A DNA stretch of 64,000 nucleotides from Methylocapsa sp. S129. Its GTDB lineage: Bacteria; Pseudomonadota; Alphaproteobacteria; Rhizobiales; Beijerinckiaceae. Made by a program: the position numbers and the translations under genes. Location: positions 131,292 to 195,291 of the forward strand of contig NZ_LMUI01000008.1 in the NCBI RefSeq assembly GCF_009765995.1, in the 5' to 3' direction. How positions within the stretch are numbered: position 1 is the first letter of the stretch; the number at the start of each line of letters is the position of its first letter. Below the pieces are notes generated by a model. The model had not been told where the DNA came from and did not search any database. It saw only the letters and a list, made by a program, of their open reading frames with translations. Below, piece after piece: positions 1 to 64,000 of the stretch.

Positions 1-1
1 C

Positions 2-970
2 GTGCTGCTACTCGACGTGGCGGGGCCGATCGAAGTGCTGCGCAAGGCCAATCTGGAACAGGAGTCTTTGCGCTTTGTCGTCGCCTATGTCGGGCCGGCG
101 GCTGGCGTCGGCAGCTCCATCGGCCTCGACTTGACCGGCGTTTCTCCTTTGCCGGAGCGCTTGCCGGAAGGCGCGCTCGTCGTCGTTCCCGGCAGCGCCG
201 ACGCGCCGCTCGGCGAGGCCGCGACCAGCCGGGAGGAGGATGCGGCCTATGAGTCCGAGATCGTCGATTGGCTGAAGCGGACGATTCGCCCCGGCGTCCG
301 GCTTGTGTCGATCTGTTCGGGCGCGTTGCTCGCCGCGCGCGCGGGTCTTCTCGACGGCCATGAATGCACGACCCATTACGGCTGCACGGCCGAACTTGCC
401 CGTATGGCGCCCGCCGCCCGCGTCCGGGAGAACCGGCTCTATGTGGAGGACGGCGAGCGCCTGACCAGCGCTGGCGTCACCGCGGGCATCGACCTGATGC
501 TGCATATCGTCGCCAGCATGGCGGGACGCGCCTGCGCGCTCGCGGTGGCGCGTTATCTCGTCGTCTATCTCCGGCGCGGCGGCGCCGATCCTCAGCTTTC
601 GCCCTGGCTCGAAGGCCGCAACCATATTCATCCGGCGGTGCACCGCGCCCAGGACGCGGTGGCTGCCGATCCCGCGCGCGATTGGGCGGTGAGCGCGCTC
701 GCCCGCGCGTCGGCGACCAGCCCGCGCCATCTCTCCCGCCTCTTCAACGAGCACGCCGGCATGAGCGTCACCGACTATGTGAACCGGATTCGCGTCGCAC
801 TGGCGCGCGAATTGCTGACCGGCTCCCGTCTCGACATGGAGAGCGTCGCCGAGCGCGCCGGCTTCGCCTCAAGCCGTCAATTGCGCCGCGCCTGGGGACG
901 CGTCCACGACCTACCGCCAAGCGGGATGCGCAGCCACAACGCCGCCTCGCCGCAATCCCCTCGCGCCTGA
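2..970 (+). CDS. GlxA-family transcriptional regulator (DJ-1/PfpI domain + AraC HTH), 5' truncated
   Basis: The first residues, LLLDVAGPIEVLRKA, match the interior of the usual N-terminus (LLxPGFxxLDVAGPxEV), so the true start lies left of the window. Residues 1 to about 190 form a DJ-1/PfpI-type domain with the nucleophile-elbow-like SICSGA near residue 105. Residues about 215-310 form an AraC-type double helix-turn-helix (second helix region SVAERAGFASSRQLRRAWGR). The family regulates amino-acid and quaternary-amine catabolism (CdhR, ArgR, GbdR types). A GbcA-like oxygenase lies about 14 kb away, but no direct link is visible. The effector is unknown. Confidence 0.85.
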   Translation: MLLLDVAGPIEVLRKANLEQESLRFVVAYVGPAAGVGSSIGLDLTGVSPLPERLPEGALVVVPGSADAPLGEAATSREEDAAYESEIVDWLKRTIRPGVRLVSICSGALLAARAGLLDGHECTTHYGCTAELARMAPAARVRENRLYVEDGERLTSAGVTAGIDLMLHIVASMAGRACALAVARYLVVYLRRGGADPQLSPWLEGRNHIHPAVHRAQDAVAADPARDWAVSALARASATSPRHLSRLFNEHAGMSVTDYVNRIRVALARELLTGSRLDMESVAERAGFASSRQLRRAWGRVHDLPPSGMRSHNAASPQSPRA

Positions 971-1000
971 TCGCGTGGGCCGCGCCCAGCTACATGCGCG

Positions 1001-1148
1001 ATTGTAGCCGCGGTCGCTGACCGCGGCCCCTCTCGGCTTGGCGCCAGCCGCGCTCAACGAGCGCGGCTACAGGGGCGTTGTAGCCGCGGTCGCCGACCGC
1101 GGCCCTTTCGGCCCGGCGCTGGTCGCGCTCGGCGCGCGCGACTACAAT
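1001..1148. repeat. Extragenic palindromic repeat pair (REP/BIME-like)
   Basis: Two units of about 70 bp lie head to tail between the regulator and the oxidoreductase. Unit 1 (1003-1071) begins TGTAGCCGCGGTCG and ends CGCGGCTACA. Unit 2 (1079-1146) begins TGTAGCCGCGGTCG and ends GCGACTACA. Each unit has inner GC-rich dyads such as CCGCGGTCGCTGACCGCGG. The whole block is bounded by ATTGTAG and CTACAAT, so it can fold as nested hairpins. No other copy was seen in the window. Confidence 0.7.
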
Positions 1149-1179
1149 CCCTCATCGTCGTCGCTAAGGGGGCCCCATC

Positions 1180-2187
1180 ATGAGCATCGTCAACCATCAG
1201 TTCCGGCTCGCCGCGCGGCCGGTCGGCCTGCCCAAGCGCAGCGACTGGACTTTCACCGAAGAGCCATTGCCCGAGCCGGGCGATGGCGCGTTCCTGGTCA
1301 AGGTTCTCTTCATCTCGCTCGATCCGGCGATGCGCGGCTGGATGAACGAGGGTCGCTCCTATGTCGCGCCTGTCGGCATCGGCGACGTGATGCGCGCCGG
1401 CGCGATAGGCCGGGTGATCGCCTCGAAACATCCGGGCTTCGCCATCGGCGATCATGTCTATGGCGGCTTCGGGGTGCAGGAATATGCGCTGTCCAAGGGG
1501 GAGGGCGTCGCGAAGGTCGACCCGAACCTCGCGCCGCTGCCGGTTTTCCTCGGCGCCCTCGGCATGCCGGGCATGACCGCCTATTTCGGCCTGTTCGACA
1601 TCGGCAAGCCTCAGCCAGGCCAGACCGTCGTCGTTTCCGGCGCCGCCGGCGCGGTCGGCATGGTGGTGGGACAGATCGCCAAGATCCACGGCTGCCGCGT
1701 CGTCGGCATCGCCGGCGGGGCCGAGAAGTGCCGCTATCTTGCCGCCGAACTCGGCTTCGACGCGGCGATCGATTACAAGACCGACGATGTGCGCAAGGCG
1801 TTGCGCCAGCAATGTCCCAACGGGATCGACGTCTATTTCGACAATGTCGGCGGCGACATTCTCGACGCCGCGCTCGCCAACCTCGCGCGCCATGCCCGCA
1901 TCATCATATGCGGCGCGATCTCGCAATATAACAATACGACCCCGGTCAAGGGCCCGAGCAATTATCTGTCGCTGCTCGTCAACCGCGCCAGCATGACCGG
2001 CATGGTCGTCTTCGATTATGCCGACCGCTATCCGGAAGCGGCGAAGGCCATGGCCGGTTGGCTCGCCGCCGGCAAGCTGAGGTCGCGCGAGGACATCGTC
2101 AAAGGGTTCGAGACTTTCCCCGAGACGCTGCTCAAACTCTTCGCCGGCGAGAATTTCGGCAAGCTGGTGCTCCAGGTCGCAGAGTAG
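1180..2187 (+). CDS. NADP-dependent MDR-family oxidoreductase (alkenal/one or curcumin reductase type)
   Basis: This 335-aa protein is a zinc-independent medium-chain dehydrogenase/reductase of the leukotriene-B4 12-hydroxydehydrogenase/CurA group, which reduces alpha,beta-unsaturated aldehydes and ketones with NADPH. The N-terminal GroES-like half includes the SLDPAMRGWM signature (residues 47-56). The Rossmann motif SGAAGAVG is at residues 153-160. The ATG at 1180 is preceded by a GGGGG-rich ribosome site. It stands alone, with the palindromic repeats upstream and a hairpin downstream. The substrate cannot be read from the sequence. Confidence 0.9.
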   Translation: MSIVNHQFRLAARPVGLPKRSDWTFTEEPLPEPGDGAFLVKVLFISLDPAMRGWMNEGRSYVAPVGIGDVMRAGAIGRVIASKHPGFAIGDHVYGGFGVQEYALSKGEGVAKVDPNLAPLPVFLGALGMPGMTAYFGLFDIGKPQPGQTVVVSGAAGAVGMVVGQIAKIHGCRVVGIAGGAEKCRYLAAELGFDAAIDYKTDDVRKALRQQCPNGIDVYFDNVGGDILDAALANLARHARIIICGAISQYNNTTPVKGPSNYLSLLVNRASMTGMVVFDYADRYPEAAKAMAGWLAAGKLRSREDIVKGFETFPETLLKLFAGENFGKLVLQVAE

Positions 2188-2215
2188 AACGCCCCTTCTC
2201 TCACAAGGACAAGGT

Positions 2216-2232
2216 GGCCGGCGGAGCCGGCC
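2216..2232. terminator. GC-rich hairpin between convergent genes
   Basis: A perfect 7-bp stem (GGCCGGC / GCCGGCC) with a GGA loop lies between the convergent stop codons at 2187 and 2272. It has no T-tract on either strand. It is placed as a bidirectional terminator would be, but the call rests on position and stem only. Confidence 0.4.
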
Positions 2233-2271
2233 GCGGACGAATGCAAAGCGTTCACCCGCGCTACGCCAACC

Positions 2272-2946
2272 TTACGGCCTCTCCGCGTTGATCGTCATCG
2301 TCGCGCGCGGGCCGGTGTCGACCGGGCCCTTTTTATTCGTGTTATTCGTGACGATCGTCACCGCGTTCTTCGCAATGCTCGCCTCGCCCTCCCAGCGGTC
2401 TCCCAGCGCGACGTCGCGGACGTTGGTGAGATTGATGCGTTGATAGATTTTGCCGTCTGAGTCGAAAGCGCGCGCCGCGGCGATGTCGAGAATATGCAGG
2501 GTCGTGAAATATCCTGTGCCGCCGCCATTATAGGTGGCGATCACGACGAGGAGCCCGTTGGCCGTCGCGCCGACGAAATGATAGGCGGTTTCTTCCGCGC
2601 CGTTCATGCTCTGGTTGGCTTTTTTCTGGCTGACCCAGCCGTGGTCCTGTTTGATGTCGTCGAAATAGAGGTTGCTGCCGATCGCGGCTCCGGCGTCGAC
2701 CGTGACCAAGATGCCGCCCGAATCGGCGATGTCGCCGTCGCCCATGTCGCGCAGAATCTCGGGCGGAATCGGCTTGCCATGCAGCGTGAAGGCGCGCCTG
2801 GCCTCAACCACGAGCGCGGCGGCCGCGGCGGCGGTCGGGGGCGCCTCGTCCGCGGCGGCGGGCGCGATCAGCGCCGCGCTGGAACAGGCGATCATCCAAA
2901 GCGCGGCAAACGCTCCGGCCGGCCAGGCTGAGGATTTCGTTCGCAT
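2272..2946 (-). CDS. Exported protein of unknown function
   Basis: The protein is 224 aa when started at the ATG at 2946, which follows an AAGAAGG ribosome site. Upstream in-frame codons exist, but only this start places a classical signal peptide at the N-terminus (hydrophobic core AFAALWMIACSSAALIAPAAA, predicted cleavage after AAA near residue 32). The mature part is alpha/beta-looking, with repeated Asp/Gly/Asn-rich stretches and no recognised family motif. It converges with the MDR oxidoreductase and precedes no operon partner. Periplasmic location is inferred. Confidence 0.7.
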   Translation of the reverse strand: MRTKSSAWPAGAFAALWMIACSSAALIAPAAADEAPPTAAAAAALVVEARRAFTLHGKPIPPEILRDMGDGDIADSGGILVTVDAGAAIGSNLYFDDIKQDHGWVSQKKANQSMNGAEETAYHFVGATANGLLVVIATYNGGGTGYFTTLHILDIAAARAFDSDGKIYQRINLTNVRDVALGDRWEGEASIAKNAVTIVTNNTNKKGPVDTGPRATMTINAERP

Positions 2947-3093
2947 GAGCGCCTTCTTGTTTGGAGCGCAACCCCGTCGGTGAGACGCGTCGCATTCGAC
3001 GGGGCGACAACGCGCCGCGTATTTCGCTGGCGCGCCTCTTTGTTTGGCGCGGCGTCTCGCCAATCCTAAAGCGAGGCGCCGTCGCCGTCGATT

Positions 3094-3444
3094 CTATTCG
3101 ACAACGGCCTTCTGGTTGACACAGGCCCGCATGAACATATCGAGATTGTAGCCATAGAGGTCGTATTGTTTGGCTTCCCAGGCGCATCCGTTCCGACCAG
3201 CGAACTGGGCAGGGTCCGGGCGAATATGAGCGGGAGGCAAGCGGCCGATTGGAACGAGTACGGCGTCGATCGAATTAATCCCGCCGCCGCCGCCCGACGT
3301 GGAGGCGCCCGGGGCGCTGGCGCCGGGCGCGCTGGCGCTCGGGGCGGCGCCGGGATGGCCGGTCGTTGAGGCGCCATAGCTGGCGGATGCGCCGAACAAT
3401 AAGGCCGCGCCGGCGACCATAGCGAGGAACGTTTGGTGTTTCAC
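3094..3444 (-). CDS. Small secreted Ala/Gly/Ser-rich protein, unknown function
   Basis: This 116-aa protein has a clear signal peptide (FLAMVAGAALLFGASASYGA), then a low-complexity linker of GASAPGA-type repeats, then a short folded C-terminus with two cysteines (RNGCAWEAK and MRACVNQK) that could form a disulfide. The design, signal peptide plus Ala/Gly/Pro linker plus two-Cys tail, resembles the protein at 5724-6083 although the sequences are not clearly homologous. It starts from the ATG at 3444. No function is assigned. Confidence 0.6.
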   Translation of the reverse strand: MKHQTFLAMVAGAALLFGASASYGASTTGHPGAAPSASAPGASAPGASTSGGGGGINSIDAVLVPIGRLPPAHIRPDPAQFAGRNGCAWEAKQYDLYGYNLDMFMRACVNQKAVVE

Positions 3445-3732
3445 TGAAAGTCTCCCTGGTTTGCGAAAGCTCGGCCTCGCGCCATTCTGGCGTGGGTGGA
3501 ACCTGATGGGCTGTTACGGGACGGCGCCGGCGGTTCGGGAGACCATCCCCGACCGCGATCTCCCAACCTGCTTCACGCTTCGAAATAGCCGGGATGGCGG
3601 CGAAGGCGTCCAGCGCGCTCGGCCGGCGCCTTGGTCGCGACGCTCATCGAAGATTCCACCGGAGATTGAGGGGGCGAATGGCGTCGAACGAAGACCGCCG
3701 GAGGAAGGCCCCGGCGAATGCCGCAAGCCGCG

Positions 3733-5385
3733 TCACGTCGCGGGCGGCTTGCGCTTCCAGTGCGATCGATGGGCGCGCGGCGAGGCGATTAGGAACGTGA
3801 CCTGCGGCTCGGCGGCGAGCAATTGACGCACATGGTCTTCGATCACCCGGTCCGCGTTGGTTACGCGTTCGCGCGCATGCATGAGCTCCAGCCAGGATTC
3901 GATCAGAAACGATTCGACGAAACGCCCGGTGTCGGCGGCGTCTTCGAATAGGCCCCAGGCGAAAGCGCCGTCGCGCTTGCGCTCGTGGCCGACTTCGCTG
4001 AGCGCGCTGAGGAATTCGGCGCGGTTTTCGGCATTGACGCGATATTGAACCGACACCAGGACCGGTCCCCGATTGTTCTCGATCTTCTGCGCCAGAACAG
4101 GCGCGCGCCAATGCATGGACGGCGTGAGGTCCAGATTGGCGCCGGTCTGGAGCCTCCAGCCCCATGTCAGGGGAATGGCGATCACGACGCCGGCGGCGGC
4201 GACGAAATGCGCGATGGCCAGCCCCTCCATGCCGGCCAACTGCCCCCATACGGCGCTGCCGATCGTCGTCGCGCCGAAGATCGCGGTCAAGAAGATGGCG
4301 AGCCCGCGCCCGCGCACCCAATCGGGCAGAGCGACCTGGGCCGAGACGTAGAGCAGCGTCAGCACGATCGTCCATGAAGCGCCGGCGATCAGGCAGGCGA
4401 CGATCGCCTCGGCAGGATCATGCGCGAGCCCGAAAAGGACAAGCGCGAAAGCGGTCGCGAGCGTGCCGAAGGCGACGACGCGGTTGGGTCCGAGCTTCTC
4501 TTTGAGCCAATTGAGCGCGAACGAGCCCGCGATGGCGCCGACGCCGATGGCGCCCAGCAGAATGCCGTAGAGTTGCGGCCCCTGGCTCGTCAGGCTGCGC
4601 GCGACCAGCGGCAGCAGCGCCCAATAGGCGGTGGCGAAGGGGAAGAAGGCGAAAGCGCGCACCAAAGTCGCGCGCAAATATTGATTGTTGGCGGCATAGC
4701 GGACGCCGGCGCGCACCGCGCTGGTCAGACGCTCGGCGGGCAGACTGTCGGCGGCCTTTCGCGGCGAGCGCCACCAGAGCAGCGCCGCGATAATGCCAAA
4801 ATTGCTGGCGCAGAAAACCCAGAACGGGATCGCAATGCCCAAGGCGGCGATGGCGATGCCGCCGAGCGCCGGTCCGACCGCGCGGCTGAGATTGAAGCCG
4901 ACGCTATTGGCGGAGACGGCGCCGTCCAGATCCTGGCGGGGCACCAGAAGCGGGGTGATCGCTTGCCAGGCGGGCGCGCTGAGCGCCCCGCCGACGCCCA
5001 GCAGGAAGGTCGAGATCAGCAGGGCGGCTGGCGAGGCTAATCCAAGGGAAACCAGCACGGCGAGAATGGCTGAAATGACGATGATGGCGAATTCGACGAC
5101 GACCAGCAGCCGCCGCGAATCGATGACGTCGGCGAGCGCGCCGGCCGGCAGCGTGAACAGGAACAGCGGCAGGCTGACCGCCACCTGGACCAGCGACACG
5201 GCCAGCGGACTGGCGCTCAGACTCGTCATCAGCCAGCCCGAGGCGGTGTCGAACATCGCCGTGCCGACGTTGGAAACCACGCTCGCCGTCCAGATCACGA
5301 CGAAGGCCGCGTGACTGAAAGCGCCCCATCGGGAAGGCGCCGCTTCGCTCGCCGCCGCGCTGGGTGATTCTGTCGCCTCCGCCAT
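3733..5385 (-). CDS. MFS exporter of the EntS/transmembrane secretion effector type
   Basis: This 550-aa inner-membrane protein has about 12 hydrophobic segments in its first 400 residues and the MFS_3 pattern (for example SNVGTAMFDTASGWLM, and the ADVIDSRRLL loop after TM2). The last 150 residues are soluble and begin VLVSVQYRVNAENRAEFL, resembling a dimeric alpha-beta barrel of the antibiotic-monooxygenase type. This tail is a known extension of the family. ATG 5385 was chosen over a more upstream TTG because it follows an AGGGGGTAGGA ribosome site. It probably exports a small molecule. The gene stands alone. Confidence 0.85.
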   Translation of the reverse strand: MAEATESPSAAASEAAPSRWGAFSHAAFVVIWTASVVSNVGTAMFDTASGWLMTSLSASPLAVSLVQVAVSLPLFLFTLPAGALADVIDSRRLLVVVEFAIIVISAILAVLVSLGLASPAALLISTFLLGVGGALSAPAWQAITPLLVPRQDLDGAVSANSVGFNLSRAVGPALGGIAIAALGIAIPFWVFCASNFGIIAALLWWRSPRKAADSLPAERLTSAVRAGVRYAANNQYLRATLVRAFAFFPFATAYWALLPLVARSLTSQGPQLYGILLGAIGVGAIAGSFALNWLKEKLGPNRVVAFGTLATAFALVLFGLAHDPAEAIVACLIAGASWTIVLTLLYVSAQVALPDWVRGRGLAIFLTAIFGATTIGSAVWGQLAGMEGLAIAHFVAAAGVVIAIPLTWGWRLQTGANLDLTPSMHWRAPVLAQKIENNRGPVLVSVQYRVNAENRAEFLSALSEVGHERKRDGAFAWGLFEDAADTGRFVESFLIESWLELMHARERVTNADRVIEDHVRQLLAAEPQVTFLIASPRAHRSHWKRKPPAT

Positions 5386-5723
5386 CGCGGTCCTACCCCC
5401 TTGGAATATCAAGAATGTTTGCCGGCTTCGGCTTTAAGTCCTGTTCGCGCGCGCCTGCCGCCGGAGCCGAGAGCATCGTGACGAGAATCGCAGGCGGCGT
5501 CCATAGCCGCGGCAAGAGGAAAGCCGCGCGGGCGGCGACAGTGACGCTATCGCGCGCCGCAGGCGCACAGTGGAGCAAAGCGTCAGCGGCGTCTGCGACA
5601 GCCAAAACGGCCCGTGATCGCATCGCGCCGCGCCGCCGAAATTTCCAGACCGTAACGATGGTTCGAGGGCGCCTGGAAGCGTCCTGATCATTTCTTCTCG
5701 GACATCATCATCAGGAGGCACCC
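5386..5723. other. Intergenic region, no gene seen
   Basis: This stretch separates the divergent MFS exporter and the glycine-rich exported protein. Open frames are short, have no plausible starts and change strand. Only the AGGAGG ribosome site of the next gene, just before 5724, is clear. It should hold two divergent promoters, but none matches a consensus well enough to place. Confidence 0.4.
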
Positions 5724-6083
5724 ATGCGTTCATCCCATTCCCGCTTCATTTCCCGCGTCGTTCTTCTCGCCATGCTTTCGGCGAGCTTCGCCGCCCCCGC
5801 AATGGCGGCGGCGGTCGGCGCCGCGCCTGGCGGCCCGGCTGGCGGTCCTGGCGGCGGCGCCCCCGGTGGCGGCGCTCCTGGCGGCGGCGCTCCTGGTGGT
5901 GGCGCTCCCGGCGGCGGCGGCTCAAGCGGCTCCGGCGGCAATGGCGGTCATGCGGCTCCGGCGGTGTTCAGCGGCAATCGATGCGCGCCCGATACGATCA
6001 GCAGAGGCGGGCGGTTCGGAAGCTTCGTCGCTCAATATGACATGGCGCCCAACGGGCAGCCGTGCACCGGCGCTGGCTATTGA
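5724..6083 (+). CDS. Small secreted glycine-rich repeat protein, unknown function
   Basis: This 119-aa protein starts at an ATG preceded by AGGAGGCACCC. The signal peptide (VVLLAMLSASFAAPAMA) is followed by a collagen-like run of GGGAP pentapeptides at about residues 43-65 and a short tail with two cysteines (GNRCAPD and GQPCTGAGY). The tail is probably the functional part and the repeat a flexible spacer. The protein is probably periplasmic or surface-exposed. Three similar small exported proteins lie within 4 kb. Confidence 0.65.
   Translation: MRSSHSRFISRVVLLAMLSASFAAPAMAAAVGAAPGGPAGGPGGGAPGGGAPGGGAPGGGAPGGGGSSGSGGNGGHAAPAVFSGNRCAPDTISRGGRFGSFVAQYDMAPNGQPCTGAGY
5850..5919 (+). repeat. 15-bp in-frame tandem repeat encoding GGGAP
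   Basis: About four and a half copies of a 15-bp unit of the form GGCGGCGCTCCTGGY encode GGGAP. Copies differ mainly at third positions (GGTGGC, GGCGGC, GGTGGT), so the array is old enough to have gathered silent changes but keeps its frame and length. Confidence 0.75.
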
Positions 6084-6394
6084 GCGTTTCCGCTTAAACC
6101 CCCTCATGCAATGTTGCGGCGAAGATCGATCCGCCGCGTCGCGGCGCGCTGACGGCCGTTGAAGCCGTCCGGCGCCGCCCTATCGGCGCACGGCTCCTGT
6201 CCGGAATCTCCGCGGCGGTCGCGCCGCTCCCATTTAGCGCCGCGCGGCGGATCTGAGCGAAAGCTTGGCATGCTTCTTGCCCTATTTGGGCAATGGCGAT
6301 CGACGGCCGGCAATCCCCCTATCGAACGCGGCCAGAATCGCCCGGAGCCCCAACTGCAACAACTGGCGCTCAGCCATGATCATAGGAGCGTTCG
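6084..6394. other. Intergenic region, no gene seen
   Basis: There is no open frame with a ribosome site. The only clear signal is the AGGAG site at the right end serving the gene at 6395. No strong inverted repeat or promoter consensus stood out. Confidence 0.4.
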
Positions 6395-6775
6395 ATGCTC
6401 AAAGCTGCTTTTGCCGTCGTCCTCGCACTGGCGCCGGCCGCGCCGGCGCTCGCAGCGGACGAGGTTCCCGCTGCGCCGTCCTGCCTGACCTACGAAAACG
6501 CCAAGGCCATTGGCGAGGATCGCGCCAGCGCCGAAGACAATACGAAGTTCATGGATTTTGGCGGCGAGGACGCGACCGCTCTTATCAAAGCGATCAATGA
6601 GACGCCGCCTGCGAGCGATTTGGCCGCCGAACGCGTTCTCGTCCTCGAACGCCCGGATATCGACGAAGTGAAGCTCGCGCTGGTAGTCGCCGGTTGCGTC
6701 ACGCACGCCGCCGTGACCTCTGAACAGGAGTGGACGCGGATGAGAACGCAGGCTCTTGTCGAGTCTCGCTCCTGA
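6395..6775 (+). CDS. Small exported protein, unknown function
   Basis: This 126-aa protein starts at an ATG with the site ATAGGAGCGTTCG. The N-terminus is a signal peptide (AAFAVVLALAPAAPALAA). The mature part is about 105 residues, acidic, with two cysteines (PSCLTYENA and AGCVTHAAV) that may pair. The composition looks like a small periplasmic alpha/beta protein. No family was recognised. It is on the same strand as the glycine-rich protein but 311 bp away, so co-transcription is doubtful. Confidence 0.65.
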   Translation: MLKAAFAVVLALAPAAPALAADEVPAAPSCLTYENAKAIGEDRASAEDNTKFMDFGGEDATALIKAINETPPASDLAAERVLVLERPDIDEVKLALVVAGCVTHAAVTSEQEWTRMRTQALVESRS

Positions 6776-7109
6776 ATCTCAGGCGCACGTCAGCGCCTCT
6801 TCCAAAGAACAGCGACGGCGCGTCAATTCTGACCCGCCTTGTCCACGGTTGATGGGACGCGAGTTCGTTGGCCGCGCTATTCCCTTATGCGCCCCGCCTT
6901 GTCGCTGCTTCAAGCTTTCGCGAGAATACGCGCCCTTCATTTCGGGAGCGCCGGCCTTGCCGATACTTGGCCGAGGACGCTGGAATCCCGATTGAATCTT
7001 TGGCGGGCTGTTCCTGCGCAAGCGATCAAGAACCGCGAGTCATCCGCGCTTGCGTCTGTTATAGCGGGCGCTCTCGCCCATTGTTTCACCTCGCGATTCC
7101 GACGGTCCC
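6776..7109. other. Intergenic region, no gene seen
   Basis: Overlapping short frames here have no ribosome sites and no recognisable motifs. It presumably contains the promoter of the cyclase gene at 7110, which could not be placed with confidence. Confidence 0.4.
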
Positions 7110-8813
7110 ATGGAACGAAAAATCAGGCTCATCACCGGGCTGACGCTTTTTGCCTACGCAGCCAGTCATTTTCTGGGTCACGCGACGGGATTGTTCGGCC
7201 TCGCGGTCATGGATTCCATCGGCCGCAACGTGATCCTGGCGCCGTGGCAGACGCAGGTTGGCCGCATGGCGCTTCTGGCCTCGCTTCTCATCCATGCCGC
7301 GCTCGGCCTGCGCGCCCTCTATCGGCGCCGTCATCTCAAGGCGCCGGCGCTCGAAACCTGGCAATTGGGCCTCGGCCTCCTCATTCCGCTGCTTCTTGTC
7401 CCGCATGTCGTCGACGTTCGCGGCGGCTCCGCCTTCTATGATCTTGACGACAGTTATTATCGCATTCTCTATCGTATCTGGATCGCCTATTCCGCCACCG
7501 CTCTACCCCAGCAGCTTGTTCTGCTGACGCTGGTCTGGGCGCATGGCTGCATCGGCCTGAATTTCTGGCTGCGCGGGCGCGCCTGGTTTCAGCGTGCGCG
7601 CCATTTCCTGTTCGCCGCCGCCGTCGCCCTGCCTTTCCTTGCGGTTCTGGGCATCGTCAACGCCGGTTGGGACGAAGCGATGACGGCCAGGCTGCAACCG
7701 GGCTTTGCTGAAGCGCATGCCCCGGCTGCGCCCGGCGCGCCTCAGGCGGCAGCGCAAGAGACGATCGAGATCTGGGCGCATCGCCTGCAGATCGGTTATG
7801 GCGCGCTTGTCCTTGCCATATTGCTCGCCCGCGCCGTACGCAATCGGCGCGACCGCAGTCGCTTGGCGGTGCGCATCACCTATCCCGGCGGCCGGGTCGT
7901 CGCCGCGCCGCCCGGCTTTTCCATTCTCGAGACAAGCCGCTGGGCCGGCATTCCGCATGCCTCGGCCTGCGGCGGGCGGGGCCGGTGCTCGACCTGCCGG
8001 GTCGAGATTCTCGCCGGCGCCGACAGCGCGCCGGAGCCCTTGCCGGCCGAGACCGAGACGCTGTCGCGCGTGAAGGCGCCCCCGACGGTGCGCCTCGCCT
8101 GTCAATTGCGGCCCGTCGGCGACATCACAATCATGCCGCTCGTGGCCGCCGCCGATCGCGCGTCAGGCGTGACGATCGGCGATGGCGAGAGTCATGAACG
8201 GCTCGTCACCGCAATGTTCATCGATTTGCGCGATTCCACGCGCTTTGCCGCCGGCCGTCTGCCATTCGACGCATTGTTCGTCATCGACAGCTATGTCCAG
8301 CGCGTCACTGCCGCGATCGAGGCGCATGGCGGCGAAGTGACGAGCGTAGCGGGCGACGGCATTATGAGTCTGTTTGGCACGCGGTCCGATCCGCCGACCG
8401 GCGCGCGCGACGCGCTCCGTGCGATCGGAGCCGCCTGGGACGCCATTGATGGCATTTCCCGCGACCTTGCGGGCGAACTGGAGCGCCCACTCGCCTTTGG
8501 CGTCGGCGTTCACGCGAGCCTCGCGGCGGTCTGGGCCGCCAATATGCTCGGGCGCTCGTCGCTGCAATTCCTTGGCGAGGCCGGTAATGTCGCGGCGCGC
8601 CTCGAAGCGGCGACCAAGGAACTCAAATGCGTTTGCGTCGTGTCCGAGGCGACGTTCAATGTCGCGGGAGCGATCATCCCGCCCGGCCTCGCACGCGAGG
8701 AACTCGCGATACGCGGTCTCGACAGCGCGATGTTCAACGTCGCGGTCGTGCGCGATCGCCGGGAAGCGAATTTCGAGGCCGCCGCGCCTTTGAAAGAGCG
8801 CAGCGAGCCATGA
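7110..8813 (+). CDS. Membrane-anchored class III nucleotide cyclase with [2Fe-2S] ferredoxin domain
   Basis: This 567-aa fusion joins three parts. Residues 1-245 carry about six membrane helices with histidines in or near them (H20, H24, H62, H99, H145), similar to the haem-binding SdhC-type anchor. Residues 252-345 are a plant-type [2Fe-2S] ferredoxin with Cys287, Cys293, Cys296 and Cys331. Residues 362-540 are a class III cyclase domain with both metal-binding aspartates (Asp372, Asp416) and the transition-state pair Asn493/Arg497. The layout suggests redox control of cyclic nucleotide synthesis at the membrane. The base-selecting positions are Ser412 and Gln486 in my alignment, not Lys and Asp/Thr, so cAMP as product is not assured. 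The ribosome site is weak. Confidence 0.85.
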   Translation: MERKIRLITGLTLFAYAASHFLGHATGLFGLAVMDSIGRNVILAPWQTQVGRMALLASLLIHAALGLRALYRRRHLKAPALETWQLGLGLLIPLLLVPHVVDVRGGSAFYDLDDSYYRILYRIWIAYSATALPQQLVLLTLVWAHGCIGLNFWLRGRAWFQRARHFLFAAAVALPFLAVLGIVNAGWDEAMTARLQPGFAEAHAPAAPGAPQAAAQETIEIWAHRLQIGYGALVLAILLARAVRNRRDRSRLAVRITYPGGRVVAAPPGFSILETSRWAGIPHASACGGRGRCSTCRVEILAGADSAPEPLPAETETLSRVKAPPTVRLACQLRPVGDITIMPLVAAADRASGVTIGDGESHERLVTAMFIDLRDSTRFAAGRLPFDALFVIDSYVQRVTAAIEAHGGEVTSVAGDGIMSLFGTRSDPPTGARDALRAIGAAWDAIDGISRDLAGELERPLAFGVGVHASLAAVWAANMLGRSSLQFLGEAGNVAARLEAATKELKCVCVVSEATFNVAGAIIPPGLAREELAIRGLDSAMFNVAVVRDRREANFEAAAPLKERSEP

Positions 8814-8928
8814 GCGCTGTCATCGACGGGGCGCCAATCTCAGCGCGGGCGGCGAAAAAGTGGATGCCGGTTTTTCGCAAATGGCGCGCCTTTCCAGAGA
8901 ATCTGGAGCCGGCGTCGTTCCGATGTCC

Positions 8929-8954
8929 GGCTTCTTCTTGACGTAGAAAAAGCC
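8929..8954. terminator. Hairpin between convergent cyclase and histidine kinase genes
   Basis: The arms GGCTTCTTCT and AGAAAAAGCC pair at 9 of 10 positions around a TGACGT loop, between the stop codons at 8813 and 9007. The stem contains A/T runs but no T-tract follows it directly. It is a plausible bidirectional terminator. Confidence 0.4.
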
Positions 8955-9006
8955 AGTGCGACCGTCGCGTCGTCGACCGGCTTTTCGCGCGATGTCTCGG
9001 AGAAGA

Positions 9007-12000
9007 TCACCCCGCGGCGTCCAGCCGCTTGCGAATCCTTTCGGCCAGTTCGTGGAAAGCGAATGGCTTGCCGATCAAATCAACGCCGGCGTCCAGGCGC
9101 CCGTGATGAACGATGGCGTTGCGGGTATAGCCGGTCATGAATATCACCTTGAGGCCCGGCCGTTTGCGCCTCGCTTCATCGGCGAGTTCACGGCCATTGA
9201 GGCCGCCCGGCATCACCACGTCGGTGAGGAGAAGGTCGACCTCATCGCCGCCGTCCAGAATTTCCAGGGCGGCTGCGCCGCTCCCCGCTTCCAGAACGCG
9301 ATAGCCGAGTTCATGCAGGATTTCGCTGGTATATGTTCTGAGAGCTTCCTCGTCCTCGACGACAAGAATGCTCTCTGTGCCGACCAATCGCGTCGTATCG
9401 ACAGGCGCGTCGACTTTGACGCCCTCCACGGCGCCCAGATGCCGCGGAAGATAGATTTTGACCGTCGTGCCTTCGCCCGCCTCGCTGTATATCTTGACAT
9501 GCCCTGACGATTGCCGTGCGAATCCATACACTTGGCTTAAGCCGAGGCCAGTGCCCTTGCCGACTTCCTTGGTCGTGAAGAACGGATCGAAGGCCCGCTC
9601 GCGCGTCGCCTGGTCCATGCCCTCGCCCGTATCGGCGACCGCGATCATGACATATTGACCTGGCGCGACTGGCTCGGACAGCAAAGCGACATAGCCATGA
9701 TCGAGAAAGCAGTTCGCCGTCTCGATCGTCAGCTTGCCGCCGCCAGGCATCGCGTCGCGGGCGTTGAGCGCGAGATTGAGCAGCGCATTTTCGAGCTGGT
9801 TGGAATCGGCGAAGGCGCGCCACAATCCTTCAGCCAGCGCTGTCTCCAACGCGATGGTCTCGCCCAGAGTGCGGCGCAGCAGGTCGCAAACGCTGGCGAC
9901 GAGCATGTTGGCGTCCAGAGGTTGCGGCGTCAGCGCCTGCTGGCGCGAGAAAGCGAGGAGTCGGCTTGTCAGCGCCGCGGCCCGTTCCGCGCCCTGCAGC
10001 GCCATGCCCCTGGCGCGCTCGATTCGCGCCAGCGCATCCGTCGCCGGCAATTTCGGAATCTGCCGGTCGATCACGTCGAGGCCGCCGATCACCAGCGTCA
10101 GCAGATTGTTGAAATCATGCGCGACGCCCCCCGTCAGTTGTCCCACCGCCTCCATCTTCTGCGCCTGTCGCAATTGCTGTTCGAGATGGCGGCGCTCGGT
10201 CACGTCGCGGGCGCTGACAACGAGGCGGCGACGCGAGCCCGCCTCCTGGGGAACCGGCGTTGCGATCGCCTCGACCACGGCGCCGCCCTGCATTCTCTCA
10301 TATCGATAGGGCGCGCCAGCGCGCAGGCACGCCGTCAGATGCCCGTTCACCTCCGCTGCATTCTCGGCGCCGAACAATTCGTCGACGGTAGAACCGATCA
10401 CCTGCCGCCTCGTCATATTATAGAGCCGCAGGGTCGCCGGATTGACCTCTTCGTAGCGAAAACGCCCCTCATCCGCCTCGACCATCACGGCGTGGCACTC
10501 GGAGGAATGGCGAAAGAACGTCTTGATCAGGGCCTCTGTCGCAATCAATTGCGCGGTCCGCTCTTCGATGCGCCGCTCCAGCGTTTCATTGAGCTGCGTC
10601 AGCTCCTGCTCCGCTTCCTTCGACGCAGTCAGATCATGCGCGACGCCGATGAAGCCGGCGTGCTCCCCCGCCGGATTCCAGCGCGGTTGCGATTCCGAAC
10701 GCAACCACCGCCATTGGCCGTCGCTGCGTCGGTAGCGCGCTTCAAGCGCGAATGGCCGGCGCGATCCTTCGCCCACGCGCTGTTCGTCGAGGATCCGATC
10801 GAGATCGTCCGGATGAAGCGCCTTGCGCCAATCGAGATTCAACGCCTCGGCGAGAGGAACTCCCAGAAAATCGACATAGGCGCGGTTGACGAATTCCCGG
10901 CGGCCATCGAGACGGCTGACCCAGATCGGCACTGGAGCGCTATTGGCTATGGACCGGAACCGCGCTTCGCTTTCGCCGAGCGCCTTTTCGGCGAGCTTAC
11001 GATCCGTGATGTCCTGAACGACGACATACATGCCCAGCACGCGTCCCGCCTCGTCGCGATGCGGGACATGCACAACCTCGGTGATGAGGGCTCCGTCGGG
11101 GCGAGCGAAATCGGCCTCGTAGGACACCGTCTCGCCGGCCAGCGCCCGGTCGACGAACGAGCGCCTGGCTTCATACATCGCCGCGCTCATGACATCGCTG
11201 ATCTTGCGGCCGACGATCTCGCTGACCGGACGATCGAACCAAGCCTCATAGCGCTTGTTGGCGAAGCGAAAAACCCGATCCTTGTCGATATAGGAGATCA
11301 GCAGAGGCAGCGCGTCGGTCGTGGCGCGCAACCGTTCCTCGCTCTCGCGCGCCGCGCGTTCCGCCTCCTTGCGATCGCTGATGTCGAGATGCGCGCCGAT
11401 CAATGTGAGCGCGCGGCCCTCCTCATCGCGTTCGATTTCCGCGACCGCCCTGATCCAGCGCATCTGGCCGTCGCTTGGCCGGATGATCCGATATTCCGCC
11501 TTGTAGTGTTTTTCGAGGCTCGCGACCGTGTCGAGAAAATATTTCTCGACCCATTGCCGATCTTCAGGATGAATCCGCTGGACCCATTGCTCGTGGGTTT
11601 CGTTCACTGCGCTCGCGGGAAGGCCGTGCAGATGCAGATATTCGGGCGAGCGGCGGCTACGGAAGCCGTTGCGGAGATCGACCTCCAGGCCGCCAATGCC
11701 GCCGATCTGCTGGACCCGGGTAAGCTCCAATTCGCGATCGCGCAGAGCCTGGTTGACCTTCCGGCGATGAGTGATGTCGCGGAAGGCTACGCCGATGCCG
11801 TCGCCAAGCGGAAAGGCGCGCACTTCGTGATAGCGGTCGGGTTGAAGGGCCGAGTAGCTCTCGAAATCCTGTCTTATGCGCTCCGACATCACCCGCCGGT
11901 AGCGCCGCTCGAACTCGGCGCCCACGACCGTGGGCGACACGTCCCAGAGCAGCCTGCCGACAACATGGGCGCGCGGCATGCCGAAAATCTCTTCGGCCGC

Positions 12001-12156
12001 TCGGTTGAAAGCGGTAAAGCGCCAGTCTGGACCGAGCGCGAGAAAACCCTCTCCGATCCCTTCGAGGATAGCGTCCACGGACAGATTTGCGTCGTGGAGT
12101 GAGGCGGGCTCCGTTCCGCCGGTCTGCGTGTCCTTTGCGCCGATCGTCTCGTTCAC
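9007..12156 (-). CDS. Hybrid multi-PAS sensor histidine kinase with C-terminal receiver
   Basis: This is a soluble sensor kinase of about 1049 aa. Several tandem PAS/PAC domains, probably five (the first begins GIGEGFLALGPDWRFTAFNR), fill the first 600 residues. A HisKA domain follows with phospho-acceptor motif [11 protein letters not shown], then an HATPase domain ([34 protein letters not shown]) and a receiver with phospho-acceptor Asp in LLLTDVVMPG. No membrane segment is visible, so it probably senses a cytoplasmic signal. The open frame extends to 12318. GTG 12156 was chosen because it starts just before PAS1, but its AGGA site is rather distant, and ATG 12246 or 12309 are alternatives. 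No separate response regulator is adjacent. Confidence 0.85.
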   Translation of the reverse strand: MNETIGAKDTQTGGTEPASLHDANLSVDAILEGIGEGFLALGPDWRFTAFNRAAEEIFGMPRAHVVGRLLWDVSPTVVGAEFERRYRRVMSERIRQDFESYSALQPDRYHEVRAFPLGDGIGVAFRDITHRRKVNQALRDRELELTRVQQIGGIGGLEVDLRNGFRSRRSPEYLHLHGLPASAVNETHEQWVQRIHPEDRQWVEKYFLDTVASLEKHYKAEYRIIRPSDGQMRWIRAVAEIERDEEGRALTLIGAHLDISDRKEAERAARESEERLRATTDALPLLISYIDKDRVFRFANKRYEAWFDRPVSEIVGRKISDVMSAAMYEARRSFVDRALAGETVSYEADFARPDGALITEVVHVPHRDEAGRVLGMYVVVQDITDRKLAEKALGESEARFRSIANSAPVPIWVSRLDGRREFVNRAYVDFLGVPLAEALNLDWRKALHPDDLDRILDEQRVGEGSRRPFALEARYRRSDGQWRWLRSESQPRWNPAGEHAGFIGVAHDLTASKEAEQELTQLNETLERRIEERTAQLIATEALIKTFFRHSSECHAVMVEADEGRFRYEEVNPATLRLYNMTRRQVIGSTVDELFGAENAAEVNGHLTACLRAGAPYRYERMQGGAVVEAIATPVPQEAGSRRRLVVSARDVTERRHLEQQLRQAQKMEAVGQLTGGVAHDFNNLLTLVIGGLDVIDRQIPKLPATDALARIERARGMALQGAERAAALTSRLLAFSRQQALTPQPLDANMLVASVCDLLRRTLGETIALETALAEGLWRAFADSNQLENALLNLALNARDAMPGGGKLTIETANCFLDHGYVALLSEPVAPGQYVMIAVADTGEGMDQATRERAFDPFFTTKEVGKGTGLGLSQVYGFARQSSGHVKIYSEAGEGTTVKIYLPRHLGAVEGVKVDAPVDTTRLVGTESILVVEDEEALRTYTSEILHELGYRVLEAGSGAAALEILDGGDEVDLLLTDVVMPGGLNGRELADEARRKRPGLKVIFMTGYTRNAIVHHGRLDAGVDLIGKPFAFHELAERIRKRLDAAG

Positions 12157-12454
12157 CTGTTTTATCGATTCCTGGAGCGCCGCCCCTGCGTCAGTTCGGC
12201 AATGGCCGCGGACGATAGGGCAGAAAGTAATCCAGGAGAAGGCCATAAGGCGAGGACGAGACCGATAGGCAATTCGCAGACGTTCAGCGCGCTTGCCGCA
12301 TGGGCTCATGATCTTCAAGATGCGCGAGCTTTGAAGTCGGCTTCGCGATTCCGTGAGCCTTGTCGCGCTCGCCCGCAGATAGTGCTATGGATGGCGCTTG
12401 GCTCAGGAGGCCGAAGGCGGTTCGGGCCACGCTCGCAAAAGCGAGGAGAGCGAT

Positions 12455-12715
12455 ATGACTCGCTTCAGCTATCGTGACGAACGGCTGCGTAATGAAATCC
12501 TCGACGTCATCGCCGGCGTCTCCTGGGGCGCGATTCATGCCTGGCAGATCGCTGATGGCGTGAGGCCGTGGCTGACCGCCCAGCGCGTTCGCGACGAAGC
12601 CGACAATTGCCTGTTCGCCATCAATGAGGCGGAAGATTGCGAATGGGTGACGTCGACCGCCGTCGATATCGTCCTCTTATCCCTGGGGCGCGGCGAAGCG
12701 GAGAACTATCTGTGA
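12455..12715 (+). CDS. Small conserved-looking protein, unknown function
   Basis: This 86-aa protein starts at ATG 12455 behind a GAGGAGAG site. An upstream in-frame ATG at 12398 lacks one and would add low-complexity residues. The protein is acidic, with a region like a small helical fold (SYRDERLRNEILDVIAGVS, then NEAEDCEWVTSTAVDIVLL). There is no signal peptide and no recognised domain. It is divergent from the hybrid kinase with about 300 bp between, and is followed by two shorter frames with good ribosome sites. Confidence 0.65.
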   Translation: MTRFSYRDERLRNEILDVIAGVSWGAIHAWQIADGVRPWLTAQRVRDEADNCLFAINEAEDCEWVTSTAVDIVLLSLGRGEAENYL

Positions 12716-12760
12716 GGGGCGACGGCGCCCTTTAGCGGCCTGCAACGCAAGGAGGCCGCC

Positions 12761-12868
12761 ATGGAGAGGGATGTTGCGCCGCCGGCCGTCGCGGGCGACA
12801 GGCCGGTCTTCCCGTGGGTTCAATATTCCCGCTCCGGGCAGACGCCGAAGACCATGCCCCAGGCATGA
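12761..12868 (+). CDS. Possible 35-aa small protein
   Basis: A 35-codon frame begins MERDVAPPAVAG and ends KTMPQA. Its main support is a perfect Shine-Dalgarno AAGGAGG six bases before the ATG, which is better than most large genes here have. It lies 45 bp after the 86-aa gene on the same strand. The peptide is Pro-rich and has no known motif, so this could also be a chance frame. Confidence 0.4.
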   Translation: MERDVAPPAVAGDRPVFPWVQYSRSGQTPKTMPQA

Positions 12869-12913
12869 ACGCCGGCTCTCGCCTCGCTTCACGAAACAGG
12901 CTAGGGAAAGTTG

Positions 12914-13087
12914 ATGAGAACCAAGCAGCCAAAAGTGCTCTTTCCCGCCAGCCGCGAGAAGCGCCCCAGGCAGGAGATCCCGACCGAGGCGGCGCGGATC
13001 AAGGCGCGCATGGCCCGCATGCCGCAGAAATCGCCTCAGGACGACGAGCCCGCAGCGGGCCGATCGGACCCGAAGCCGAATTCCTGA
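12914..13087 (+). CDS. Possible 57-aa basic small protein
   Basis: A 57-codon frame begins MRTKQPKVLFPASREKRPRQ and continues through a basic, helix-prone segment (EAARIKARMARMPQKS) to an acidic/proline tail. It follows an AGGGAAAG site five bases before the ATG and lies 46 bp after the 35-codon frame, on the same strand. The high Lys/Arg content suggests nucleic-acid or membrane contact, but no family is recognised. Confidence 0.5.
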   Translation: MRTKQPKVLFPASREKRPRQEIPTEAARIKARMARMPQKSPQDDEPAAGRSDPKPNS

Positions 13088-13124
13088 TTTTTGCAGCGCC
13101 CGGAATCGCGCCGGAACGGGAAGT

Positions 13125-15017
13125 CTATTGGCGCGCTTTGCTGAGCCAGCGCTCCGCCTCCGCTTCATTTTTGGCGACGCCGACGCCGTTCCGGTAGGCA
13201 AGGCCAAGATTGTTCATCGCGTATACGTTGCCCGCCTCCGCCGCCTTCTGATACCAGCGCACGGCTTCGACTGGGTCCCGGGCGACGCCCTTGCCGCGCT
13301 CATAAGCGAAGCCGAGATGATTCATGCCCACGGGATTGCCCGCCTCCGCGGCCTTGCGGAACCAGCGCGCGGCCTCCACGGCGTCTTTTGCGACGCCGGC
13401 GCCCTCGGCGTAAGCGAGGCCGAGATTGACCATCGCTCGGGTTCCTCCAGCCTCAGCGGCCTTGCGGAACCAGTTCAAAGCTCGCCCGAGGTCCTTGGCG
13501 ACGCCAAACCCATTGGAATAGGCGAGGCCGAGGCGATTCATGGCGGGCGTGTCGCCGGCCTCCGCCGCCTTGCGGCACCAAAGCATGGCGACCTCAGCGT
13601 CCGCCTCAACGCCGACGCCCATTTCATAGGCAAGACCGAGGCTGCTCATGGCCGCGGCGTTTCCCGCATCCGCCGCTTTGCGATACCAATGCGCGGCCTC
13701 GGCGGGATCCTTGGCGACGCCGGCGCCATTGGCGAATGCGAGGCCGAGACTGAACATGGCGCCGGCATGCCCCGCCTCGGCCGCCTTGCGAAAAAGTGTG
13801 GCCGCCTCGGCCTCGCCGCCGGCGCGCGCCCGCGCGCGGCCCAGATTGAACATCAATCGCGGGTTGCTCGGCTCCGCCGCCAGCGCGGCCTGACACGCCG
13901 CCACGGCCCGGTTCGCCTCGCTCCGGTCGAAATCGAGAGCCGCGCTATCGGTCGGCCGCGAGGAATCGACGCGAAACGAAGCCAGCCGGTCGCAAGCGCC
14001 GGCCACGGATTCCGGTTCCGCGTCCGCGCGCGCTGCGTCCACAGGCGCGATCTTGGGCGCGTCGGCGTCAAGCGCCGCGATCTGCTTTGAATTAGCGGGC
14101 GGCTGCGTCGGTTGTTGGGTGCGCGCCGGCGAGAGCGCGGCGACCGTCATATTCGCCGCCGGTTTCTTGTCGGGCGAAGGCCGCGCGACGACCTTGTCGT
14201 CATTGGCCGCGATTAACGCCGCATTGGCCGCCCCGCCCGTGAAATAAAAGCCGCCCTCGATTGGCGATGACGACACCCAGGGTTGCTGGGCGCCGCCGGT
14301 GGCGCGCTTCACGGAGAGCCCGACCTCATTGAAAACGTCGAACAGGCCGACCCCCGGCTGGCGGATCGTCTGAACGAGCGCTTTGGTGTAGGGGCTGTCG
14401 CCGTCGGCGCCGTCCTGCGCCACATTGCCGGGCTGGGTCGCGTAAGAGATCAGCGTGCCCTCCGGCGCCTGCATCTGCGCGAGGCCGCCGGCGATCGCGC
14501 GCAGGGTGCTCCCGCCAAAAGGATTGTTGCGGCAGGCGTCGAGAATGACGAGATTGAGCTTGGCGCCCGATCCCTCCATCTGGCTGAGCACCGCTTCCGC
14601 GTCCACCATTTGAACGAAGATGTCGGCCTCTTTCGTCAGCTTGGCTTCCACGGGCGCCAGAAAGTTCTTGCCGCGCACCTGCACGCCATGGCCGGCATAA
14701 TAGAAAAGATCGACGTCGGCCCCCTGCGCCTGATCGCCAAAACTCTGCAACGCGCTTTCGAATTGCGCCTTGGAGAGATCGAGCTGCGCGCCGCCGCCGA
14801 CCAATGTGAAGCCAAGGCTGCGCAGCGTATCGGCCATCAGCTTGGCGTCGTTGGTTGGGTTGTCGAGCCGCGACACGCTGCGATAGGCAGAATTGCCGAT
14901 GACGAGGGCGACGCGCTTGTCGGCCATAGCGGGCGTTGCGGCGATCGCCGCCATGACCGGGACTACGAGCGCAATCGCAAGGCGCCGGAAAATCAACTGA
15001 TACCTCCCGCGTCTCAT
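13125..15017 (-). CDS. Exported caspase-domain (C14) protein with Sel1 repeats
   Basis: This 630-aa protein has a signal peptide (residues 1-32, LAIALVVPVMAAIAATPAMA), then a caspase-like domain (about 33-260) with catalytic His110 in YYAGHG and Cys162 in LDACRNNP. After a linker come six Sel1-like TPR repeats of about 36 residues in the last 240 (pattern AMxxLGLAYxxGxGVAKD). This is the usual bacterial metacaspase/orthocaspase plus Sel1 layout. The start follows AAGGAG. The location is periplasmic by inference. No gasdermin, nuclease or other effector gene is adjacent, so a role in cell-death defence is not supported. The repeats suggest protein partners. Confidence 0.88.
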   Translation of the reverse strand: MRRGRYQLIFRRLAIALVVPVMAAIAATPAMADKRVALVIGNSAYRSVSRLDNPTNDAKLMADTLRSLGFTLVGGGAQLDLSKAQFESALQSFGDQAQGADVDLFYYAGHGVQVRGKNFLAPVEAKLTKEADIFVQMVDAEAVLSQMEGSGAKLNLVILDACRNNPFGGSTLRAIAGGLAQMQAPEGTLISYATQPGNVAQDGADGDSPYTKALVQTIRQPGVGLFDVFNEVGLSVKRATGGAQQPWVSSSPIEGGFYFTGGAANAALIAANDDKVVARPSPDKKPAANMTVAALSPARTQQPTQPPANSKQIAALDADAPKIAPVDAARADAEPESVAGACDRLASFRVDSSRPTDSAALDFDRSEANRAVAACQAALAAEPSNPRLMFNLGRARARAGGEAEAATLFRKAAEAGHAGAMFSLGLAFANGAGVAKDPAEAAHWYRKAADAGNAAAMSSLGLAYEMGVGVEADAEVAMLWCRKAAEAGDTPAMNRLGLAYSNGFGVAKDLGRALNWFRKAAEAGGTRAMVNLGLAYAEGAGVAKDAVEAARWFRKAAEAGNPVGMNHLGFAYERGKGVARDPVEAVRWYQKAAEAGNVYAMNNLGLAYRNGVGVAKNEAEAERWLSKARQ

Positions 15018-15173
15018 GGAAAGGCGCTCCTTGAAGAAAGATCGCGGCTCCAGAATATTCGGCTTGGCTCTGGTTGCAAAGCGGCTGTGTCGCCAAGCGC
15101 CAGTCTTTACGGGACGGGCCGAGGCGACGCGCTTGGCTAGGCGGCAAAGTGCGAGAAGGCTGGCCTTGGCGTC

Positions 15174-16433
15174 TTAGCCTTGACGCGCCCGGCGTAGGGG
15201 GGAGGCTTTAGCCGCTCCCGCACCCAAAGCCCGCTCCGTCGCGGCGGCGTACCATTCGACGAATTGCATCACGCCGCCTTCATGCAGGGCGTTATAGGGC
15301 CCCGGCTCGAAAGCGGGCGAAGAGACGCCGCGCTGGTTCTCCTCAACGATGCGTCGGTCCTGATCGTTGGTGGCGTTCCAGACCGTCGTGAGTTCGTCAA
15401 TTTGATAATCGACGCCTTCGACGGCGTCCTTATGCACCAGCCATTTGGTGGTGACCTGGGTTTGCGTCGGACCCAGCGGCAGCACGCGGAAGCTCACGGC
15501 ATGGTCGCCCAATATGTGATTCCATGTCGTGGGATAATGGAACAGCAGCAGCGCGCCAATATTAGGCTCAAGCACATCCTCGCTGAGCGGCCGGCGCACC
15601 GCGGCTTTGCCTGACATCGTATAGCTGACGGCCTCGCGCATCAGCGGCACGCGCGTTGCGCGATATTGGCCGTCGGCGGAAAGCTCGAAGCGGCTCGGCA
15701 GGCCGAGCGCCTCGCAGCGCGCCCAATGGTTCGCAATAAAAGGATCGCTCATCGCGCCTTCCACGCCCGTCACCGTCGGCGCCTCTGGAAAGGTGCGGCA
15801 GAGTTCGGGATGGTTGGGCGCGCAATGATAGCATTCGCGATTGTTTTCCCACACCAGCTTCCAATTGCCGTTCTCGACGATCGTGCTTTGATAGGCGATC
15901 TTGGCTTCGCTCAGCCGGTGCGGCGCGAAATAAGGCTCCGCCTTGGCGCGGAATTCGGCGATGTCGGGCGCCTCGGGGGCAAGGCACAGCCAGAGATAGC
16001 CGGCGATGCTCTCGCAATGGACCGGTTTGAGGCCGAGCGGCTTGGGGTCGAAGCCCTTGCCCATGTCGCGTGCGAACAACAGCCGGCCGTCGAGATCGTA
16101 GCTCCAGTTGTGATAGGGGCAGACCAGCCGGACGGACGATCCTTTTTCCGCCGCGCAGACGCGCGAGCCGCGGTGCCGGCAGGAATTGTGAAAGGCGCGG
16201 ATGGCGCCGTCGCGCCCGCGCACCACGACAATGGGATAATCGCCGACCTGAAGGGTGAAATAATCGCCGGGCTGTTTGACTTCGCAATCATGGCCGATGA
16301 ACAGCCATTCGCGATAGAACAAGTTCTCCAGGTCGGCCTGGTAGAAGGCCGGATCGGTATAGAATTTTCGCGGCAAGGTATGCCCATGCCGCCGGCTTCC
16401 AAGCGCGCCGAGCATTTCCGATTGTGCATTCAT
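15174..16433 (-). CDS. Rieske-type aromatic-ring/quaternary-amine oxygenase alpha subunit, GbcA-like
   Basis: This 419-aa enzyme has the Rieske centre ligands Cys85, His87, Cys105 and His108 and mononuclear iron ligands His203 and His208 in NRECYHCAPNH. Its sequence follows glycine betaine monooxygenase GbcA closely, including the C-terminal stretches TTKWLVHKDAVEGVDY and ATNDQDRRIVEENQRG. Oxidative N-demethylation of glycine betaine or a related compound such as stachydrine or carnitine is therefore likely. The partner reductase (GbcB) is not adjacent. The neighbours are a caspase protein and a divergent sugar dehydrogenase, which give no substrate hint. Confidence 0.8.
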   Translation of the reverse strand: MNAQSEMLGALGSRRHGHTLPRKFYTDPAFYQADLENLFYREWLFIGHDCEVKQPGDYFTLQVGDYPIVVVRGRDGAIRAFHNSCRHRGSRVCAAEKGSSVRLVCPYHNWSYDLDGRLLFARDMGKGFDPKPLGLKPVHCESIAGYLWLCLAPEAPDIAEFRAKAEPYFAPHRLSEAKIAYQSTIVENGNWKLVWENNRECYHCAPNHPELCRTFPEAPTVTGVEGAMSDPFIANHWARCEALGLPSRFELSADGQYRATRVPLMREAVSYTMSGKAAVRRPLSEDVLEPNIGALLLFHYPTTWNHILGDHAVSFRVLPLGPTQTQVTTKWLVHKDAVEGVDYQIDELTTVWNATNDQDRRIVEENQRGVSSPAFEPGPYNALHEGGVMQFVEWYAAATERALGAGAAKASPLRRARQG

Positions 16434-16626
16434 GGCGAAGTCTCTCGTGACATCGTTCGCGAATAAGGGTTTGAGCGCATTAGACCATGGCGAAGCGCGC
16501 GTTGCCAGAGCGCCGGCCAGCGAATTTGTCGGTTACGGCAAGGCGCCGTTCGATGGCGCGCCGCCGCTCTTGCCCAACGGACGCCAATCGGCCTATCTGC
16601 CGCGGAGCAAACGAGGGGAGCCCGGC

Positions 16627-17571
16627 GTGAAATCCTACAGCATTGGCGTCATCGGCATTGGCAAGATTACGCAAGATCAGCATTTGCCCGTCATCGCCAA
16701 AGACCCGCGCTTCCGGCTGGCCGGCCTCGTCAGCCAGCGCGGCCTGCAGCAGCCTGACGTTCCCACCTTCCGCACGCCGGCCGAGCTCTATGCGGCGCTG
16801 CCCGATCTCGACGCCGTGGCGATCTGCACGCCGCCCAGCGTGCGCCACGCCATCGCACGCGAGGCGCTGGACGCGGGCAAGCATGTGCTGCTGGAAAAGC
16901 CGCCGGCGCCGACCATGGCCGAGATGAACGATCTGACGTCCTACGCGGCGGCGCGCGGCAAGGTGATTTTCGCGACCTGGCATTCGCAATATAATGCGGC
17001 GGTCGACGAGGCCAAAAAGCGCCTGGCGGGGAAGAAAATTCGTTCCTTGCACATCGAATGGAAAGAGGATGTGCGCCGCTGGCATCCCGGCCAGGAATGG
17101 ATCTGGGACGCCGGCAATTTTGGCGTGTTCGATCCCGGCATCAACGCGCTGTCGATCTTCACCAAAATCATGCCGGCGCCCGCCTTCGTGAAAAGCGCGG
17201 ACCTGGTCTATCCCGCCAACCGCGACACGCCGATCGCCGCCTCGCTTGTTCTCACGAGCCTGGCATGTGAAAATGCCGCGAGCCGCCTCACCGCCGAATT
17301 CGACTGGCGCCAGGAGGGCGACCAGAGCTGGAACATCAATGTTGCGACCGGGGACGGCGTCGCCCTGCGCCTGACTCATGGCGGTTCGAAGCTCCTAGTC
17401 GATGGCGCGCTGACGGTCGAAGCGCCGATGGCCGAATATGAAGGCATCTATCGCCATTTCGCCGAATTGCTCGACGCCGGCCGCGGCGCGATGGACGCCG
17501 CGCCGTTTCAGCTCGTCGCCGACGCGTTTCTGGTGGGGCGGCGGACGACGACGGAGGCGTTTGTCTGGTAG
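16627..17571 (+). CDS. Gfo/Idh/MocA dehydrogenase, D-galactose/L-arabinose 1-dehydrogenase type
   Basis: This 314-aa NAD(P)-dependent dehydrogenase starts at GTG 16627 after a GAGGGGAG site. The open frame runs 195 bp further upstream but that part is not protein-like. It has the nucleotide-binding start GVIGIGKITQDQHLP, the active-site LEKPPAP, and the signature KEDVRRWHPGQEWIWDAG seen in Azospirillum arabinose/galactose 1-dehydrogenase. The family oxidises aldoses to lactones as the first step of non-phosphorylative pentose/galactose catabolism. The remaining pathway enzymes are not adjacent. Confidence 0.85.
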   Translation: MKSYSIGVIGIGKITQDQHLPVIAKDPRFRLAGLVSQRGLQQPDVPTFRTPAELYAALPDLDAVAICTPPSVRHAIAREALDAGKHVLLEKPPAPTMAEMNDLTSYAAARGKVIFATWHSQYNAAVDEAKKRLAGKKIRSLHIEWKEDVRRWHPGQEWIWDAGNFGVFDPGINALSIFTKIMPAPAFVKSADLVYPANRDTPIAASLVLTSLACENAASRLTAEFDWRQEGDQSWNINVATGDGVALRLTHGGSKLLVDGALTVEAPMAEYEGIYRHFAELLDAGRGAMDAAPFQLVADAFLVGRRTTTEAFVW

Positions 17572-17693
17572 CGGCGCGGACCGTGGTCTCGTCATGGCCG
17601 GCATCGAGGCCGAGGGACGTCGATCAGACTATTATTTTTATAGACTGAACGCCTTTCTTGAGGTTTAACGGCCGCTGGAATGGAGACCCTCTC

Positions 17694-18506
17694 ATGACCG
17701 CGAGCGCCGCACCGATCCATCACGACATCCGCCTGCCGAGCGGCCGGCGTCATCATTATGTGAGCGTCGGCGCCAAGGGTCCTCGAATCGTCCTACTGCA
17801 CGGCTTCACCGATTCCTGGCGCAGCTTCGAATTGCTGTTTCCCGCCCTCAGCGCGAAATTCCAGCTCTTCGCGCTGGATCAGCGCGGCCATGGAGCAAGT
17901 GAACCGGCCGAGAGCTACGCGATCCCCGATTTTGTCGCCGACGCCATATCCTTCATCGAATCTCTGGGCGGCGCGCCTGTCCATCTTATCGGCCATTCGC
18001 TCGGCACGATCGTCGCGCAACGCGTTGCAGAAAGCCGTCCTGATCTTCTGGCCAGCCTTATCCTGATCAGTGCGGCGCCCAGCACGGGCGGCCATGCCGG
18101 CCTCAAGGAAATGCGCGCCGATCTCGCCGGCTTCGCCGATCGCGTGCCGCGCGACTATGCGACAGATTTTCAGGCGAGTACGGCGCATCAACCGCTCGCG
18201 CCCGCGCAACTGGCCATTTTCGTCGACGAGAGCATGAAACTTAGCCTCGACGCCTGGCGGCGAACGGTCGACGGCTTGTTGAACGATGCCGCTTTGTCGA
18301 CGCCAATAACGCTTCCCGCTCTGTCGATCTGGGGCGTTCGCGACGGCGTGTTCGACGCGCAGGCGCAAAAAGCGCTGGCGCGCAAGATCCCCGGCTTGGT
18401 CGCTATCCATTACGAAGACATCGGCCATGCCCCGCATTGGGAGAGCCCGGCGCTTGTGGCCAAAGACATAGAAAACTTCATCCTCTCCCTTCCCGCCAAA
18501 CATTGA
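17694..18506 (+). CDS. Alpha/beta hydrolase
   Basis: This 270-aa protein starts at ATG 17694 (GGAG site). It has the oxyanion motif LLHGFTDSW, the nucleophile elbow GHSLG (Ser in LIGHSLGTIV), an acid in the VRDGVFDAQAQ region and the catalytic His in IGHAPHWE. It is of the size of haloalkane dehalogenase/3-oxoadipate enol-lactonase-like hydrolases. It is followed after 10 bp by the TPR gene, so the two are probably co-transcribed. The substrate is unknown. A lactonase role next to the sugar 1-dehydrogenase is conceivable but unsupported. Confidence 0.85.
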   Translation: MTASAAPIHHDIRLPSGRRHHYVSVGAKGPRIVLLHGFTDSWRSFELLFPALSAKFQLFALDQRGHGASEPAESYAIPDFVADAISFIESLGGAPVHLIGHSLGTIVAQRVAESRPDLLASLILISAAPSTGGHAGLKEMRADLAGFADRVPRDYATDFQASTAHQPLAPAQLAIFVDESMKLSLDAWRRTVDGLLNDAALSTPITLPALSIWGVRDGVFDAQAQKALARKIPGLVAIHYEDIGHAPHWESPALVAKDIENFILSLPAKH

Positions 18507-18516
18507 GGAGCCGTCT

Positions 18517-19848
18517 ATGGCCAGAGATCAGCAGGGACTGGAACTCGCCGGCGCGCCGGCCTCCGCCGACGCCCTCGACCGCGCGGTCAGCGATTATTAC
18601 GCCTGGAAGGGCGATCCGATCGCGACGCTGCAGGAGGCGGTCGACAGCGATCCCGCTTTCAACCTGGGCAGCAGCGCGATCGCCTCGCTATTCCTGCTCA
18701 ATGGCTTTCGCGGCGACAATCCGGCGGTGGTTAAGGCGATCGGCGCTGCCGAAGCCGCGCTGTCAGGCGCCTCGTCGCGCGAGCAGCGGCATCTGGCCGC
18801 CGCCAAGGCCTGGGCGGCCGGCCAGATCATCGGCGCGACCGACATCTGGGAGGACATACTCGTCGATCACCCGACCGACGCGCTCGCCCTGCGCTTCGCC
18901 CATGACAGCTATTTCTATCTCGGCCATTCCGTCAGCATCCGCGATTCCGTGGCGCGCGTCCTGCCGGCCTGGGATCGCGAAAACCCCAATTACGGCTTCG
19001 TGCTTGGCCAATACGCCTTCGGGCTGGAGGAAGCGGGCGAACTGCGCCGCGCCGAGGAGTTTGGGCGCCAGGCGATCGCGCGCAATGCCGAAGACGGCTG
19101 GGCGGTGCATGCCATCGCCCATGTGCTGGAGACGGAGAGCCGCCAGAGCGAGGGCATCGACTTCTTGAAACGCTCGCGCCCGTCCTGGAGCAAGGCGCAC
19201 GCTTTGTCTGTGCACAATGGCTGGCATCTTGCGCTCTACCTCATCGAAGAGGGGCGTTTTGCCGAAGTGCTCGCCGATTACGACCGTTTCGTCGCGCCGA
19301 AAATATCGGGCGATTCGCTGCTTGATCTCGTCGACGCCTCGGCGGTGTTGTGGCGTCTCGAACTCGCGGGCGCCGATGTCGGCGACCGCTGGGCGCCGCT
19401 GGCGCGCCAATGGCTGACCCATGTCGACGACCACGTGCTTGTCTTCAACGACCTGCATATTGCGCTAGCGGTGTCGCGGGCGAACGATCCGGAGGGGGTG
19501 GCGCGGCTGCGCCGCTCTCTCGACGATTACGAGCGCGATGGAAGCGGCGACAACCTCGAGTTCACCGTCGATGTCGGCCGGCGTCTGATCGATGGCGTGC
19601 TCGCCTTCGCCCAGGGCGATTATGCGCGCACGGTGGAATTGATCCTGCCCGTTCGCTACAAGGTGATCCGCATCGGCGGCAGCCACGCCCAGCGCGACAT
19701 CGTCACGCAAACGCTGATCGCCGCCGCCGAACGCTCAGGCCAGACCAGCCTCGCCCGCGCCCTCCTCGCCGAACGTCTCGCCGTGCGCCCGACCGAGCGC
19801 ACGAAGGCGGCTTATGAGAAAGTCGGCGGCGTGACGGCCGCGCACTGA
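18517..19848 (+). CDS. TTC38-like tetratricopeptide repeat protein
   Basis: This 443-aa cytoplasmic protein has no signal peptide and is built of alpha-helical TPR-like units throughout, for example FGRQAIARNAEDGWAVHAIA followed by HVLETESRQSEGIDFL. This layout and the NGWHLALYLIEEG segment match the TTC38 family found in bacteria and animals. The ribosome site GAGGAG lies six bases before the ATG. It begins 10 bp after the hydrolase stop, suggesting one transcript. The molecular role of the family is not established. Confidence 0.8.
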   Translation: MARDQQGLELAGAPASADALDRAVSDYYAWKGDPIATLQEAVDSDPAFNLGSSAIASLFLLNGFRGDNPAVVKAIGAAEAALSGASSREQRHLAAAKAWAAGQIIGATDIWEDILVDHPTDALALRFAHDSYFYLGHSVSIRDSVARVLPAWDRENPNYGFVLGQYAFGLEEAGELRRAEEFGRQAIARNAEDGWAVHAIAHVLETESRQSEGIDFLKRSRPSWSKAHALSVHNGWHLALYLIEEGRFAEVLADYDRFVAPKISGDSLLDLVDASAVLWRLELAGADVGDRWAPLARQWLTHVDDHVLVFNDLHIALAVSRANDPEGVARLRRSLDDYERDGSGDNLEFTVDVGRRLIDGVLAFAQGDYARTVELILPVRYKVIRIGGSHAQRDIVTQTLIAAAERSGQTSLARALLAERLAVRPTERTKAAYEKVGGVTAAH

Positions 19849-19857
19849 CGACGCGGT

Positions 19858-21486
19858 TCACGCGCGCGCCTGGTTGGTCGAGAACAACACCGCCGGCAGC
19901 GGTTCGCGACCCCGCACCAGATCGGCGGCTTTCTCGCCGATCATGATCGTCGGGGCATTGGTGTTGGACGACACGATTTTCGGCATGATCGAGGCGTCGC
20001 AAATGCGCAGATTTTCAATGCCGCGCACGCGCAGATCGGGCGTCACGACGGCGAGCGCATCATGCCCCATGCGGCATGTGCCGACGGGATGATGATCGGT
20101 CTTGGCGTGACGGCAGCCATAGTCAAAAAGGTCGTCGTCGCTGACCTTGTCGGGGCCGGGAAGATATTCGGCGAGAATAAACGGCTTGAGCGCCTTCTGC
20201 CGCATAATCTCGCGCGCGATTCTAAGGCCCGCCAGCGACATCGCGCGATCATAAGAATCGGCCCAGTAATTGGGGTCGATCAACGGCGCCGCTTTTGGAT
20301 CGTCGCTTGCGAGGCGCACTGTGCCGCGCGAACGGGGCCGCAGAAAAGCGGAGTTCAGCGTCACGCCGGGATGGTTCATGCGCGCCACGCCCGCCTCGAT
20401 GCCCGAACCCAGGCCAAGATGAAACTGGATGTCGGGCGAGCGCGCGTCCCTATCCGCATACCAGAAACCGCCGGTTTCGAAAAAACTGGACGCCACCGGC
20501 CCCTTTTTGAACAGCAGATATTGGAGCCCCGCCCAAGCGGATCGATGCAGCTTGGCGACATCGTCATAAGTGTGGTCGCCGGTGCATTCGGCGATGACAT
20601 AAAGATCGAGATGATCCTGAAGGTTGGCGCCGACGCCAGGCAGATCATGCGTCACGGGCACGCCGACCGCCTTGAGATGATCGGCCGGCCCGATGCCCGA
20701 TTGCAGCAGCAGCTTGGGTGTGCCGATCGCGCCCGATGTGACAAGCACTTCGCGTTCAGCGCGCAGAACCTTCGACGCGCCATTCTTACCCAGAATTTCA
20801 ACGCCGACGGCCCTGCCATTCTCAATGACGACGCGCGTCGTCAGCACGCCGGCGCGGATCGCAAGGTTGGGCCGGTCGCGCACGGGATTGAGATAGGCGA
20901 CGGCGGCCGAAGAACGTCGGGCGTTGCGCTGGGTGAGCTGATAGAAGCCGACGCCCTCCTGGCGCGCGCCATTGACATCGTCATTATAGGGAATGCCCAT
21001 CTCCTGCGCCGCGCGAAAGTAGGCGTCGCAGATCGGTAACGGCGAAATCGGCATGGAGACGCCAAGCGGACCGCCGTAGGAATGATAATCGTTGACGAAA
21101 CGCTGATTGTCTTCGGCGCGCTTGAAATAGGCGAGGACTTCGCGATAGCTCCAGCCTTCGCAGCCCTCTTCCCCCGCCCATGCGTCGTAATCCAGCGCAT
21201 TGCCCCGTGTGTAAATCTGCGCGTTGATCGTCGAACCGCCGCCGATCACCTTGGCCTGGGTATAGCGAAGCACGCGCCCATTCATATGCCGCTGCGGCAC
21301 GGTCTCCCAACCCCAGGAGCCGATGCCCTTGGTCATTTTGGCGAAGCCCGCGGGCATATGGTAAAATGGATGCCAATCGCTGCCGCCCGCTTCCAGCAGC
21401 AGGACGGAAACGTCCTCGTCCTCGCTCAGCCGGTTCGCCAGCACGCAGCCGGCCGGCCCCGCGCCGACGATGATGTAATCGGCCAT
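19858..21486 (-). CDS. GMC-family FAD oxidoreductase (choline/alcohol dehydrogenase-like)
   Basis: This 542-aa protein starts at ATG 21486 with the FAD-binding motif IIVGAGPAGCVLANRLSED. The GMC signature 1 region AKVIGGGSTINAQIYTRG and the C-terminal active-site block HHPVGTCRMG are present. It belongs to the choline dehydrogenase/aryl-alcohol dehydrogenase branch and oxidises primary or secondary alcohols. It is the last gene of the minus-strand importer operon, 17 bp after the SDR gene, so a carbohydrate- or polyol-type alcohol substrate is more likely here than choline. Confidence 0.88.
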   Translation of the reverse strand: MADYIIVGAGPAGCVLANRLSEDEDVSVLLLEAGGSDWHPFYHMPAGFAKMTKGIGSWGWETVPQRHMNGRVLRYTQAKVIGGGSTINAQIYTRGNALDYDAWAGEEGCEGWSYREVLAYFKRAEDNQRFVNDYHSYGGPLGVSMPISPLPICDAYFRAAQEMGIPYNDDVNGARQEGVGFYQLTQRNARRSSAAVAYLNPVRDRPNLAIRAGVLTTRVVIENGRAVGVEILGKNGASKVLRAEREVLVTSGAIGTPKLLLQSGIGPADHLKAVGVPVTHDLPGVGANLQDHLDLYVIAECTGDHTYDDVAKLHRSAWAGLQYLLFKKGPVASSFFETGGFWYADRDARSPDIQFHLGLGSGIEAGVARMNHPGVTLNSAFLRPRSRGTVRLASDDPKAAPLIDPNYWADSYDRAMSLAGLRIAREIMRQKALKPFILAEYLPGPDKVSDDDLFDYGCRHAKTDHHPVGTCRMGHDALAVVTPDLRVRGIENLRICDASIMPKIVSSNTNAPTIMIGEKAADLVRGREPLPAVLFSTNQARA

Positions 21487-21503
21487 CGTCTTCTCCGATT
21501 GGC

Positions 21504-22277
21504 TCACAGGCGCGGCAACGACAGGCCGCCGTCGGCGGCGACGACGCTGCCTGTCGCGAAAGCAAACCGCCCCGAGGCGAGACCGGCGACGATGGCGCCG
21601 ACATCGGCGGCCTCGCCCCAGCGGCGCGCGGGAACCAGACCACCCGCGATCACCGAATCGTAGCGACCGGCGACCGGCGCCGTCATATCGGTGCGGATAA
21701 TGCCGGGGCGCACTTCGAATACGGCGATGCCTTCGGGCGCAAGGCGCGCGGCGAAGGCTTTCATCGCCATCGAAAGTCCCGCTTTCGAAACGCAATATTC
21801 CGCACGGTCGGGCGAGACCATCTCGGCCGAAACCGAAGTGATCGTGACGATCGAGCGCGGATGGCCCGTCTCTCCCGCGCCAAGCATCGCGCGCGCCACT
21901 GTCTGGGTCAGGAACAGCGCGCCGCGCAGATTGACGCTCATCACGGCGTCGAAATTCTCCGGCGCGAGCGCGAGAAGGTCGCCGCGTATGACGGCGCCGC
22001 GTCCGGCATTGTTGACGAGGCAATCGAGGCGCTTGAAGCGCTGCAAAACCGAAGCGACGAGCGCGGCGTGGCTGTCGATCGCCGCAAGGTCATGCGTAAA
22101 GAACGCGGCGCTCGCACCGGCCGTCTCGAAGGCCGCCTGCGCTTCGCGCGCGGTCGCGTCGATGACAAGGTCGGTGGCGGCGATATCGAAGCCCGCGCGC
22201 GCCAGCGCCTCGCCGCAGGCGCGCCCGATGCCGCGCCGGGCGCCGGTGACGAGGGCGACAGGCCGCGCGGCGCTCAT
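21504..22277 (-). CDS. 3-oxoacyl-ACP reductase-like SDR dehydrogenase
   Basis: This 257-aa classical short-chain dehydrogenase has the coenzyme motif TGARRGIGRA near residue 11, NNAG, a catalytic Ser in ITSVSAE and the YxxxK pair in YCVSK. Its start codon overlaps the stop of the upstream GMC gene (ATGA), so the two are translationally coupled. It most resembles sugar- or polyol-oxidising SDRs labelled FabG-like. In this operon it probably carries out the NAD(P)-linked oxidation or reduction next to the flavin-linked step. Confidence 0.88.
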   Translation of the reverse strand: MSAARPVALVTGARRGIGRACGEALARAGFDIAATDLVIDATAREAQAAFETAGASAAFFTHDLAAIDSHAALVASVLQRFKRLDCLVNNAGRGAVIRGDLLALAPENFDAVMSVNLRGALFLTQTVARAMLGAGETGHPRSIVTITSVSAEMVSPDRAEYCVSKAGLSMAMKAFAARLAPEGIAVFEVRPGIIRTDMTAPVAGRYDSVIAGGLVPARRWGEAADVGAIVAGLASGRFAFATGSVVAADGGLSLPRL

Positions 22278-23788
22278 GCCGCAAGCTCCGTTGTTCTGAC
22301 ATGTTCGGCGGCGCGCAACGCGAGCGCGGCGACGGTGAGCGAGGGGTTGACGCCCGCCGAGGTCGGCAACACGCTGGCGTCGACGACGAACAGATTGGGA
22401 TGGTCGAACGCGCGGCAATGGGGATCGACGGCGGCTTTGGCCGGGTCCTGGCCCATGCGGATCGTGCCGCATTGGTGGGACGGCGTCCGCCGGTCGAAGG
22501 GCTTGACGAGAACGACCGGAAAGCCCGCCGCGCGCAACACTTCGCGCATCCGCGCGACAAGGCCGTTCTGGGCGCTCATATTGGACGGGCGCCAGTCCAG
22601 CACGACGCGCGATCCATCAAGCCAGACGCGGCTGTCGGGCGAGGGCAGGTCTTCGCTCATCAGGTAGAAATCGACGGCGCGGCGCGCCATCATCTCCAGC
22701 GCGAATTCAGGCGCAAGGCGCAATTGCGATTTGAGGATCGCGCCCGAAATCTTGCCGAGCAATTGGACATTGCCGAGCGGCGGGCCGCCACGTCCGTCGT
22801 CGAGATAGAAATCGTTGAGGCCGATCGTCTTCTGGTAGATCGAATCGTTGCGCCTGAATGGGTCGATGGCGAGCGCGGCCGAACTATTGTGATTCATGAA
22901 ATGCCGCCCGACCTGATCGGCGCGATTAGCGAGGCCCTTGGGCATCGCGCCATTGGCGGAGGCCAGCAGCAGCAGCGCGGAATTGACCGCGCCCGCCGCG
23001 AGCACGACGAGTTTCGGGCTCAGGCGCCGCGTCTCGCCCGCGCGCTCATAGACGATGGTCTCGATTCTCTTCCCGGCGCTATCGGTCTCCAGCCGCACGA
23101 CGCGTGCGCCGGTCTCAAGCGTGACATTGTCATGCGCCAGCGCGCCTTTGAGGCCGCAGGTCTCGGCGTCCATCTTGCCGGTATTGGTGTCGGGGAAGGC
23201 GTCCCAAGGGGTCTTCGCCCTGGCGAGCCAGCGGTCGATATCGACGCCAAGCGGCAGCGAGAACGGATGCATGCCCGCCTTCGCCAGCCGTTCGCGCACC
23301 GCTGCGATCGCAGGTTCGTCCGGCACGGGCGTAAAGGGATAGGGGGCGGAATGAGCCGGTTCGGTCGGATCTTCGCCAAGGCGCCCGCGCACCTGATAGA
23401 GGGCTTCGGCGCGGCTGTACCAAGGCTCCAGTTCTTCGTAGGCGAATGGCCAGCCCGGCGTTTGCCCATCGGCATATTGGACCGGCGCAAAATCCTGCGC
23501 GCGATAGCGGATCAGCACCGCGCCATAGAGCTTGGTGTTGCCGCCGACGTAATAATAATTGCCGGGATTGAAGGATTCGCCCGCGGCGTCGAACCAGGTC
23601 TCCTTCGGACGGAATACGCCCTTCTGGAAGATCGCGCGCGCATCGCGCGTCTCCGGGCGGTCCACGAGCCGGTCGCCGCGCTCCAGAATGAGAATGCGCG
23701 CGCCCGAAGGCGCGAGCCGCGCCGCAAAAGTCGCGCCACCCATGCCCGAGCCGATGACGACGACGTCTGGATCGTCAGGCGGCGTCAT
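22274..23788 (-). CDS. GMC-family oxidoreductase (sugar dehydrogenase branch)
   Basis: This 504-aa protein starts at ATG 23788 with a GAGG site six bases upstream. FAD motif VVIGSGMGGATFAARLAP is at the N-terminus and the C-terminal block HQCGTIRMG carries the active-site region. It differs from the GMC protein at 19858 and instead resembles the one at 60307 (shared YYVGGNxKxxGAxLxR pattern). This branch includes gluconate and fructose dehydrogenase-like and glucoside 3-dehydrogenase-like flavoenzymes. No twin-arginine signal or cytochrome subunit is present, so it is probably cytoplasmic. It is 27 bp after the ABC ATPase gene. Confidence 0.87.
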   Translation of the reverse strand: MTPPDDPDVVVIGSGMGGATFAARLAPSGARILILERGDRLVDRPETRDARAIFQKGVFRPKETWFDAAGESFNPGNYYYVGGNTKLYGAVLIRYRAQDFAPVQYADGQTPGWPFAYEELEPWYSRAEALYQVRGRLGEDPTEPAHSAPYPFTPVPDEPAIAAVRERLAKAGMHPFSLPLGVDIDRWLARAKTPWDAFPDTNTGKMDAETCGLKGALAHDNVTLETGARVVRLETDSAGKRIETIVYERAGETRRLSPKLVVLAAGAVNSALLLLASANGAMPKGLANRADQVGRHFMNHNSSAALAIDPFRRNDSIYQKTIGLNDFYLDDGRGGPPLGNVQLLGKISGAILKSQLRLAPEFALEMMARRAVDFYLMSEDLPSPDSRVWLDGSRVVLDWRPSNMSAQNGLVARMREVLRAAGFPVVLVKPFDRRTPSHQCGTIRMGQDPAKAAVDPHCRAFDHPNLFVVDASVLPTSAGVNPSLTVAALALRAAEHVRTTELAA

Positions 23789-23815
23789 CGGCGGCCTCAA
23801 CGTGAGCGCCGCCCC

Positions 23816-24928
23816 TCAAAGCCTCGCGCCCGACGCCGGATCGAACAGCAGCGCCTTGTCAAGATTGAAGGCGAAGGGAACCGTCTGCCCGGGCTGCACG
23901 ATCGTCTCGGCGCGCATGCGCGCTGTCACTTCCTTGCCGGCGATCTTCGTGACGACAAAAGTGTCGGAGCCCGCCGGCTGCACCACATCGACCCGCGCGT
24001 CGACCATCGATATGCCCTTGGAATGGCGATCGGCGCCGTCGAGATCGGTGATCGCCTCGGGGCGTATGCCCATAATGACCGCCCGCCCGTCGGTGAGCGC
24101 GCTGATATCGGCGCCGCGCGGCGCGGGCAGCTCGATCGGCGCGCCGTCGACGCGCTCCAGCAGGACGGAAGCATGGCCGTTGGCCCGCGTCACTTTGCCC
24201 GTCATCAGGTTCATCGACGGCGAGCCCATGAAATCGGCGACGAACAGATTGGCCGGGTTGTTGTAGATTTCGTACGGCGTCCCGACCTGCTGCAGCACGC
24301 CCTCCTTGAGGACGGCGATCTTGGTCGCCAGCGTCATCGCCTCGATCTGGTCATGCGTGACATAGACGATCGTTGCATGCGTGCTTTGATGCAGACGCTT
24401 GATCTCGGTGCGCAGGTCGACGCGCAGTTTGGCGTCGAGATTGGACAGCGGCTCGTCGAATAGAAAGACGCGCGGCTTGCGCACCAGGGCGCGGCCCATG
24501 GCGACGCGTTGGCGCTGGCCGCCCGACAATTGGCCCGGCCGGCGCTTCAGAAGATGGTCGAGCTGCAGCGTTTTGGCGACTTCCGTCACGGCGGCGTCGC
24601 GCTCCGCCTTCGGCACGCCGCGCATTTCCATGCCGAACGCCATATTCTGCTCGACGCTCATATTGGGATAGAGGGCGTAGGACTGGAACACCATGGCGAT
24701 GTCACGCTTGGACGGATGGAGATCGTTGACGACGGAGCCGTCGATCGAGATTTCCCCTTCGCTGATGGTCTCGAGGCCCGCGATCATATTCAGCAAGGTC
24801 GACTTGCCGCAGCCGGACGGGCCGACGAGTACGAGAAACCCGCCCTTCTCAAGCGTGAGATTGACGCCCTTGATGATCTCCAGCGCGCCGAAACGCTTCT
24901 TTAACTTACGGATTTCAAGAAAGGACAT
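23816..24928 (-). CDS. CUT1 sugar ABC transporter ATP-binding protein (UgpC/MalK type)
   Basis: This 370-aa ATPase has Walker A GPSGCGKST, signature LSGGQRQRVAMGRAL, Walker B VFLFDEP and switch His in VTHDQ. The C-terminal 130 residues form the TOBE/OB-fold regulatory domain of MalK-like proteins. It follows the second permease gene after only 5 bp and precedes the GMC/SDR genes. It energises the importer encoded by the next three genes. Confidence 0.93.
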   Translation of the reverse strand: MSFLEIRKLKKRFGALEIIKGVNLTLEKGGFLVLVGPSGCGKSTLLNMIAGLETISEGEISIDGSVVNDLHPSKRDIAMVFQSYALYPNMSVEQNMAFGMEMRGVPKAERDAAVTEVAKTLQLDHLLKRRPGQLSGGQRQRVAMGRALVRKPRVFLFDEPLSNLDAKLRVDLRTEIKRLHQSTHATIVYVTHDQIEAMTLATKIAVLKEGVLQQVGTPYEIYNNPANLFVADFMGSPSMNLMTGKVTRANGHASVLLERVDGAPIELPAPRGADISALTDGRAVIMGIRPEAITDLDGADRHSKGISMVDARVDVVQPAGSDTFVVTKIAGKEVTARMRAETIVQPGQTVPFAFNLDKALLFDPASGARL

Positions 24929-24933
24929 CGATT

Positions 24934-25881
24934 TTACCCTTTGACCGCGCCGGCCATCAGGCCGCGCACGAAATAGCGCCCGGCGACGACATAGACGAAC
25001 AAGGTTGGCGCGGCGGCGATGATCGCCGCCGCCATATTGACGTTATATTCAATGATGCCGGTCGAGGTGTTGACGACATTGTTGACCGCCACCGTCATCG
25101 GGCTTTGATCGCCAGCGGCGAAGGTCGCGCCGAACAGAAAATCGTTCCAGATGTTGGTGAACTGATAGATCACCGTCACGATGAAGATCGGTCCGGAATT
25201 GGGCAGCATGATGCGGCGAAAAATCTGAAAGAAGCCGGCGCCGTCGATCATCGCCGATTTGACGAGTTCGGTGGGGAACGCCTCGTAAAAATTGCGGAAG
25301 AACAGGGTGGTGAAACCCAGTCCATAGACGGTGTGGACGAGAACCAGATTGACGGTCGGATTGCCAAAGCCGAGCGACACTCCAAGATTGTCGGTGAAAA
25401 AATTGCCCCATTCGCCGAGCATTCCCAAAATCACCGCCATGGGAATGATCACGGACTGGAACGGAATGAAACAAGCGAACAGCATCAGGCCGAACACCAG
25501 GCGGTGGCCGGCAAAACGCCATTTGGTCAAGACATAGCCGTTGAGGGCGCCAAGCAGCGTCGAGATCAGGACGGCGGGGATCACCATCTTGATCGAGTTC
25601 CAGAAATAGCCCTTGATGCCCTCGCAGGTGAGGCCGACGCAGGTCGTGCCCCAGGCCTTCGCCCAGGCGTCGAAATTGGGTTCCTTGGGCAGCGCGAACA
25701 TATTGCCGCCGGTCACTTCGTCGAGCGGCTTCAGCGACGTCATCACCATGACGACGAGCGGTAGGAGATAGACGATCGCGAAGAAGCCGAGCAATCCATA
25801 GATCACGATGCGCGTCGTCATCGAGGAGCGCGAGGGATCGCGCCTCGGCTCGGCGGCGAGCAGGGCGTCGGCGGCGCTCAT
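24934..25881 (-). CDS. Carbohydrate ABC transporter permease (MalG/GtsC type)
   Basis: This 315-aa inner-membrane protein has six hydrophobic segments and the EAA-loop region DGAGFFQIFRRIMLPNSGP. The true start is ATG 25881, which overlaps the stop of the upstream permease gene (ATGA). A longer frame to 26334 is only the shadow of that gene. Similarity is to CUT1 family permeases such as the glucose importer GtsC. It pairs with the product of 25878-26831. Confidence 0.92.
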   Translation of the reverse strand: MSAADALLAAEPRRDPSRSSMTTRIVIYGLLGFFAIVYLLPLVVMVMTSLKPLDEVTGGNMFALPKEPNFDAWAKAWGTTCVGLTCEGIKGYFWNSIKMVIPAVLISTLLGALNGYVLTKWRFAGHRLVFGLMLFACFIPFQSVIIPMAVILGMLGEWGNFFTDNLGVSLGFGNPTVNLVLVHTVYGLGFTTLFFRNFYEAFPTELVKSAMIDGAGFFQIFRRIMLPNSGPIFIVTVIYQFTNIWNDFLFGATFAAGDQSPMTVAVNNVVNTSTGIIEYNVNMAAAIIAAAPTLFVYVVAGRYFVRGLMAGAVKG

Positions 25882-26831
25882 TGGCTCTTCTCCCGCAATT
25901 CGGAATAGAGATAGGGCACCATGATCGCCGCGATGGCCATCAGCATGATGATGGCGCTCGCCGAGCCGACCGCCATCTGGTTGCGCGTGAACGTGTAGGA
26001 ATACATGAAGGTTGAGGGAAGTTCGGCGGCGCCGCCAGGGTTCTTGCCGGTGACCGATAGAACAAGATCGTACGATTTGATCGCCAGATGGGTCAAAATA
26101 ATCAAGGCCGAGAAGAACACCGGCCGCATGATTGGGATGATGATGCGACGGTACATCATGAAGCCCGAGGCGCCGTCGATCTGCGCGGCCTTCAATATTT
26201 CGCCGTCGATGCCGCGCAGTCCCGCCAGAAACAAGGCCATGACGAAACCGGAGCTCGCCCATATGCCGGCGATCGCGACGCAATAGATCATCATGCGAGG
26301 ATTGACGACCCAGTCGAATGAGAAGCTCGTCCATCCCAGATCATGCACCGCCTTTTCGAGGCCGATGCCCGGATCGAGAAACAGTTTCCATGCCGTGCCG
26401 GTCACGATGAAAGACAGCGCCAGCGGGTAGAGATAGATCGGGCGCAGGAAACCCTCGCCGCGAATCTTCTGGTCGAGCAAGATCGCCAACGTCAGGCCGA
26501 GGGCGAGGCAGCAGACCACATAGAGCCCGCCGAACAGCCCCATATTGATGATCGCGGTGTACCAACCCGAGGGCGGATCGGTCTCGAACGTCCACGTCCA
26601 AAGCTTTTGGTAATTGCTCAGGCCGACGAGATGGTCGTTGGCGAACGCCTTCGAATTGGTGAAGGATAGATAGAACGTCCACAGGATGAAGCCGTAGACG
26701 AACAGAAGGATCGCGGCGAACGAGGGCGCCAGCACCAGCTTGGGCAAGGCGTCTTGCAAGCGCCCGCGCACCGACCCGCGCGGTCGCGGCATAGTGACAT
26801 CGGCAAGCGGGGCGACAGTGATCTCGGTCAT
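25878..26831 (-). CDS. Carbohydrate ABC transporter permease (MalF/GtsB type)
   Basis: This 317-aa inner-membrane protein has six hydrophobic segments and the EAA loop EILKAAQIDGASGFMMYRRI. It follows the binding-protein gene after 63 bp that hold a strong hairpin and overlaps the next permease gene by four bases. It is of CUT1 type. Expression is probably lower than that of the binding protein because of the hairpin. Confidence 0.92.
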   Translation of the reverse strand: MTEITVAPLADVTMPRPRGSVRGRLQDALPKLVLAPSFAAILLFVYGFILWTFYLSFTNSKAFANDHLVGLSNYQKLWTWTFETDPPSGWYTAIINMGLFGGLYVVCCLALGLTLAILLDQKIRGEGFLRPIYLYPLALSFIVTGTAWKLFLDPGIGLEKAVHDLGWTSFSFDWVVNPRMMIYCVAIAGIWASSGFVMALFLAGLRGIDGEILKAAQIDGASGFMMYRRIIIPIMRPVFFSALIILTHLAIKSYDLVLSVTGKNPGGAAELPSTFMYSYTFTRNQMAVGSASAIIMLMAIAAIMVPYLYSELREKSQ

Positions 26832-26859
26832 GGGCGCGTTCGTTCAAGCGAAGGAGGGA

Positions 26860-26883
26860 CCGCCCCCGCGCGAGCGGGGGCGG
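26860..26883 (-). promoter_or_regulatory. Intercistronic stem-loop after the binding-protein gene
   Basis: A perfect 10-bp stem (CCGCCCCCGC / GCGGGGGCGG) with a four-base loop lies between the binding-protein and permease genes. No T-tract follows. Such hairpins in ABC importer operons stabilise the upstream message or attenuate read-through, giving excess binding protein over permease. That role is inferred from position. Confidence 0.65.
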
Positions 26884-26894
26884 ATTGGCGTTGG

Positions 26895-28160
26895 TTACTT
26901 CGCGGCGTTGATCGCCTTGACGAGCTCCGTCACGGCGCTGTCGGAGGTCTTGATCTCGCCATGGAAGAACTTGGTCACGACGTCATGATAGGCGCCGGCG
27001 ACGGCCGGCGGCTGGGCGTAGTTCTGGGCCATTGAACCGACGAACTTGCCGTCGGCATTGGCGGCCTTCACGTCGGCGATGCCCTTCTTGCCGCAGATGT
27101 CGAACGCGGTGTCGGGAACGTCCATGCGCGCCGGCACGGAACCCTTCACCACGTTGAACGCCGACTGGAAGCTGATGCTCATCGTCGCGTCTGCAAGCGC
27201 CAATTGTGCGGCCTTGCGATCGGCGGGAACATTGAACATCGCGAACATATCGGTGTTGTAGATCACCGAACCGTCGGTGCCGGGGAAGCGATAGCAGAGG
27301 AAATCCTTGCCGGCTTCCTTATTGGCGGCTTTGAACTCGCCCTTGGCCCAATCGCCCATCACTTGCACGAGCGCATCGCCCTTGATCACCATCGCGGTGG
27401 CGAGGTTCCAGTCGCGGCCCGCAAAGTTCGGATCGGTATAGGCCTTCAGCTTGGCGAGATTGTCGAAGGACTTCTTCATCGTGTCGGACTTCAAGGCGCT
27501 TTCATCGAGATCGACGAAAGCCTTCTTGTAGAACTCGATGCCGCCGGTCGAGGCGACGACCGAGTCGAACATCGTCGCTTCCTGCCAGGGCTGGCCGCCG
27601 AGCGCGAGCGGAATGACGCCCGCCGCCTTGGCCTTATCGAGCAAAGCGATGAACTCGTCGAAGGTCTTCGGCTCGGTCCCGCCGATCTTCTCCAGCACCG
27701 CCTTGTTGATCCAGACCCAATTGACGGAGTGGATGTTGACCGGGACGGCGTCCCATTTGCCATTGGTGGTGGTGAATTTCTGCAGGGCCGTCGGCACGAC
27801 CTTCGCCCAATTTTCCTTGGTCGCCAGCGACGTGATGTCGCCCAGCTTGCCGGCCTCGGCATAGTCGACGGCGAAATAGCCGAGGATTTGCGAAGCGGTC
27901 GGCGGGTTGCCCGCCGCCACCATCGCTTTCAGCGCGGTCATGGCGCCTTCGCCGCCGCCGCCCGCCACGGGCACGTCTTTCCAGGCGAAGCCTTCCTTCG
28001 CGAGATCCCCCTTGAGGACATTCAACGCGGCCGCTTCGCCGCCTGAGGTCCACCAGTGCAGCATTTGCACGGTCTTGTCGTCTGCGGCATGCGCCGAGGC
28101 GGCGAAACCGGCCGCCGATGCGAGCGCGACGCCCGCCATAAGCATGGTGCGGAACTTCAT
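26895..28160 (-). CDS. Sugar ABC transporter substrate-binding protein (GtsA-like)
   Basis: This 421-aa periplasmic binding protein starts at ATG 28160 (GGAAGG site) with a signal peptide [20 protein letters not shown] ending in SAHAADD. The mature N-terminus [20 protein letters not shown] matches the glucose/mannose-binding GtsA group of CUT1 proteins. It is the first gene of the importer operon. The likely ligand is a hexose or a hexose-containing glycoside, but specificity within this group varies. Confidence 0.9.
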
Positions 28161-28409
28161 ATTATTGCCTTCCAAATAAGCGACATCTCCCCACCGGATT
28201 CGGTCCGGCGCCGTCGTCATCAAGGGCCGAAATCTCGACCCCCGCCTTCCTTCACGTCAGCATCGCAGCCCGGGCCGTCCATGGGCGCGCGGACTTTGTG
28301 GACGTGGAAAGTCTTGTCATCACTGTATTCGGCTCCCGTGCTGTGGCCAAGCGCTCCCGAAGCCTTCGATTGCCAGAACTGTCGCGCGCCTCCTGCGTCG
28401 TTCTCATCA

Positions 28410-29186
28410 TCATCGACCCTCGAAATGCGGCGGACGCTTGTCGTTGAAGGCGGCGACGCCCTCGCCAAGATCTCGCGTCGTCGCCGTGAACGCGCCGGCG
28501 AGCGCCTCGATCGGCGCATCGCTGTCTTCGCCTTCGGCGGCGTTGATCATCGATTTGACGATCTGCGCCGCCACCGGCCCGCGCGCTGCGATAGCCCGCG
28601 CGATCGCTTCGGCGCGCGTCAATCCCTCGCCCGCTTCGACCACTTCATCGACCAGTCCAAGCGCCAGGGCCTCTTCAGCCTCGAACATCCGCCCGCCCAA
28701 AGCCATGCGGCGCACGACTTGCGCGCCAAAACGCCGGACGAGACGCTGCGTGCCCGACCATCCCGGCGCCATGCCGAGGCCCGTTTCGGGCAGGCCAAGT
28801 TTGATCCCCGTCTCGGCGATGCGAATGTCGGCGGTCGCTGCGAGCTCCAGGCCGCCGCCGAAGGCATGGCCTGTTAGCGCCGCGACGAGAGGCACGCGCA
28901 GCCGCGCCAGAGCCTCGAATGCGCGATGGCCAACCCGCGTCCAGTCGCGCCACATTTCGAGCGGCGGCAGATTGCTCCAGGCGGCGATGTCGCCGCCCGC
29001 GCAAAACGCCTTGCCTTCGCCCGACAGGATGGCGACACGAATGTCCGACGCATCCTCGATCGCTTCCGCGGCGCGCGCCAGCGCAACGATCATCGCACGG
29101 TCGAGCGCATTGAGCTTGTCAGGACGCTTCAACGTGAGCCTGGCGATTGGCCCGTCAAAGGCGAGGCGAATCCGGTCGTCGGTCAT
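28410..29186 (-). CDS. Enoyl-CoA hydratase/isomerase (crotonase) family protein
   Basis: This 258-aa crotonase-fold protein starts at ATG 29186, overlapping the CoA-transferase stop (ATGA). The oxyanion-hole segments are AFCAGGDIAAW and GHAFGGGLELA. The first catalytic glutamate is kept (LPETGLG), but the position of the second (Glu164 in rat crotonase) appears to be Arg in RRMALGG. This makes simple hydration less certain, and another crotonase reaction is possible. It is the last gene of the lacI operon. Confidence 0.83.
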   Translation of the reverse strand: MTDDRIRLAFDGPIARLTLKRPDKLNALDRAMIVALARAAEAIEDASDIRVAILSGEGKAFCAGGDIAAWSNLPPLEMWRDWTRVGHRAFEALARLRVPLVAALTGHAFGGGLELAATADIRIAETGIKLGLPETGLGMAPGWSGTQRLVRRFGAQVVRRMALGGRMFEAEEALALGLVDEVVEAGEGLTRAEAIARAIAARGPVAAQIVKSMINAAEGEDSDAPIEALAGAFTATTRDLGEGVAAFNDKRPPHFEGR

Positions 29187-30796
29187 GACGCGCACTCCAG
29201 GCGGCGAGGCGGCGATGGCGGCAGTTTGAGGCCGAGCGGCCCAGGATGAAACAGCGTCACATCCATCGCCTTCAATTGGTCGGAGACGACAAGCGGAAAC
29301 TTCGCCTGCCCCAGAATGTCGCGGTCGAGGTCGACGCCCGGCGCGATCTCGGTCACCGTGACGCCCTTTGCGGTCAAGCGCATGACGCAGCGCTCGGTGA
29401 CATAGGTAATATCCTGGCCTTGGGTGATGGCGCGGCCGCCGGAAAAGGACACTTGTTCGACTTCCTCGACCAGTTTGGCGATCTTGCCTTCCCGCGCGAT
29501 CCGCAGCCTGCCCGCCTCGACGGCAAGGCCCGCGCCGGCGGTGAAAAAGCCGGAGAAGACGATTTTCTTGGCCCGCGCCGTGATGTCGACAAAGCCGCCC
29601 GCGCCCGCCGTCACATGCGGGCGCGCGCCAAGCTTGGAGACATTGACCGAGCCGCGCTGGTCGATCTCAAGGAAGGAGAGCAGCGAGCAATCAAAGCCGG
29701 CCCCCTGGAAATAGGTGAACTGATAAGGCGAGGGCATGATCGCTTCGGCGTTGGCGGCGCAGCCGAACTGGAAGTCGAGCAGCGGCACGCCCCCAACCGC
29801 CCCTTGCTCGATCACCCAGGTGACGGCGCCGTGCTGGCCTTCCTCGATCAGGATGCGCGGCACATTGGCGGAGACGCCAAAACCGATATTGACGGCATCG
29901 CCCTGACGCAGCTCCTGCGCGACGCGGCGCGCAATGACTTTGGAAATGTTGAATTCAGGCAGTTCGAAAGTCGAAAGCGGCCGGAAGATTTCACCCGAAA
30001 TTGCGGGATCGTAAACCGTCTGCGTCGTTTGCATCTGTTCGGGCGCGACGACGATCGCATCGACGAGAATGCCGGGCACGAACACATCGAGAGGCTTGAG
30101 CGTGCCCGCCTTGGCGAGCCGCTTGACCTGCGCGATGACGATGCCGCCATTGTTGCGCACGCTCAGCGCCTGATCGAGCGGGCCGAGATAGCCGCCTTCA
30201 TGTTCATAGGAAAGATTGCCGCGCTCATCCGCTGTCGTCGCGCGAATGATCGCAACATTGGGGATGATGGCGGGAAAGAACAGCCAGTCTTCGCCGGCGA
30301 AGGCGACGCGGGAGACGACGGGCCTCGCCGCCGCCTTGGCGTTCATCGCGCAGCCCTGGCGGGCGGGATCGGCGAATGTGTCCATGCCGATCTTGGTCAG
30401 CACGCCAGGCCGCTTAGCCGCCGCCTCGCGATGCATGTCGAACAGGATGCCCGAAGGGATGTTGTAGGCGGGGATTTGATCGCCTGAGACCATTTGCCAG
30501 ATCTTCGGCGGCTCCGCCTTCGACGGACCGGAGGGATAGGAGCCCGCGATAATGCGGGCGAGGCAGCCAGGCTTGGCCAGATGATCGACGCCGCCAATGC
30601 CCCACATGTCGCCGGCGGCGATCGGGTGCAGGGTGGTGATGTCGCGCGGATGGCCGGCTTGGTCGAAACGCCGGCCGATCGCCGCGAGCACGGCGTCAGG
30701 GCAGCCAAGGCCGGAAGACGAGGATATCGTCACGATAGCGCCGTCCGGAATCAGGCGGGCGGCTTCGTCGGCGGTGAGGACGCTCGGAAAGGCCAT
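29183..30796 (-). CDS. Fused acyl-CoA:acetate CoA-transferase (YdiF/family I type)
   Basis: This 537-aa protein combines alpha and beta halves of family I CoA-transferases. The N-terminal half has the CoA-binding GxGG-like segment and the C-terminal half holds the probable catalytic Glu in VIEQGAVGG. It resembles acetate/propionate CoA-transferase YdiF. It would activate a carboxylic acid made by the island's dehydrogenases, giving a CoA ester for the coupled crotonase-family enzyme. It lies 3 bp after the Gfo/Idh/MocA gene. Confidence 0.88.
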   Translation of the reverse strand: MAFPSVLTADEAARLIPDGAIVTISSSSGLGCPDAVLAAIGRRFDQAGHPRDITTLHPIAAGDMWGIGGVDHLAKPGCLARIIAGSYPSGPSKAEPPKIWQMVSGDQIPAYNIPSGILFDMHREAAAKRPGVLTKIGMDTFADPARQGCAMNAKAAARPVVSRVAFAGEDWLFFPAIIPNVAIIRATTADERGNLSYEHEGGYLGPLDQALSVRNNGGIVIAQVKRLAKAGTLKPLDVFVPGILVDAIVVAPEQMQTTQTVYDPAISGEIFRPLSTFELPEFNISKVIARRVAQELRQGDAVNIGFGVSANVPRILIEEGQHGAVTWVIEQGAVGGVPLLDFQFGCAANAEAIMPSPYQFTYFQGAGFDCSLLSFLEIDQRGSVNVSKLGARPHVTAGAGGFVDITARAKKIVFSGFFTAGAGLAVEAGRLRIAREGKIAKLVEEVEQVSFSGGRAITQGQDITYVTERCVMRLTAKGVTVTEIAPGVDLDRDILGQAKFPLVVSDQLKAMDVTLFHPGPLGLKLPPSPPRRLECAS

Positions 30797-30799
30797 CGG

Positions 30800-32853
<2,054 letters not shown>

Positions 32854-32910
32854 AGCCTGTCTCCTCCCGAACCCATGCCAAAGGCGGTATTCATCCGCCA
32901 TTATTGATTT

Positions 32911-32920
32911 GGAACGTTCC
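32911..32920. promoter_or_regulatory. LacI-type operator O1
   Basis: The perfect 10-bp palindrome GGAACGTTCC with central CG sits in the wider context ATTTGGAACGTTCCTAT, 58 bp upstream of the TTG start of lacI. It is identical in its core and 5' flank to the second site 99 bp away. Confidence 0.75.
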
Positions 32921-33009
32921 TATCGAACAACCCAGATGATGTCAACGACGAGTGTTTTACCCCAAGAATGCAGCGATTTATATGACATTTGCGCGCCTGT
33001 CTTGAATTT

Positions 33010-33019
33010 GGAACGTTCC
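33010..33019. promoter_or_regulatory. LacI-type operator O2
   Basis: This is a second copy of GGAACGTTCC in context ATTTGGAACGTTCCGAT, 79 bp upstream of the DUF993 gene start. The 99-bp centre-to-centre distance from O1 would allow a LacI tetramer to loop, or two dimers to bind each promoter separately. Confidence 0.75.
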
Positions 33020-33097
33020 GATGCTATGATCGGCCAACGCTCGCAACAAGAGCATGGTCGGTTTGCTGGTCGGCGCCGCGCCAAAGGGAGGAGAGCG

Positions 33098-34264
33098 ATG
33101 GTCGGTCTGAAATTGCTTGCCGGCGATGGCTCGCTTCAGTCCTTCGAACTTTCGCCGCCCTCGCCCTATCCGGCGAAGGAAACGCGCGATTTCCCGCGGA
33201 TCGTCTATGCAGCGGCCCATGTGGTCGCCGATCCGCTCTCAGGCGCGGATTCGCTGTCGCGCTCGGCGGTCGATTGGGACCGCACGCTTGCCTTTCGCCA
33301 TCGTCTTTGGGATCTCGGCTTTAAAATCGCCGAGGCGATGGACACGGCGCAGCGCGGCATGGGTCTGGACTGGAATGGCGCGCAGGAACTGATTGCGCGC
33401 GCGCTCGCGGAGGCCAAAGCGCGGCCGGGCGCCGACCTTGCCTGCGGCGCCGGCACGGATCATCTCGACCCCGCCGCCGCGCGCACGCTCGGCGATGTCG
33501 TCGCCGCCTATGAAGAGCAGGTCGGCTTCGTCGAAAAGCATGGCGGCCGCGTCGTGATGATGGCGAGCCGCGCGCTCGCCCGCGTCGCGCGAGGCCCCGA
33601 CGATTACGCCTTCGTCTACGACCGCATTCTGTCCCAGGCGAAAGAGCCCGTCATCCTGCATTGGCTCGGCGACATGTTCGACGCCGCCCTCGCGGGCTAT
33701 TGGGGCGCCGGGGACATCGAAGGGGCGATGAGCGGCGTTCTCGACATTATCGCGCGTCATCAGGCGCGCATCGACGGCGTCAAGATTTCTCTGCTCGACG
33801 CTGGCAAGGAAATCGATCTGCGCCGCCGGCTTCCAGCCGGCGTGCGTATGTATACGGGCGACGATTTCAACTATGCGGAACTGATCGCCGGCGACGGCGC
33901 GCATCATTCGCACGGCCTGCTCGGCATTTTCGACCCGATCGCGCCTGCCGCCGCCGCCGCGCTTGTGAAGCTCGGCGCTGGCGATCGCGCCGGCTATGAT
34001 GAGATTCTGGCGCCGACCGTGCCGTTGTCGCGCAAAATATTCGAGGCGCCGACGCAATATTACAAGGCGGGAATCGTGTTCTTGGCCTGGCTCAATGGCT
34101 TCCAGGACCATTTCATCATGCTCGGCGCCATGCAATCGGCGCGCAGGATTCTGCATTATTCCGACGTGTTTCGCCTCGCCGACCGTGCGGGGCTGATCGT
34201 CGATCCTGAGCGCGCGTGCAAGCGGATGAAAGCGCTTCTGGCGACCTATGGGATCGAAGGGTGA
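33098..34264 (+). CDS. DUF993 dihydrodipicolinate-synthase-like TIM-barrel protein
   Basis: This 388-aa protein starts at ATG 33098 behind GGGAGGAGAG. The sequence matches the DUF993 family, distant relatives of the DHDPS/N-acetylneuraminate lyase class I aldolases. A lysine in DGVKISLLDAG lies in the barrel strand where such enzymes form a Schiff base, and this is a candidate catalytic residue. It is divergent from lacI with both predicted operators between them, so it is almost certainly part of the same regulon. An aldol cleavage or dehydration of a keto-sugar acid is a reasonable guess. The family has no settled activity that I know of. Confidence 0.85.
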   Translation: MVGLKLLAGDGSLQSFELSPPSPYPAKETRDFPRIVYAAAHVVADPLSGADSLSRSAVDWDRTLAFRHRLWDLGFKIAEAMDTAQRGMGLDWNGAQELIARALAEAKARPGADLACGAGTDHLDPAAARTLGDVVAAYEEQVGFVEKHGGRVVMMASRALARVARGPDDYAFVYDRILSQAKEPVILHWLGDMFDAALAGYWGAGDIEGAMSGVLDIIARHQARIDGVKISLLDAGKEIDLRRRLPAGVRMYTGDDFNYAELIAGDGAHHSHGLLGIFDPIAPAAAAALVKLGAGDRAGYDEILAPTVPLSRKIFEAPTQYYKAGIVFLAWLNGFQDHFIMLGAMQSARRILHYSDVFRLADRAGLIVDPERACKRMKALLATYGIEG

Positions 34265-35370
34265 TCGTGGGCGAAAACCATCGGCTGTGACTCCCGTGGC
34301 GGGTAAGGCGATGCGCCAGCCTGAACGGGCGCTTTGTCGTCGGCCTTCTCTATAAAGACCGAGTCGCCAAATTCGTGGGAGCGAAAGTCGCGCGCCTCTA
34401 ATTCCGCATCGATGCGGCTGAGCGTTTCATTCCCCGCGAAGGCGCGCAAAAGCTCATAATGGCTCGAGCCTTGCTCGTGCGCTCCCGAAAGAATGGCGTC
34501 CACCACGCGCAGTCTGGAACAGGAATCGATTTTCTGCGTCGCCAAGCGCTCGCCGGCGGGCGCGTCGCCGTCGAACATCGCGCCCGCGTGCTCCAGCGCC
34601 CGCACGACGCTTGTGCCGATCGCAATGACGCGGCCGCCGCGCATGCGCGCCTCGGCTATGATCCGCGCGGTCGATCGCGGAATGCGGTATGGTTCATCGA
34701 AGGGCAGCAGCGCGTCCAGTTCCGCATCGCCCGTCGATGAAATTCCGGCAGCGTGCGTGATCGCGCCAAAGCGGATGCCGCGCGCCGTCATCGATTCGAT
34801 CATGCGCCAATCAAGCGCGAAGCCGGCCGACGGCGCCTCGAACGCGACGGGCGGACCGGCGATCGCCATCCACACGTCCCACAGGGCAAGCGGCGTCGCG
34901 ATATGCGCATATTGGATCGGGCGGCCATGGCGCGCCAAGCCTTCCCAAATCTCTGCCGGCGAGCCCTCGAAGTCGAGCGCGACGTAGCGAGGGTGATTCA
35001 GCACGCGCGCGACGATCGTATTGAGCGGGCCAAGGGCCAGCCGGTCCCCCGGATGGATCGGCGGCGGCTTTGGCCGATCCTCGGTGCGCGTGCGAAAGTC
35101 GCCCTCTCCGAATATGACGGCGAAAAATTGCTTGATCTCCTGGAGCGAACGACGGCCCGCAAGCCGCACTTCAATCCGGCCGCCGCTGGGGCCATGCCGG
35201 CCAAACAGGCTGGCGGGCAAGACCGCCGCATTATTGGCGATGACAACGTCCCCGGGATTGACAAGGCTTGCGAATTCCGACCGTGCGCGCCGGCCGATAT
35301 TGCCGCGCTTGTCGGCGTGCAGCAGCTTCGCGCCCGGCGGGCGCTGGACTGGCGCGCTGGCGGCGATCAC
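34246..35370 (-). CDS. QueA-like S-adenosylmethionine:tRNA ribosyltransferase-isomerase family protein
   Basis: This 374-aa protein starts at GTG 35370, overlapping the SDR stop (GTGA), with an AGGG site. It carries family features such as NPGDVVIANNAAVLPASLFG, THAAGISSTG and TSVVRALEHAG. In canonical QueA the equivalent segments read DVLVFNDTRVIPARL and HVGAGTF, so this is a divergent branch. QueA makes epoxyqueuosine in tRNA. No other queuosine gene is near, and the operon partner is an SDR under a SoxR-type promoter, so a different SAM-dependent reaction is possible. Its stop overlaps the convergent DUF993 gene by 19 bp. Confidence 0.75.
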   Translation of the reverse strand: MIAASAPVQRPPGAKLLHADKRGNIGRRARSEFASLVNPGDVVIANNAAVLPASLFGRHGPSGGRIEVRLAGRRSLQEIKQFFAVIFGEGDFRTRTEDRPKPPPIHPGDRLALGPLNTIVARVLNHPRYVALDFEGSPAEIWEGLARHGRPIQYAHIATPLALWDVWMAIAGPPVAFEAPSAGFALDWRMIESMTARGIRFGAITHAAGISSTGDAELDALLPFDEPYRIPRSTARIIAEARMRGGRVIAIGTSVVRALEHAGAMFDGDAPAGERLATQKIDSCSRLRVVDAILSGAHEQGSSHYELLRAFAGNETLSRIDAELEARDFRSHEFGDSVFIEKADDKAPVQAGASPYPPRESQPMVFAHDHPSIP

Positions 35371-36173
35371 ATTGCGCCCTCTCGCGTCGCGTCGCTCGAA
35401 GTAGGCTTCGGCCGCGCCATCAAGGCGGCGAGCGTATCGAGGAGTTTGCGCGCCGCAATCTCCGGGCGCTGAAGCGCCGAGCGATCCGCGTCGGGCGCCG
35501 CCGCCGCATGCAACGGCGTATCCATATCGCCCGGATCCAGCGAGAGAACACGCACGCCGACGCCGCCAAGCTCGTCGTCCCAGATACGGCTCAAATGATG
35601 CAACGCGGCTTTGCTGGCGCCATAGGCGCCCCATTTCTGGTACGCATTGATCGCCGCGTCGCTCGAAATATTCACCACCACCGCTGTGCGCCCCTCCCAC
35701 GCGGATTCCGCCAGTGAGCCGAGCAGTGTTTTGGCCAACCGAAACGGGCCGAGGACGTTTGTGGCGAGCGCGCGCTCAAAATCTTCGCATTCCGTGTCCG
35801 CCAGCAGCGCCAGCGGCGTTGGCCCCAGATGCGAAGCATTGTTGATGAGCACATCAAGACCGCCAAGCGTGCCCAGGATCTGCATGGCGATGGGATGAAC
35901 GTCGTCCTTTTTCGAAATGTCGCCGACAACGCCATGCGCGCCCGTCAGCTCACGTATGACGCGCTCAACGCCATCCCGCCGGCGCGCGACGAACGCGACC
36001 CGCGCCTGGCGATGCATCAATTCCCTAACGAGGGCGAGGCCCAGGCCCGACGTGCCGCCGGTAATGGCGATGCGGAGGCCGGCGAATGGATTGTCGGGCC
36101 GGCCCTCCGCCAGCACGAGCCGTAGAACTGTCATGGACGATGAAGAACTGGCGACTTGTCGATCGTTCGGCAT
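35367..36173 (-). CDS. SDR-family short-chain dehydrogenase
   Basis: This 268-aa protein has coenzyme motif ITGGTSGLGLAL (about residues 36-47), NNAS, the catalytic Ser in NISSDAA and YGASK. The ATG at 36173 follows AGGGAAAG. It is the first gene of a two-gene operon with the QueA-like gene and is transcribed away from soxR by a promoter with SoxR-like geometry. SDRs are common members of SoxR regulons in non-enteric bacteria. The substrate is unknown. Confidence 0.85.
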   Translation of the reverse strand: MPNDRQVASSSSSMTVLRLVLAEGRPDNPFAGLRIAITGGTSGLGLALVRELMHRQARVAFVARRRDGVERVIRELTGAHGVVGDISKKDDVHPIAMQILGTLGGLDVLINNASHLGPTPLALLADTECEDFERALATNVLGPFRLAKTLLGSLAESAWEGRTAVVVNISSDAAINAYQKWGAYGASKAALHHLSRIWDDELGGVGVRVLSLDPGDMDTPLHAAAAPDADRSALQRPEIAARKLLDTLAALMARPKPTSSDATREGAM

Positions 36174-36217
36174 GATGCTTTCCCTGTGCGAGAGGCGATT
36201 GCAATGGACGAACGCTC

Positions 36218-36248
36218 AAGCTACAAGTTGAAGTGAACTTTAAGTCAA
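36218..36248 (-). promoter_or_regulatory. SoxR-type promoter with operator in a 19-bp spacer
   Basis: On the minus strand TTGACT (-35, 36243-36248) and TAGCTT (-10, 36218-36223) are separated by exactly 19 bp, the long spacer typical of MerR/SoxR-activated promoters. The spacer holds the near-palindrome TTAAAGTTCACTTCAA (36228-36243), whose core AAGTNNACTT is that of known SoxR boxes (core CAAGTTAACTTG). Confidence 0.65.
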
Positions 36249-36272
36249 GCGCCAATTCCACGTTCTCTAGAC

Positions 36273-36725
36273 ATGCCCGACCTCATCACAATTTCCGAGT
36301 TCTCGCGCCGCAGCGGCGTCGCCGCCTCGGCTTTGCGATTCTACGAAACGCGCGGCCTGATCAAATCAGAGCGCGCCGGCTCAGGTCACCGCCGCTATTC
36401 CAGAGCGGTGCTGCGGCGGGTCGCGTTTATCGTCTTCGCCCAGCGCATGGGCCTGACGCTCGATGAGGTCGGCGCCGAACTGGCGAAACTGCCGGAAAAT
36501 CACGCACCCGGACCATCCGATTGGGCGAAAATCTCCGGCAGTTGGACACGGCGCATCGATGAACGGATCGCCGAATTGCGCCGCCTCAAGGCGGGCCTTA
36601 CCCGCTGCATCGGTTGCGGCTGCCTGTCGCTCCGGCAATGCCAGCTCGCCAATCCCGGCGATCGCGCCAGCCGGCAGGGTCCTGGTCCCCGTTACTGGAT
36701 GAGCGACGCGCGCCGTTCGCGGTAA
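36273..36725 (+). CDS. soxR: Redox-sensitive transcriptional activator SoxR
   Basis: This 150-aa MerR-family regulator has an N-terminal winged HTH (ISEFSRRSGVAASALRFYE), a dimerisation helix and the diagnostic [2Fe-2S] motif CIGCGCLSLRQC (C-x2-C-x-C-x5-C). Oxidation of the cluster by superoxide or redox-cycling compounds turns SoxR into an activator. It is divergent from the SDR/QueA-like operon with one SoxR-type operator between, and no soxS gene is present, as is normal outside enterics. Confidence 0.95.
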   Translation: MPDLITISEFSRRSGVAASALRFYETRGLIKSERAGSGHRRYSRAVLRRVAFIVFAQRMGLTLDEVGAELAKLPENHAPGPSDWAKISGSWTRRIDERIAELRRLKAGLTRCIGCGCLSLRQCQLANPGDRASRQGPGPRYWMSDARRSR

Positions 36726-36765
36726 GCGGGCGACGCCCGCCCGGAAGCGGCTCTGAAGGATCGGC

Positions 36766-37434
36766 CTAGTGAATCTGCGGCGAGGCATGCTCGCTTCGCG
36801 CGAGCTCCATCTGCGTGATCGCCACGAGCATGTCCGCGCGCGCCTTGAGATCGGAGGCCTCCAGCAACGCCTGCTTTTCCTTCGCGCCATAGGGGCTCAG
36901 CATCGACAGGCCATTGACCAGCGCCTCATTGGAAGCTTTCTGGATGTCGTCCCAATCGATCTTGAACTTCCTGGCTTCGGCGAATTTGCGCAACGCGGTC
37001 AGCAGGCCCGGTCGATCGACGGCGTTCTCACCCTCGCCTTCGCGAAAATCGTTCGAAAATTCCGAGAAATCGATGCGCGCCTGGCGATAGAGCGTCGAGG
37101 CCGGAGCCTCGCCGATGACGCGAAACCGTGCGATGCCGGTCAGGGTGACGAAGCACCGGCCGTCGCCCGTCTCGGCAAATTGCGTGATGCGGCCAACGCA
37201 GCCGATTGCGCAAAGCTCGGGCCACTTGTCCGAGGCTTCCTCGCCGTCGCTGGGCTGGATCATTCCGATAAGCCGCTCGCCGGAAAGCGCATCGTCGATC
37301 ATCGCGAGATAGCGCGGCTCGAAAATGCTCAGAGGCAACGGCCGGCGCGGCAGCAGCAGAGCCTCGGCCAACGGGAATACGGGAATGGTCTGAGGCAGTT
37401 CGGAGGGGCGCTCATAGCTGCGATTCAATTTCAT
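36766..37434 (-). CDS. LON peptidase substrate-binding domain protein
   Basis: This 222-aa protein starts at ATG 37434 (GAGG site; an upstream TTG is weaker). It consists of the Lon N-terminal domain only (IPVFPLAEALLLPRRPLPLSIFE near the start, then GCVGRITQFAE), without AAA+ or protease parts. Such stand-alone proteins are common in alphaproteobacteria. It lies about 100 bp downstream of the CnoX-like thioredoxin gene, an arrangement often conserved in this class, which suggests a shared role in protein quality control. Confidence 0.88.
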   Translation of the reverse strand: MKLNRSYERPSELPQTIPVFPLAEALLLPRRPLPLSIFEPRYLAMIDDALSGERLIGMIQPSDGEEASDKWPELCAIGCVGRITQFAETGDGRCFVTLTGIARFRVIGEAPASTLYRQARIDFSEFSNDFREGEGENAVDRPGLLTALRKFAEARKFKIDWDDIQKASNEALVNGLSMLSPYGAKEKQALLEASDLKARADMLVAITQMELARSEHASPQIH

Positions 37435-37537
37435 GGCACGAAACCTCAAAGGACGGGCGCCGCGGCGCCTGTCCGCTAAACACGCGATCTGAACCCACCT
37501 TGTGGCTCAAATACCGGCAAATTGCGGCCGGCGCGGA

Positions 37538-38443
37538 CTAGAAAATCAATGCCGACAATTTGCGCCGCGCCTGAACGGCGGCGGGATCCATCAAGCCCCA
37601 GGCCTCAAAGAACTGCACCAATTGCTTGCGGGCGGCGTCGTCGTTCCATTTGCGGTCGCGCTTGATGATTTCCAGCAGGCGGTCGGCGGCCGCGTCGCGC
37701 TCGCCGCGCGCATTGAGCGCCAGCGCGAGGTCGAAGCGCGCCTGATTGTCGTCCGGATTGTCGGCGAGCGCCTTTTCCAGCGGGCCGAGATCGCCAAGCG
37801 CCGCCGCCTGTTCGGCGACATCGATCGCAGCTTTCACGGCCGAGATCGCGGGGTCGATATCCTTGCCCGCCGGAGGCGCCGGCGCCAGGGACAGAACCGC
37901 CTTGGCCTGATCGAGATCGCCGCTGTCGACATGCAGCTTGGCCAGACCCGCGATCGCTTTGATGTTGCCCTCGTCTTCGGTGAGGACGCGCGAATAAAGC
38001 GCCGCCGCGCCCGAGGAATCGCCGGCGGCGGCCGCGGTCTGCGCCTGCGCGATCAACTCATCGGCGCCCGCCGTCAGCGGACCGACGAGCCGCTCGATAA
38101 AGCCGCGCACCTGACCCTCGGGCAGCGCGCCCATGAAACCGTCGATCGGCTGGCCCTTGTCGAAGGCGATGACGGCGGGAATCGATTGAATGCCGAGCTG
38201 GCCGGCGATCTGCGGGTGATCGTCGATATTCATCTTGACGAGTTTCACCTTGCCGCCGGAATCGGCGACCGCCTTTTCCAGCGCCGGCGCCAATTGCTTG
38301 CAGGGTCCGCACCAGGGCGCCCAGAAATCGACGAGCACGGGCTGGCGCTGCGAGGTGGCGATGACGTCCTGTCCGAACGAGGCGGTCGTCACGTCTTTGA
38401 CCGTCGCGGGCGCCCCGCCGCCTGAACCATTGCCGATCGCCAT
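37538..38443 (-). CDS. Thioredoxin-TPR protein, CnoX/YbbN type
   Basis: This 301-aa protein starts at ATG 38443. Residues about 15-125 are a thioredoxin domain with intact WCGPCK redox motif and cis-proline in IQSIPAVIAF. Residues 130-290 are TPR-like helices. CnoX protects substrates from oxidation and hands them to GroEL. The intact CGPC, unlike E. coli CnoX (SxxC), suggests a redox-active version. It is followed by the LON-domain gene. Confidence 0.88.
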   Translation of the reverse strand: MAIGNGSGGGAPATVKDVTTASFGQDVIATSQRQPVLVDFWAPWCGPCKQLAPALEKAVADSGGKVKLVKMNIDDHPQIAGQLGIQSIPAVIAFDKGQPIDGFMGALPEGQVRGFIERLVGPLTAGADELIAQAQTAAAAGDSSGAAALYSRVLTEDEGNIKAIAGLAKLHVDSGDLDQAKAVLSLAPAPPAGKDIDPAISAVKAAIDVAEQAAALGDLGPLEKALADNPDDNQARFDLALALNARGERDAAADRLLEIIKRDRKWNDDAARKQLVQFFEAWGLMDPAAVQARRKLSALIF

Positions 38444-38586
38444 CAATCCGTCTCCGTCAGTGGAATTTTCGCTGTTATACGCAAAGATGGGGCCGTGCGC
38501 AGCCTTGTGCAATATCTGGCCGACGGTCGCGGGAACTTTGCGACGACGGTCGCCGTTTGACGGTTCGCACGAACGGAGGGTCTGTC

Positions 38587-38904
38587 ATGCCGCGCGGAGA
38601 CAAATCCAAATATACGGATAAACAGGATCGCAAGGCCGATCATATCGCCGAAAGCTATGAGAAACGGGGCGTGCCGGAGGAAGAAGCCGAGCGCCGGGCT
38701 TGGGCGACGGTCAATAAAGACGACGGCGGCGGCAAGAAAGCGGGCTCAGGCCGAGGCGTCGAGACCGGCCACCCGGCCGCGCATAAGGGCGGCAGGATCG
38801 GCGGCGCGGCGGCGGCGTCGCGACCCAAGGCGGCGCGCTCCGCCTCCGCGAAAAAAGCGGCGGCGACCCGCAAGAGCCGGGCGGAGCATCACGCCGCCCG
38901 TTGA
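38587..38904 (+). CDS. Small basic Lys/Ala-rich protein of the "plasmid stabilization" annotation group
   Basis: This 105-aa protein has a conserved start (MPRGDKSKYTDKQDRKADHI), then GVPEEEAERRAWATVNK, then a Gly/Lys/Ala-rich, histone-H1-like tail. Many proteobacterial genomes carry near-identical proteins annotated as plasmid stabilization or DUF proteins, with no demonstrated function that I know of. A GGAGGG site precedes the ATG. The basic tail suggests DNA binding. It is chromosomal here, with no plasmid genes nearby. Confidence 0.7.
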   Translation: MPRGDKSKYTDKQDRKADHIAESYEKRGVPEEEAERRAWATVNKDDGGGKKAGSGRGVETGHPAAHKGGRIGGAAAASRPKAARSASAKKAAATRKSRAEHHAAR

Positions 38905-38913
38905 GGCGGGGCG

Positions 38914-39420
38914 TCAGCCGTCGGCGCCGCCCAAGGCGACGACGACAGGCTCATGCCCAGTCGCGCGCAGGAATTTGACGAGATCGGCGCTGGCGAGACC
39001 TGTCGTTCGGGTATTGACGAGCGGGTGAAAATTGAGGCGTTCGTGCGCCATCATGGCCGCATCGAGCACAACCGTGACCCTCGCGTCGCGATCGTTGATC
39101 GCGCCGAATGGGGTGACGGAGCCCGGCTTGACGCCCCAGACTTCCTCCAGAAGCTCGGCGGACCCGAATGAAACCCGCCCCTGGCCGCCGATCTTTTCAT
39201 GCGCGCGCTTGAGATCGATTTGCGCATTTTCGTCGAGCACGAGCAGAAACAAGCGACTCTTCTTGTCCTTGACGAAGAGATTCTTGGTATGGCCGCCCGG
39301 AATGTCGCCGCGAAAAGCCACGGAATCCTCGACCCGGAACAGCGGGGGATGCTCGACGGTATGCGTAGGGATGGTGAGGCTTTCGAGGAAAGCGAGGAGG
39401 TCTTCGGGTGTGGCGGGCAT
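38914..39420 (-). CDS. Prolyl-tRNA editing protein (ProXp-ala/PrdX, YbaK fold)
   Basis: This 168-aa stand-alone editing domain shows the family pattern HPPLFRVEDS, the GGHTKNLFVKDKK block with the conserved lysine, and SVTPFGAIND. It deacylates mischarged Ala-tRNA(Pro). The start is ATG 39420, and an upstream extension to 39507 is low-complexity and lies under the toxin-antitoxin promoter. It acts in trans, and prolyl-tRNA synthetase is not adjacent. Confidence 0.88.
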   Translation of the reverse strand: MPATPEDLLAFLESLTIPTHTVEHPPLFRVEDSVAFRGDIPGGHTKNLFVKDKKSRLFLLVLDENAQIDLKRAHEKIGGQGRVSFGSAELLEEVWGVKPGSVTPFGAINDRDARVTVVLDAAMMAHERLNFHPLVNTRTTGLASADLVKFLRATGHEPVVVALGGADG

Positions 39421-39500
39421 GTGGGGGTCCGGGAATCTGTGGAGGCATTTAGCGGGGGACGGACAGGGCGGCAAGCGAAAGCGGCGTTGTTCAGGCCGCC

Positions 39501-39536
39501 TTGACATTTTCGATCCAAAAGTGCAATAGTTGCACT
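39501..39536 (+). promoter_or_regulatory. Promoter with overlapping palindromic operator of the TA candidate
   Basis: TTGACA at 39501-39506 is a consensus -35. The -10 region (about 39525-39530, AATAGT) is weak and overlaps AGTGCAATAGTTGCACT (39520-39536), a perfect 7-bp inverted repeat with a 3-bp centre. Binding there would block RNA polymerase, as expected for autoregulation by the HTH-bearing antitoxin. Confidence 0.65.
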
Positions 39537-39556
39537 ATGGCATTCGATGGATTTAT

Positions 39557-39790
39557 ATGCCGACCTTGCAACGTTTTGGCTCCGTCAGCGTCCGCATGTA
39601 CGCCGACGATCATCGCCCGCCGCATTTCCACATCGTCGCGCCCGACTTTCAGGCGCTCGTGAGGATTTCTGATCTGGCGGTGATCGCAGGGGAAGCCCGC
39701 CCGACGGAGATCGCAGAGGCGCTGGCTTGGGCGCAAGTCAATCGGGAAATGTTGGTCCTCAAGTGGGCCGAACTCAACGAACGGAATTGA
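39557..39790 (+). CDS. DUF4160 protein, putative toxin
   Basis: This 77-aa protein starts at ATG 39557. It shows the DUF4160 pattern near the N-terminus (VSVRMYADDHRPPHFHI) followed by AEALAWAQVNREMLVLKW. DUF4160 genes are regularly paired with DUF2442 genes in an arrangement regarded as a type II toxin-antitoxin system. The HFH motif may be catalytic or structural. The stop is 2 bp before the next start, so the two are translated together. Toxicity has not been shown from sequence. Confidence 0.8.
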   Translation: MPTLQRFGSVSVRMYADDHRPPHFHIVAPDFQALVRISDLAVIAGEARPTEIAEALAWAQVNREMLVLKWAELNERN

Positions 39791-39792
39791 CT

Positions 39793-40233
39793 ATGCCGAA
39801 GAAGAATTTGCCGCGCATCGCCGCCGTGGCGGCCGGCAAGAAGCCTCTGACCTTGCGCGTCCGCTGGGACAACGGCGATGAAAGCCACGTTGACGTGTCC
39901 GGGCCGATTGAGACCTTTCGCGTTTACGAACCACTGCGTCGATCGCAGGATTCCTTTGCCAGCGTAAGCGTGGGGGAACACGGAACGGATGTCGTCTGGT
40001 CTGACCAGATTGACATGTCAGCCGATACTTTATGGCGGCTTGCGCAAGAGCAGACGGGCGCAACTATGTCGCCGGACGCCTTCAAGAATTGGCGCACCCG
40101 CAAGGCTTATACGCTGGATGCGGCGGCGCGCGCGTTGGGCCTCAGCCGCCGCATGGTGGCCTATTACGAGCAGGGCGCGAAGCCCATTCCACGGGTAGTC
40201 GCGCTTGCGACGCGCGCGCTGGAAAGTGCGTGA
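39793..40233 (+). CDS. DUF2442-HTH protein, putative antitoxin
   Basis: This 146-aa protein has a DUF2442 domain (about residues 18-85, LRVRWDNGDESHVDVSGPI and FRVYEPLRR) followed by a Cro/CI-like HTH in the last 55 residues (LDAAARALGLSRRMVAYYEQ). The order toxin-first with the HTH in the second gene differs from many TA modules. The HTH is the likely reader of the palindrome at 39520-39536. Confidence 0.8.
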   Translation: MPKKNLPRIAAVAAGKKPLTLRVRWDNGDESHVDVSGPIETFRVYEPLRRSQDSFASVSVGEHGTDVVWSDQIDMSADTLWRLAQEQTGATMSPDAFKNWRTRKAYTLDAAARALGLSRRMVAYYEQGAKPIPRVVALATRALESA

Positions 40234-40315
40234 GGCAAAATGAAACCGCGCCGACGCGTCATGTGTGCTTTGACATGATAGCTGCGTCTCAAACAAAGCG
40301 ATAAGAAAACGCGCA

Positions 40316-41113
40316 TCATTCGGCGGGCGCGGGCGCCAGCGCCTTGGCCGTCTCCTTCGGGCTGGCTCCGAGATAGCCGAGCGCGACAAAGCCGGCGCCG
40401 CCGATGACGTTGCCGAGCGTCACCCACAAGAGATTGTAGGCCATGCCGCCAAAGCTGACGCTCGCGGGATGATTGCCGAGCAGAGCGATCGAGAAGATCG
40501 TCATGTTGGCGATCGAATGTTCGAAGCCCGCGGCGATAAACGCAAAGAGGCACCACCAGATGAGGATGCATTTGGCCGCATCGCTTGTCGCGCGCGCGCT
40601 TGTCCAGAGAGCGAGGCAGACGAGCCAGTTGCACAGAGCGCCGCGCGCGAGGAGCGCTAGAGCGGGCGCGTTCATTTTGGCGGCGGAAGCGGCGAAGACC
40701 AGGTCGGCGCCGTCCTTGAGAATCTGGCCGCCGCCGCCAAGCCAGAAGACAAACGCGAGCAGCGCCGAGCCGACGAGATTGCCGACCCAGGACAGGACCC
40801 AGCAGCGCGCGAGCGCGGCAAGATCGACCGAACCGCGCGCGACGCCGATGGTCATGAACATCGTATGGCCGGTGAAGAGATCGGATCCGGCGAATACGAC
40901 AAGCGTCAGCGCGATGCCAAAACACGCCCCCATCACGAGGCTGCGCAGGCTGGGATCGATCTGCTGGCCCAGCGTGAAGATGAGAATGATGCCGATGCCG
41001 ACATAGGCGCCGGCCATCATCGACGAAATGAAGAAGGCGGAGGGCTTTTCACGCGCGAAAGCCGCCTTGTCGGCGGCGACCTGCGCGAAATGATCGAGCG
41101 TTTTTGCGAACAT
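40316..41113 (-). CDS. Formate/nitrite transporter family (FNT) channel, NirC-like
   Basis: This 265-aa inner-membrane protein has six hydrophobic segments. FNT hallmarks include GALCNWLVCLALW and the central-histidine segment AAGFEHSIANMTIF, which lines the pore. The family passes nitrite, formate or similar small anions. No formate enzymes are adjacent. The sigma-54-type promoter 83 bp upstream argues for nitrogen control and hence nitrite import or export. Confidence 0.88.
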   Translation of the reverse strand: MFAKTLDHFAQVAADKAAFAREKPSAFFISSMMAGAYVGIGIILIFTLGQQIDPSLRSLVMGACFGIALTLVVFAGSDLFTGHTMFMTIGVARGSVDLAALARCWVLSWVGNLVGSALLAFVFWLGGGGQILKDGADLVFAASAAKMNAPALALLARGALCNWLVCLALWTSARATSDAAKCILIWWCLFAFIAAGFEHSIANMTIFSIALLGNHPASVSFGGMAYNLLWVTLGNVIGGAGFVALGYLGASPKETAKALAPAPAE

Positions 41114-41195
41114 GGCTTGCGTCCTGTCGGCCTCATTGGGTCAGAGACCGGCGTCGAACCGACGGCGCTCTCACCCTTGCCCGGAGAGATATCTA

Positions 41196-41212
41196 CGCAA
41201 AGGCCATGCCAG
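41196..41212 (-). promoter_or_regulatory. Sigma-54 (RpoN) type -24/-12 promoter for the FNT gene
   Basis: The minus strand reads CTGGCATGGCCTTTGCG, matching the RpoN consensus YTGGCACGRNNNTTGCW at all but two positions and keeping the essential GG and GC doublets 10 bp apart. It lies 83 bp upstream of the start codon, a normal leader length. It implies an enhancer-binding activator such as NtrC, whose site was not found with confidence. Confidence 0.6.
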
Positions 41213-41309
41213 CCCGCGGCGCGAAAAATGCGAACAGAACCAACGGCGACGATCCGTTAGGCTCGCGCCGGCGCCCAGATTTTGCGCATTGCGCCCGGTT
41301 TCAACGCGC

Positions 41310-42371
41310 CTATCCGCCGCCGGTCGGTCCGAATAGCAGCAGCGCGAGCCCATAGGCGAGCACGCAAAGCGCCGCCGCCAATTCCAGCGCGCGCGCGATC
41401 AGGGTCGCCCTCGCGGATTCGCGCGAGGCCAGGCGCATGGCGGCGTCCTTGGCGAAAACAGCAAGGCAGGCCAGGGCGCTGGTGGTTATCGCCGTGCCGA
41501 GCGCCATTGCGAAGGTCGCGATAATGCCGGCGGGAAATAACCCCTGGGTGAGCGCGAAAGTCAGCACGACAATGGCGCCTGAACAGGGCCGCGCGCCTGC
41601 CGCGACGACGGTCGCCGTGGCGCCGCGCCAGGAAAAGCCGGCGCCAAGCTGGGCGGGATCGGGCGCATGATAATGACCGCAATCGGCTTCCGCGACGATA
41701 TTGGCGCCCGGCGTCTCGACGCGAAACTGCGAGGCGACGCCCAGAGCCAGCGCGGGCCGCCAGGGCGCGTTGGCAAAAAGAGCGGGTTGCTTGGCGCGAT
41801 CCGCGATGGCGCGGCGCAAGGCGGCGGCGAAGGCGCGGCCTTTGGTCCAGGCGAGCCAGGCGCCGATGGCGGCGATAAGGAGGTAACTCGCGATTTCCAC
41901 CACATCGCTGGCGCTGTTCATCTGCGCGCCGGTCGCCCGGAAGATGAGCGCGGCGATGCCGATAAGCGCGATCGCGACCAGTGCTTGCAAGATCGCCGCG
42001 AGGAAGGACAGAACCATTCCGCGCCGCAGCGCCCGCTCGTTGGCGAACATATAAGAGGCGATCAGAGCCTTGCCGTGGCCCGGCCCGGCCGCATGGAATA
42101 CGCCATAGGCGGCGCTGAGGCCGATGAGGCCCCAGATCGCCGAACGATCGCTATGCAGCGCTTTGACTTCGCCCGCCATCAAATGGTTGAGCCAGGCGGC
42201 GACGCCGAGAATCCAACCGGCAAAACCGGTCGGCGCGCCCCCGGCCTCGCCGCCAGGCAGAGCAAAAGGCCGCGCGGCCGATTGCGCCAGAGCGGGATCG
42301 GCGACCAAAGCTAGCAGGATCGCCAATGCGGCGAGCGTGCATAGCGCGCGCAGATTCAGCAAATTTCTCAC
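41310..42371 (-). CDS. Nickel/cobalt transporter family protein (NicO/RcnA-like)
   Basis: This 353-aa membrane protein starts at GTG 42371, overlapping the DUF1007 stop (GTGA). It has a signal-like first segment ending ADPALAQ, then about six membrane helices with HAAGPGHGKALIASYM, the HxxxxHGK-type metal motif of the NicO family, and a second polar block GARPCSGAIVVL. A histidine-bearing loop (DCGHYHAPD) may bind metal. It is translationally coupled to the DUF1007 gene, a pairing seen in many proteobacteria and linked to zinc or nickel handling. Confidence 0.87.
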   Translation of the reverse strand: MRNLLNLRALCTLAALAILLALVADPALAQSAARPFALPGGEAGGAPTGFAGWILGVAAWLNHLMAGEVKALHSDRSAIWGLIGLSAAYGVFHAAGPGHGKALIASYMFANERALRRGMVLSFLAAILQALVAIALIGIAALIFRATGAQMNSASDVVEIASYLLIAAIGAWLAWTKGRAFAAALRRAIADRAKQPALFANAPWRPALALGVASQFRVETPGANIVAEADCGHYHAPDPAQLGAGFSWRGATATVVAAGARPCSGAIVVLTFALTQGLFPAGIIATFAMALGTAITTSALACLAVFAKDAAMRLASRESARATLIARALELAAALCVLAYGLALLLFGPTGGG

Positions 42372-43030
42372 GGACAGGCGATGATGGCGCGGCTGGCCAT
42401 TTTGAAGCCGAAATTGGCGCCGGGGGCCAGGCCGCTGAAAAAGGACTCGGTCAGCTTGCTCGATTCGTCCGCCTCCAGCGGTTTGGGCTTGGCGAGGGAA
42501 AGCGAACACCCCGCCGGCGCGCCGGCCAGTTTGACGCCGTCCTTGTCGTCAAATTCAAAATCGATGAAAAATTCGGGATCGGCGACCAGCAGCGAAAAGA
42601 ATTTTCCCGGCGCCGTCGCCGTCTTGAGAGGCAGGACGACGTGAAAGGTCACGAGATGGTCCGGACGCTCTTCCATCCAGTAATCCGTGACATCGCCGAA
42701 ATCGACCGCTTTGCCGCCGATCTTGAGGGTCGTGAAATAGCCGATCTGGGCGAGCGAGCCGGCGTTTTCCTTGGCCAGCGGCGCAAAATCCTCGCGCTTG
42801 ACCAATTGGCCCGCCGGAGCCAAGCCCTGTGTGGCGAAGGAGGAATACATTTCGTCGAAAGTCCAGTCGTGGATGATTCCGCTTACTTTGCCGTCCGGCG
42901 TGAAGGCGACCTGACTGCGCATGGTCACCCAGACATGGGGATGGGCGAGGGCCGGACTTGGCGCCGCCCAAAAGACAAGCGTGCCCAGCGCCGCGCCGAT
43001 CGTCCCTTTCCAGCGCCGCCTGAGGGCCAT
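42368..43030 (-). CDS. DUF1007 periplasmic protein, metal-transport partner
   Basis: This 220-aa protein starts at ATG 43030, which gives a proper signal peptide (cleavage near SPALAHP); a start further upstream at 43138 would add a membrane-like extension. The mature protein begins HPHVWV, typical for DUF1007, where the exposed N-terminal histidines may bind metal. It is coupled to the NicO transporter gene and probably delivers or senses the metal in the periplasm. Confidence 0.85.
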   Translation of the reverse strand: MALRRRWKGTIGAALGTLVFWAAPSPALAHPHVWVTMRSQVAFTPDGKVSGIIHDWTFDEMYSSFATQGLAPAGQLVKREDFAPLAKENAGSLAQIGYFTTLKIGGKAVDFGDVTDYWMEERPDHLVTFHVVLPLKTATAPGKFFSLLVADPEFFIDFEFDDKDGVKLAGAPAGCSLSLAKPKPLEADESSKLTESFFSGLAPGANFGFKMASRAIIACP

Positions 43031-43201
43031 GCCCGCCGCTCCAGTCCATAGAATCGAGAAATAGCACATCCCAAACGCCCAGATGACGGCAAACTTGGGC
43101 GCGAACATGGCCCGCGCGTCTTTGGCCGCTCGCGTCATCGCAAAAGCGCCCGCGCCGCCGTGCTTTAGTTTTTGTTAAAAGATTGCGCGCACTTCTAGCC
43201 A

Positions 43202-44134
43202 ATGGCATGTCGCGTTTCGCCATTGTTCCTGGGTGCCTGCGCCCTTCTGTCGCTGTCCGGTTGCGGGTTCCTCGAACACGCCGAGCGGCCGGCCTGGCGC
43301 ACCCAGGCTGAGAACGCGTGTCTTGCTCGCGGGCTGGTTCAACCCTCCGCTTTCATTACGCCGGCCCACGAAATCGACGGGCCCGGCATTTGCGGGCTTA
43401 CCCATCCGTTCAAGGTTTCGGGCCTGGCGAACGGGACGGTCTCTGTCGAGGGGCCGGTGACGATCGATTGCTCGATGATTCCCGCCCTGGAGGACTGGCT
43501 CGCCGATGTCGTGCAGCCGATCGCCCAGGCGCATTTTGGCCAAAACGTCGTGGGATTGACCACGTTCGGCGCCTATAGCTGCCGCGGCGTCGACAATCTT
43601 GCCGGCGCGCGGCTCTCGGAACATGCGTTCGGCAATGCGATCGACATTTCTGGCTTCAAACTGGCGGACGGGCGCAACATCGTCATCGTTCAGGATTGGA
43701 AGAAGACGGATACGCAGGAATCAGCCTTCCTGCATGAGGTTCACGCCGGCGCGTGCCAGCATTTCACTACTGTGCTCGGGCCCGGCGCCGATGTGTTCCA
43801 TTACAATCATTTTCATCTGGATCTGGCGATGCATGGCGCGACAAATACGGGGCCGCGCCGCTATTGCAAGCCCGCTCCCGCCCCGAATCTGACGCCCGCG
43901 CCTGGGCAGCCCGATGGCCTGCCGCCCGCGCCCGAGATTGAGGAGCCGCAGGATATTGCGCAAGCGGCGCCCGGCGTCGGCGGCCCGATGGCGCTGCACG
44001 GTCCGACAGGAGAATTGCCGCCGCCCGTGCGCGCCTATAGTCCCGCGCCGCTGGTTCCTCCCCAGCCGCTGCCCGAAGGTCGCCCGCTCGATTGGGACAT
44101 CACATCCTCAATCAACGCGTCGCGGGACAATTAA
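43202..44134 (+). CDS. Extensin-like (DUF882/M15-related) lipoprotein
   Basis: This 310-aa protein has a lipoprotein signal peptide with lipobox LSGC (residues 18-21). The extensin-like C-terminal domain covers residues about 35-225, with metal-site-like residues in RLSEHAFGNAIDISGF and FHYNHFHLDLAMH, patterns shared with D-Ala-D-Ala peptidases of the M15/LAS type. The last 85 residues are Pro-rich. Proteins like this are typical of Hyphomicrobiales and probably act on peptidoglycan from the outer membrane. It is divergent from the metal operon. Confidence 0.87.
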   Translation: MACRVSPLFLGACALLSLSGCGFLEHAERPAWRTQAENACLARGLVQPSAFITPAHEIDGPGICGLTHPFKVSGLANGTVSVEGPVTIDCSMIPALEDWLADVVQPIAQAHFGQNVVGLTTFGAYSCRGVDNLAGARLSEHAFGNAIDISGFKLADGRNIVIVQDWKKTDTQESAFLHEVHAGACQHFTTVLGPGADVFHYNHFHLDLAMHGATNTGPRRYCKPAPAPNLTPAPGQPDGLPPAPEIEEPQDIAQAAPGVGGPMALHGPTGELPPPVRAYSPAPLVPPQPLPEGRPLDWDITSSINASRDN

Positions 44135-44160
44135 CACGGGCGCGTTCTCTCGCGCGGCGC

Positions 44161-44691
44161 TCATCCCCGGCGAAAAGCGAACGCCGCTTCGGGCGCTTCG
44201 CCGCCTGAGGCCGTGGCGCCAAAACGCCGATGAATGCTCACGTCCGCGCCGGGCCCGGGGACCACGCGCATCTCGCGCGCCACGAGCGGCCGGCCGTCGC
44301 GGGCGCACACGCGCAGCCGCGCGATTTCCTCGCCGGTCGCCGTATCGACGACGCGAACGGGCGCTTTTGCCTCGCCCGCGATCCAGCGATCGCCCCATTG
44401 CATCAGCGCGATGAAGGCGGGCAGAACGTCTCGCCCCTTCTCTGTCAGCCTGTAAAAGCGCGGATTGCCGCGGCCCGGCGCGACATTGCGGGTCAGAATT
44501 CCCGTCGCGACCAGTTTGTTCAGACGCGCGGTCAAGATGTTGCGCGCCACGCCGAGTCTCGCCTGAAAATCCGTGAACCTCTGCATGCCGAAAAAAGCTT
44601 CGCGCAGGATCAGCAGCGTCCATCTTTCCCCAATCTCGCCCAAGGCTTGGGCGACTGAGCAGGGCTGATCTTCAAAAGGGGGAGTTTGCAT
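44161..44691 (-). CDS. HxlR-family transcriptional regulator
   Basis: This 176-aa winged-helix protein has the HxlR start CSVAQALGEIGERWTLLILRE with the Cys at residue 11 that in some members senses electrophiles or quinones, followed by FTDFQARLGVARNILTARL. A C-terminal extension of about 70 residues follows the usual domain. It faces the PaaI-type thioesterase gene, and a perfect inverted repeat lies 19 bp before its start. Confidence 0.9.
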   Translation of the reverse strand: MQTPPFEDQPCSVAQALGEIGERWTLLILREAFFGMQRFTDFQARLGVARNILTARLNKLVATGILTRNVAPGRGNPRFYRLTEKGRDVLPAFIALMQWGDRWIAGEAKAPVRVVDTATGEEIARLRVCARDGRPLVAREMRVVPGPGADVSIHRRFGATASGGEAPEAAFAFRRG

Positions 44692-44709
44692 TCTGGATTG
44701 TTAGACTTT

Positions 44710-44730
44710 TTGGTTGCGTTTCGCAACCAA
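44710..44730. promoter_or_regulatory. Perfect inverted repeat, probable HxlR operator
   Basis: Nine-base arms TTGGTTGCG and CGCAACCAA flank a TTT centre. A further half-site-like GTGGTTGG follows at 44734-44741. The position between the divergent hxlR-type and thioesterase genes suits an operator controlling both. Confidence 0.7.
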
Positions 44731-44805
44731 TCGTGGTTGGTTTCGATATGAACTAAATCGACGGCGCTCTACGGCGTCGGCGGGAAGCCAAGGAGCGAAA
44801 TCGAC

Positions 44806-45309
44806 ATGAGCGAGCAAAATTCCACGGCCCTTCGGACCGCTCCGGGCGCTTCAATCGCGACGAGCGAAGAGGTGGACGGCCTCGAATTTCTCAATCGGAT
44901 CAAGGATGGGCGCTGGCCCCCACCCGCGATGGCGGTGCTGTTGGGTTTCGATATCGTTGAAACCGAGCGCGGCCGCGTGGTCTTCGCGGCGATTCCGACC
45001 GCGGCTCATTACAATCCGGCGGGGGCCGTCCATGGCGGATTTGCCGCGACTCTGCTGGATTCCTGCATGACCTGCGCCGTGCAATCGACGCTCAAGGCGG
45101 GACTCTCCTGCACGACGCTCGATCTGAACATTCATTACACGCGCGGCGCAAACGACAAGACAGGCGTCCTGCGCGCCGAGGGCAAGGTCGTCCATGTCGG
45201 CCGCCAGATCGCGACCGCCGAAGGGCGCGTCACCGATCCGCAGGGGCGGGTGATCGCCCATGCGACGACCTCCTGCCTGATCTTTCCCATTCGCCCGCCA
45301 AACGCTTAA
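44806..45309 (+). CDS. PaaI-family acyl-CoA thioesterase
   Basis: This 167-aa hotdog-fold protein has the PaaI/YdiI signature YNPAGAVHGGFAATLLDSCM, where the HGG and downstream Asp form the active site, and a closing ATTSCLIF strand. It hydrolyses aromatic or fatty acyl-CoA esters. It is divergent from the HxlR regulator and convergent with a crotonase-family gene 7 bp away. Confidence 0.88.
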   Translation: MSEQNSTALRTAPGASIATSEEVDGLEFLNRIKDGRWPPPAMAVLLGFDIVETERGRVVFAAIPTAAHYNPAGAVHGGFAATLLDSCMTCAVQSTLKAGLSCTTLDLNIHYTRGANDKTGVLRAEGKVVHVGRQIATAEGRVTDPQGRVIAHATTSCLIFPIRPPNA

Positions 45310-45316
45310 AGGACAC

Positions 45317-46114
45317 TCAGCCCCGCGGCGCGAGCCGTCCGCGAAAGCGGAATTCCGGCGCGCGCTTGGCCCGGGACGCGGATCGCGCCTCGGCAAAGTC
45401 CTCGCCCGCCGCAGCGCGTTCCACCAAGGCTCGGAAGGCCGGGCTTTCCTGGTCGAGACCGCCGGCGATTGCATCGATCGCCATTTTTCCGCCCCGGACC
45501 GAATATTGGCTCAAGCTGGCAAGTTCGCGCGCGTAAGCCAAGACCGTCGCCTCCAGTCGCGACGGCTCGACCAGGCGATCGATCAACCCCATCGTCAAAG
45601 CCTCGGCGCATTCGACCCGCCGCGCGCTGAACAAAAGATCCTTCGCGCGCGCCGGGCCGATCGTCTGAACCAGCCGGCGCGTCTCGACAAAACCGTAGAG
45701 GAGGCCATGCTTGGCGGGCGGAATCGCCAGAAAAGCGTCGTCGGCGCAGAAGCGCAAATCGCAGCACAGCGCCAACGCCATGCCGCCGCCAATGGCGCTG
45801 CCTCTGACGGCGGCGATCGTTGGGCGATCGAGCGCAACAAGGGCGTTGAGACTATCCTGAATCGCCTGATTGTAATCATGCGTCGCCTCGGCGTCGCGAA
45901 AGACGGTCTCGAACTCGCTGAGATCGGCGCCGGCGCAAAAATGCCCCTCGGACCCCTCCACGATGACGACCAGAGCCTCGCTCGCCGAGGCGATGTGCGC
46001 GCATAGAGCGGGCAAGGCGCGCCACATCGCGCGCGACATGGCGTTGCGTCGATCGGGCCGATGCAGCCGAATGCGCGCAATAGGCGGTTCGAGAACAAGG
46101 GAAATTTCGTTCAT
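45317..46114 (-). CDS. Crotonase-family protein with altered active site
   Basis: This 265-aa protein has the CoA-binding/oxyanion segments HFCAGADLSEF and GSAIGGGMALAL. By alignment to crotonase, the first catalytic glutamate is Ala (PPAKHGLL) and the second is Asp (AKDLLF). It is therefore unlikely to be a classical enoyl-CoA hydratase; isomerase, decarboxylase or thioesterase activities exist in the fold. It converges with the PaaI-type thioesterase and is not clearly in an operon. Confidence 0.83.
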   Translation of the reverse strand: MNEISLVLEPPIARIRLHRPDRRNAMSRAMWRALPALCAHIASASEALVVIVEGSEGHFCAGADLSEFETVFRDAEATHDYNQAIQDSLNALVALDRPTIAAVRGSAIGGGMALALCCDLRFCADDAFLAIPPAKHGLLYGFVETRRLVQTIGPARAKDLLFSARRVECAEALTMGLIDRLVEPSRLEATVLAYARELASLSQYSVRGGKMAIDAIAGGLDQESPAFRALVERAAAGEDFAEARSASRAKRAPEFRFRGRLAPRG

Positions 46115-46280
46115 GCGTTCGCCGCTGGATGCCTGGAGCCTTGCATGAAGCTTTGGCCCAAACGACGCGCCTGCGCAAACGGCTGGATTGGCGTGCGCCG
46201 CGCGAAGCAGTTTCGCCCATATTTGGAAGGAAGCGCCGGGCGCGTTACGCTTATATCGACGCCACTCGGGGAACCCATCG

Positions 46281-47699
46281 ATGACCGAAGAAGCCTATCC
46301 GCGCGACCTTGCCGGCTATGGACGCACGCCGCCTTTCGCCGATTGGCCCCGTGGCGCGCGCATCGCCGTGCAATTCGTCATCAATTACGAAGAGGGCGGC
46401 GAAAACAACATTCTTCATGGCGACGCCGCCTCCGAGGCCTTCCTCTCGGAAATCGTCGGCGCGGCGCCGTGGGTCGGCCAGCGCCATATGAACATGGAAT
46501 CGATTTACGAATATGGCTCGCGCGCCGGCTTCTGGCGTCTGCATCGGATGTTCACCGAGCGCGCGATGCCGGTGACGGTCTATGCCGTCGCGACGGCGAT
46601 GAAGCGGAATCCGGAGCCGGTCGCCGCGATGAACGAGGCCGGCTGGGAAATCGCCACCCATGGCTATAAATGGATCGATTATCGCGACGTGCCGCTCGAA
46701 GTCGAAGCCAGGCACATTGCCGAGGCCGTAGAGATTCACACGGCGATCGCCGGCGCGCGCCCGCTCGGCTTCTATCAAGGCCGTTCCTCGATCAACACGG
46801 TCCGGCTCGGCATGGCGGAGGGCGGCTTCCTTTATTGCGCCGATTCCTATGCCGACGATCTGCCGTATTGGATCGAAGGGCCCAAGGGCCCCCAACTCAT
46901 CGTCCCGTATACGCTCGATTCCAACGACATGCGTTTTGCCGCCGCGCAGGGGTTCAATTCGGGCGACCAATTCTACGCCTATCTCAAGGATTCCTTCGAC
47001 ACGCTCTATGCGGAAGGCGGGACCGCGCCCAAAATGCTCTCGATCGGCCTTCATTGCCGGCTGGTTGGGCGCCCGGGACGAGCCGCTTCGCTGGCGCGCT
47101 TTCTCGATTATGTCAGCGGGCATGACCAGGTTTGGGTCGCCACCCGGCTCGATATTGCGCGCCATTGGATCCGCAAACATCCCCCCAAAGGCGGCTGGAA
47201 GCCCTCGCGCATCAGCCGCACGCTGTTCGTCGAGCGCTTCGGCGGCGTCTATGAGCACTCGCCCTGGGTCGCCGAAGCCGCTTTCGACGCGGGGCTTGGC
47301 GCGGATGCGGACACCTCCGCCGGTCTGGCCTCGGCGATGGCGCGCGCGATGCTGGCGGGCGGCGACGTCGCCAAACGCGCCCTTATCGACGCGCATCCCG
47401 ATCTTGCCGGCAAACTCGCTCTGGCCAAGAGCCTGACGGCGGAATCGACAGGCGAGCAGGCCGGCGCCGGGCTCGATCGATTGACCAGCGACGAACTCGC
47501 CAGATTCACTGTGCTCAACGATTCCTACCGCGCCCGGTTTGGCTTTCCCTTCATCATGGCGGTCAAGGGCAAGACGAAGAGCGATATTCTCGCCGCCTTC
47601 GAACAGCGGCTCAAAAACGAGAAGCCAACCGAGTTTGAAACGGCGCTGGCCGAGATCAACAAAATCGCCGCGCTTCGGCTGAAGGATATTTTGCCGTGA
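46281..47699 (+). CDS. Bifunctional allantoinase (PuuE) - OHCU decarboxylase (UraD) fusion
   Basis: This 472-aa protein starts at ATG 46281. Residues about 1-300 are a polysaccharide-deacetylase-fold allantoinase (RIAVQFVINYEEGGENN, ATHGYKWIDY, GFYQGRSSINT), opening the allantoin ring. Residues about 315-472 resemble 2-oxo-4-hydroxy-4-carboxy-5-ureidoimidazoline decarboxylase (HPDLAGKLALA, FGFPFIMAVKGK), which acts one step earlier in urate breakdown. One polypeptide thus holds two consecutive reactions. Its stop overlaps the start of the guanine deaminase gene, giving a purine-catabolic operon. Confidence 0.9.
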   Translation: MTEEAYPRDLAGYGRTPPFADWPRGARIAVQFVINYEEGGENNILHGDAASEAFLSEIVGAAPWVGQRHMNMESIYEYGSRAGFWRLHRMFTERAMPVTVYAVATAMKRNPEPVAAMNEAGWEIATHGYKWIDYRDVPLEVEARHIAEAVEIHTAIAGARPLGFYQGRSSINTVRLGMAEGGFLYCADSYADDLPYWIEGPKGPQLIVPYTLDSNDMRFAAAQGFNSGDQFYAYLKDSFDTLYAEGGTAPKMLSIGLHCRLVGRPGRAASLARFLDYVSGHDQVWVATRLDIARHWIRKHPPKGGWKPSRISRTLFVERFGGVYEHSPWVAEAAFDAGLGADADTSAGLASAMARAMLAGGDVAKRALIDAHPDLAGKLALAKSLTAESTGEQAGAGLDRLTSDELARFTVLNDSYRARFGFPFIMAVKGKTKSDILAAFEQRLKNEKPTEFETALAEINKIAALRLKDILP

Positions 47700-49012
47700 A
47701 CGATGTTTTGGCGGCGCGGATCATCCGCGGCCGCATCCTCAGCTTTGACGACGAGCCCCGCCTTGCCGGCGCCGGCGCGCTGAAAATGATCGAAGACGGC
47801 GCCGTGCTTGTCGAAGACGGACGCATCGCGGCGGTCGGCGAAGTGGGGGCGATCCGTGCGCGCGCGCCGCGCGCCGCAATCGACGACCATGCGGGCAAAC
47901 TCGTCATGCCCGGTTTCATCGACACGCATATCCACTATTCCCAGACCCGCGTCATCGCCTCTTACGGCGCGCAGCTCCTCGAATGGTTGCAGAAATATAC
48001 GTTTGTCGAGGAGCAGAAGCTGCGCGATCGCGATCATGCCGATATTGTCGCGCGTTTTTTCCTCGACGAAATGTTTCGTCAGGGCACGACGACGGCGATG
48101 GTCTATTGTACCGTCCATCCCGAATCCGTCGACGTATTCTTCGACGAAAGCCTGAAGCGCGGCGCCCGCATGATCGCGGGCAAGGTGATGATGGACCGCA
48201 ATGCGCCCGAGGGCCTGACCGACGATCCCCAGCGCGGCTATGACGAAAGCAAGGCGCTGATCGCGCGCTGGAGCGGGCGCGGCCGGCTCGACTATGCGGT
48301 CACGCCGCGCTTCGCCATTACTTCGACCGAAGCGCAGCTTGAAGCGTCCGGCGCGCTGCTGCGCGAAAGTCCCGGCGCCTATATGCAAACGCATCTCGAT
48401 GAAAATCGCGCCGAGATCGCTTTCGTCAAAGAGCTGTTCCCGTGGGCGAAAACTTATCTTGAAGTCTACGAGCGCTACGGCCTGCTCGGCCCGCGTTCGG
48501 TTTTCGGCCATTGCGTTCATCTCGAACAATCGGAGGTCGCGGCGCTGGCGGCGAGCCGCTCGGTCGCCGCGTTCTGCCCGACCTCTAATCTCTTCCTCGG
48601 CTCCGGTCTGTTCGATATGAAGCGGCTTCACGATCACGAGGTGCGCGTTTCGCTCGCCACCGATGTCGGCGGCGGCACCAGCTATTCCATGCTGCAAACC
48701 GCCAACGAGGCCTATAAAGTGCTGCAGATGGGCGGCCAGTCCTGGCCGGCGCTGCAAGCTTTCTATCAGATGACGCTGGGCAATTCCCGGGCGCTTGGGC
48801 TGCAGGATCGCATTGGCGCGATACGCGAAGGGCTTGAGGCCGATATCATCGTGCTCGATTCGCGCGCCACGCCCGCGATGGCGCATCGGATGGAAAGCGT
48901 CGAGGGCGACATCGCCGAGGAATTGTTCATCCTGATGATGATGGGCGACGATCGCGCGGTTCAAGAAACCTATGTGGCGGGGCGGCCGGTCAAGAGCGGA
49001 CTCGCGAAATAG
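47696..49012 (+). CDS. guaD: Guanine deaminase
   Basis: This 438-aa amidohydrolase starts at GTG 47696, overlapping the allantoinase stop (GTGA). It has the zinc motif PGFIDTHIHYSQ, further ligands in THLDENRAE and FGHCVHLEQ, and the catalytic Asp in LATDVGGGTSYSM. It converts guanine to xanthine. With the upstream fusion it covers entry and late steps of purine breakdown. Xanthine dehydrogenase and urate oxidase are not in the window. Confidence 0.92.
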   Translation: MNDVLAARIIRGRILSFDDEPRLAGAGALKMIEDGAVLVEDGRIAAVGEVGAIRARAPRAAIDDHAGKLVMPGFIDTHIHYSQTRVIASYGAQLLEWLQKYTFVEEQKLRDRDHADIVARFFLDEMFRQGTTTAMVYCTVHPESVDVFFDESLKRGARMIAGKVMMDRNAPEGLTDDPQRGYDESKALIARWSGRGRLDYAVTPRFAITSTEAQLEASGALLRESPGAYMQTHLDENRAEIAFVKELFPWAKTYLEVYERYGLLGPRSVFGHCVHLEQSEVAALAASRSVAAFCPTSNLFLGSGLFDMKRLHDHEVRVSLATDVGGGTSYSMLQTANEAYKVLQMGGQSWPALQAFYQMTLGNSRALGLQDRIGAIREGLEADIIVLDSRATPAMAHRMESVEGDIAEELFILMMMGDDRAVQETYVAGRPVKSGLAK

Positions 49013-49113
49013 CGAGGCCAGACAACCCCTCATGACGTCGCGAGCAGCGCAAGCAGGGAACGAAACGTTCGCCCGCGCATTTAAGAGGCGCTCCCCTCCT
49101 GCTCGGAACATTC

Positions 49114-50232
49114 ATGAAAATCGCCCAGATTGCTCCGTTGATGGAGAGCGTTCCACCGAAGCTTTATGGGGGCACGGAGCGCGTCGTCTCTCATTTGACC
49201 GAAGAACTGGTGCGGCAGGGCCATGATGTAACGCTGTTCGCGAGCGGCGATTCCGTGACATCGGCCCGGCTCGTCGTCGGCACGGCGCAGGCGATACGGC
49301 TCAATCCCGCCATCCGGGATTACATCCCGCACTATATGATCATGCTCGATAAGTTGCGCCGTAGCGCCCATCTTTTCGACGTCCTGCATTTTCATATCGA
49401 TGCCTTCCATCTGCCTTTATTTCGCGATATCGCCGCCAAGACAGTCACCACGTTGCATGGACGCCAGGATTTGCCTGACTTGCTTCCGATGTACCGCGCC
49501 TTTCCAGAAATGCCGCTCGTGTCGATCTCAAACGCGCAGCGCCAGCCGATCGCAGACGCGAACTTCGCCAAAACGATCTATCATGGACTGCCGCTCGATC
49601 TGCTGCGCCCCAATTACGAGCCCCGCGGCGGCTACCTCGCCTTTCTCGGCCGCATTTCGCACGAAAAGCGACCCGATCGCGCCATCGCCATCGCCAATGC
49701 TTTGGGGCTTCGATTGAAGATCGCCGCCAAGGTCGACAAAGCGGACGAAGATTATTTCCGCGAGGTGATCGCCCCGATGCTCGATCGGCCGGGTGTGGAA
49801 TTTATCGGCGAGATCAATGATCGCGACAAGATAAAATTCCTCGGCGATGCGCTTGCCCTGCTGTTTCCGATCGATTGGCCCGAGCCCTTCGGGCTCGTCA
49901 TGATCGAAGCGATGGCGTGCGGAACACCGGTGCTTGGCTTCCGCTGCGGGTCGACGCCCGAAATTATCGACGAACGCATCACCGGACGTGTGGTTGGATC
50001 GGTCGACGAGGCGGTTCGCATATTGCCCGCGGTGATCCGTCTCGACCGGCGCGCGGTGCGGCGGCGATTTGAGGAACGTTTTTCGGCGTCGCGCATGGCG
50101 GCCGACTATCTCAACGTCTATCGCGGCGCGACCCGAAGCGCCAAACACGGTCTCGTTCAAGGCGATCAGGCGCTCGGCCCCAATGTCATCCCCCTCCCCG
50201 TAAAAAGCGGCGTCCTGCATCATGCAAGCTGA
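49114..50232 (+). CDS. Glycosyltransferase family 4 protein
   Basis: This 372-aa GT-B glycosyltransferase has an N-terminal domain starting MKIAQIAPLMESVPPKLYGG and the donor-site EX7E region PEPFGLVMIEAMACG in the C-terminal half. It overlaps the debranching-enzyme gene by 11 bp, so the two are coupled. Together with the glucosidase at 54748 it suggests synthesis and trimming of a glucose-containing oligosaccharide or compatible solute. Acceptor and donor are not known. Confidence 0.88.
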   Translation: MKIAQIAPLMESVPPKLYGGTERVVSHLTEELVRQGHDVTLFASGDSVTSARLVVGTAQAIRLNPAIRDYIPHYMIMLDKLRRSAHLFDVLHFHIDAFHLPLFRDIAAKTVTTLHGRQDLPDLLPMYRAFPEMPLVSISNAQRQPIADANFAKTIYHGLPLDLLRPNYEPRGGYLAFLGRISHEKRPDRAIAIANALGLRLKIAAKVDKADEDYFREVIAPMLDRPGVEFIGEINDRDKIKFLGDALALLFPIDWPEPFGLVMIEAMACGTPVLGFRCGSTPEIIDERITGRVVGSVDEAVRILPAVIRLDRRAVRRRFEERFSASRMAADYLNVYRGATRSAKHGLVQGDQALGPNVIPLPVKSGVLHHAS

Positions 50233-52438
50233 GGCCAAGCCTCGAAAAACAGACAGCGGCGCCCGCACGCTCGACACGATCGCGGAAGCGCCGTTTTACA
50301 TCCCCTCCACCGGCCCTTCGGCGCGGCCGCGCCGCACGCTCAAACATGGAGACACTTTCGCGGTCTTCGACAGTCACGGCGATATGGGCGCCTCGGCCGG
50401 CGGTCCCGATGGTCTGTTCGATCACGATACGCGCTTTCTCTCGCGGTTCGAACTCCTGATCGACGGGATGCAGCCGCTGCTGCTCGGCTCAAGCGTTCGC
50501 GACGACAATCTCACGCTGACCGCCGATCTCACCAATCCCGATGTTTTCTACGAAGTGCGCATTATTCTGCCGCGCGATACGCTTCATATCGTGCGCACCG
50601 CCTACCTCTGGAAAGGCGTCGCGCACCAGCGCATCGCGGTGGGCAATCATGGCGAGACGCCTGTCGCCTTCACGCTATCCCTGTCGTTCGGCAATGACTT
50701 CGCCGACCTGTTCGAGGTGCGCGGCCAGCAGCGTCAGCGGCGGGGCCAATTGCGTGAACTGACGCCCGGCGTCGGCGAAGTCTCGTTCATCTATCAAGGT
50801 CTCGATGGCGTGACGCGGCGCACGGAAATGCGTTTCGACCCGGCGCCGACCGAACTGATCGCCAGCGCCGCGACCTATAGTCTGAAGCTGGCGGCGGGCG
50901 AGTCGCTCTACATATATTTCTCCGCCGAGTGCCACGGCTTGCATCCTCCCCGCCGGATGACCTTCTTTAAAGGTCTCATCGCCGCCAATCGCGACCAGCG
51001 ATTCGCGTCCCGGCATGCCGGCGCCGTCGAGACGTCGAATGCGGTGCTCAATGAGGCTTTGTGCCGCGCCATGGCCGACCTGCGCATGCTGATCACGGAA
51101 ACCCCGGAAGGCGCCTATCCCTATGCGGGCATCCCCTGGTACTCCACGACCTTCGGCCGCGACGGGCTGCTGACCGCTTTGCAAATGCTGTGGTGCGATC
51201 CCACGATCGCCAAAGGCGTGCTCAAGCGGCTGGCAGCGTTCCAGGCGACCGCGGTCGACGCGGCCGCCGACGCTGAGCCGGGCAAAATCGTGCACGAAAT
51301 GCGTGGTGGCGAAATGGCGGCGCTGAAGGAAGTGCCGTTTGGCCTCTATTACGGTTCGGTCGATGCGACGCCGCTGTTCGTGATCCTGCTTGGCCTTTAC
51401 GTCGAACGCACGGGCGACGAAGCGACATTGCGCGAATTATGGCCGGCGGTCGAAAGGGCGCTGCACTGGATGGATTCGTCGGGCGACCGCGATGGCGACG
51501 GTTTTCTCGAATATAGCGGCGCCGGCGCCGAAGGCCTGCAACAGGGGTTGCGCAATCAGGGGTGGAAAGACTCGTTCGACGCCGTATTCCATGCCGATGG
51601 CGAACTGGCGCGTGGCCCGATCGCGCTCTGCGAAGTGCAGGGCTACGCCTACGCCGCCAGGAAACTGGCCGCCCAATGCGCGCGCCGTCTGGGCCGCGGC
51701 GATATGGCTGAAGAGCTCGAGGGCGCCGCCGATCGTCTGGCCGAGCGCTTCGAGGACGCGTTCTGGTGCGAGGACCTCGGCCTCTATGCGATCGCGCTCG
51801 ATGGCCAGAAGAAACCATGCCGCGTGCGTTCTTCAAACGCCGGTCATCTCCTATGGACGGGCGTTGCGCGCCCGGATCGGGCTCGCCGCGTCGCCGACGC
51901 GATGATTTCGCCCGACTTTTTTTCCGGCTGGGGCGTTCGTACGATCGCCAAAGGGGAGCCGCGCTACAACCCGATGTCCTATCACGACGGCTCGATTTGG
52001 CCGCATGACAATGCGCTCATCGCGCTGGGCCTTTCGCGCTATGGGTTCAAAGAGCATGCGGACAAGATATTCGAAGCGGCGTTCGCCGCCGCCAGCTACA
52101 TGGATCTGCGGCGGCTGCCGGAGCTCTATTGCGGCTTTCGCAGACGACGCGGCGCCGGCCCCACGCTTTATCCGGTGGCTTGTTCCCCGCAGGCCTGGGC
52201 GAGCGGCGCGCTGTTCCTGATGCTTCAGGCGACGCTTGGCCTCGAATTCGCGCCGGACGCAAGCGAGATCCGATTCAGGAATCCGCGGCTGCCCGCTTCC
52301 TTCGATCGGGTCATATTGCGTCAACTCGGCATGAGCGGCGCAAGCGTCGATATCGAACTCAGACGCTCGGGAGGGCATGTATCGATGCGGGTGTTGCGCA
52401 ACAGCGGCGCGGTTCAGGTCTCGATGATCGTCGGCTAA
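50222..52438 (+). CDS. Amylo-alpha-1,6-glucosidase-like (glycogen debranching) protein
   Basis: This 738-aa protein has an N-terminal debranching-enzyme domain (residues about 35-240, DGLFDHDTRFLSRFELLIDG) and a C-terminal (alpha/alpha)6 barrel with GIPWYSTTFGRDGLLTALQM and SYHDGSIWPHDNALI, the latter typical of GH15/GH133-like active sites. There is no signal peptide, so it is cytoplasmic. It is coupled to the GT4 gene and its stop overlaps the convergent histidine kinase gene by four bases. Confidence 0.88.
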   Translation: MQAEAKPRKTDSGARTLDTIAEAPFYIPSTGPSARPRRTLKHGDTFAVFDSHGDMGASAGGPDGLFDHDTRFLSRFELLIDGMQPLLLGSSVRDDNLTLTADLTNPDVFYEVRIILPRDTLHIVRTAYLWKGVAHQRIAVGNHGETPVAFTLSLSFGNDFADLFEVRGQQRQRRGQLRELTPGVGEVSFIYQGLDGVTRRTEMRFDPAPTELIASAATYSLKLAAGESLYIYFSAECHGLHPPRRMTFFKGLIAANRDQRFASRHAGAVETSNAVLNEALCRAMADLRMLITETPEGAYPYAGIPWYSTTFGRDGLLTALQMLWCDPTIAKGVLKRLAAFQATAVDAAADAEPGKIVHEMRGGEMAALKEVPFGLYYGSVDATPLFVILLGLYVERTGDEATLRELWPAVERALHWMDSSGDRDGDGFLEYSGAGAEGLQQGLRNQGWKDSFDAVFHADGELARGPIALCEVQGYAYAARKLAAQCARRLGRGDMAEELEGAADRLAERFEDAFWCEDLGLYAIALDGQKKPCRVRSSNAGHLLWTGVARPDRARRVADAMISPDFFSGWGVRTIAKGEPRYNPMSYHDGSIWPHDNALIALGLSRYGFKEHADKIFEAAFAAASYMDLRRLPELYCGFRRRRGAGPTLYPVACSPQAWASGALFLMLQATLGLEFAPDASEIRFRNPRLPASFDRVILRQLGMSGASVDIELRRSGGHVSMRVLRNSGAVQVSMIVG

Positions 52439-54591
52439 ACCGGACGCCTGTTCGCAGCCTTGTGCAACGCGCGCGACAATTGCTCGACCGAATAAGGCTT
52501 GTGCAGAAGCTCGAACCCGTCAGCGCCGTTGCGCGCCAACGCATGGCTGTAGCCGCTTGTCAGCACGACGGGCAGATCGGCATAGCGTCGACGAATTTCC
52601 CGACCGAGTTCGACGCCATTCATGCCCGGCATCACGACGTCGGAAAACACGACGTCGAAACGTTCCGCGTTCTTGGCCAGTTCGGCAAGCGCCTCCTCGG
52701 CATTGGCGGTCCGGACGCTGGAATAGCCAAGTTCCGTCAAGGTCTGGGCGGCGAGGGCGCCGACATCCGCATTGTCCTCGACCACGAGCACGCAGGCGTC
52801 ATGACCGTCGGCCGGCGGCGATTCGCGAGTCGCTTCGTCCGGGCGGCTGTCGGCCGCCGCCCTCGGAAGATAGAGCGTGAAGGTGGCCCCCCGACCGACC
52901 TCGCTTTCCACCGTAACCTCGCCCCCCGATTGCTTGGCGAACCCAAACACCTGCGAAAGGCCCAACCCCGTGCCGTGGCCAATTCCCTTGGTCGTGAAGA
53001 ACGGTTCGAATATCTGCTCCAGTTTGTCCGAGGCGACGCCGGCCCCGGTGTCGCTCATCGCCACGGCGATATAATCGCCCGGCGCGGCTGGCCGGGACCG
53101 CAGGGCGGGAATCTCGCTGACCGCCTTTACCGTAATGGTCAGGCGTCCTTCGCCGTTCATGGCGTCGCGCGCATTGACCGCCACATTGACAATGGACGTA
53201 TCGAACTGACTGGGGTCCGCGTTGATGTAGAGCGGCTCGTCGGGAAGATGAGTTTCAATCGCAATGCGCGATCCCGTTAGCGCGCGAACCATTTCGATAA
53301 TTTTCGTGACATTGTCGACAATGTTGAACGCTTCGGGCTTGAGCGCCTGCCGGCGCGCGAAGGCAAGCAACTGGCCTGTGAGCTTGGTTGCGCGGGTCGT
53401 CGTGTCCGAAATGGCGTCGAGGTAGCGGCGGCGGCGGTCATCGGCGAGATCCGGGCGTCGGAGCAAGTCGATCGAGGACCGGATGACGGTCAGCAGATTA
53501 TTGAAATCATGGGCGATGCCGCCGGTGAGCTGCCCGACCGCCTCCATCTTCTGGGCCTGGCGAAGCTGGTCCTCGGCCAATTCTCGCCGGGCCATCTCCT
53601 CGCGGACCTGGGCCAGGGCTTCCTGTTCGCGCCGCGCGCCGCGAAGCGTGGCGAGCGTCACCAGGAAGAGGGCTAGCGCGCCGGCTACGCCCACCGCGAG
53701 ATAGGCGAACATGCCGTGCAGCCATTCGCTCGTCACGGCGCCGAATGAACGCCCCGCGACGATATAGATCGGATGTCCGGGAACCTTTCGAAATGCGTAC
53801 AAACGTTCGGGGGCGTCGCTGTCGATCACGGACCGGTTCACATACGCCCCGCCATTGGGATCCGTGTGAATCGCAGCGAAGAAAGGATTGGAGGAGGAAA
53901 TCGGCGCCGGATTGCCTTCGAAGGCGGGATAGCGCACGAGAATCTGCCCGTCGTCACGGATCATCGTCACGACGCGGCCGTCGAGGCCTTCGCCGACTTC
54001 CCGGACGAGCGTGTCGTAAAATCGCATGAAGAAGCTTGGCGAGATCGCGATGTCCACGACCCCGGCCACGGCGCCGTCGGGGCCCCGTCGGGCTTGGCCC
54101 CAACCGAAAAATGTCTTGCCGTTGATGCGGCTCGTCTGGAGCTTGCTGATGTAGGTGACGGCGCCGCCTTTCGTCAAAGCGCCGAAATAATCCCGGTCCG
54201 AAAAATCCTCTGAGGAAGCGACCGGAAAGGCGGCGGTGGCGACAAGAGGGCGAGCGTCGCGATCGAGGACGATAAGGGACTGAATTTGTGGAAGGTCGCG
54301 AATGATCTCGACAAATTTATTATGGAGCGATTCCTCGGACGCGGTAATGGCCTTGTCGTCAAGCCTGTCAAGGAGCCCTTGTACGCGATCGGACACCAAT
54401 GCGAAGCTATCGAAGACTTTTGAGGCATGTTCGCGTGCAACTTCGCTGGTGCGAATGATCTCATGCTTCGCATCCACGAAAGCGGCCTGATAGGTCAGCC
54501 AGGCCACCGCGGCGAGAAGGATCGCCGGGCCGGCGATCGAGGCGACAAGGAGGAAACGCAGCAGCTCTATCGTGCGCAGCTTCCCCGGCAT
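52435..54591 (-). CDS. Membrane hybrid histidine kinase with periplasmic Cache-type sensor and receiver
   Basis: This 718-aa protein starts at ATG 54591. Two membrane segments ([20 protein letters not shown] near residue 12 and [20 protein letters not shown] near 290) flank a periplasmic double-Cache-like sensor. HisKA with [11 protein letters not shown], HATPase ([31 protein letters not shown]) and a receiver (phospho-acceptor in VFSDVVMPG) follow. It sits inside the glycan cluster, divergent from the glucosidase gene, so control of that cluster is a fair guess. No response regulator with an output domain is adjacent. Confidence 0.9.
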
Positions 54592-54747
54592 CCGATTGAC
54601 CCTTGCTGTGAGCTTTGACGCCTGCAAGATATGCCCCAAGCCGAGGCTTATCGCAACGAATGCGCAATGCGAGGGCGCTATCGGATTTGATGCGGACTTC
54701 GGATCGCGGCGGATTATACTGGCCGCCCCGCGTGGAGGCGTCGACTT

Positions 54748-57468
54748 GTGAAGACGGAAATGCCCAATGCCCCTCATGCGCAAGTGCGCGACACGCAGGA
54801 GGGGCGCCGCCTCGCCAGCATCGCGTCCGGCGCCGCATGGCGTCGATGGGGCCCCTATCTCAGCGAACGGCAATGGGGAACGGTTCGCGAGGATTACAGC
54901 GCGGACGGGTCGGCCTGGGAGTATTTTCCTCACGACCACGCCCGTAGCCGCGCCTACCGCTGGGGCGAGGACGGCATCGGCGGCTTTGCGGACGATCAGC
55001 TCCGGATTTGCATGAGCGTCGCCTTATGGAACGGCTGCGATCCGATCCTGAAGGAGCGGCTGTTCGGCCTGACCAACGCCGAGGGCAATCACGGCGAAGA
55101 CGTCAAGGAGCTCACCTACTATCTCGATGGCCTGCCGACGCACGCCTATATGAAGATGCTCTACAAATATCCCCAGGCGCCCTTTCCCTATGCCGACCTC
55201 GTCGCCACGAACGCGGCGCGTGGGCTGCGGGATCGCGAATACGAGTTGATCGACACCGGCGTGTTCGACGACAATAAATATTTCGATGTCGAGATCGAAT
55301 ATGCCAAAGTCGCGCCAGACGATATTCTGCTGCGCATCACGGCGCATAATCGCGGCGCGGCGGCTTCGAGGCTGCATGTGCTGCCCCAAATCTGCGCGCG
55401 CAATATCTGGTCGTGGACCGCGGTCCTCGCCAAGCCCCGGCTAGAAGCCAAAGGCGACGACAATATCCTGATCGACCATCCCGATCAGCCGCCGATGGCG
55501 ATGGCCTGCGAGGGCGCGGCGGCGTTGCTGTTCTGCGATAACGACACCAATACGAATCGCTTGTACGGGACCGATGTCCAGGGCTGGTTCAAGGACGGCT
55601 TCAATGACGCGCTGGTCGACGGCAAGACTTCGGCCGTCAACCCGGACCGCTGCGGAACCAAAGCCGCCGCGCATTACGCCCTGGACATTCCCGCTGGCGG
55701 CAGCGTGTCCGTCCGGGTGCGGCTGAGGCCGCAGGATGCGTCGGCGCCGCCATTCCTTGATTTCGATTCGACGTTTGCGGCGCGGCGCGCCGAGGCCGAC
55801 GAATTCTATGCCGCTCTGCAATCGGGCATTGCGGACGAAGATCAGCGGCTTGTGCAGCGTCAGGCGCTCGCGGGCATGCTCTGGTCCAAGCAATTCTATG
55901 GCTATGACGTTCGCCGATGGCTGCAAGGCGATCCGCTGCAACCGGCGCCCGCGCCAGAACGCGCCAGCGGGCGCAATGCGAACTGGAGCCATCTTGTGCT
56001 GGGCGACATCATGTCGATGCCCGACACTTGGGAATATCCCTGGTTCGCCGCCTGGGATCTGGCGTTCCATTGCGTCACCTTCGCGCTGATCGATCCCGCT
56101 TTCGCTAAGGCGCAGCTCGTGCTTGTCACGCAGGCGCGATCGCAAAATCCGAACGGTCAATTGCCGGCCTATGAGTGGAATTTCAGCGACGTGAATCCGC
56201 CGATTCAGGCCTGGGCCGCCTTGCAGATCTATGAAATCGACCGCAAGCGTTCAGGCGTCGGCGACACTCTGTTTCTCGAGCGCGTCTTTCATAAATTGAT
56301 GCTGAATTTCACCTGGTGGGTGAACCGGGAGGATTCGGAGGGACGCAATATTTTTCAGGGCGGTTTTCTCGGCCTCGACAATATCGCCCCTTTCGATCGC
56401 AGCGCGCCGCTGCCGGATGGGGGCCATATCGATCAGTCGGACGCCACCGCATGGGTCGCCGCCTTCGCCCTCGACATGATGCGCATCGCGCTCGAATTGT
56501 CGATAGAGAACCACGTCTACGAAGATCTCGCTACAAAGTATTTTGAACATTTTCTTTACATCGCCGAAGCGGTTCACGCGAAGGGCGGCGCCACGCAGAC
56601 CGGACTTTGGGACGAACAGGACAGCTTTTATTATGACGTCCTGCAGACGCCCGGCCACGCCAGCGAGCAATTGCGCGTGCGCTCGCTTGTCGGCCTGATT
56701 CCTTTGCTCGCGGTCGAAGTGCTGCACCAGGATTTCGCGCGCACGCTTCCTCATTTCGCCGCGCGCCTCAACTGGTTCATGGCCCAGCGTCCCGATCTGG
56801 CGCGCCTCGTATCGAACTGGCGCGAGCCTAACGAACTCGACTATCAATTGCTGTCGCTGATGCGCCGCCATCGGTTGAATTGCGTGCTGTCGCGCATGCT
56901 CGACGAGACGGAATTCCTGTCGGATTTCGGCATCCGGTCGCTTTCGAAATATCACGAGCAGCACCCTTGCGTCTTCGTGCTGGGCGATCGAAGCTTCACT
57001 GTCGCTTATACGCCAGGGGAAGGAGACACGCGGCTGTTTGGCGGAAACTCGAACTGGCGCGGCCCAATCTGGATGCCGATCAATTATCTGATTGTGGAAG
57101 CGCTCCATAAGCTTCACAAATTTTACGGCGACGCCTATCGGATCGAATGCCCCACGGGGTCGGGCGTTTTCCTGTCGCTCGAAGGCGTCGCCGAGGAGCT
57201 CACCCGGCGATTGCAGCGCCTGTTCCTGAAAGACCCATCCGGCCGCCGTGTCTATCTCGGCGAGTCCAGCCGGGAGTGGGAGGACGTCAATTTCCGCGAC
57301 CGTCTGCAGTTTCATGAATATTTCCACGGCGATACCGGACGCGGCCTCGGCGCTTCGCATCAGACCGGCTGGACCGGGCTGATCGCGCTGCTGCTTCATC
57401 CGCGCGACGAAACGGATTCGGCGCATGTCACGCCGGCCGACACGACCAATGCGGGCGCAAAGGGCTGA
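54748..57468 (+). CDS. GH63/MGH1-like cytoplasmic glucosidase
   Basis: This 906-aa protein starts at GTG 54748 (GGAGG site). It has no signal peptide. The C-terminal half is an (alpha/alpha)6 barrel with WEYPWFAAWDLAFHC and the closing NWRGPIWMPINYLIVEAL, the pattern of GH63 and related mannosylglycerate/glucosylglycerate hydrolases. Proteins of this length annotated simply as glucosidase often neighbour GT4 and debranching genes in alphaproteobacteria. The substrate may be a glucosylated solute or short glucan. Confidence 0.85.
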   Translation: MKTEMPNAPHAQVRDTQEGRRLASIASGAAWRRWGPYLSERQWGTVREDYSADGSAWEYFPHDHARSRAYRWGEDGIGGFADDQLRICMSVALWNGCDPILKERLFGLTNAEGNHGEDVKELTYYLDGLPTHAYMKMLYKYPQAPFPYADLVATNAARGLRDREYELIDTGVFDDNKYFDVEIEYAKVAPDDILLRITAHNRGAAASRLHVLPQICARNIWSWTAVLAKPRLEAKGDDNILIDHPDQPPMAMACEGAAALLFCDNDTNTNRLYGTDVQGWFKDGFNDALVDGKTSAVNPDRCGTKAAAHYALDIPAGGSVSVRVRLRPQDASAPPFLDFDSTFAARRAEADEFYAALQSGIADEDQRLVQRQALAGMLWSKQFYGYDVRRWLQGDPLQPAPAPERASGRNANWSHLVLGDIMSMPDTWEYPWFAAWDLAFHCVTFALIDPAFAKAQLVLVTQARSQNPNGQLPAYEWNFSDVNPPIQAWAALQIYEIDRKRSGVGDTLFLERVFHKLMLNFTWWVNREDSEGRNIFQGGFLGLDNIAPFDRSAPLPDGGHIDQSDATAWVAAFALDMMRIALELSIENHVYEDLATKYFEHFLYIAEAVHAKGGATQTGLWDEQDSFYYDVLQTPGHASEQLRVRSLVGLIPLLAVEVLHQDFARTLPHFAARLNWFMAQRPDLARLVSNWREPNELDYQLLSLMRRHRLNCVLSRMLDETEFLSDFGIRSLSKYHEQHPCVFVLGDRSFTVAYTPGEGDTRLFGGNSNWRGPIWMPINYLIVEALHKLHKFYGDAYRIECPTGSGVFLSLEGVAEELTRRLQRLFLKDPSGRRVYLGESSREWEDVNFRDRLQFHEYFHGDTGRGLGASHQTGWTGLIALLLHPRDETDSAHVTPADTTNAGAKG

Positions 57469-57489
57469 TCGCGTCGATGCGCTCGGCCT

Positions 57490-58371
57490 TTATGCGGACG
57501 GCGGAACGATCAGCAGGCGATGGCCGTCCGGATCGATCAGGCTATGCGGCGCGATGCCGCCCGCGTCGGCCGACGGCGCGCGCGTCTCCAATACAAGACG
57601 CGTGGCGGCGATGTCATTGCTTTGCGCGACGGCGCCGTGGTCACGGGCGTCCGCGCGATAGCGCAGCAATTCGATATGCGGGGTATCCTGCGCTGGGGCC
57701 AGCGCGATGACGTCCACAGGAGGCTCGCGCGCGCCGTCGAGGCGCTCCTGCTCGGGACCGCGGTTGAGCGAGCGCGCGGATACGCTCAGGCCAAGCCCTT
57801 CATAAAAGGCGATGCTGCGGGCGCTATCGGCGACGCTGATCGCGGAATGATCGATGCCCAGGCAGGGTTCGCCAGCCACGTCTGCGCGCCAGCGCGGCGG
57901 CGCTTTGCCGACGGGAAAGCTGAGAAGTTCAAGCGGGTGACCTTCCGGATCGCGAAACTTGAACGCCGTGACGCCGCCGGAAGTCTCGGGCAGGCGCTGC
58001 GGGCCTCCGCTTGAGATGGCGGTCCAGCCTGCAACTGTCGACAGCTTGCGAAAGGCGGCGCCCATATCGGCGACGATAATCGCGAAATGCTGGAAAATGA
58101 GGTCCGACGACGACGCCTTTTCGGGATAAGATCGGCCGGGCCGATCGAACTGCAAGAGTTCGACGGTTTCGCGTCCAAGGCCGAGCGTGACGCTTGTCGC
58201 TCCTCCCGTCACGCCCATGAGACTTTCAAAACTCCGCCCCGACAGCCTGTTCGCGGCGCGTCGGCGAAAGCCCAACGCGCGCTCGTAGAAAGCGGCAAGA
58301 TGGTCCGCCTTGGCGGCGACGAGGACAAACCGCGCCAGCCTGCCGATCTCTATGCGATCGCGCGCGCTCAC
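57490..58371 (-). CDS. VOC-family protein with two glyoxalase/bleomycin-resistance domains
   Basis: This 293-aa protein starts at GTG 58371, overlapping the cupin stop (GTGA). Two VOC modules are visible: residues about 10-155 (FVLVAAKADHLAAFYERALG to HPLELLSFP) and about 175-290 (GIDHSAISVADSARSIAFYE to DPDGHRLLIVP). Such tandem modules form a dioxygenase-like or ring-cleavage metal site. It is the last gene of a three-gene coupled operon with DoxX and cupin proteins. The substrate is unknown. Confidence 0.83.
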   Translation of the reverse strand: MSARDRIEIGRLARFVLVAAKADHLAAFYERALGFRRRAANRLSGRSFESLMGVTGGATSVTLGLGRETVELLQFDRPGRSYPEKASSSDLIFQHFAIIVADMGAAFRKLSTVAGWTAISSGGPQRLPETSGGVTAFKFRDPEGHPLELLSFPVGKAPPRWRADVAGEPCLGIDHSAISVADSARSIAFYEGLGLSVSARSLNRGPEQERLDGAREPPVDVIALAPAQDTPHIELLRYRADARDHGAVAQSNDIAATRLVLETRAPSADAGGIAPHSLIDPDGHRLLIVPPSA

Positions 58372-58811
58372 GCGAATGCGCAGGGCGCCGATGGGGCTGG
58401 CGCATTGTCGAACTGAACGATCATCAGCACGGCGGGCGCGTCGCCGACCGTCCCCGAGCGATGGCCGCGCTTTCCCGCGATGTCGCGGCAGTTCTGATCG
58501 CCGCCGAAAGATATTTCTCCCGGGCCCATCTCGACCCGCGCGCCATCCATCGATTCGACAAACCAGCGTCCCGACAAGGGAATGATCCATTGCGGCTTGG
58601 GGTTCTCGTGCCACTCGCCGATCCAGCCGACGGGAAGCACCGTGATCATGGTCGACATGGCGCCGCTGGTCTTGTCGCCCTGCCATTGCGGCGTGGCGGG
58701 CTCCTGAATCGATTTCAGCGCGAAACGGGTCATTGCGCATTGCTTCTGGCGGCTGACCCCATCCGAATCCGTCCACAAATGCCAATAGGGAACGATCGGC
58801 TTGTCGGTCAT
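58368..58811 (-). CDS. Cupin-like protein
   Basis: This 147-aa single-domain protein starts at ATG 58811, overlapping the DoxX stop (ATGA). The central stretch (GEWHENPKPQWIIPLSGRWF, then GARVEMGPGEISFGGDQ) is a cupin barrel with possible metal ligands His and Glu. Upstream frame extension to 59042 is the shadow of doxX. It probably binds or transforms a small molecule together with the coupled VOC protein. Confidence 0.8.
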   Translation of the reverse strand: MTDKPIVPYWHLWTDSDGVSRQKQCAMTRFALKSIQEPATPQWQGDKTSGAMSTMITVLPVGWIGEWHENPKPQWIIPLSGRWFVESMDGARVEMGPGEISFGGDQNCRDIAGKRGHRSGTVGDAPAVLMIVQFDNAPAPSAPCAFA

Positions 58812-59284
58812 CGCCCGTCTCCCGCGTCGCTGATGGCGTAAGGGTGCGATGACGCCAGCGGATTGCCGAGGAAGCGCCGCACCCCGGATGCGTCGGCGCC
58901 GAAGGCGAGCAGAAGAAAGCCTCCGGCCAGCGCCAGATTTTTCAAAAAGTCCCAGAAGACGTCCCGTCCGCCGCTCTCGCCTTTCAACCGGAAGTCCGAA
59001 GCTCTCCAGAATTGCTTCCAGAGCAAGGCGGTGACGATGCAATAGCCGGCGAGGATAAACGCGGCGAGGCGGTCGGCGACGCCGGCGAGGATGGCGAGCG
59101 ACATGAAAACCTCAACGCCAAATCCGCATAAAATCAAGATGGTGGCGAGCAAATTCGATCGCACGGCCTGTCCGGCTTGCCCGACCGCTTGCCTAAAGTT
59201 CAGAATCTTGTCGAGCGCGCTGAAAGGCAGAAACAGCGCGACCAGCAGGCTGCGCACGGCGAAGGTCACGAAAACGCTCAGCAA
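58808..59284 (-). CDS. DoxX-family membrane protein
   Basis: This 158-aa protein has four hydrophobic segments and the DoxX start pattern RSLLVALFLPFSALDKILNF. The start was set to TTG 59284 because a perfect AGGAGG lies six bases before it; the more upstream frame has no site. The DoxX family is linked to quinone/thiol redox functions in the inner membrane. It leads the DoxX-cupin-VOC operon and is divergent from the SDR-GMC pair with 124 bp between. Confidence 0.82.
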   Translation of the reverse strand: MLSVFVTFAVRSLLVALFLPFSALDKILNFRQAVGQAGQAVRSNLLATILILCGFGVEVFMSLAILAGVADRLAAFILAGYCIVTALLWKQFWRASDFRLKGESGGRDVFWDFLKNLALAGGFLLLAFGADASGVRRFLGNPLASSHPYAISDAGDGR

Positions 59285-59408
59285 AGCCTGCCTCCTGTCG
59301 CCGTCCGATAAGACCGCGGCTTCGCATTCTCGCGATAGAAGCAACGCTAGAGGATTCCCTCGCCGTCCGCTACGCTGGCGCCTTCAGCGTCCCGAACAGG
59401 AGCCCCGC

Positions 59409-60266
59409 GTGACAACATCCGAGCCGACGACGCCCACTGAATCGACCGCGCCCGCACTTGCCCCGCAAAAGCTTCTCGCCGGGCAGAAAGCGCTGGTGAC
59501 CGGCGCCAATTCCGGCATTGGCCGCGGCGTCGCGATCGCCTTGGGGCAGGCCGGCGCCGATGTCGTGGTCAATTATGTCGACGGCGACGATTCCGCCAGT
59601 GCGGTGGTCGATGAAATTCGCCGGTCGGGCGCCAACGCGTTCGCCTACAAGGCCGATGTGTCCTCGGAGGATCAGGTCGCGGGCATGTTCAAGAGCATGA
59701 TCCAGCAATTCGGCACGATCGACATACTCGTCGCCAACGCCGGCCTGCAGCGCGATTCGGCGTTTCACCAGATGACGATGGCGCAGTGGAACATGGTGCT
59801 CGGCGTCAATCTGACGGGTCAATTTTTATGCGCGCGCGAAGCGATTCGCGAGTTCCTGCGCCGCGGAATCGTTCCTTCCGTGTCCTGCGCCGCGGGCAAG
59901 ATCATCTGCATGAGTTCGGTCCACCAGCAGATTCCCTGGGGCGGTCACGCCAACTACGCAACGTCCAAAGGCGGCATCAAGCTGATGATGGAGAGTCTCG
60001 CGCAGGAGGTCGCGCCCAAGCGCATCCGCGTCAACGCCATCGGGCCCGGCGCGATCCGCACGCCGATCAACACTTCGGCATGGAATACGCCGGAAGCCTA
60101 TAATCAACTGATGACGCTGATCCCTTATGGGCGGATCGGTGAGCCCGAAGACATTGCGCGGGCGGCCGTCTGGCTCGCCTCGGATCACTCGGACTATGTG
60201 GTCGGGACGACCCTCTTCGTTGACGGCGGCATGACGCTTTATCCCGGTTTTGCGACCGGCGGCTGA
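59409..60266 (+). CDS. SDR-family dehydrogenase (glucose 1-dehydrogenase-like)
   Basis: This 285-aa protein starts at GTG 59409 (CAGGAG site). After a Thr/Pro-rich leader of about 25 residues comes the coenzyme motif VTGANSGIGRGVAIAL, NAG, Ser in CMSSVHQQ and the YATSK catalytic pair. It is of the glucose 1-dehydrogenase type. It lies 40 bp upstream of the GMC gene and probably shares its transcript, an SDR-GMC pairing also found at 21504-23788. Confidence 0.87.
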   Translation: MTTSEPTTPTESTAPALAPQKLLAGQKALVTGANSGIGRGVAIALGQAGADVVVNYVDGDDSASAVVDEIRRSGANAFAYKADVSSEDQVAGMFKSMIQQFGTIDILVANAGLQRDSAFHQMTMAQWNMVLGVNLTGQFLCAREAIREFLRRGIVPSVSCAAGKIICMSSVHQQIPWGGHANYATSKGGIKLMMESLAQEVAPKRIRVNAIGPGAIRTPINTSAWNTPEAYNQLMTLIPYGRIGEPEDIARAAVWLASDHSDYVVGTTLFVDGGMTLYPGFATGG

Positions 60267-60306
60267 GCGCGGCCTGACCTCTGGGATTTCTGCAAGGGAG
60301 CGGCGC

Positions 60307-61899
60307 ATGCCCGATGATCGCTACGATGTCATTGTGATTGGCAGCGGGCCCGGCGGCGCCGCGCTCGCCCAAAAACTTGCCCCCACCGGCAAACGAATAT
60401 TGCTGCTGGAGCGTGGCGATTATCTGCCGCGGTCGCCCGCCAATTGGGATGCGCAGACCGTGTTCGTCGATGGCGCCTATCAGGCCGACGAGACCTGGTA
60501 CGGCGCCGACGGCCGGACCTTTCACCCCGGCCTGCATTATTATGTCGGCGGCAATTCCAAGGTCTTTGGCGCCGCGCTGTTTCGGATGCGCGAGCGTGAT
60601 TTCGACGAGATCAGGCACAGCGAGGGGATTTCTCCCGCCTGGCCGCTCAAATACGACGCGTTCGAGCCTTATTACGCGGAGGCGGAACGCCTGTTCCATG
60701 TACATGGGCAGCGCGGCGAAGACCCGACCGAGCCGCCGTCGAGCGGACCGTTTCCTTTTCCGCCGGTTTCGCACGAACCGCGTATTCAGGCGCTCAGCGA
60801 CAGTCTGGCGAAGGAAGGCCTGCGCCCCTTCCATCTCCCCTTGGGCATTTTGCTCGACGAAAAGAACGGCAAGCCGACGCCGACCAGCATTTGCATTCGC
60901 TGCGACGCCTTCGACGGATTTCCCTGTCTGCTGAACGGCAAGGCGGATGCGCAGGTCGTCTGCGTCGATCCCGCGCTCAAGGCGCACCCCAATCTGACCC
61001 TGCTGACCGGCGCCTATGTCACGAAACTGGAGACCGACGTGGAAGGGCGATCGGTCGCCGGCGTCCATGTGACGAGGGAGGGGCGCGAGGAGCGCTACAG
61101 CGCCGACATCGTCGTCGTCGCCTGCGGGGCGCTGTCTTCCGCGCTGCTTTTGCTGCGCTCGGCCAATGACAAGCATCCCAAGGGCCTCGCCAATGGTTCC
61201 GATCAGGTCGGGCGCAATTACATGCGCCACAATCAATCGATCCTGATGGCGCTGATGCGCGAACCGAACGACACCATCTTTCAGAAGACGCTCGCCGTCA
61301 GCGATTATTATTTCGGGTCGGATGATTGGGAATTTCCGCTCGGCCTGATCCAGATGTGCGCGACCTCGCATGGCGCCCAGATCCGTGGCGAAGCTTTGCC
61401 GAGTTGGCTGGAATGGTTTCCCAAAACGCCATTCGAAGAGATGGCGCGCCATTCCATGGATTTCTGGCTGTCCAGCGAAGACCTGCCACGCCCGGAAAAT
61501 CGTATCTTTTATGATGGCGACCGCGTGGTGCTGGACGTCGTCGAGGGCAATATGGAGGCGCATCGCCGCTTGAGGAAAAAGCTGGAGCAGATTCTCAACG
61601 CCGCCAACGCGCATCCGATGCTGCTTGATCGAAGCCTCTATCTTGGCAAAGGCATCCCGATCGGCGGCACCGCGCACCAGGCGGGAACGGCGCGCTTTGG
61701 CGCCGACCCTGCGACCAGCGTCCTTGATCTCGATTGCAAAGCTCATCAGCTCGACAATCTCTATGTCGCCGACGCCAGCTTCTTTCCCTCGATCGGATCG
61801 GTCAATCCGACATTGACGATCATCGCCAATGCTTTGCGCGTCGCCGACAAGATCAAGGAGCGGATAGGGGTGGGCGCGGCGCCGCCTCCTGGCGCGTGA
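60307..61899 (+). CDS. GMC-family oxidoreductase (paralogue of 22274-23788)
   Basis: This 530-aa flavoprotein starts at ATG 60307 (AAGGGAG site). It has the FAD motif VIVIGSGPGGAALAQKLAP and a C-terminal GTARFGADP block where most family members have GTxRMG. A cysteine-rich insert ICIRCDAFDGFPCLLNGKAD lies near residue 200. Overall it resembles the GMC protein at 22274 more than that at 19858. With the SDR it probably oxidises a sugar or polyol. Confidence 0.87.
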   Translation: MPDDRYDVIVIGSGPGGAALAQKLAPTGKRILLLERGDYLPRSPANWDAQTVFVDGAYQADETWYGADGRTFHPGLHYYVGGNSKVFGAALFRMRERDFDEIRHSEGISPAWPLKYDAFEPYYAEAERLFHVHGQRGEDPTEPPSSGPFPFPPVSHEPRIQALSDSLAKEGLRPFHLPLGILLDEKNGKPTPTSICIRCDAFDGFPCLLNGKADAQVVCVDPALKAHPNLTLLTGAYVTKLETDVEGRSVAGVHVTREGREERYSADIVVVACGALSSALLLLRSANDKHPKGLANGSDQVGRNYMRHNQSILMALMREPNDTIFQKTLAVSDYYFGSDDWEFPLGLIQMCATSHGAQIRGEALPSWLEWFPKTPFEEMARHSMDFWLSSEDLPRPENRIFYDGDRVVLDVVEGNMEAHRRLRKKLEQILNAANAHPMLLDRSLYLGKGIPIGGTAHQAGTARFGADPATSVLDLDCKAHQLDNLYVADASFFPSIGSVNPTLTIIANALRVADKIKERIGVGAAPPPGA

Positions 61900-61919
61900 T
61901 GCGGCCGGTACGGGCGTAG

Positions 61920-62729
61920 TCACATCAGAAAAGCCAGCGCCGCCTCGCTTGCCCGCTCCACCTTCAGTGCGAGAAGCCCGTCCGCGCGGGTCCGGCCGAG
62001 GTTGACCGCGGCGATCGGCTTTCCAGCGCTCGCCGCCATTTGGGCGAAGCGGAAGCCCGAATAGACCATGAGTGAGGAGCCGACGATCAGCATAGCGTCC
62101 GCTTGCGCCAGATGGCGCGCGGCTGCATCGACCCGGTCGCGGGGAACGCTCTCGCCGAAAAACACGACGTCGGGTTTGAGCACGCCGCCGCAGCGCCGGC
62201 AGCACGGCGCGACAAAGGAGGAAAAGTCGACGTTTTCGAGATCGGCGTCGCCGTCCGGCGCATCGGCGGCGTCGAGGCCGAGCCAGTCGGCGTTTAACCG
62301 ATTGAGTTCGTCTTGCAAGTCATCGCGCGGCGTTCTTTCCTCGCAACCCATGCAGCGGACGAGGTCGAGCCGCCCGTGCAAATCGATCACCCGCTTGCTG
62401 CCGGCCGCTTGATGCAACCGGTCCACATTCTGGGTCAGAAGAAGCTCGCTCCTACCCATCGCCTCTAACCTGGCCAAGGCGCGATGCGTGTCGTTCGGCC
62501 GCGCCCGGCTGAAGCGCCGCCATCCGAGCATGCTGCGCGCCCAATAGCGCCGGCGCGTTCCTTCCGCGCCCAAGAAGGCCTGATACGTCACCGGCTGCAT
62601 CCTCTTCCATTTGCCGTCGGCGTCGCGATAGTCGGGGATACCCGACGTTGTGCTGCAACCGGCGCCGGTCAAGATGAAGAGACGTCGATGCCGGTCGACG
62701 AAGTCATGGAGACTGATGTATTGCGTCAT
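61920..62729 (-). CDS. Sir2-family NAD-dependent protein deacylase
   Basis: This 269-aa sirtuin starts at ATG 62729 (weak site; frame open to 62816). It has NAD-binding TGAGCSTTSGIPDYR, the TQNVDRLH and catalytic HGRL motifs, and a zinc ribbon of two Cys pairs (CMGCEE and CCRRCG). It resembles the class II (SIRT4-like) branch with GAGCST. It converges with the GMC gene. Confidence 0.92.
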   Translation of the reverse strand: MTQYISLHDFVDRHRRLFILTGAGCSTTSGIPDYRDADGKWKRMQPVTYQAFLGAEGTRRRYWARSMLGWRRFSRARPNDTHRALARLEAMGRSELLLTQNVDRLHQAAGSKRVIDLHGRLDLVRCMGCEERTPRDDLQDELNRLNADWLGLDAADAPDGDADLENVDFSSFVAPCCRRCGGVLKPDVVFFGESVPRDRVDAAARHLAQADAMLIVGSSLMVYSGFRFAQMAASAGKPIAAVNLGRTRADGLLALKVERASEAALAFLM

Positions 62730-62910
62730 GAGATCAAGGTATCGCCCGCTCGCTGCATAGGCGAGCTTCCCTATTATCGGGTGGATCGAATCTAAGGCGT
62801 GGCGGCGTTCGGACAAGGGTTGGCGAGAGCGGAGCCGACAATGGAGTTGTTTTGAGAGTGCGGGTAGAGAGTGCGCCCTCGGCGCCTGATGGAGAATGAG
62901 ATCGTCTTAC

Positions 62911-62930
62911 CGGACAGGCCGATCTGTCCG
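62911..62930. other. Inverted repeat in the intergenic region
   Basis: The 7-bp arms CGGACAG and CTGTCCG flank a six-base loop GCCGAT. There is no T-tract. It could be a protein site or a transcript hairpin, and no function is assigned. Confidence 0.4.
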
Positions 62931-63192
62931 CGCCTCATCGTTCAATGATGCGCGTCGGCTCTGCCGCCCAACGTTCCCGTGACTAGCCCGATGCCGGCTT
63001 CGTTTCCGCAAAACCTTCGTCTCACGCAACCCGCGCGAACCGCATCCTGGGAAACGGAATTTCGCGCCCAGAGATTCGGTCAAAACGGGAGGCTCATTGA
63101 GCCGGCAGACCGTCCAATCGCCATGGAAAACTCGACCGCGCCCCGCCAACCTGCGGAACCGTCGGGCTTTTTCAAACCCAGGGTCGTTATGC

Positions 63193-63210
63193 CAGTCCGG
63201 GGCGACTGGC
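63193..63210 (-). terminator. Hairpin just downstream of tRNA-Ala
   Basis: The arms CCAGTC and GACTGG (loop of six) begin one base after the tRNA CCA end on the minus strand. It may mark the 3' end of the primary transcript or a processing signal. It lacks a U-tract, so the terminator call is tentative. Confidence 0.4.
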
Positions 63211-63211
63211 T

Positions 63212-63287
63212 GGTGGAGCTGAGGGGAATCGAACCCCTGACCTCTGCAGTGCGATTGCAGCGCTCTCCCATCTGAGCTACAGCCCCG
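63212..63287 (-). tRNA. tRNA-Ala (anticodon CGC)
   Basis: The minus strand folds as a complete 76-nt cloverleaf: acceptor GGGGCTG/CAGCTCC with one G-U pair, D-arm GCTC/GAGC, anticodon stem CTGCA/TGCAG around loop ATCGCAC (anticodon CGC), T-arm with GGTTCGATTCC and genome-encoded CCA. Confidence 0.95.
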
Positions 63288-63392
63288 CTGCGCGGGTCTT
63301 TACGTGCGCGCCCGGGGCGTGTCAACGAGGGAAAAGGGTCGGCCCGTTCGGGCTCGGCGTCCAAAGAGCCGCCTCGCGGTCAAGGAGTTGGA

Positions 63393-63683
63393 ATGCGCGC
63401 TGTCCTCTATGTCGTTCTCGAAGCCCTCAACCTCTACAAATATGTCGTCGTCGGCGCGGCGGTCCTGTCGTGGCTGATCGCCTTCAATGTGGTCAATATC
63501 CGCAATGAATTCGTCCGCTCGATCTGGAACATGCTGGACGCCCTGACGACGCCGCTGCTGAGGCCGATCCGCAATTTTCTGCCGAATATGGGCGGTATCG
63601 ACATTTCGCCGGTCATCTTGTTGTTGGGCATCATGCTCGTCGAGCAATTGATCGTGCTTTACGTCTATCCCTATGTGTTCTGA
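63393..63683 (+). CDS. YggT-family membrane protein
   Basis: This 96-aa protein starts at ATG 63393 (AAGGAG site six bases upstream). Two hydrophobic segments (YVVVGAAVLSWLIAF and DISPVILLLGIMLVEQLIVL) surround the family motif LDALTTPLLRPIRNFLP. It is an inner-membrane protein of unclear role in osmotic tolerance or division/cofactor gene neighbourhoods. Confidence 0.9.
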   Translation: MRAVLYVVLEALNLYKYVVVGAAVLSWLIAFNVVNIRNEFVRSIWNMLDALTTPLLRPIRNFLPNMGGIDISPVILLLGIMLVEQLIVLYVYPYVF

Positions 63684-63762
63684 AGCTTGCCGGCTGCGCG
63701 GCGCGTTGACGCCGCCGGGCGAATGATTGTGTGGGGCGAATGATCTTGTAGGGGAGGCGCCG

Positions 63763-64000
63763 ATGACCAAAACCCCAGCCGCCAAGACCGGCGCCGGTCG
63801 ATTCTTCGAGGATTTTTCGGTCGGGCAGGTTCTCGTCCATGCAACGCCGCGCACCTTGAGCCATGGCGACGTCGCGCTTTATGCGGCGCTGTTTGGCGCG
63901 CGCTTCGCCGTTCAGTCGGCCGATACGTTCGCCGCGGCGATCGGCTATCCCCATAGCCCCATCGACGATCTGCTCGCCTTCCATATCGTGTTCGGCAAGA
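63763..64000 (+). CDS. Mesaconyl-CoA hydratase (MaoC family), 3' truncated
   Basis: The first 79 codons are present and the gene runs off the right edge. The N-terminus (FFEDFSVGQVLVHATPRTLS, then GDVALYAALFGARFAVQ and SPIDDLLAFHIVFGK) follows the Rhodobacter mesaconyl-CoA hydratase (beta-methylmalyl-CoA dehydratase), an enzyme of the ethylmalonyl-CoA pathway for acetate and C1 assimilation. A GGGGAGG site precedes the ATG. Its presence suggests the organism grows on C1 or C2 compounds without isocitrate lyase, but one partial gene is thin evidence. Confidence 0.85.
   Translation, partial: MTKTPAAKTGAGRFFEDFSVGQVLVHATPRTLSHGDVALYAALFGARFAVQSADTFAAAIGYPHSPIDDLLAFHIVFGK

Follow-up and report, generated by a model that had tools for sequence, protein, structure and literature searches.

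What does this locus break down, and by what chemistry? The window, a stretch of 64,000 nucleotides, carries eleven minus-strand genes and a divergent DUF993 gene at 19858-34264. The minus-strand set encodes a GMC flavoenzyme (GMC1), an SDR, a second GMC flavoenzyme (GMC2), an ABC ATPase, two permeases, a binding protein, a crotonase, a CoA-transferase, a Gfo/Idh/MocA protein, and LacI. All twelve genes were confirmed by open reading frame and domain scans (Pfam for eleven proteins; LacI was scanned against NCBIfam only), in agreement with the original prediction of eleven codirectional genes with short gaps or overlaps. ATGA-type overlaps join GMC2 and SDR (22274-22277), permease 1 and permease 2 (25878-25881), CoA-transferase and crotonase (29183-29186), and Gfo and LacI (31801-31804). 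The single larger gap, of about 250 bp, lies between the crotonase and binding-protein genes.

The gene first labeled Gfo/Idh/MocA (30800..31804) points to the substrate. Its product scored 449.5 bits to PDB 2GLX and 447.4 to 4KOA, with the next best enzyme at 98.9. The corresponding protein of the Ensifer adhaerens Lc04 cluster is about 94% identical to 2GLX, the 1,5-anhydro-D-fructose reductase (AFR) of Sinorhizobium morelense (311/330 residues counted in the alignment). The motifs CEKPLA and DITVHD are at least 97% conserved in 65 sequences, the window included; we take the EKP lysine and DxxxHD to be the active-site motifs of AFR. These comparisons argue strongly that the gene encodes AFR, so the earlier label had the fold right but missed the enzyme. 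This identity names the substrate class of the cluster, which is likely that of the 1,5-anhydrohexitols (1,5-anhydroglucitol, 1,5-anhydrofructose, and 1,5-anhydromannitol). Because C1 is locked as an ether in these compounds, they cannot enter glycolysis as aldoses. As excerpted, a 2025 review states that the strain behind S. morelense AFR was isolated on 1,5-anhydrofructose as the sole carbon source and places the capacity for such growth in the Rhizobiaceae.

The gene order is clearly not unique to this genome. In a survey of 297 genomes from the order, the AFR gene lay within 200 bp of the cluster CoA-transferase gene in 25 of 31 copies, and the other six had no CoA-transferase alongside. 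By genome, this CoA-transferase was present in 26 of 30 with AFR versus 15 of the 267 others. We tallied 108 loci with the cluster CoA-transferase, many of them incomplete and two of them repeats, and found AFR in 74. These 74 held the crotonase without exception, LacI in 73, GMC2 in 64, aldehyde dehydrogenase in 63, the importer binding protein in 61, DUF993 in 60, and the SDR in 53. The link suggested earlier between DUF993 and the CoA-transferase and crotonase is therefore conserved across loci. Another 8 loci of similar make-up lacked AFR, as did 19 loci with an acyl-CoA dehydrogenase. In G287, the set is split into AFR-crotonase-LacI (L171) and DUF993-CoA-transferase-aldehyde dehydrogenase-GMC2-SDR-GMC1-glycerate kinase (L174).

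Between lacI (31801..32901; the start may lie further inside) and DUF993 (33098..34264, plus strand), exact copies of TTGGAACGTTCC lie at 32909 and 33008. They form the cores of two palindromes, operator 1 (32909..32922) and operator 2 (33008..33021, 99 bp from operator 1), and TTGGAACGTTCC, with one mismatch allowed, matches nowhere in the 64 kb outside these two. At up to two mismatches, the 12-mer was found 5 times in the window against 4.14 expected, and 38 of 100 shuffles were as high. Since it is not rarer than chance there, support for the operator comes from conservation across loci. Of 77 homologous loci, 75 carried the 14-bp operator TTGGAACGTTCCAA upstream of lacI at up to two mismatches (73 with at most one; 53 exact), against 1/1540 base-shuffled control regions. 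The two misses were L063 and L034, whose contig begins inside lacI. Three relatives carry the operator at other genes as well: in L038 it precedes the binding-protein gene by 71 bp, in L048 it lies at the start of that gene, and in L058 it precedes GMC2 by 28 bp. None was found before the importer genes of the window itself, so importer co-regulation there would rest on operon read-through. Taken together, a single predicted operator governs lacI and DUF993, and in these three relatives also the gene for the binding protein or for GMC2. The shared operators and the single LacI-controlled locus of the original prediction are upheld; co-regulation of the importer is backed by the sites in these relatives but not by one in front of the window importer.

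The importer comprises a UgpC/MalK-type ATPase (23816..24928; NCBIfam PRK11650, 456 bits against a cut-off of 432), permease 2 (24934..25881) and permease 1 (25878..26831), both PF00528, and a periplasmic binding protein (26895..28160). The latter scored 523 bits to PDB 4R2B, 371 to 5DVF, and 109 to the glucose-binding protein 2B3B. In its family, a Trp-Trp pair, a Glu, and a further Trp are identical in 53/53 rows, and an Asp and a Lys in 51/53, with 2 gaps; one further position of the pocket set is His in 36, Gln in 15 (including the window), and a gap in 2. We take these to be the ligand-pocket residues of the glucose-binding family. By family membership and these residues, the predicted ABC importer is of the glucose type.

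The best PDB relative of GMC1 (19858..21486; PF00732/PF05199) was choline dehydrogenase, at 416 bits. Those of GMC2 (22274..23788), a sugar-dehydrogenase-type enzyme, were FAD glucose dehydrogenase, at 145 bits, and fructose dehydrogenase, at 108. The SDR (21504..22277; PF13561/PF00106) scored 348 bits to PRK12745, above the cut-off of 250. Relatives' clusters add an aldehyde dehydrogenase and a glycerate kinase of the MOFRL family, the latter at the cluster end in four annotated records; these linked genes had been overlooked in the first reading. The window cluster lacks an aldehyde dehydrogenase, the best candidate elsewhere in its genome is not a close copy (42%), and the one glycerate kinase of that genome (55% identical) lies outside the cluster.

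The glucose-like importer and GMC2 would also suit a different role for AFR, in which it acts on osones or 2-keto glycosides made by GMC2 and the imported compound is an ordinary glucoside or glucose derivative rather than an anhydrohexitol. AFR is reported to reduce osones (2-keto aldoses). However, this would yield ordinary manno-aldoses that need no CoA chemistry, none of the scanned window proteins matched a glycosidase family in Pfam, and the AFR strain was, per the review excerpts, isolated on 1,5-anhydrofructose. We regard this account as very unlikely.

How anhydrohexitols might be opened is suggested by the CoA-transferase and crotonase. The CoA-transferase (29183..30796) aligned with PDB 2AHU (YdiF) at 343 bits over 522 residues, with the glutamate of its IEQG motif, at least 97% conserved in 81 sequences, matched to VETG. 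It is related to FadX but not filed there, as its 329 bits do not reach the NCBIfam equivalog cut-off of 750. With its PF01144 domain, fused alpha-beta length, and active-site glutamate, it is by sequence a Family I enzyme of the YdiF/FadX type. The crotonase (28410..29186; PF00378) was said to lack the usual second glutamate. This proved incorrect: the GGGLE and GLPE glutamates both align with those of enoyl-CoA hydratases, and both are at least 97% conserved in 77 sequences. We consider it probable that the pathway runs through CoA esters, in line with the route originally proposed from an imported sugar-like compound.

This CoA route differs from the sole published proposal, in which the 1,5-anhydromannitol formed by AFR is converted to D-mannose by an oxygenase that hydroxylates C1, and the CoA-transferase and crotonase would serve another substrate. 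Kuhn and colleagues, in their 2006 abstract, reportedly describe the same C1 hydroxylation to mannose. The 2025 review, as excerpted and citing Kuhn et al. 2006, assigns the step to a P450-like enzyme, yet itself calls the oxygenase unidentified. A motif scan for the P450 type alone found no such signature in open reading frames longer than 250 aa in the 80 loci L031-L110. The scheme also leaves the tight linkage of AFR, CoA-transferase, and crotonase unexplained, and we judge it quite unlikely.

DUF993 was the next enzyme to place. It scored 598.5 bits to PF06187 (cut-off, 24) and 509 bits to the structure 4DNH, which is solved but uncharacterized, and we found no papers on the family in the literature searched. 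Profile-profile comparison matched it to DHDPS with 95.1% probability over 240 columns, aligning Lys229 with a lysine invariant in 7 DHDPS-family proteins; this residue is K in 109/109 DUF993 sequences. The Pfam scan (E up to 0.001) reported only the DUF993 profile and not PF00701, and DUF993 is longer than, and a separate family from, the DHDPS/NAL/KDG-aldolase superfamily. That superfamily includes KDG aldolase. We infer that DUF993 is a remote DHDPS relative and a candidate lysine aldolase with a conserved Schiff-base lysine.

This aldolase-like character, and the gene set as a whole, would fit the general view first taken of the locus, in which a sugar or polyol is oxidized, DUF993 cleaves it, and a fragment is then CoA activated. 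However, DUF993 is replaceable. Three near relatives of the window lack it anywhere in their genomes and keep the rest of the cluster, including CoA-transferase, crotonase, and AFR, so calling DUF993 the key step was too strong. A FrdA-like flavoprotein occurs in seven AFR loci, and three such genomes have no DUF993. Of 97 DUF993 rows, only 30 have the cluster CoA-transferase within 20 kb. DUF993 is also found in a Gfo-DUF993-SPI setting, and in 12 of 20 loci it is flanked by a reference relative of the Chelatococcus Gfo. The CoA-transferase/crotonase pair, constant in 74/74 AFR loci, implies that CoA chemistry comes before or is independent of DUF993. Cleavage by DUF993 ahead of CoA activation is thus highly improbable.

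We therefore lean, by a little, toward a LacI-repressed catabolic operon for 1,5-anhydrohexitols with CoA-dependent ring opening to KDG. The glucose-type importer would take up a 1-deoxyglucose-like pyranose, GMC2 may oxidize C2 of 1,5-anhydroglucitol to give 1,5-anhydrofructose, and AFR would reduce this with NADPH to 1,5-anhydro-D-mannitol, the reaction named for its characterized homologue. GMC1 and an aldehyde dehydrogenase could then oxidize the C6 alcohol to a carboxylic acid, and the CoA-transferase would form the thioester, thereby acidifying the C5-H. Crotonase may remove the C4 hydroxyl to leave a C4=C5 enol ether; water added at C5 would give a hemiketal, and the ether ring would open without oxygenase or radical chemistry. 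CoA would be handed back from product to new substrate, which would account for the use of a transferase rather than a ligase. The open product would be a 3-deoxy-2-ketohexonate. By our own derivation in Fischer projection, the manno epimer would give exactly D-KDG and the gluco epimer an L-threo isomer, which would be why the route passes via AFR. DUF993 might then split KDG into pyruvate and D-glyceraldehyde, with aldehyde dehydrogenase and the MOFRL-type glycerate kinase carrying the C3 unit to phosphoglycerate.

AFR and the acyl-CoA dehydrogenase never share a locus (74 versus 19 loci), as expected if the enoyl-CoA arises by either dehydration or dehydrogenation. Several of the observations above count against the scheme: AFR copies with no CoA-transferase alongside, similar loci that lack AFR, DUF993 genes in other settings, and a window cluster lacking an aldehyde dehydrogenase. 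The chemistry raises a further point. Crotonases normally add water to the beta carbon, but ring opening calls for water at C5, the alpha carbon. This polarity is the opposite one, and the step may need a different catalyst or proceed spontaneously. Nor does the scheme have a sure step for the SDR, despite its presence in 53/74 AFR loci. Ring opening would be a predicted event, and KDG as the specific product is a tentative assignment.

The SDR would have a place in a beta-oxidation-like route, in which it oxidizes the beta hydroxyl of the CoA ester (or ring C3) and crotonase or DUF993 cleaves a C-C bond to give C2-CoA and glycerate or glyceryl-CoA. It occurs in 19/19 acyl-CoA dehydrogenase loci as well, and glycerate kinase is a common end of the clusters. 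Oxidative deoxyribonate catabolism in Klebsiella michiganensis offers a precedent: as excerpted (PMC6365646), its cluster holds a CoA-synthetase, hydroxyacyl-CoA dehydrogenase, thiolase, CoA-transferase, and glycerate kinase, and it likewise runs from sugar acid through CoA ester to glycerate kinase. However, the Pfam matches of the eleven scanned window proteins include neither thiolase nor DUF849, the beta-keto acid cleavage enzyme, and the locus instead has AFR, for which this route gives no reason, along with crotonase and DUF993. We consider it unlikely.

The CoA-dependent opening can be set beside other known systems. In carnitine dehydration, a CoA-transferase (CaiB) and a crotonase (CaiD) together dehydrate a beta-hydroxy acid while recycling CoA. 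The locus has the same pairing, but its transferase is of the YdiF/FadX type and its proposed substrate a cyclic sugar acid. An actinobacterial DUF993 cluster (L166) has a CaiB/BaiF transferase adjoining a crotonase. The anaerobic 1,5-anhydroglucitol-6-phosphate/anhydromannitol-6-phosphate pathway (YbiW, PflD), in the excerpts available, also breaks the 1,5-anhydro ether ring. It does so by PTS phosphorylation and oxygen-sensitive glycyl-radical chemistry, whereas the locus combines an ABC importer with flavin- and NAD-linked oxidation and CoA esters. None of the scanned window proteins matched a glycyl-radical enzyme in Pfam. S. morelense S-30.7.5 starts 1,5-anhydrofructose catabolism with the same enzyme, AFR. 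Its published continuation, as excerpted, is C1 oxygenation to mannose, whereas the locus links AFR to dehydrogenases, CoA-transferase, crotonase, DUF993, and glycerate kinase.

According to the review excerpts, the enzyme acting on 1,5-anhydromannitol after AFR is unidentified. It is possible, if doubtful, that CoA-transferase and crotonase turn the C6 acid of 1,5-anhydromannitol into D-KDG aerobically, that DUF993 splits it, and that the same core serves other cyclic or deoxy sugar acids, as it might through the acyl-CoA dehydrogenase entry module in Bosea, Sinorhizobium pSymA, and Paracoccus. The excerpts also note that the metabolite responsible for the neutropenia of glycogen storage disease Ib and G6PC3 deficiency derives from 1,5-anhydroglucitol, and that microbial lowering of intestinal 1,5-anhydroglucitol would need an enzyme working aerobically. 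The cluster supplies candidate enzymes and a substrate test, and for DUF993 it offers a first hypothesis of function. If true, our model would add a CoA-dependent means of opening a stable sugar ether ring. The cluster, conserved in many soil bacteria and built around AFR, probably lets them open and use anhydro sugars via CoA.

Comparison with solved structures placed the cluster's Gfo/Idh/MocA protein (30800-31804, minus strand) in the family of 1,5-anhydro-D-fructose reductase (AFR). It scored 449 bits against AFR structure 2GLX and 447 bits against 4KOA, while the next solved enzyme reached 99 bits. The copy in the corresponding cluster of Ensifer adhaerens Lc04 (locus L066) is ~94% identical to 2GLX. 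Two other roles for this protein were dropped against the 449 bits for AFR: an inositol enzyme (NCBIfam model, 123 bits with a cut-off of 355) and a levoglucosan enzyme (84 bits with a cut-off of 650). Passages of a 2025 review (PMC12441222) describe Sinorhizobium morelense S-30.7.5, isolated with 1,5-anhydrofructose as the sole carbon source, and give 1,5-anhydromannitol as the product of AFR. They then have 1,5-anhydromannitol converted to mannose through C1 hydroxylation by a P450-like enzyme, which the review leaves unidentified, and mention that gut bacteria have an anaerobic pathway, based on glycyl-radical chemistry, for the 6-phosphates.

The original prediction of twelve genes at 19858-34264 was borne out, with eleven on the minus strand and the DUF993 gene divergent. 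Four junctions of the minus-strand run are ATGA overlaps, and a single gap of ~250 bp lies ahead of the binding-protein gene. The window comes from a Hyphomicrobiales genome assembled into 62 contigs that total 6.9 Mb. A horizontal island was dropped on composition: the GC content of the 4-kb blocks at 20001-36000 (61 to 65%) is not striking compared to that elsewhere (62 to 67%). On the plus strand at 16432-19848 lie a Gfo/Idh/MocA-like gene (16432-17571), an alpha/beta hydrolase-like gene (17658-18506), and a repeat-like gene (18517-19848), named from reading the sequence only; none belongs to the conserved cluster in the 80 mapped loci described below.

Using the CoA-transferase as the query, we found 312 relatives in the genome collection and mapped the window proteins on the best 80. 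Among these 80, the order LacI-(Gfo)-CoA-transferase-crotonase, with the importer and GMC genes after it, recurs in Rhizobium, Ensifer, Ochrobactrum/Brucella, Aminobacter, Labrys, Bradyrhizobium, and others, with Bosea holding part of the set. The proposed association of DUF993 with the CoA-transferase and crotonase extends beyond this genome. We then counted linkage in 297 genomes of the order, with E-value thresholds of 1e-80 for AFR and 1e-180 for the CoA-transferase and one DUF993 row under the family cut-off (the second of genome G300) left out. The CoA-transferase gene lies within 200 bp of 25 of the 31 AFR-like genes; counted from the CoA-transferase, AFR is within 200 bp in 25/45 cases and DUF993 within 20 kb in 30/45. 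DUF993 is present in 38/41 CoA-transferase genomes compared to 51/256 other genomes. Fisher p-values from this analysis (9e-23 and 8e-20) overstate independence because the genomes are related. The six AFR copies without an adjoining CoA-transferase are in G011, G053, G104, G312, G287 (where the rest of the set sits at another place in the same genome), and G157 (its second copy). A strictly CoA-linked role for DUF993 was dropped, as 67 of 97 DUF993 rows have no copy of this CoA-transferase within 20 kb.

The intergenic region of lacI and DUF993 contains two putative operator sites, TTGGAACGTTCC, at a spacing of 99 bp. Allowing up to two mismatches, the 14-mer TTGGAACGTTCCAA precedes lacI in 75 of the 77 loci (exact in 53); across 1.6 Mb, there are just three more sites. 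These three are before or at the binding-protein gene (loci L038 and L048) and before the gene for GMC2, the second GMC flavoenzyme (L058), implying that some relatives place the importer and a GMC enzyme under the same repressor. In the window, the operator is absent ahead of the importer genes, so read-through must be assumed there. The predicted co-regulation of the importer by LacI therefore holds for some relatives and rests on assumed read-through in the window. A second, different lacI is inserted between the aldehyde dehydrogenase (ALDH) and importer genes in 27 loci (component 22; e.g., L066:14012-15064), 26 of which have it on the opposite strand.

We surveyed variants in 108 loci with this CoA-transferase at ≥55% identity (L157 repeats L038, and L185 matches L058). 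AFR is found in 74, an acyl-CoA dehydrogenase in 19, and the importer or GMC2 with neither in 8; 7 are incomplete or other. Since loci were assigned to the AFR group if they had AFR but no acyl-CoA dehydrogenase, the fact here is that none of the 19 acyl-CoA dehydrogenase loci holds AFR. Among these, the Bosea form has an importer of the polar-amino-acid type, and the Sinorhizobium/Paracoccus/Sagittula/Rhizobium form has SDR, DUF993, and an SPI-type barrel in 4/4 records and glycerate kinase in 3/4. One paralogous cluster, on a Sinorhizobium meliloti RCAM1115 plasmid (L159:4203-15703), holds the CoA-transferase, crotonase, glycerate kinase, acyl-CoA dehydrogenase, SDR, DUF993, SPI, ETF subunits, and two aldo/keto reductases. 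In an actinobacterial cluster on a Glaciihabitans plasmid (L166:1-11186), a CaiB/BaiF CoA-transferase, from a family unrelated to the window's, adjoins the crotonase in the same gene setting, with DUF993, Gfo, SPI barrel, glycerate kinase, DUF2264, and LacI genes.

In seven AFR loci (L051:5698-7848, L038, L048, L052, L054, L057, and L157), an FrdA-like flavoprotein gene (PF00890, 694 to 716 aa) is divergent to lacI, in the position of DUF993 in other clusters. Three genomes of this form have no DUF993 anywhere; in six other genomes, DUF993 is missing from the cluster but present elsewhere. The solved DUF993 relative, PDB 4DNH, is itself uncharacterised, and a Pfam scan did not place DUF993 in PF00701, the DHDPS aldolase superfamily. 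Profile-profile comparison with DHDPS-family proteins of the same genome gave a probability of 95% and an E-value of 3.3e-8, from few effective sequences, and aligned Lys229 on the DHDPS lysine. This lysine is kept in 109/109 DUF993 sequences, in all contexts seen. A separate Gfo-DUF993-SPI trio without the CoA-transferase is widespread (L158, L147 to L155, and others). An "enolase"-annotated protein of 462 aa (L165:5390-6778; relatives in L146, L151, and L152), which matched no Pfam family at E 0.001, is encoded next to Gfo, DUF993, and SPI genes.

The CoA-transferase is YdiF-like and retains the active-site glutamate; a staphylococcal FadX-type fatty-acid role was dropped (329 bits with a cut-off of 750). 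The crotonase had been thought to lack its second glutamate, but alignments and conservation indicate that both are kept. GMC2 resembles sugar dehydrogenases, GMC1 resembles choline dehydrogenase, and the importer binding protein is of the glucose type. The SDR's name, 3-ketoacyl-ACP reductase, stems from automatic annotation and was dropped as a role; the SDR plays no part in the route proposed here. In named relatives, an ALDH gene separates the crotonase from the importer, and a glycerate kinase of the MOFRL family stands last in the cluster; in Microvirga, the kinase adjoins DUF993. The window cluster has neither; the best ALDH (42% identical) and the one glycerate kinase (55%) of its genome are located elsewhere.

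We propose that GMC1 and ALDH would oxidise C6 of 1,5-anhydro-D-mannitol and that, on the CoA ester, the crotonase would remove water across C4/C5; water would then be added at C5, after which the ring would open. Renumbered from C6, the product would be 3-deoxy-2-keto-D-erythro-hexonate (D-KDG), which DUF993 may cleave. The gluco epimer would instead give the L-threo isomer, and this difference would give AFR a reason to exist. KDG is a candidate product, on a stereochemical argument of our own derivation. The route would end in D-glyceraldehyde, consistent with the linked glycerate kinase. Its weakest step is the addition of water onto the alpha carbon, opposite to usual crotonase chemistry. 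Sequence evidence establishes the AFR family, the glutamates, the conservation of the locus, the operator, and the gene linkage, and from these the reactions of the GMC enzymes, ALDH, crotonase, and DUF993 are inferred. The nearest published sugar-acid-to-CoA logic is oxidative deoxyribonate catabolism, as outlined in passages of PMC6365646. Within open-licence PubMed Central, we found no description of the cluster itself, from which absence from print does not follow, no paper on DUF993, and none tying the CoA-transferase to KDG or anhydro sugars. Taken together, the locus is a real, conserved, and probably co-regulated catabolic operon whose substrate class can be named, and the route is a new proposal, open to test, for what is missing from an aerobic anhydro-sugar pathway.
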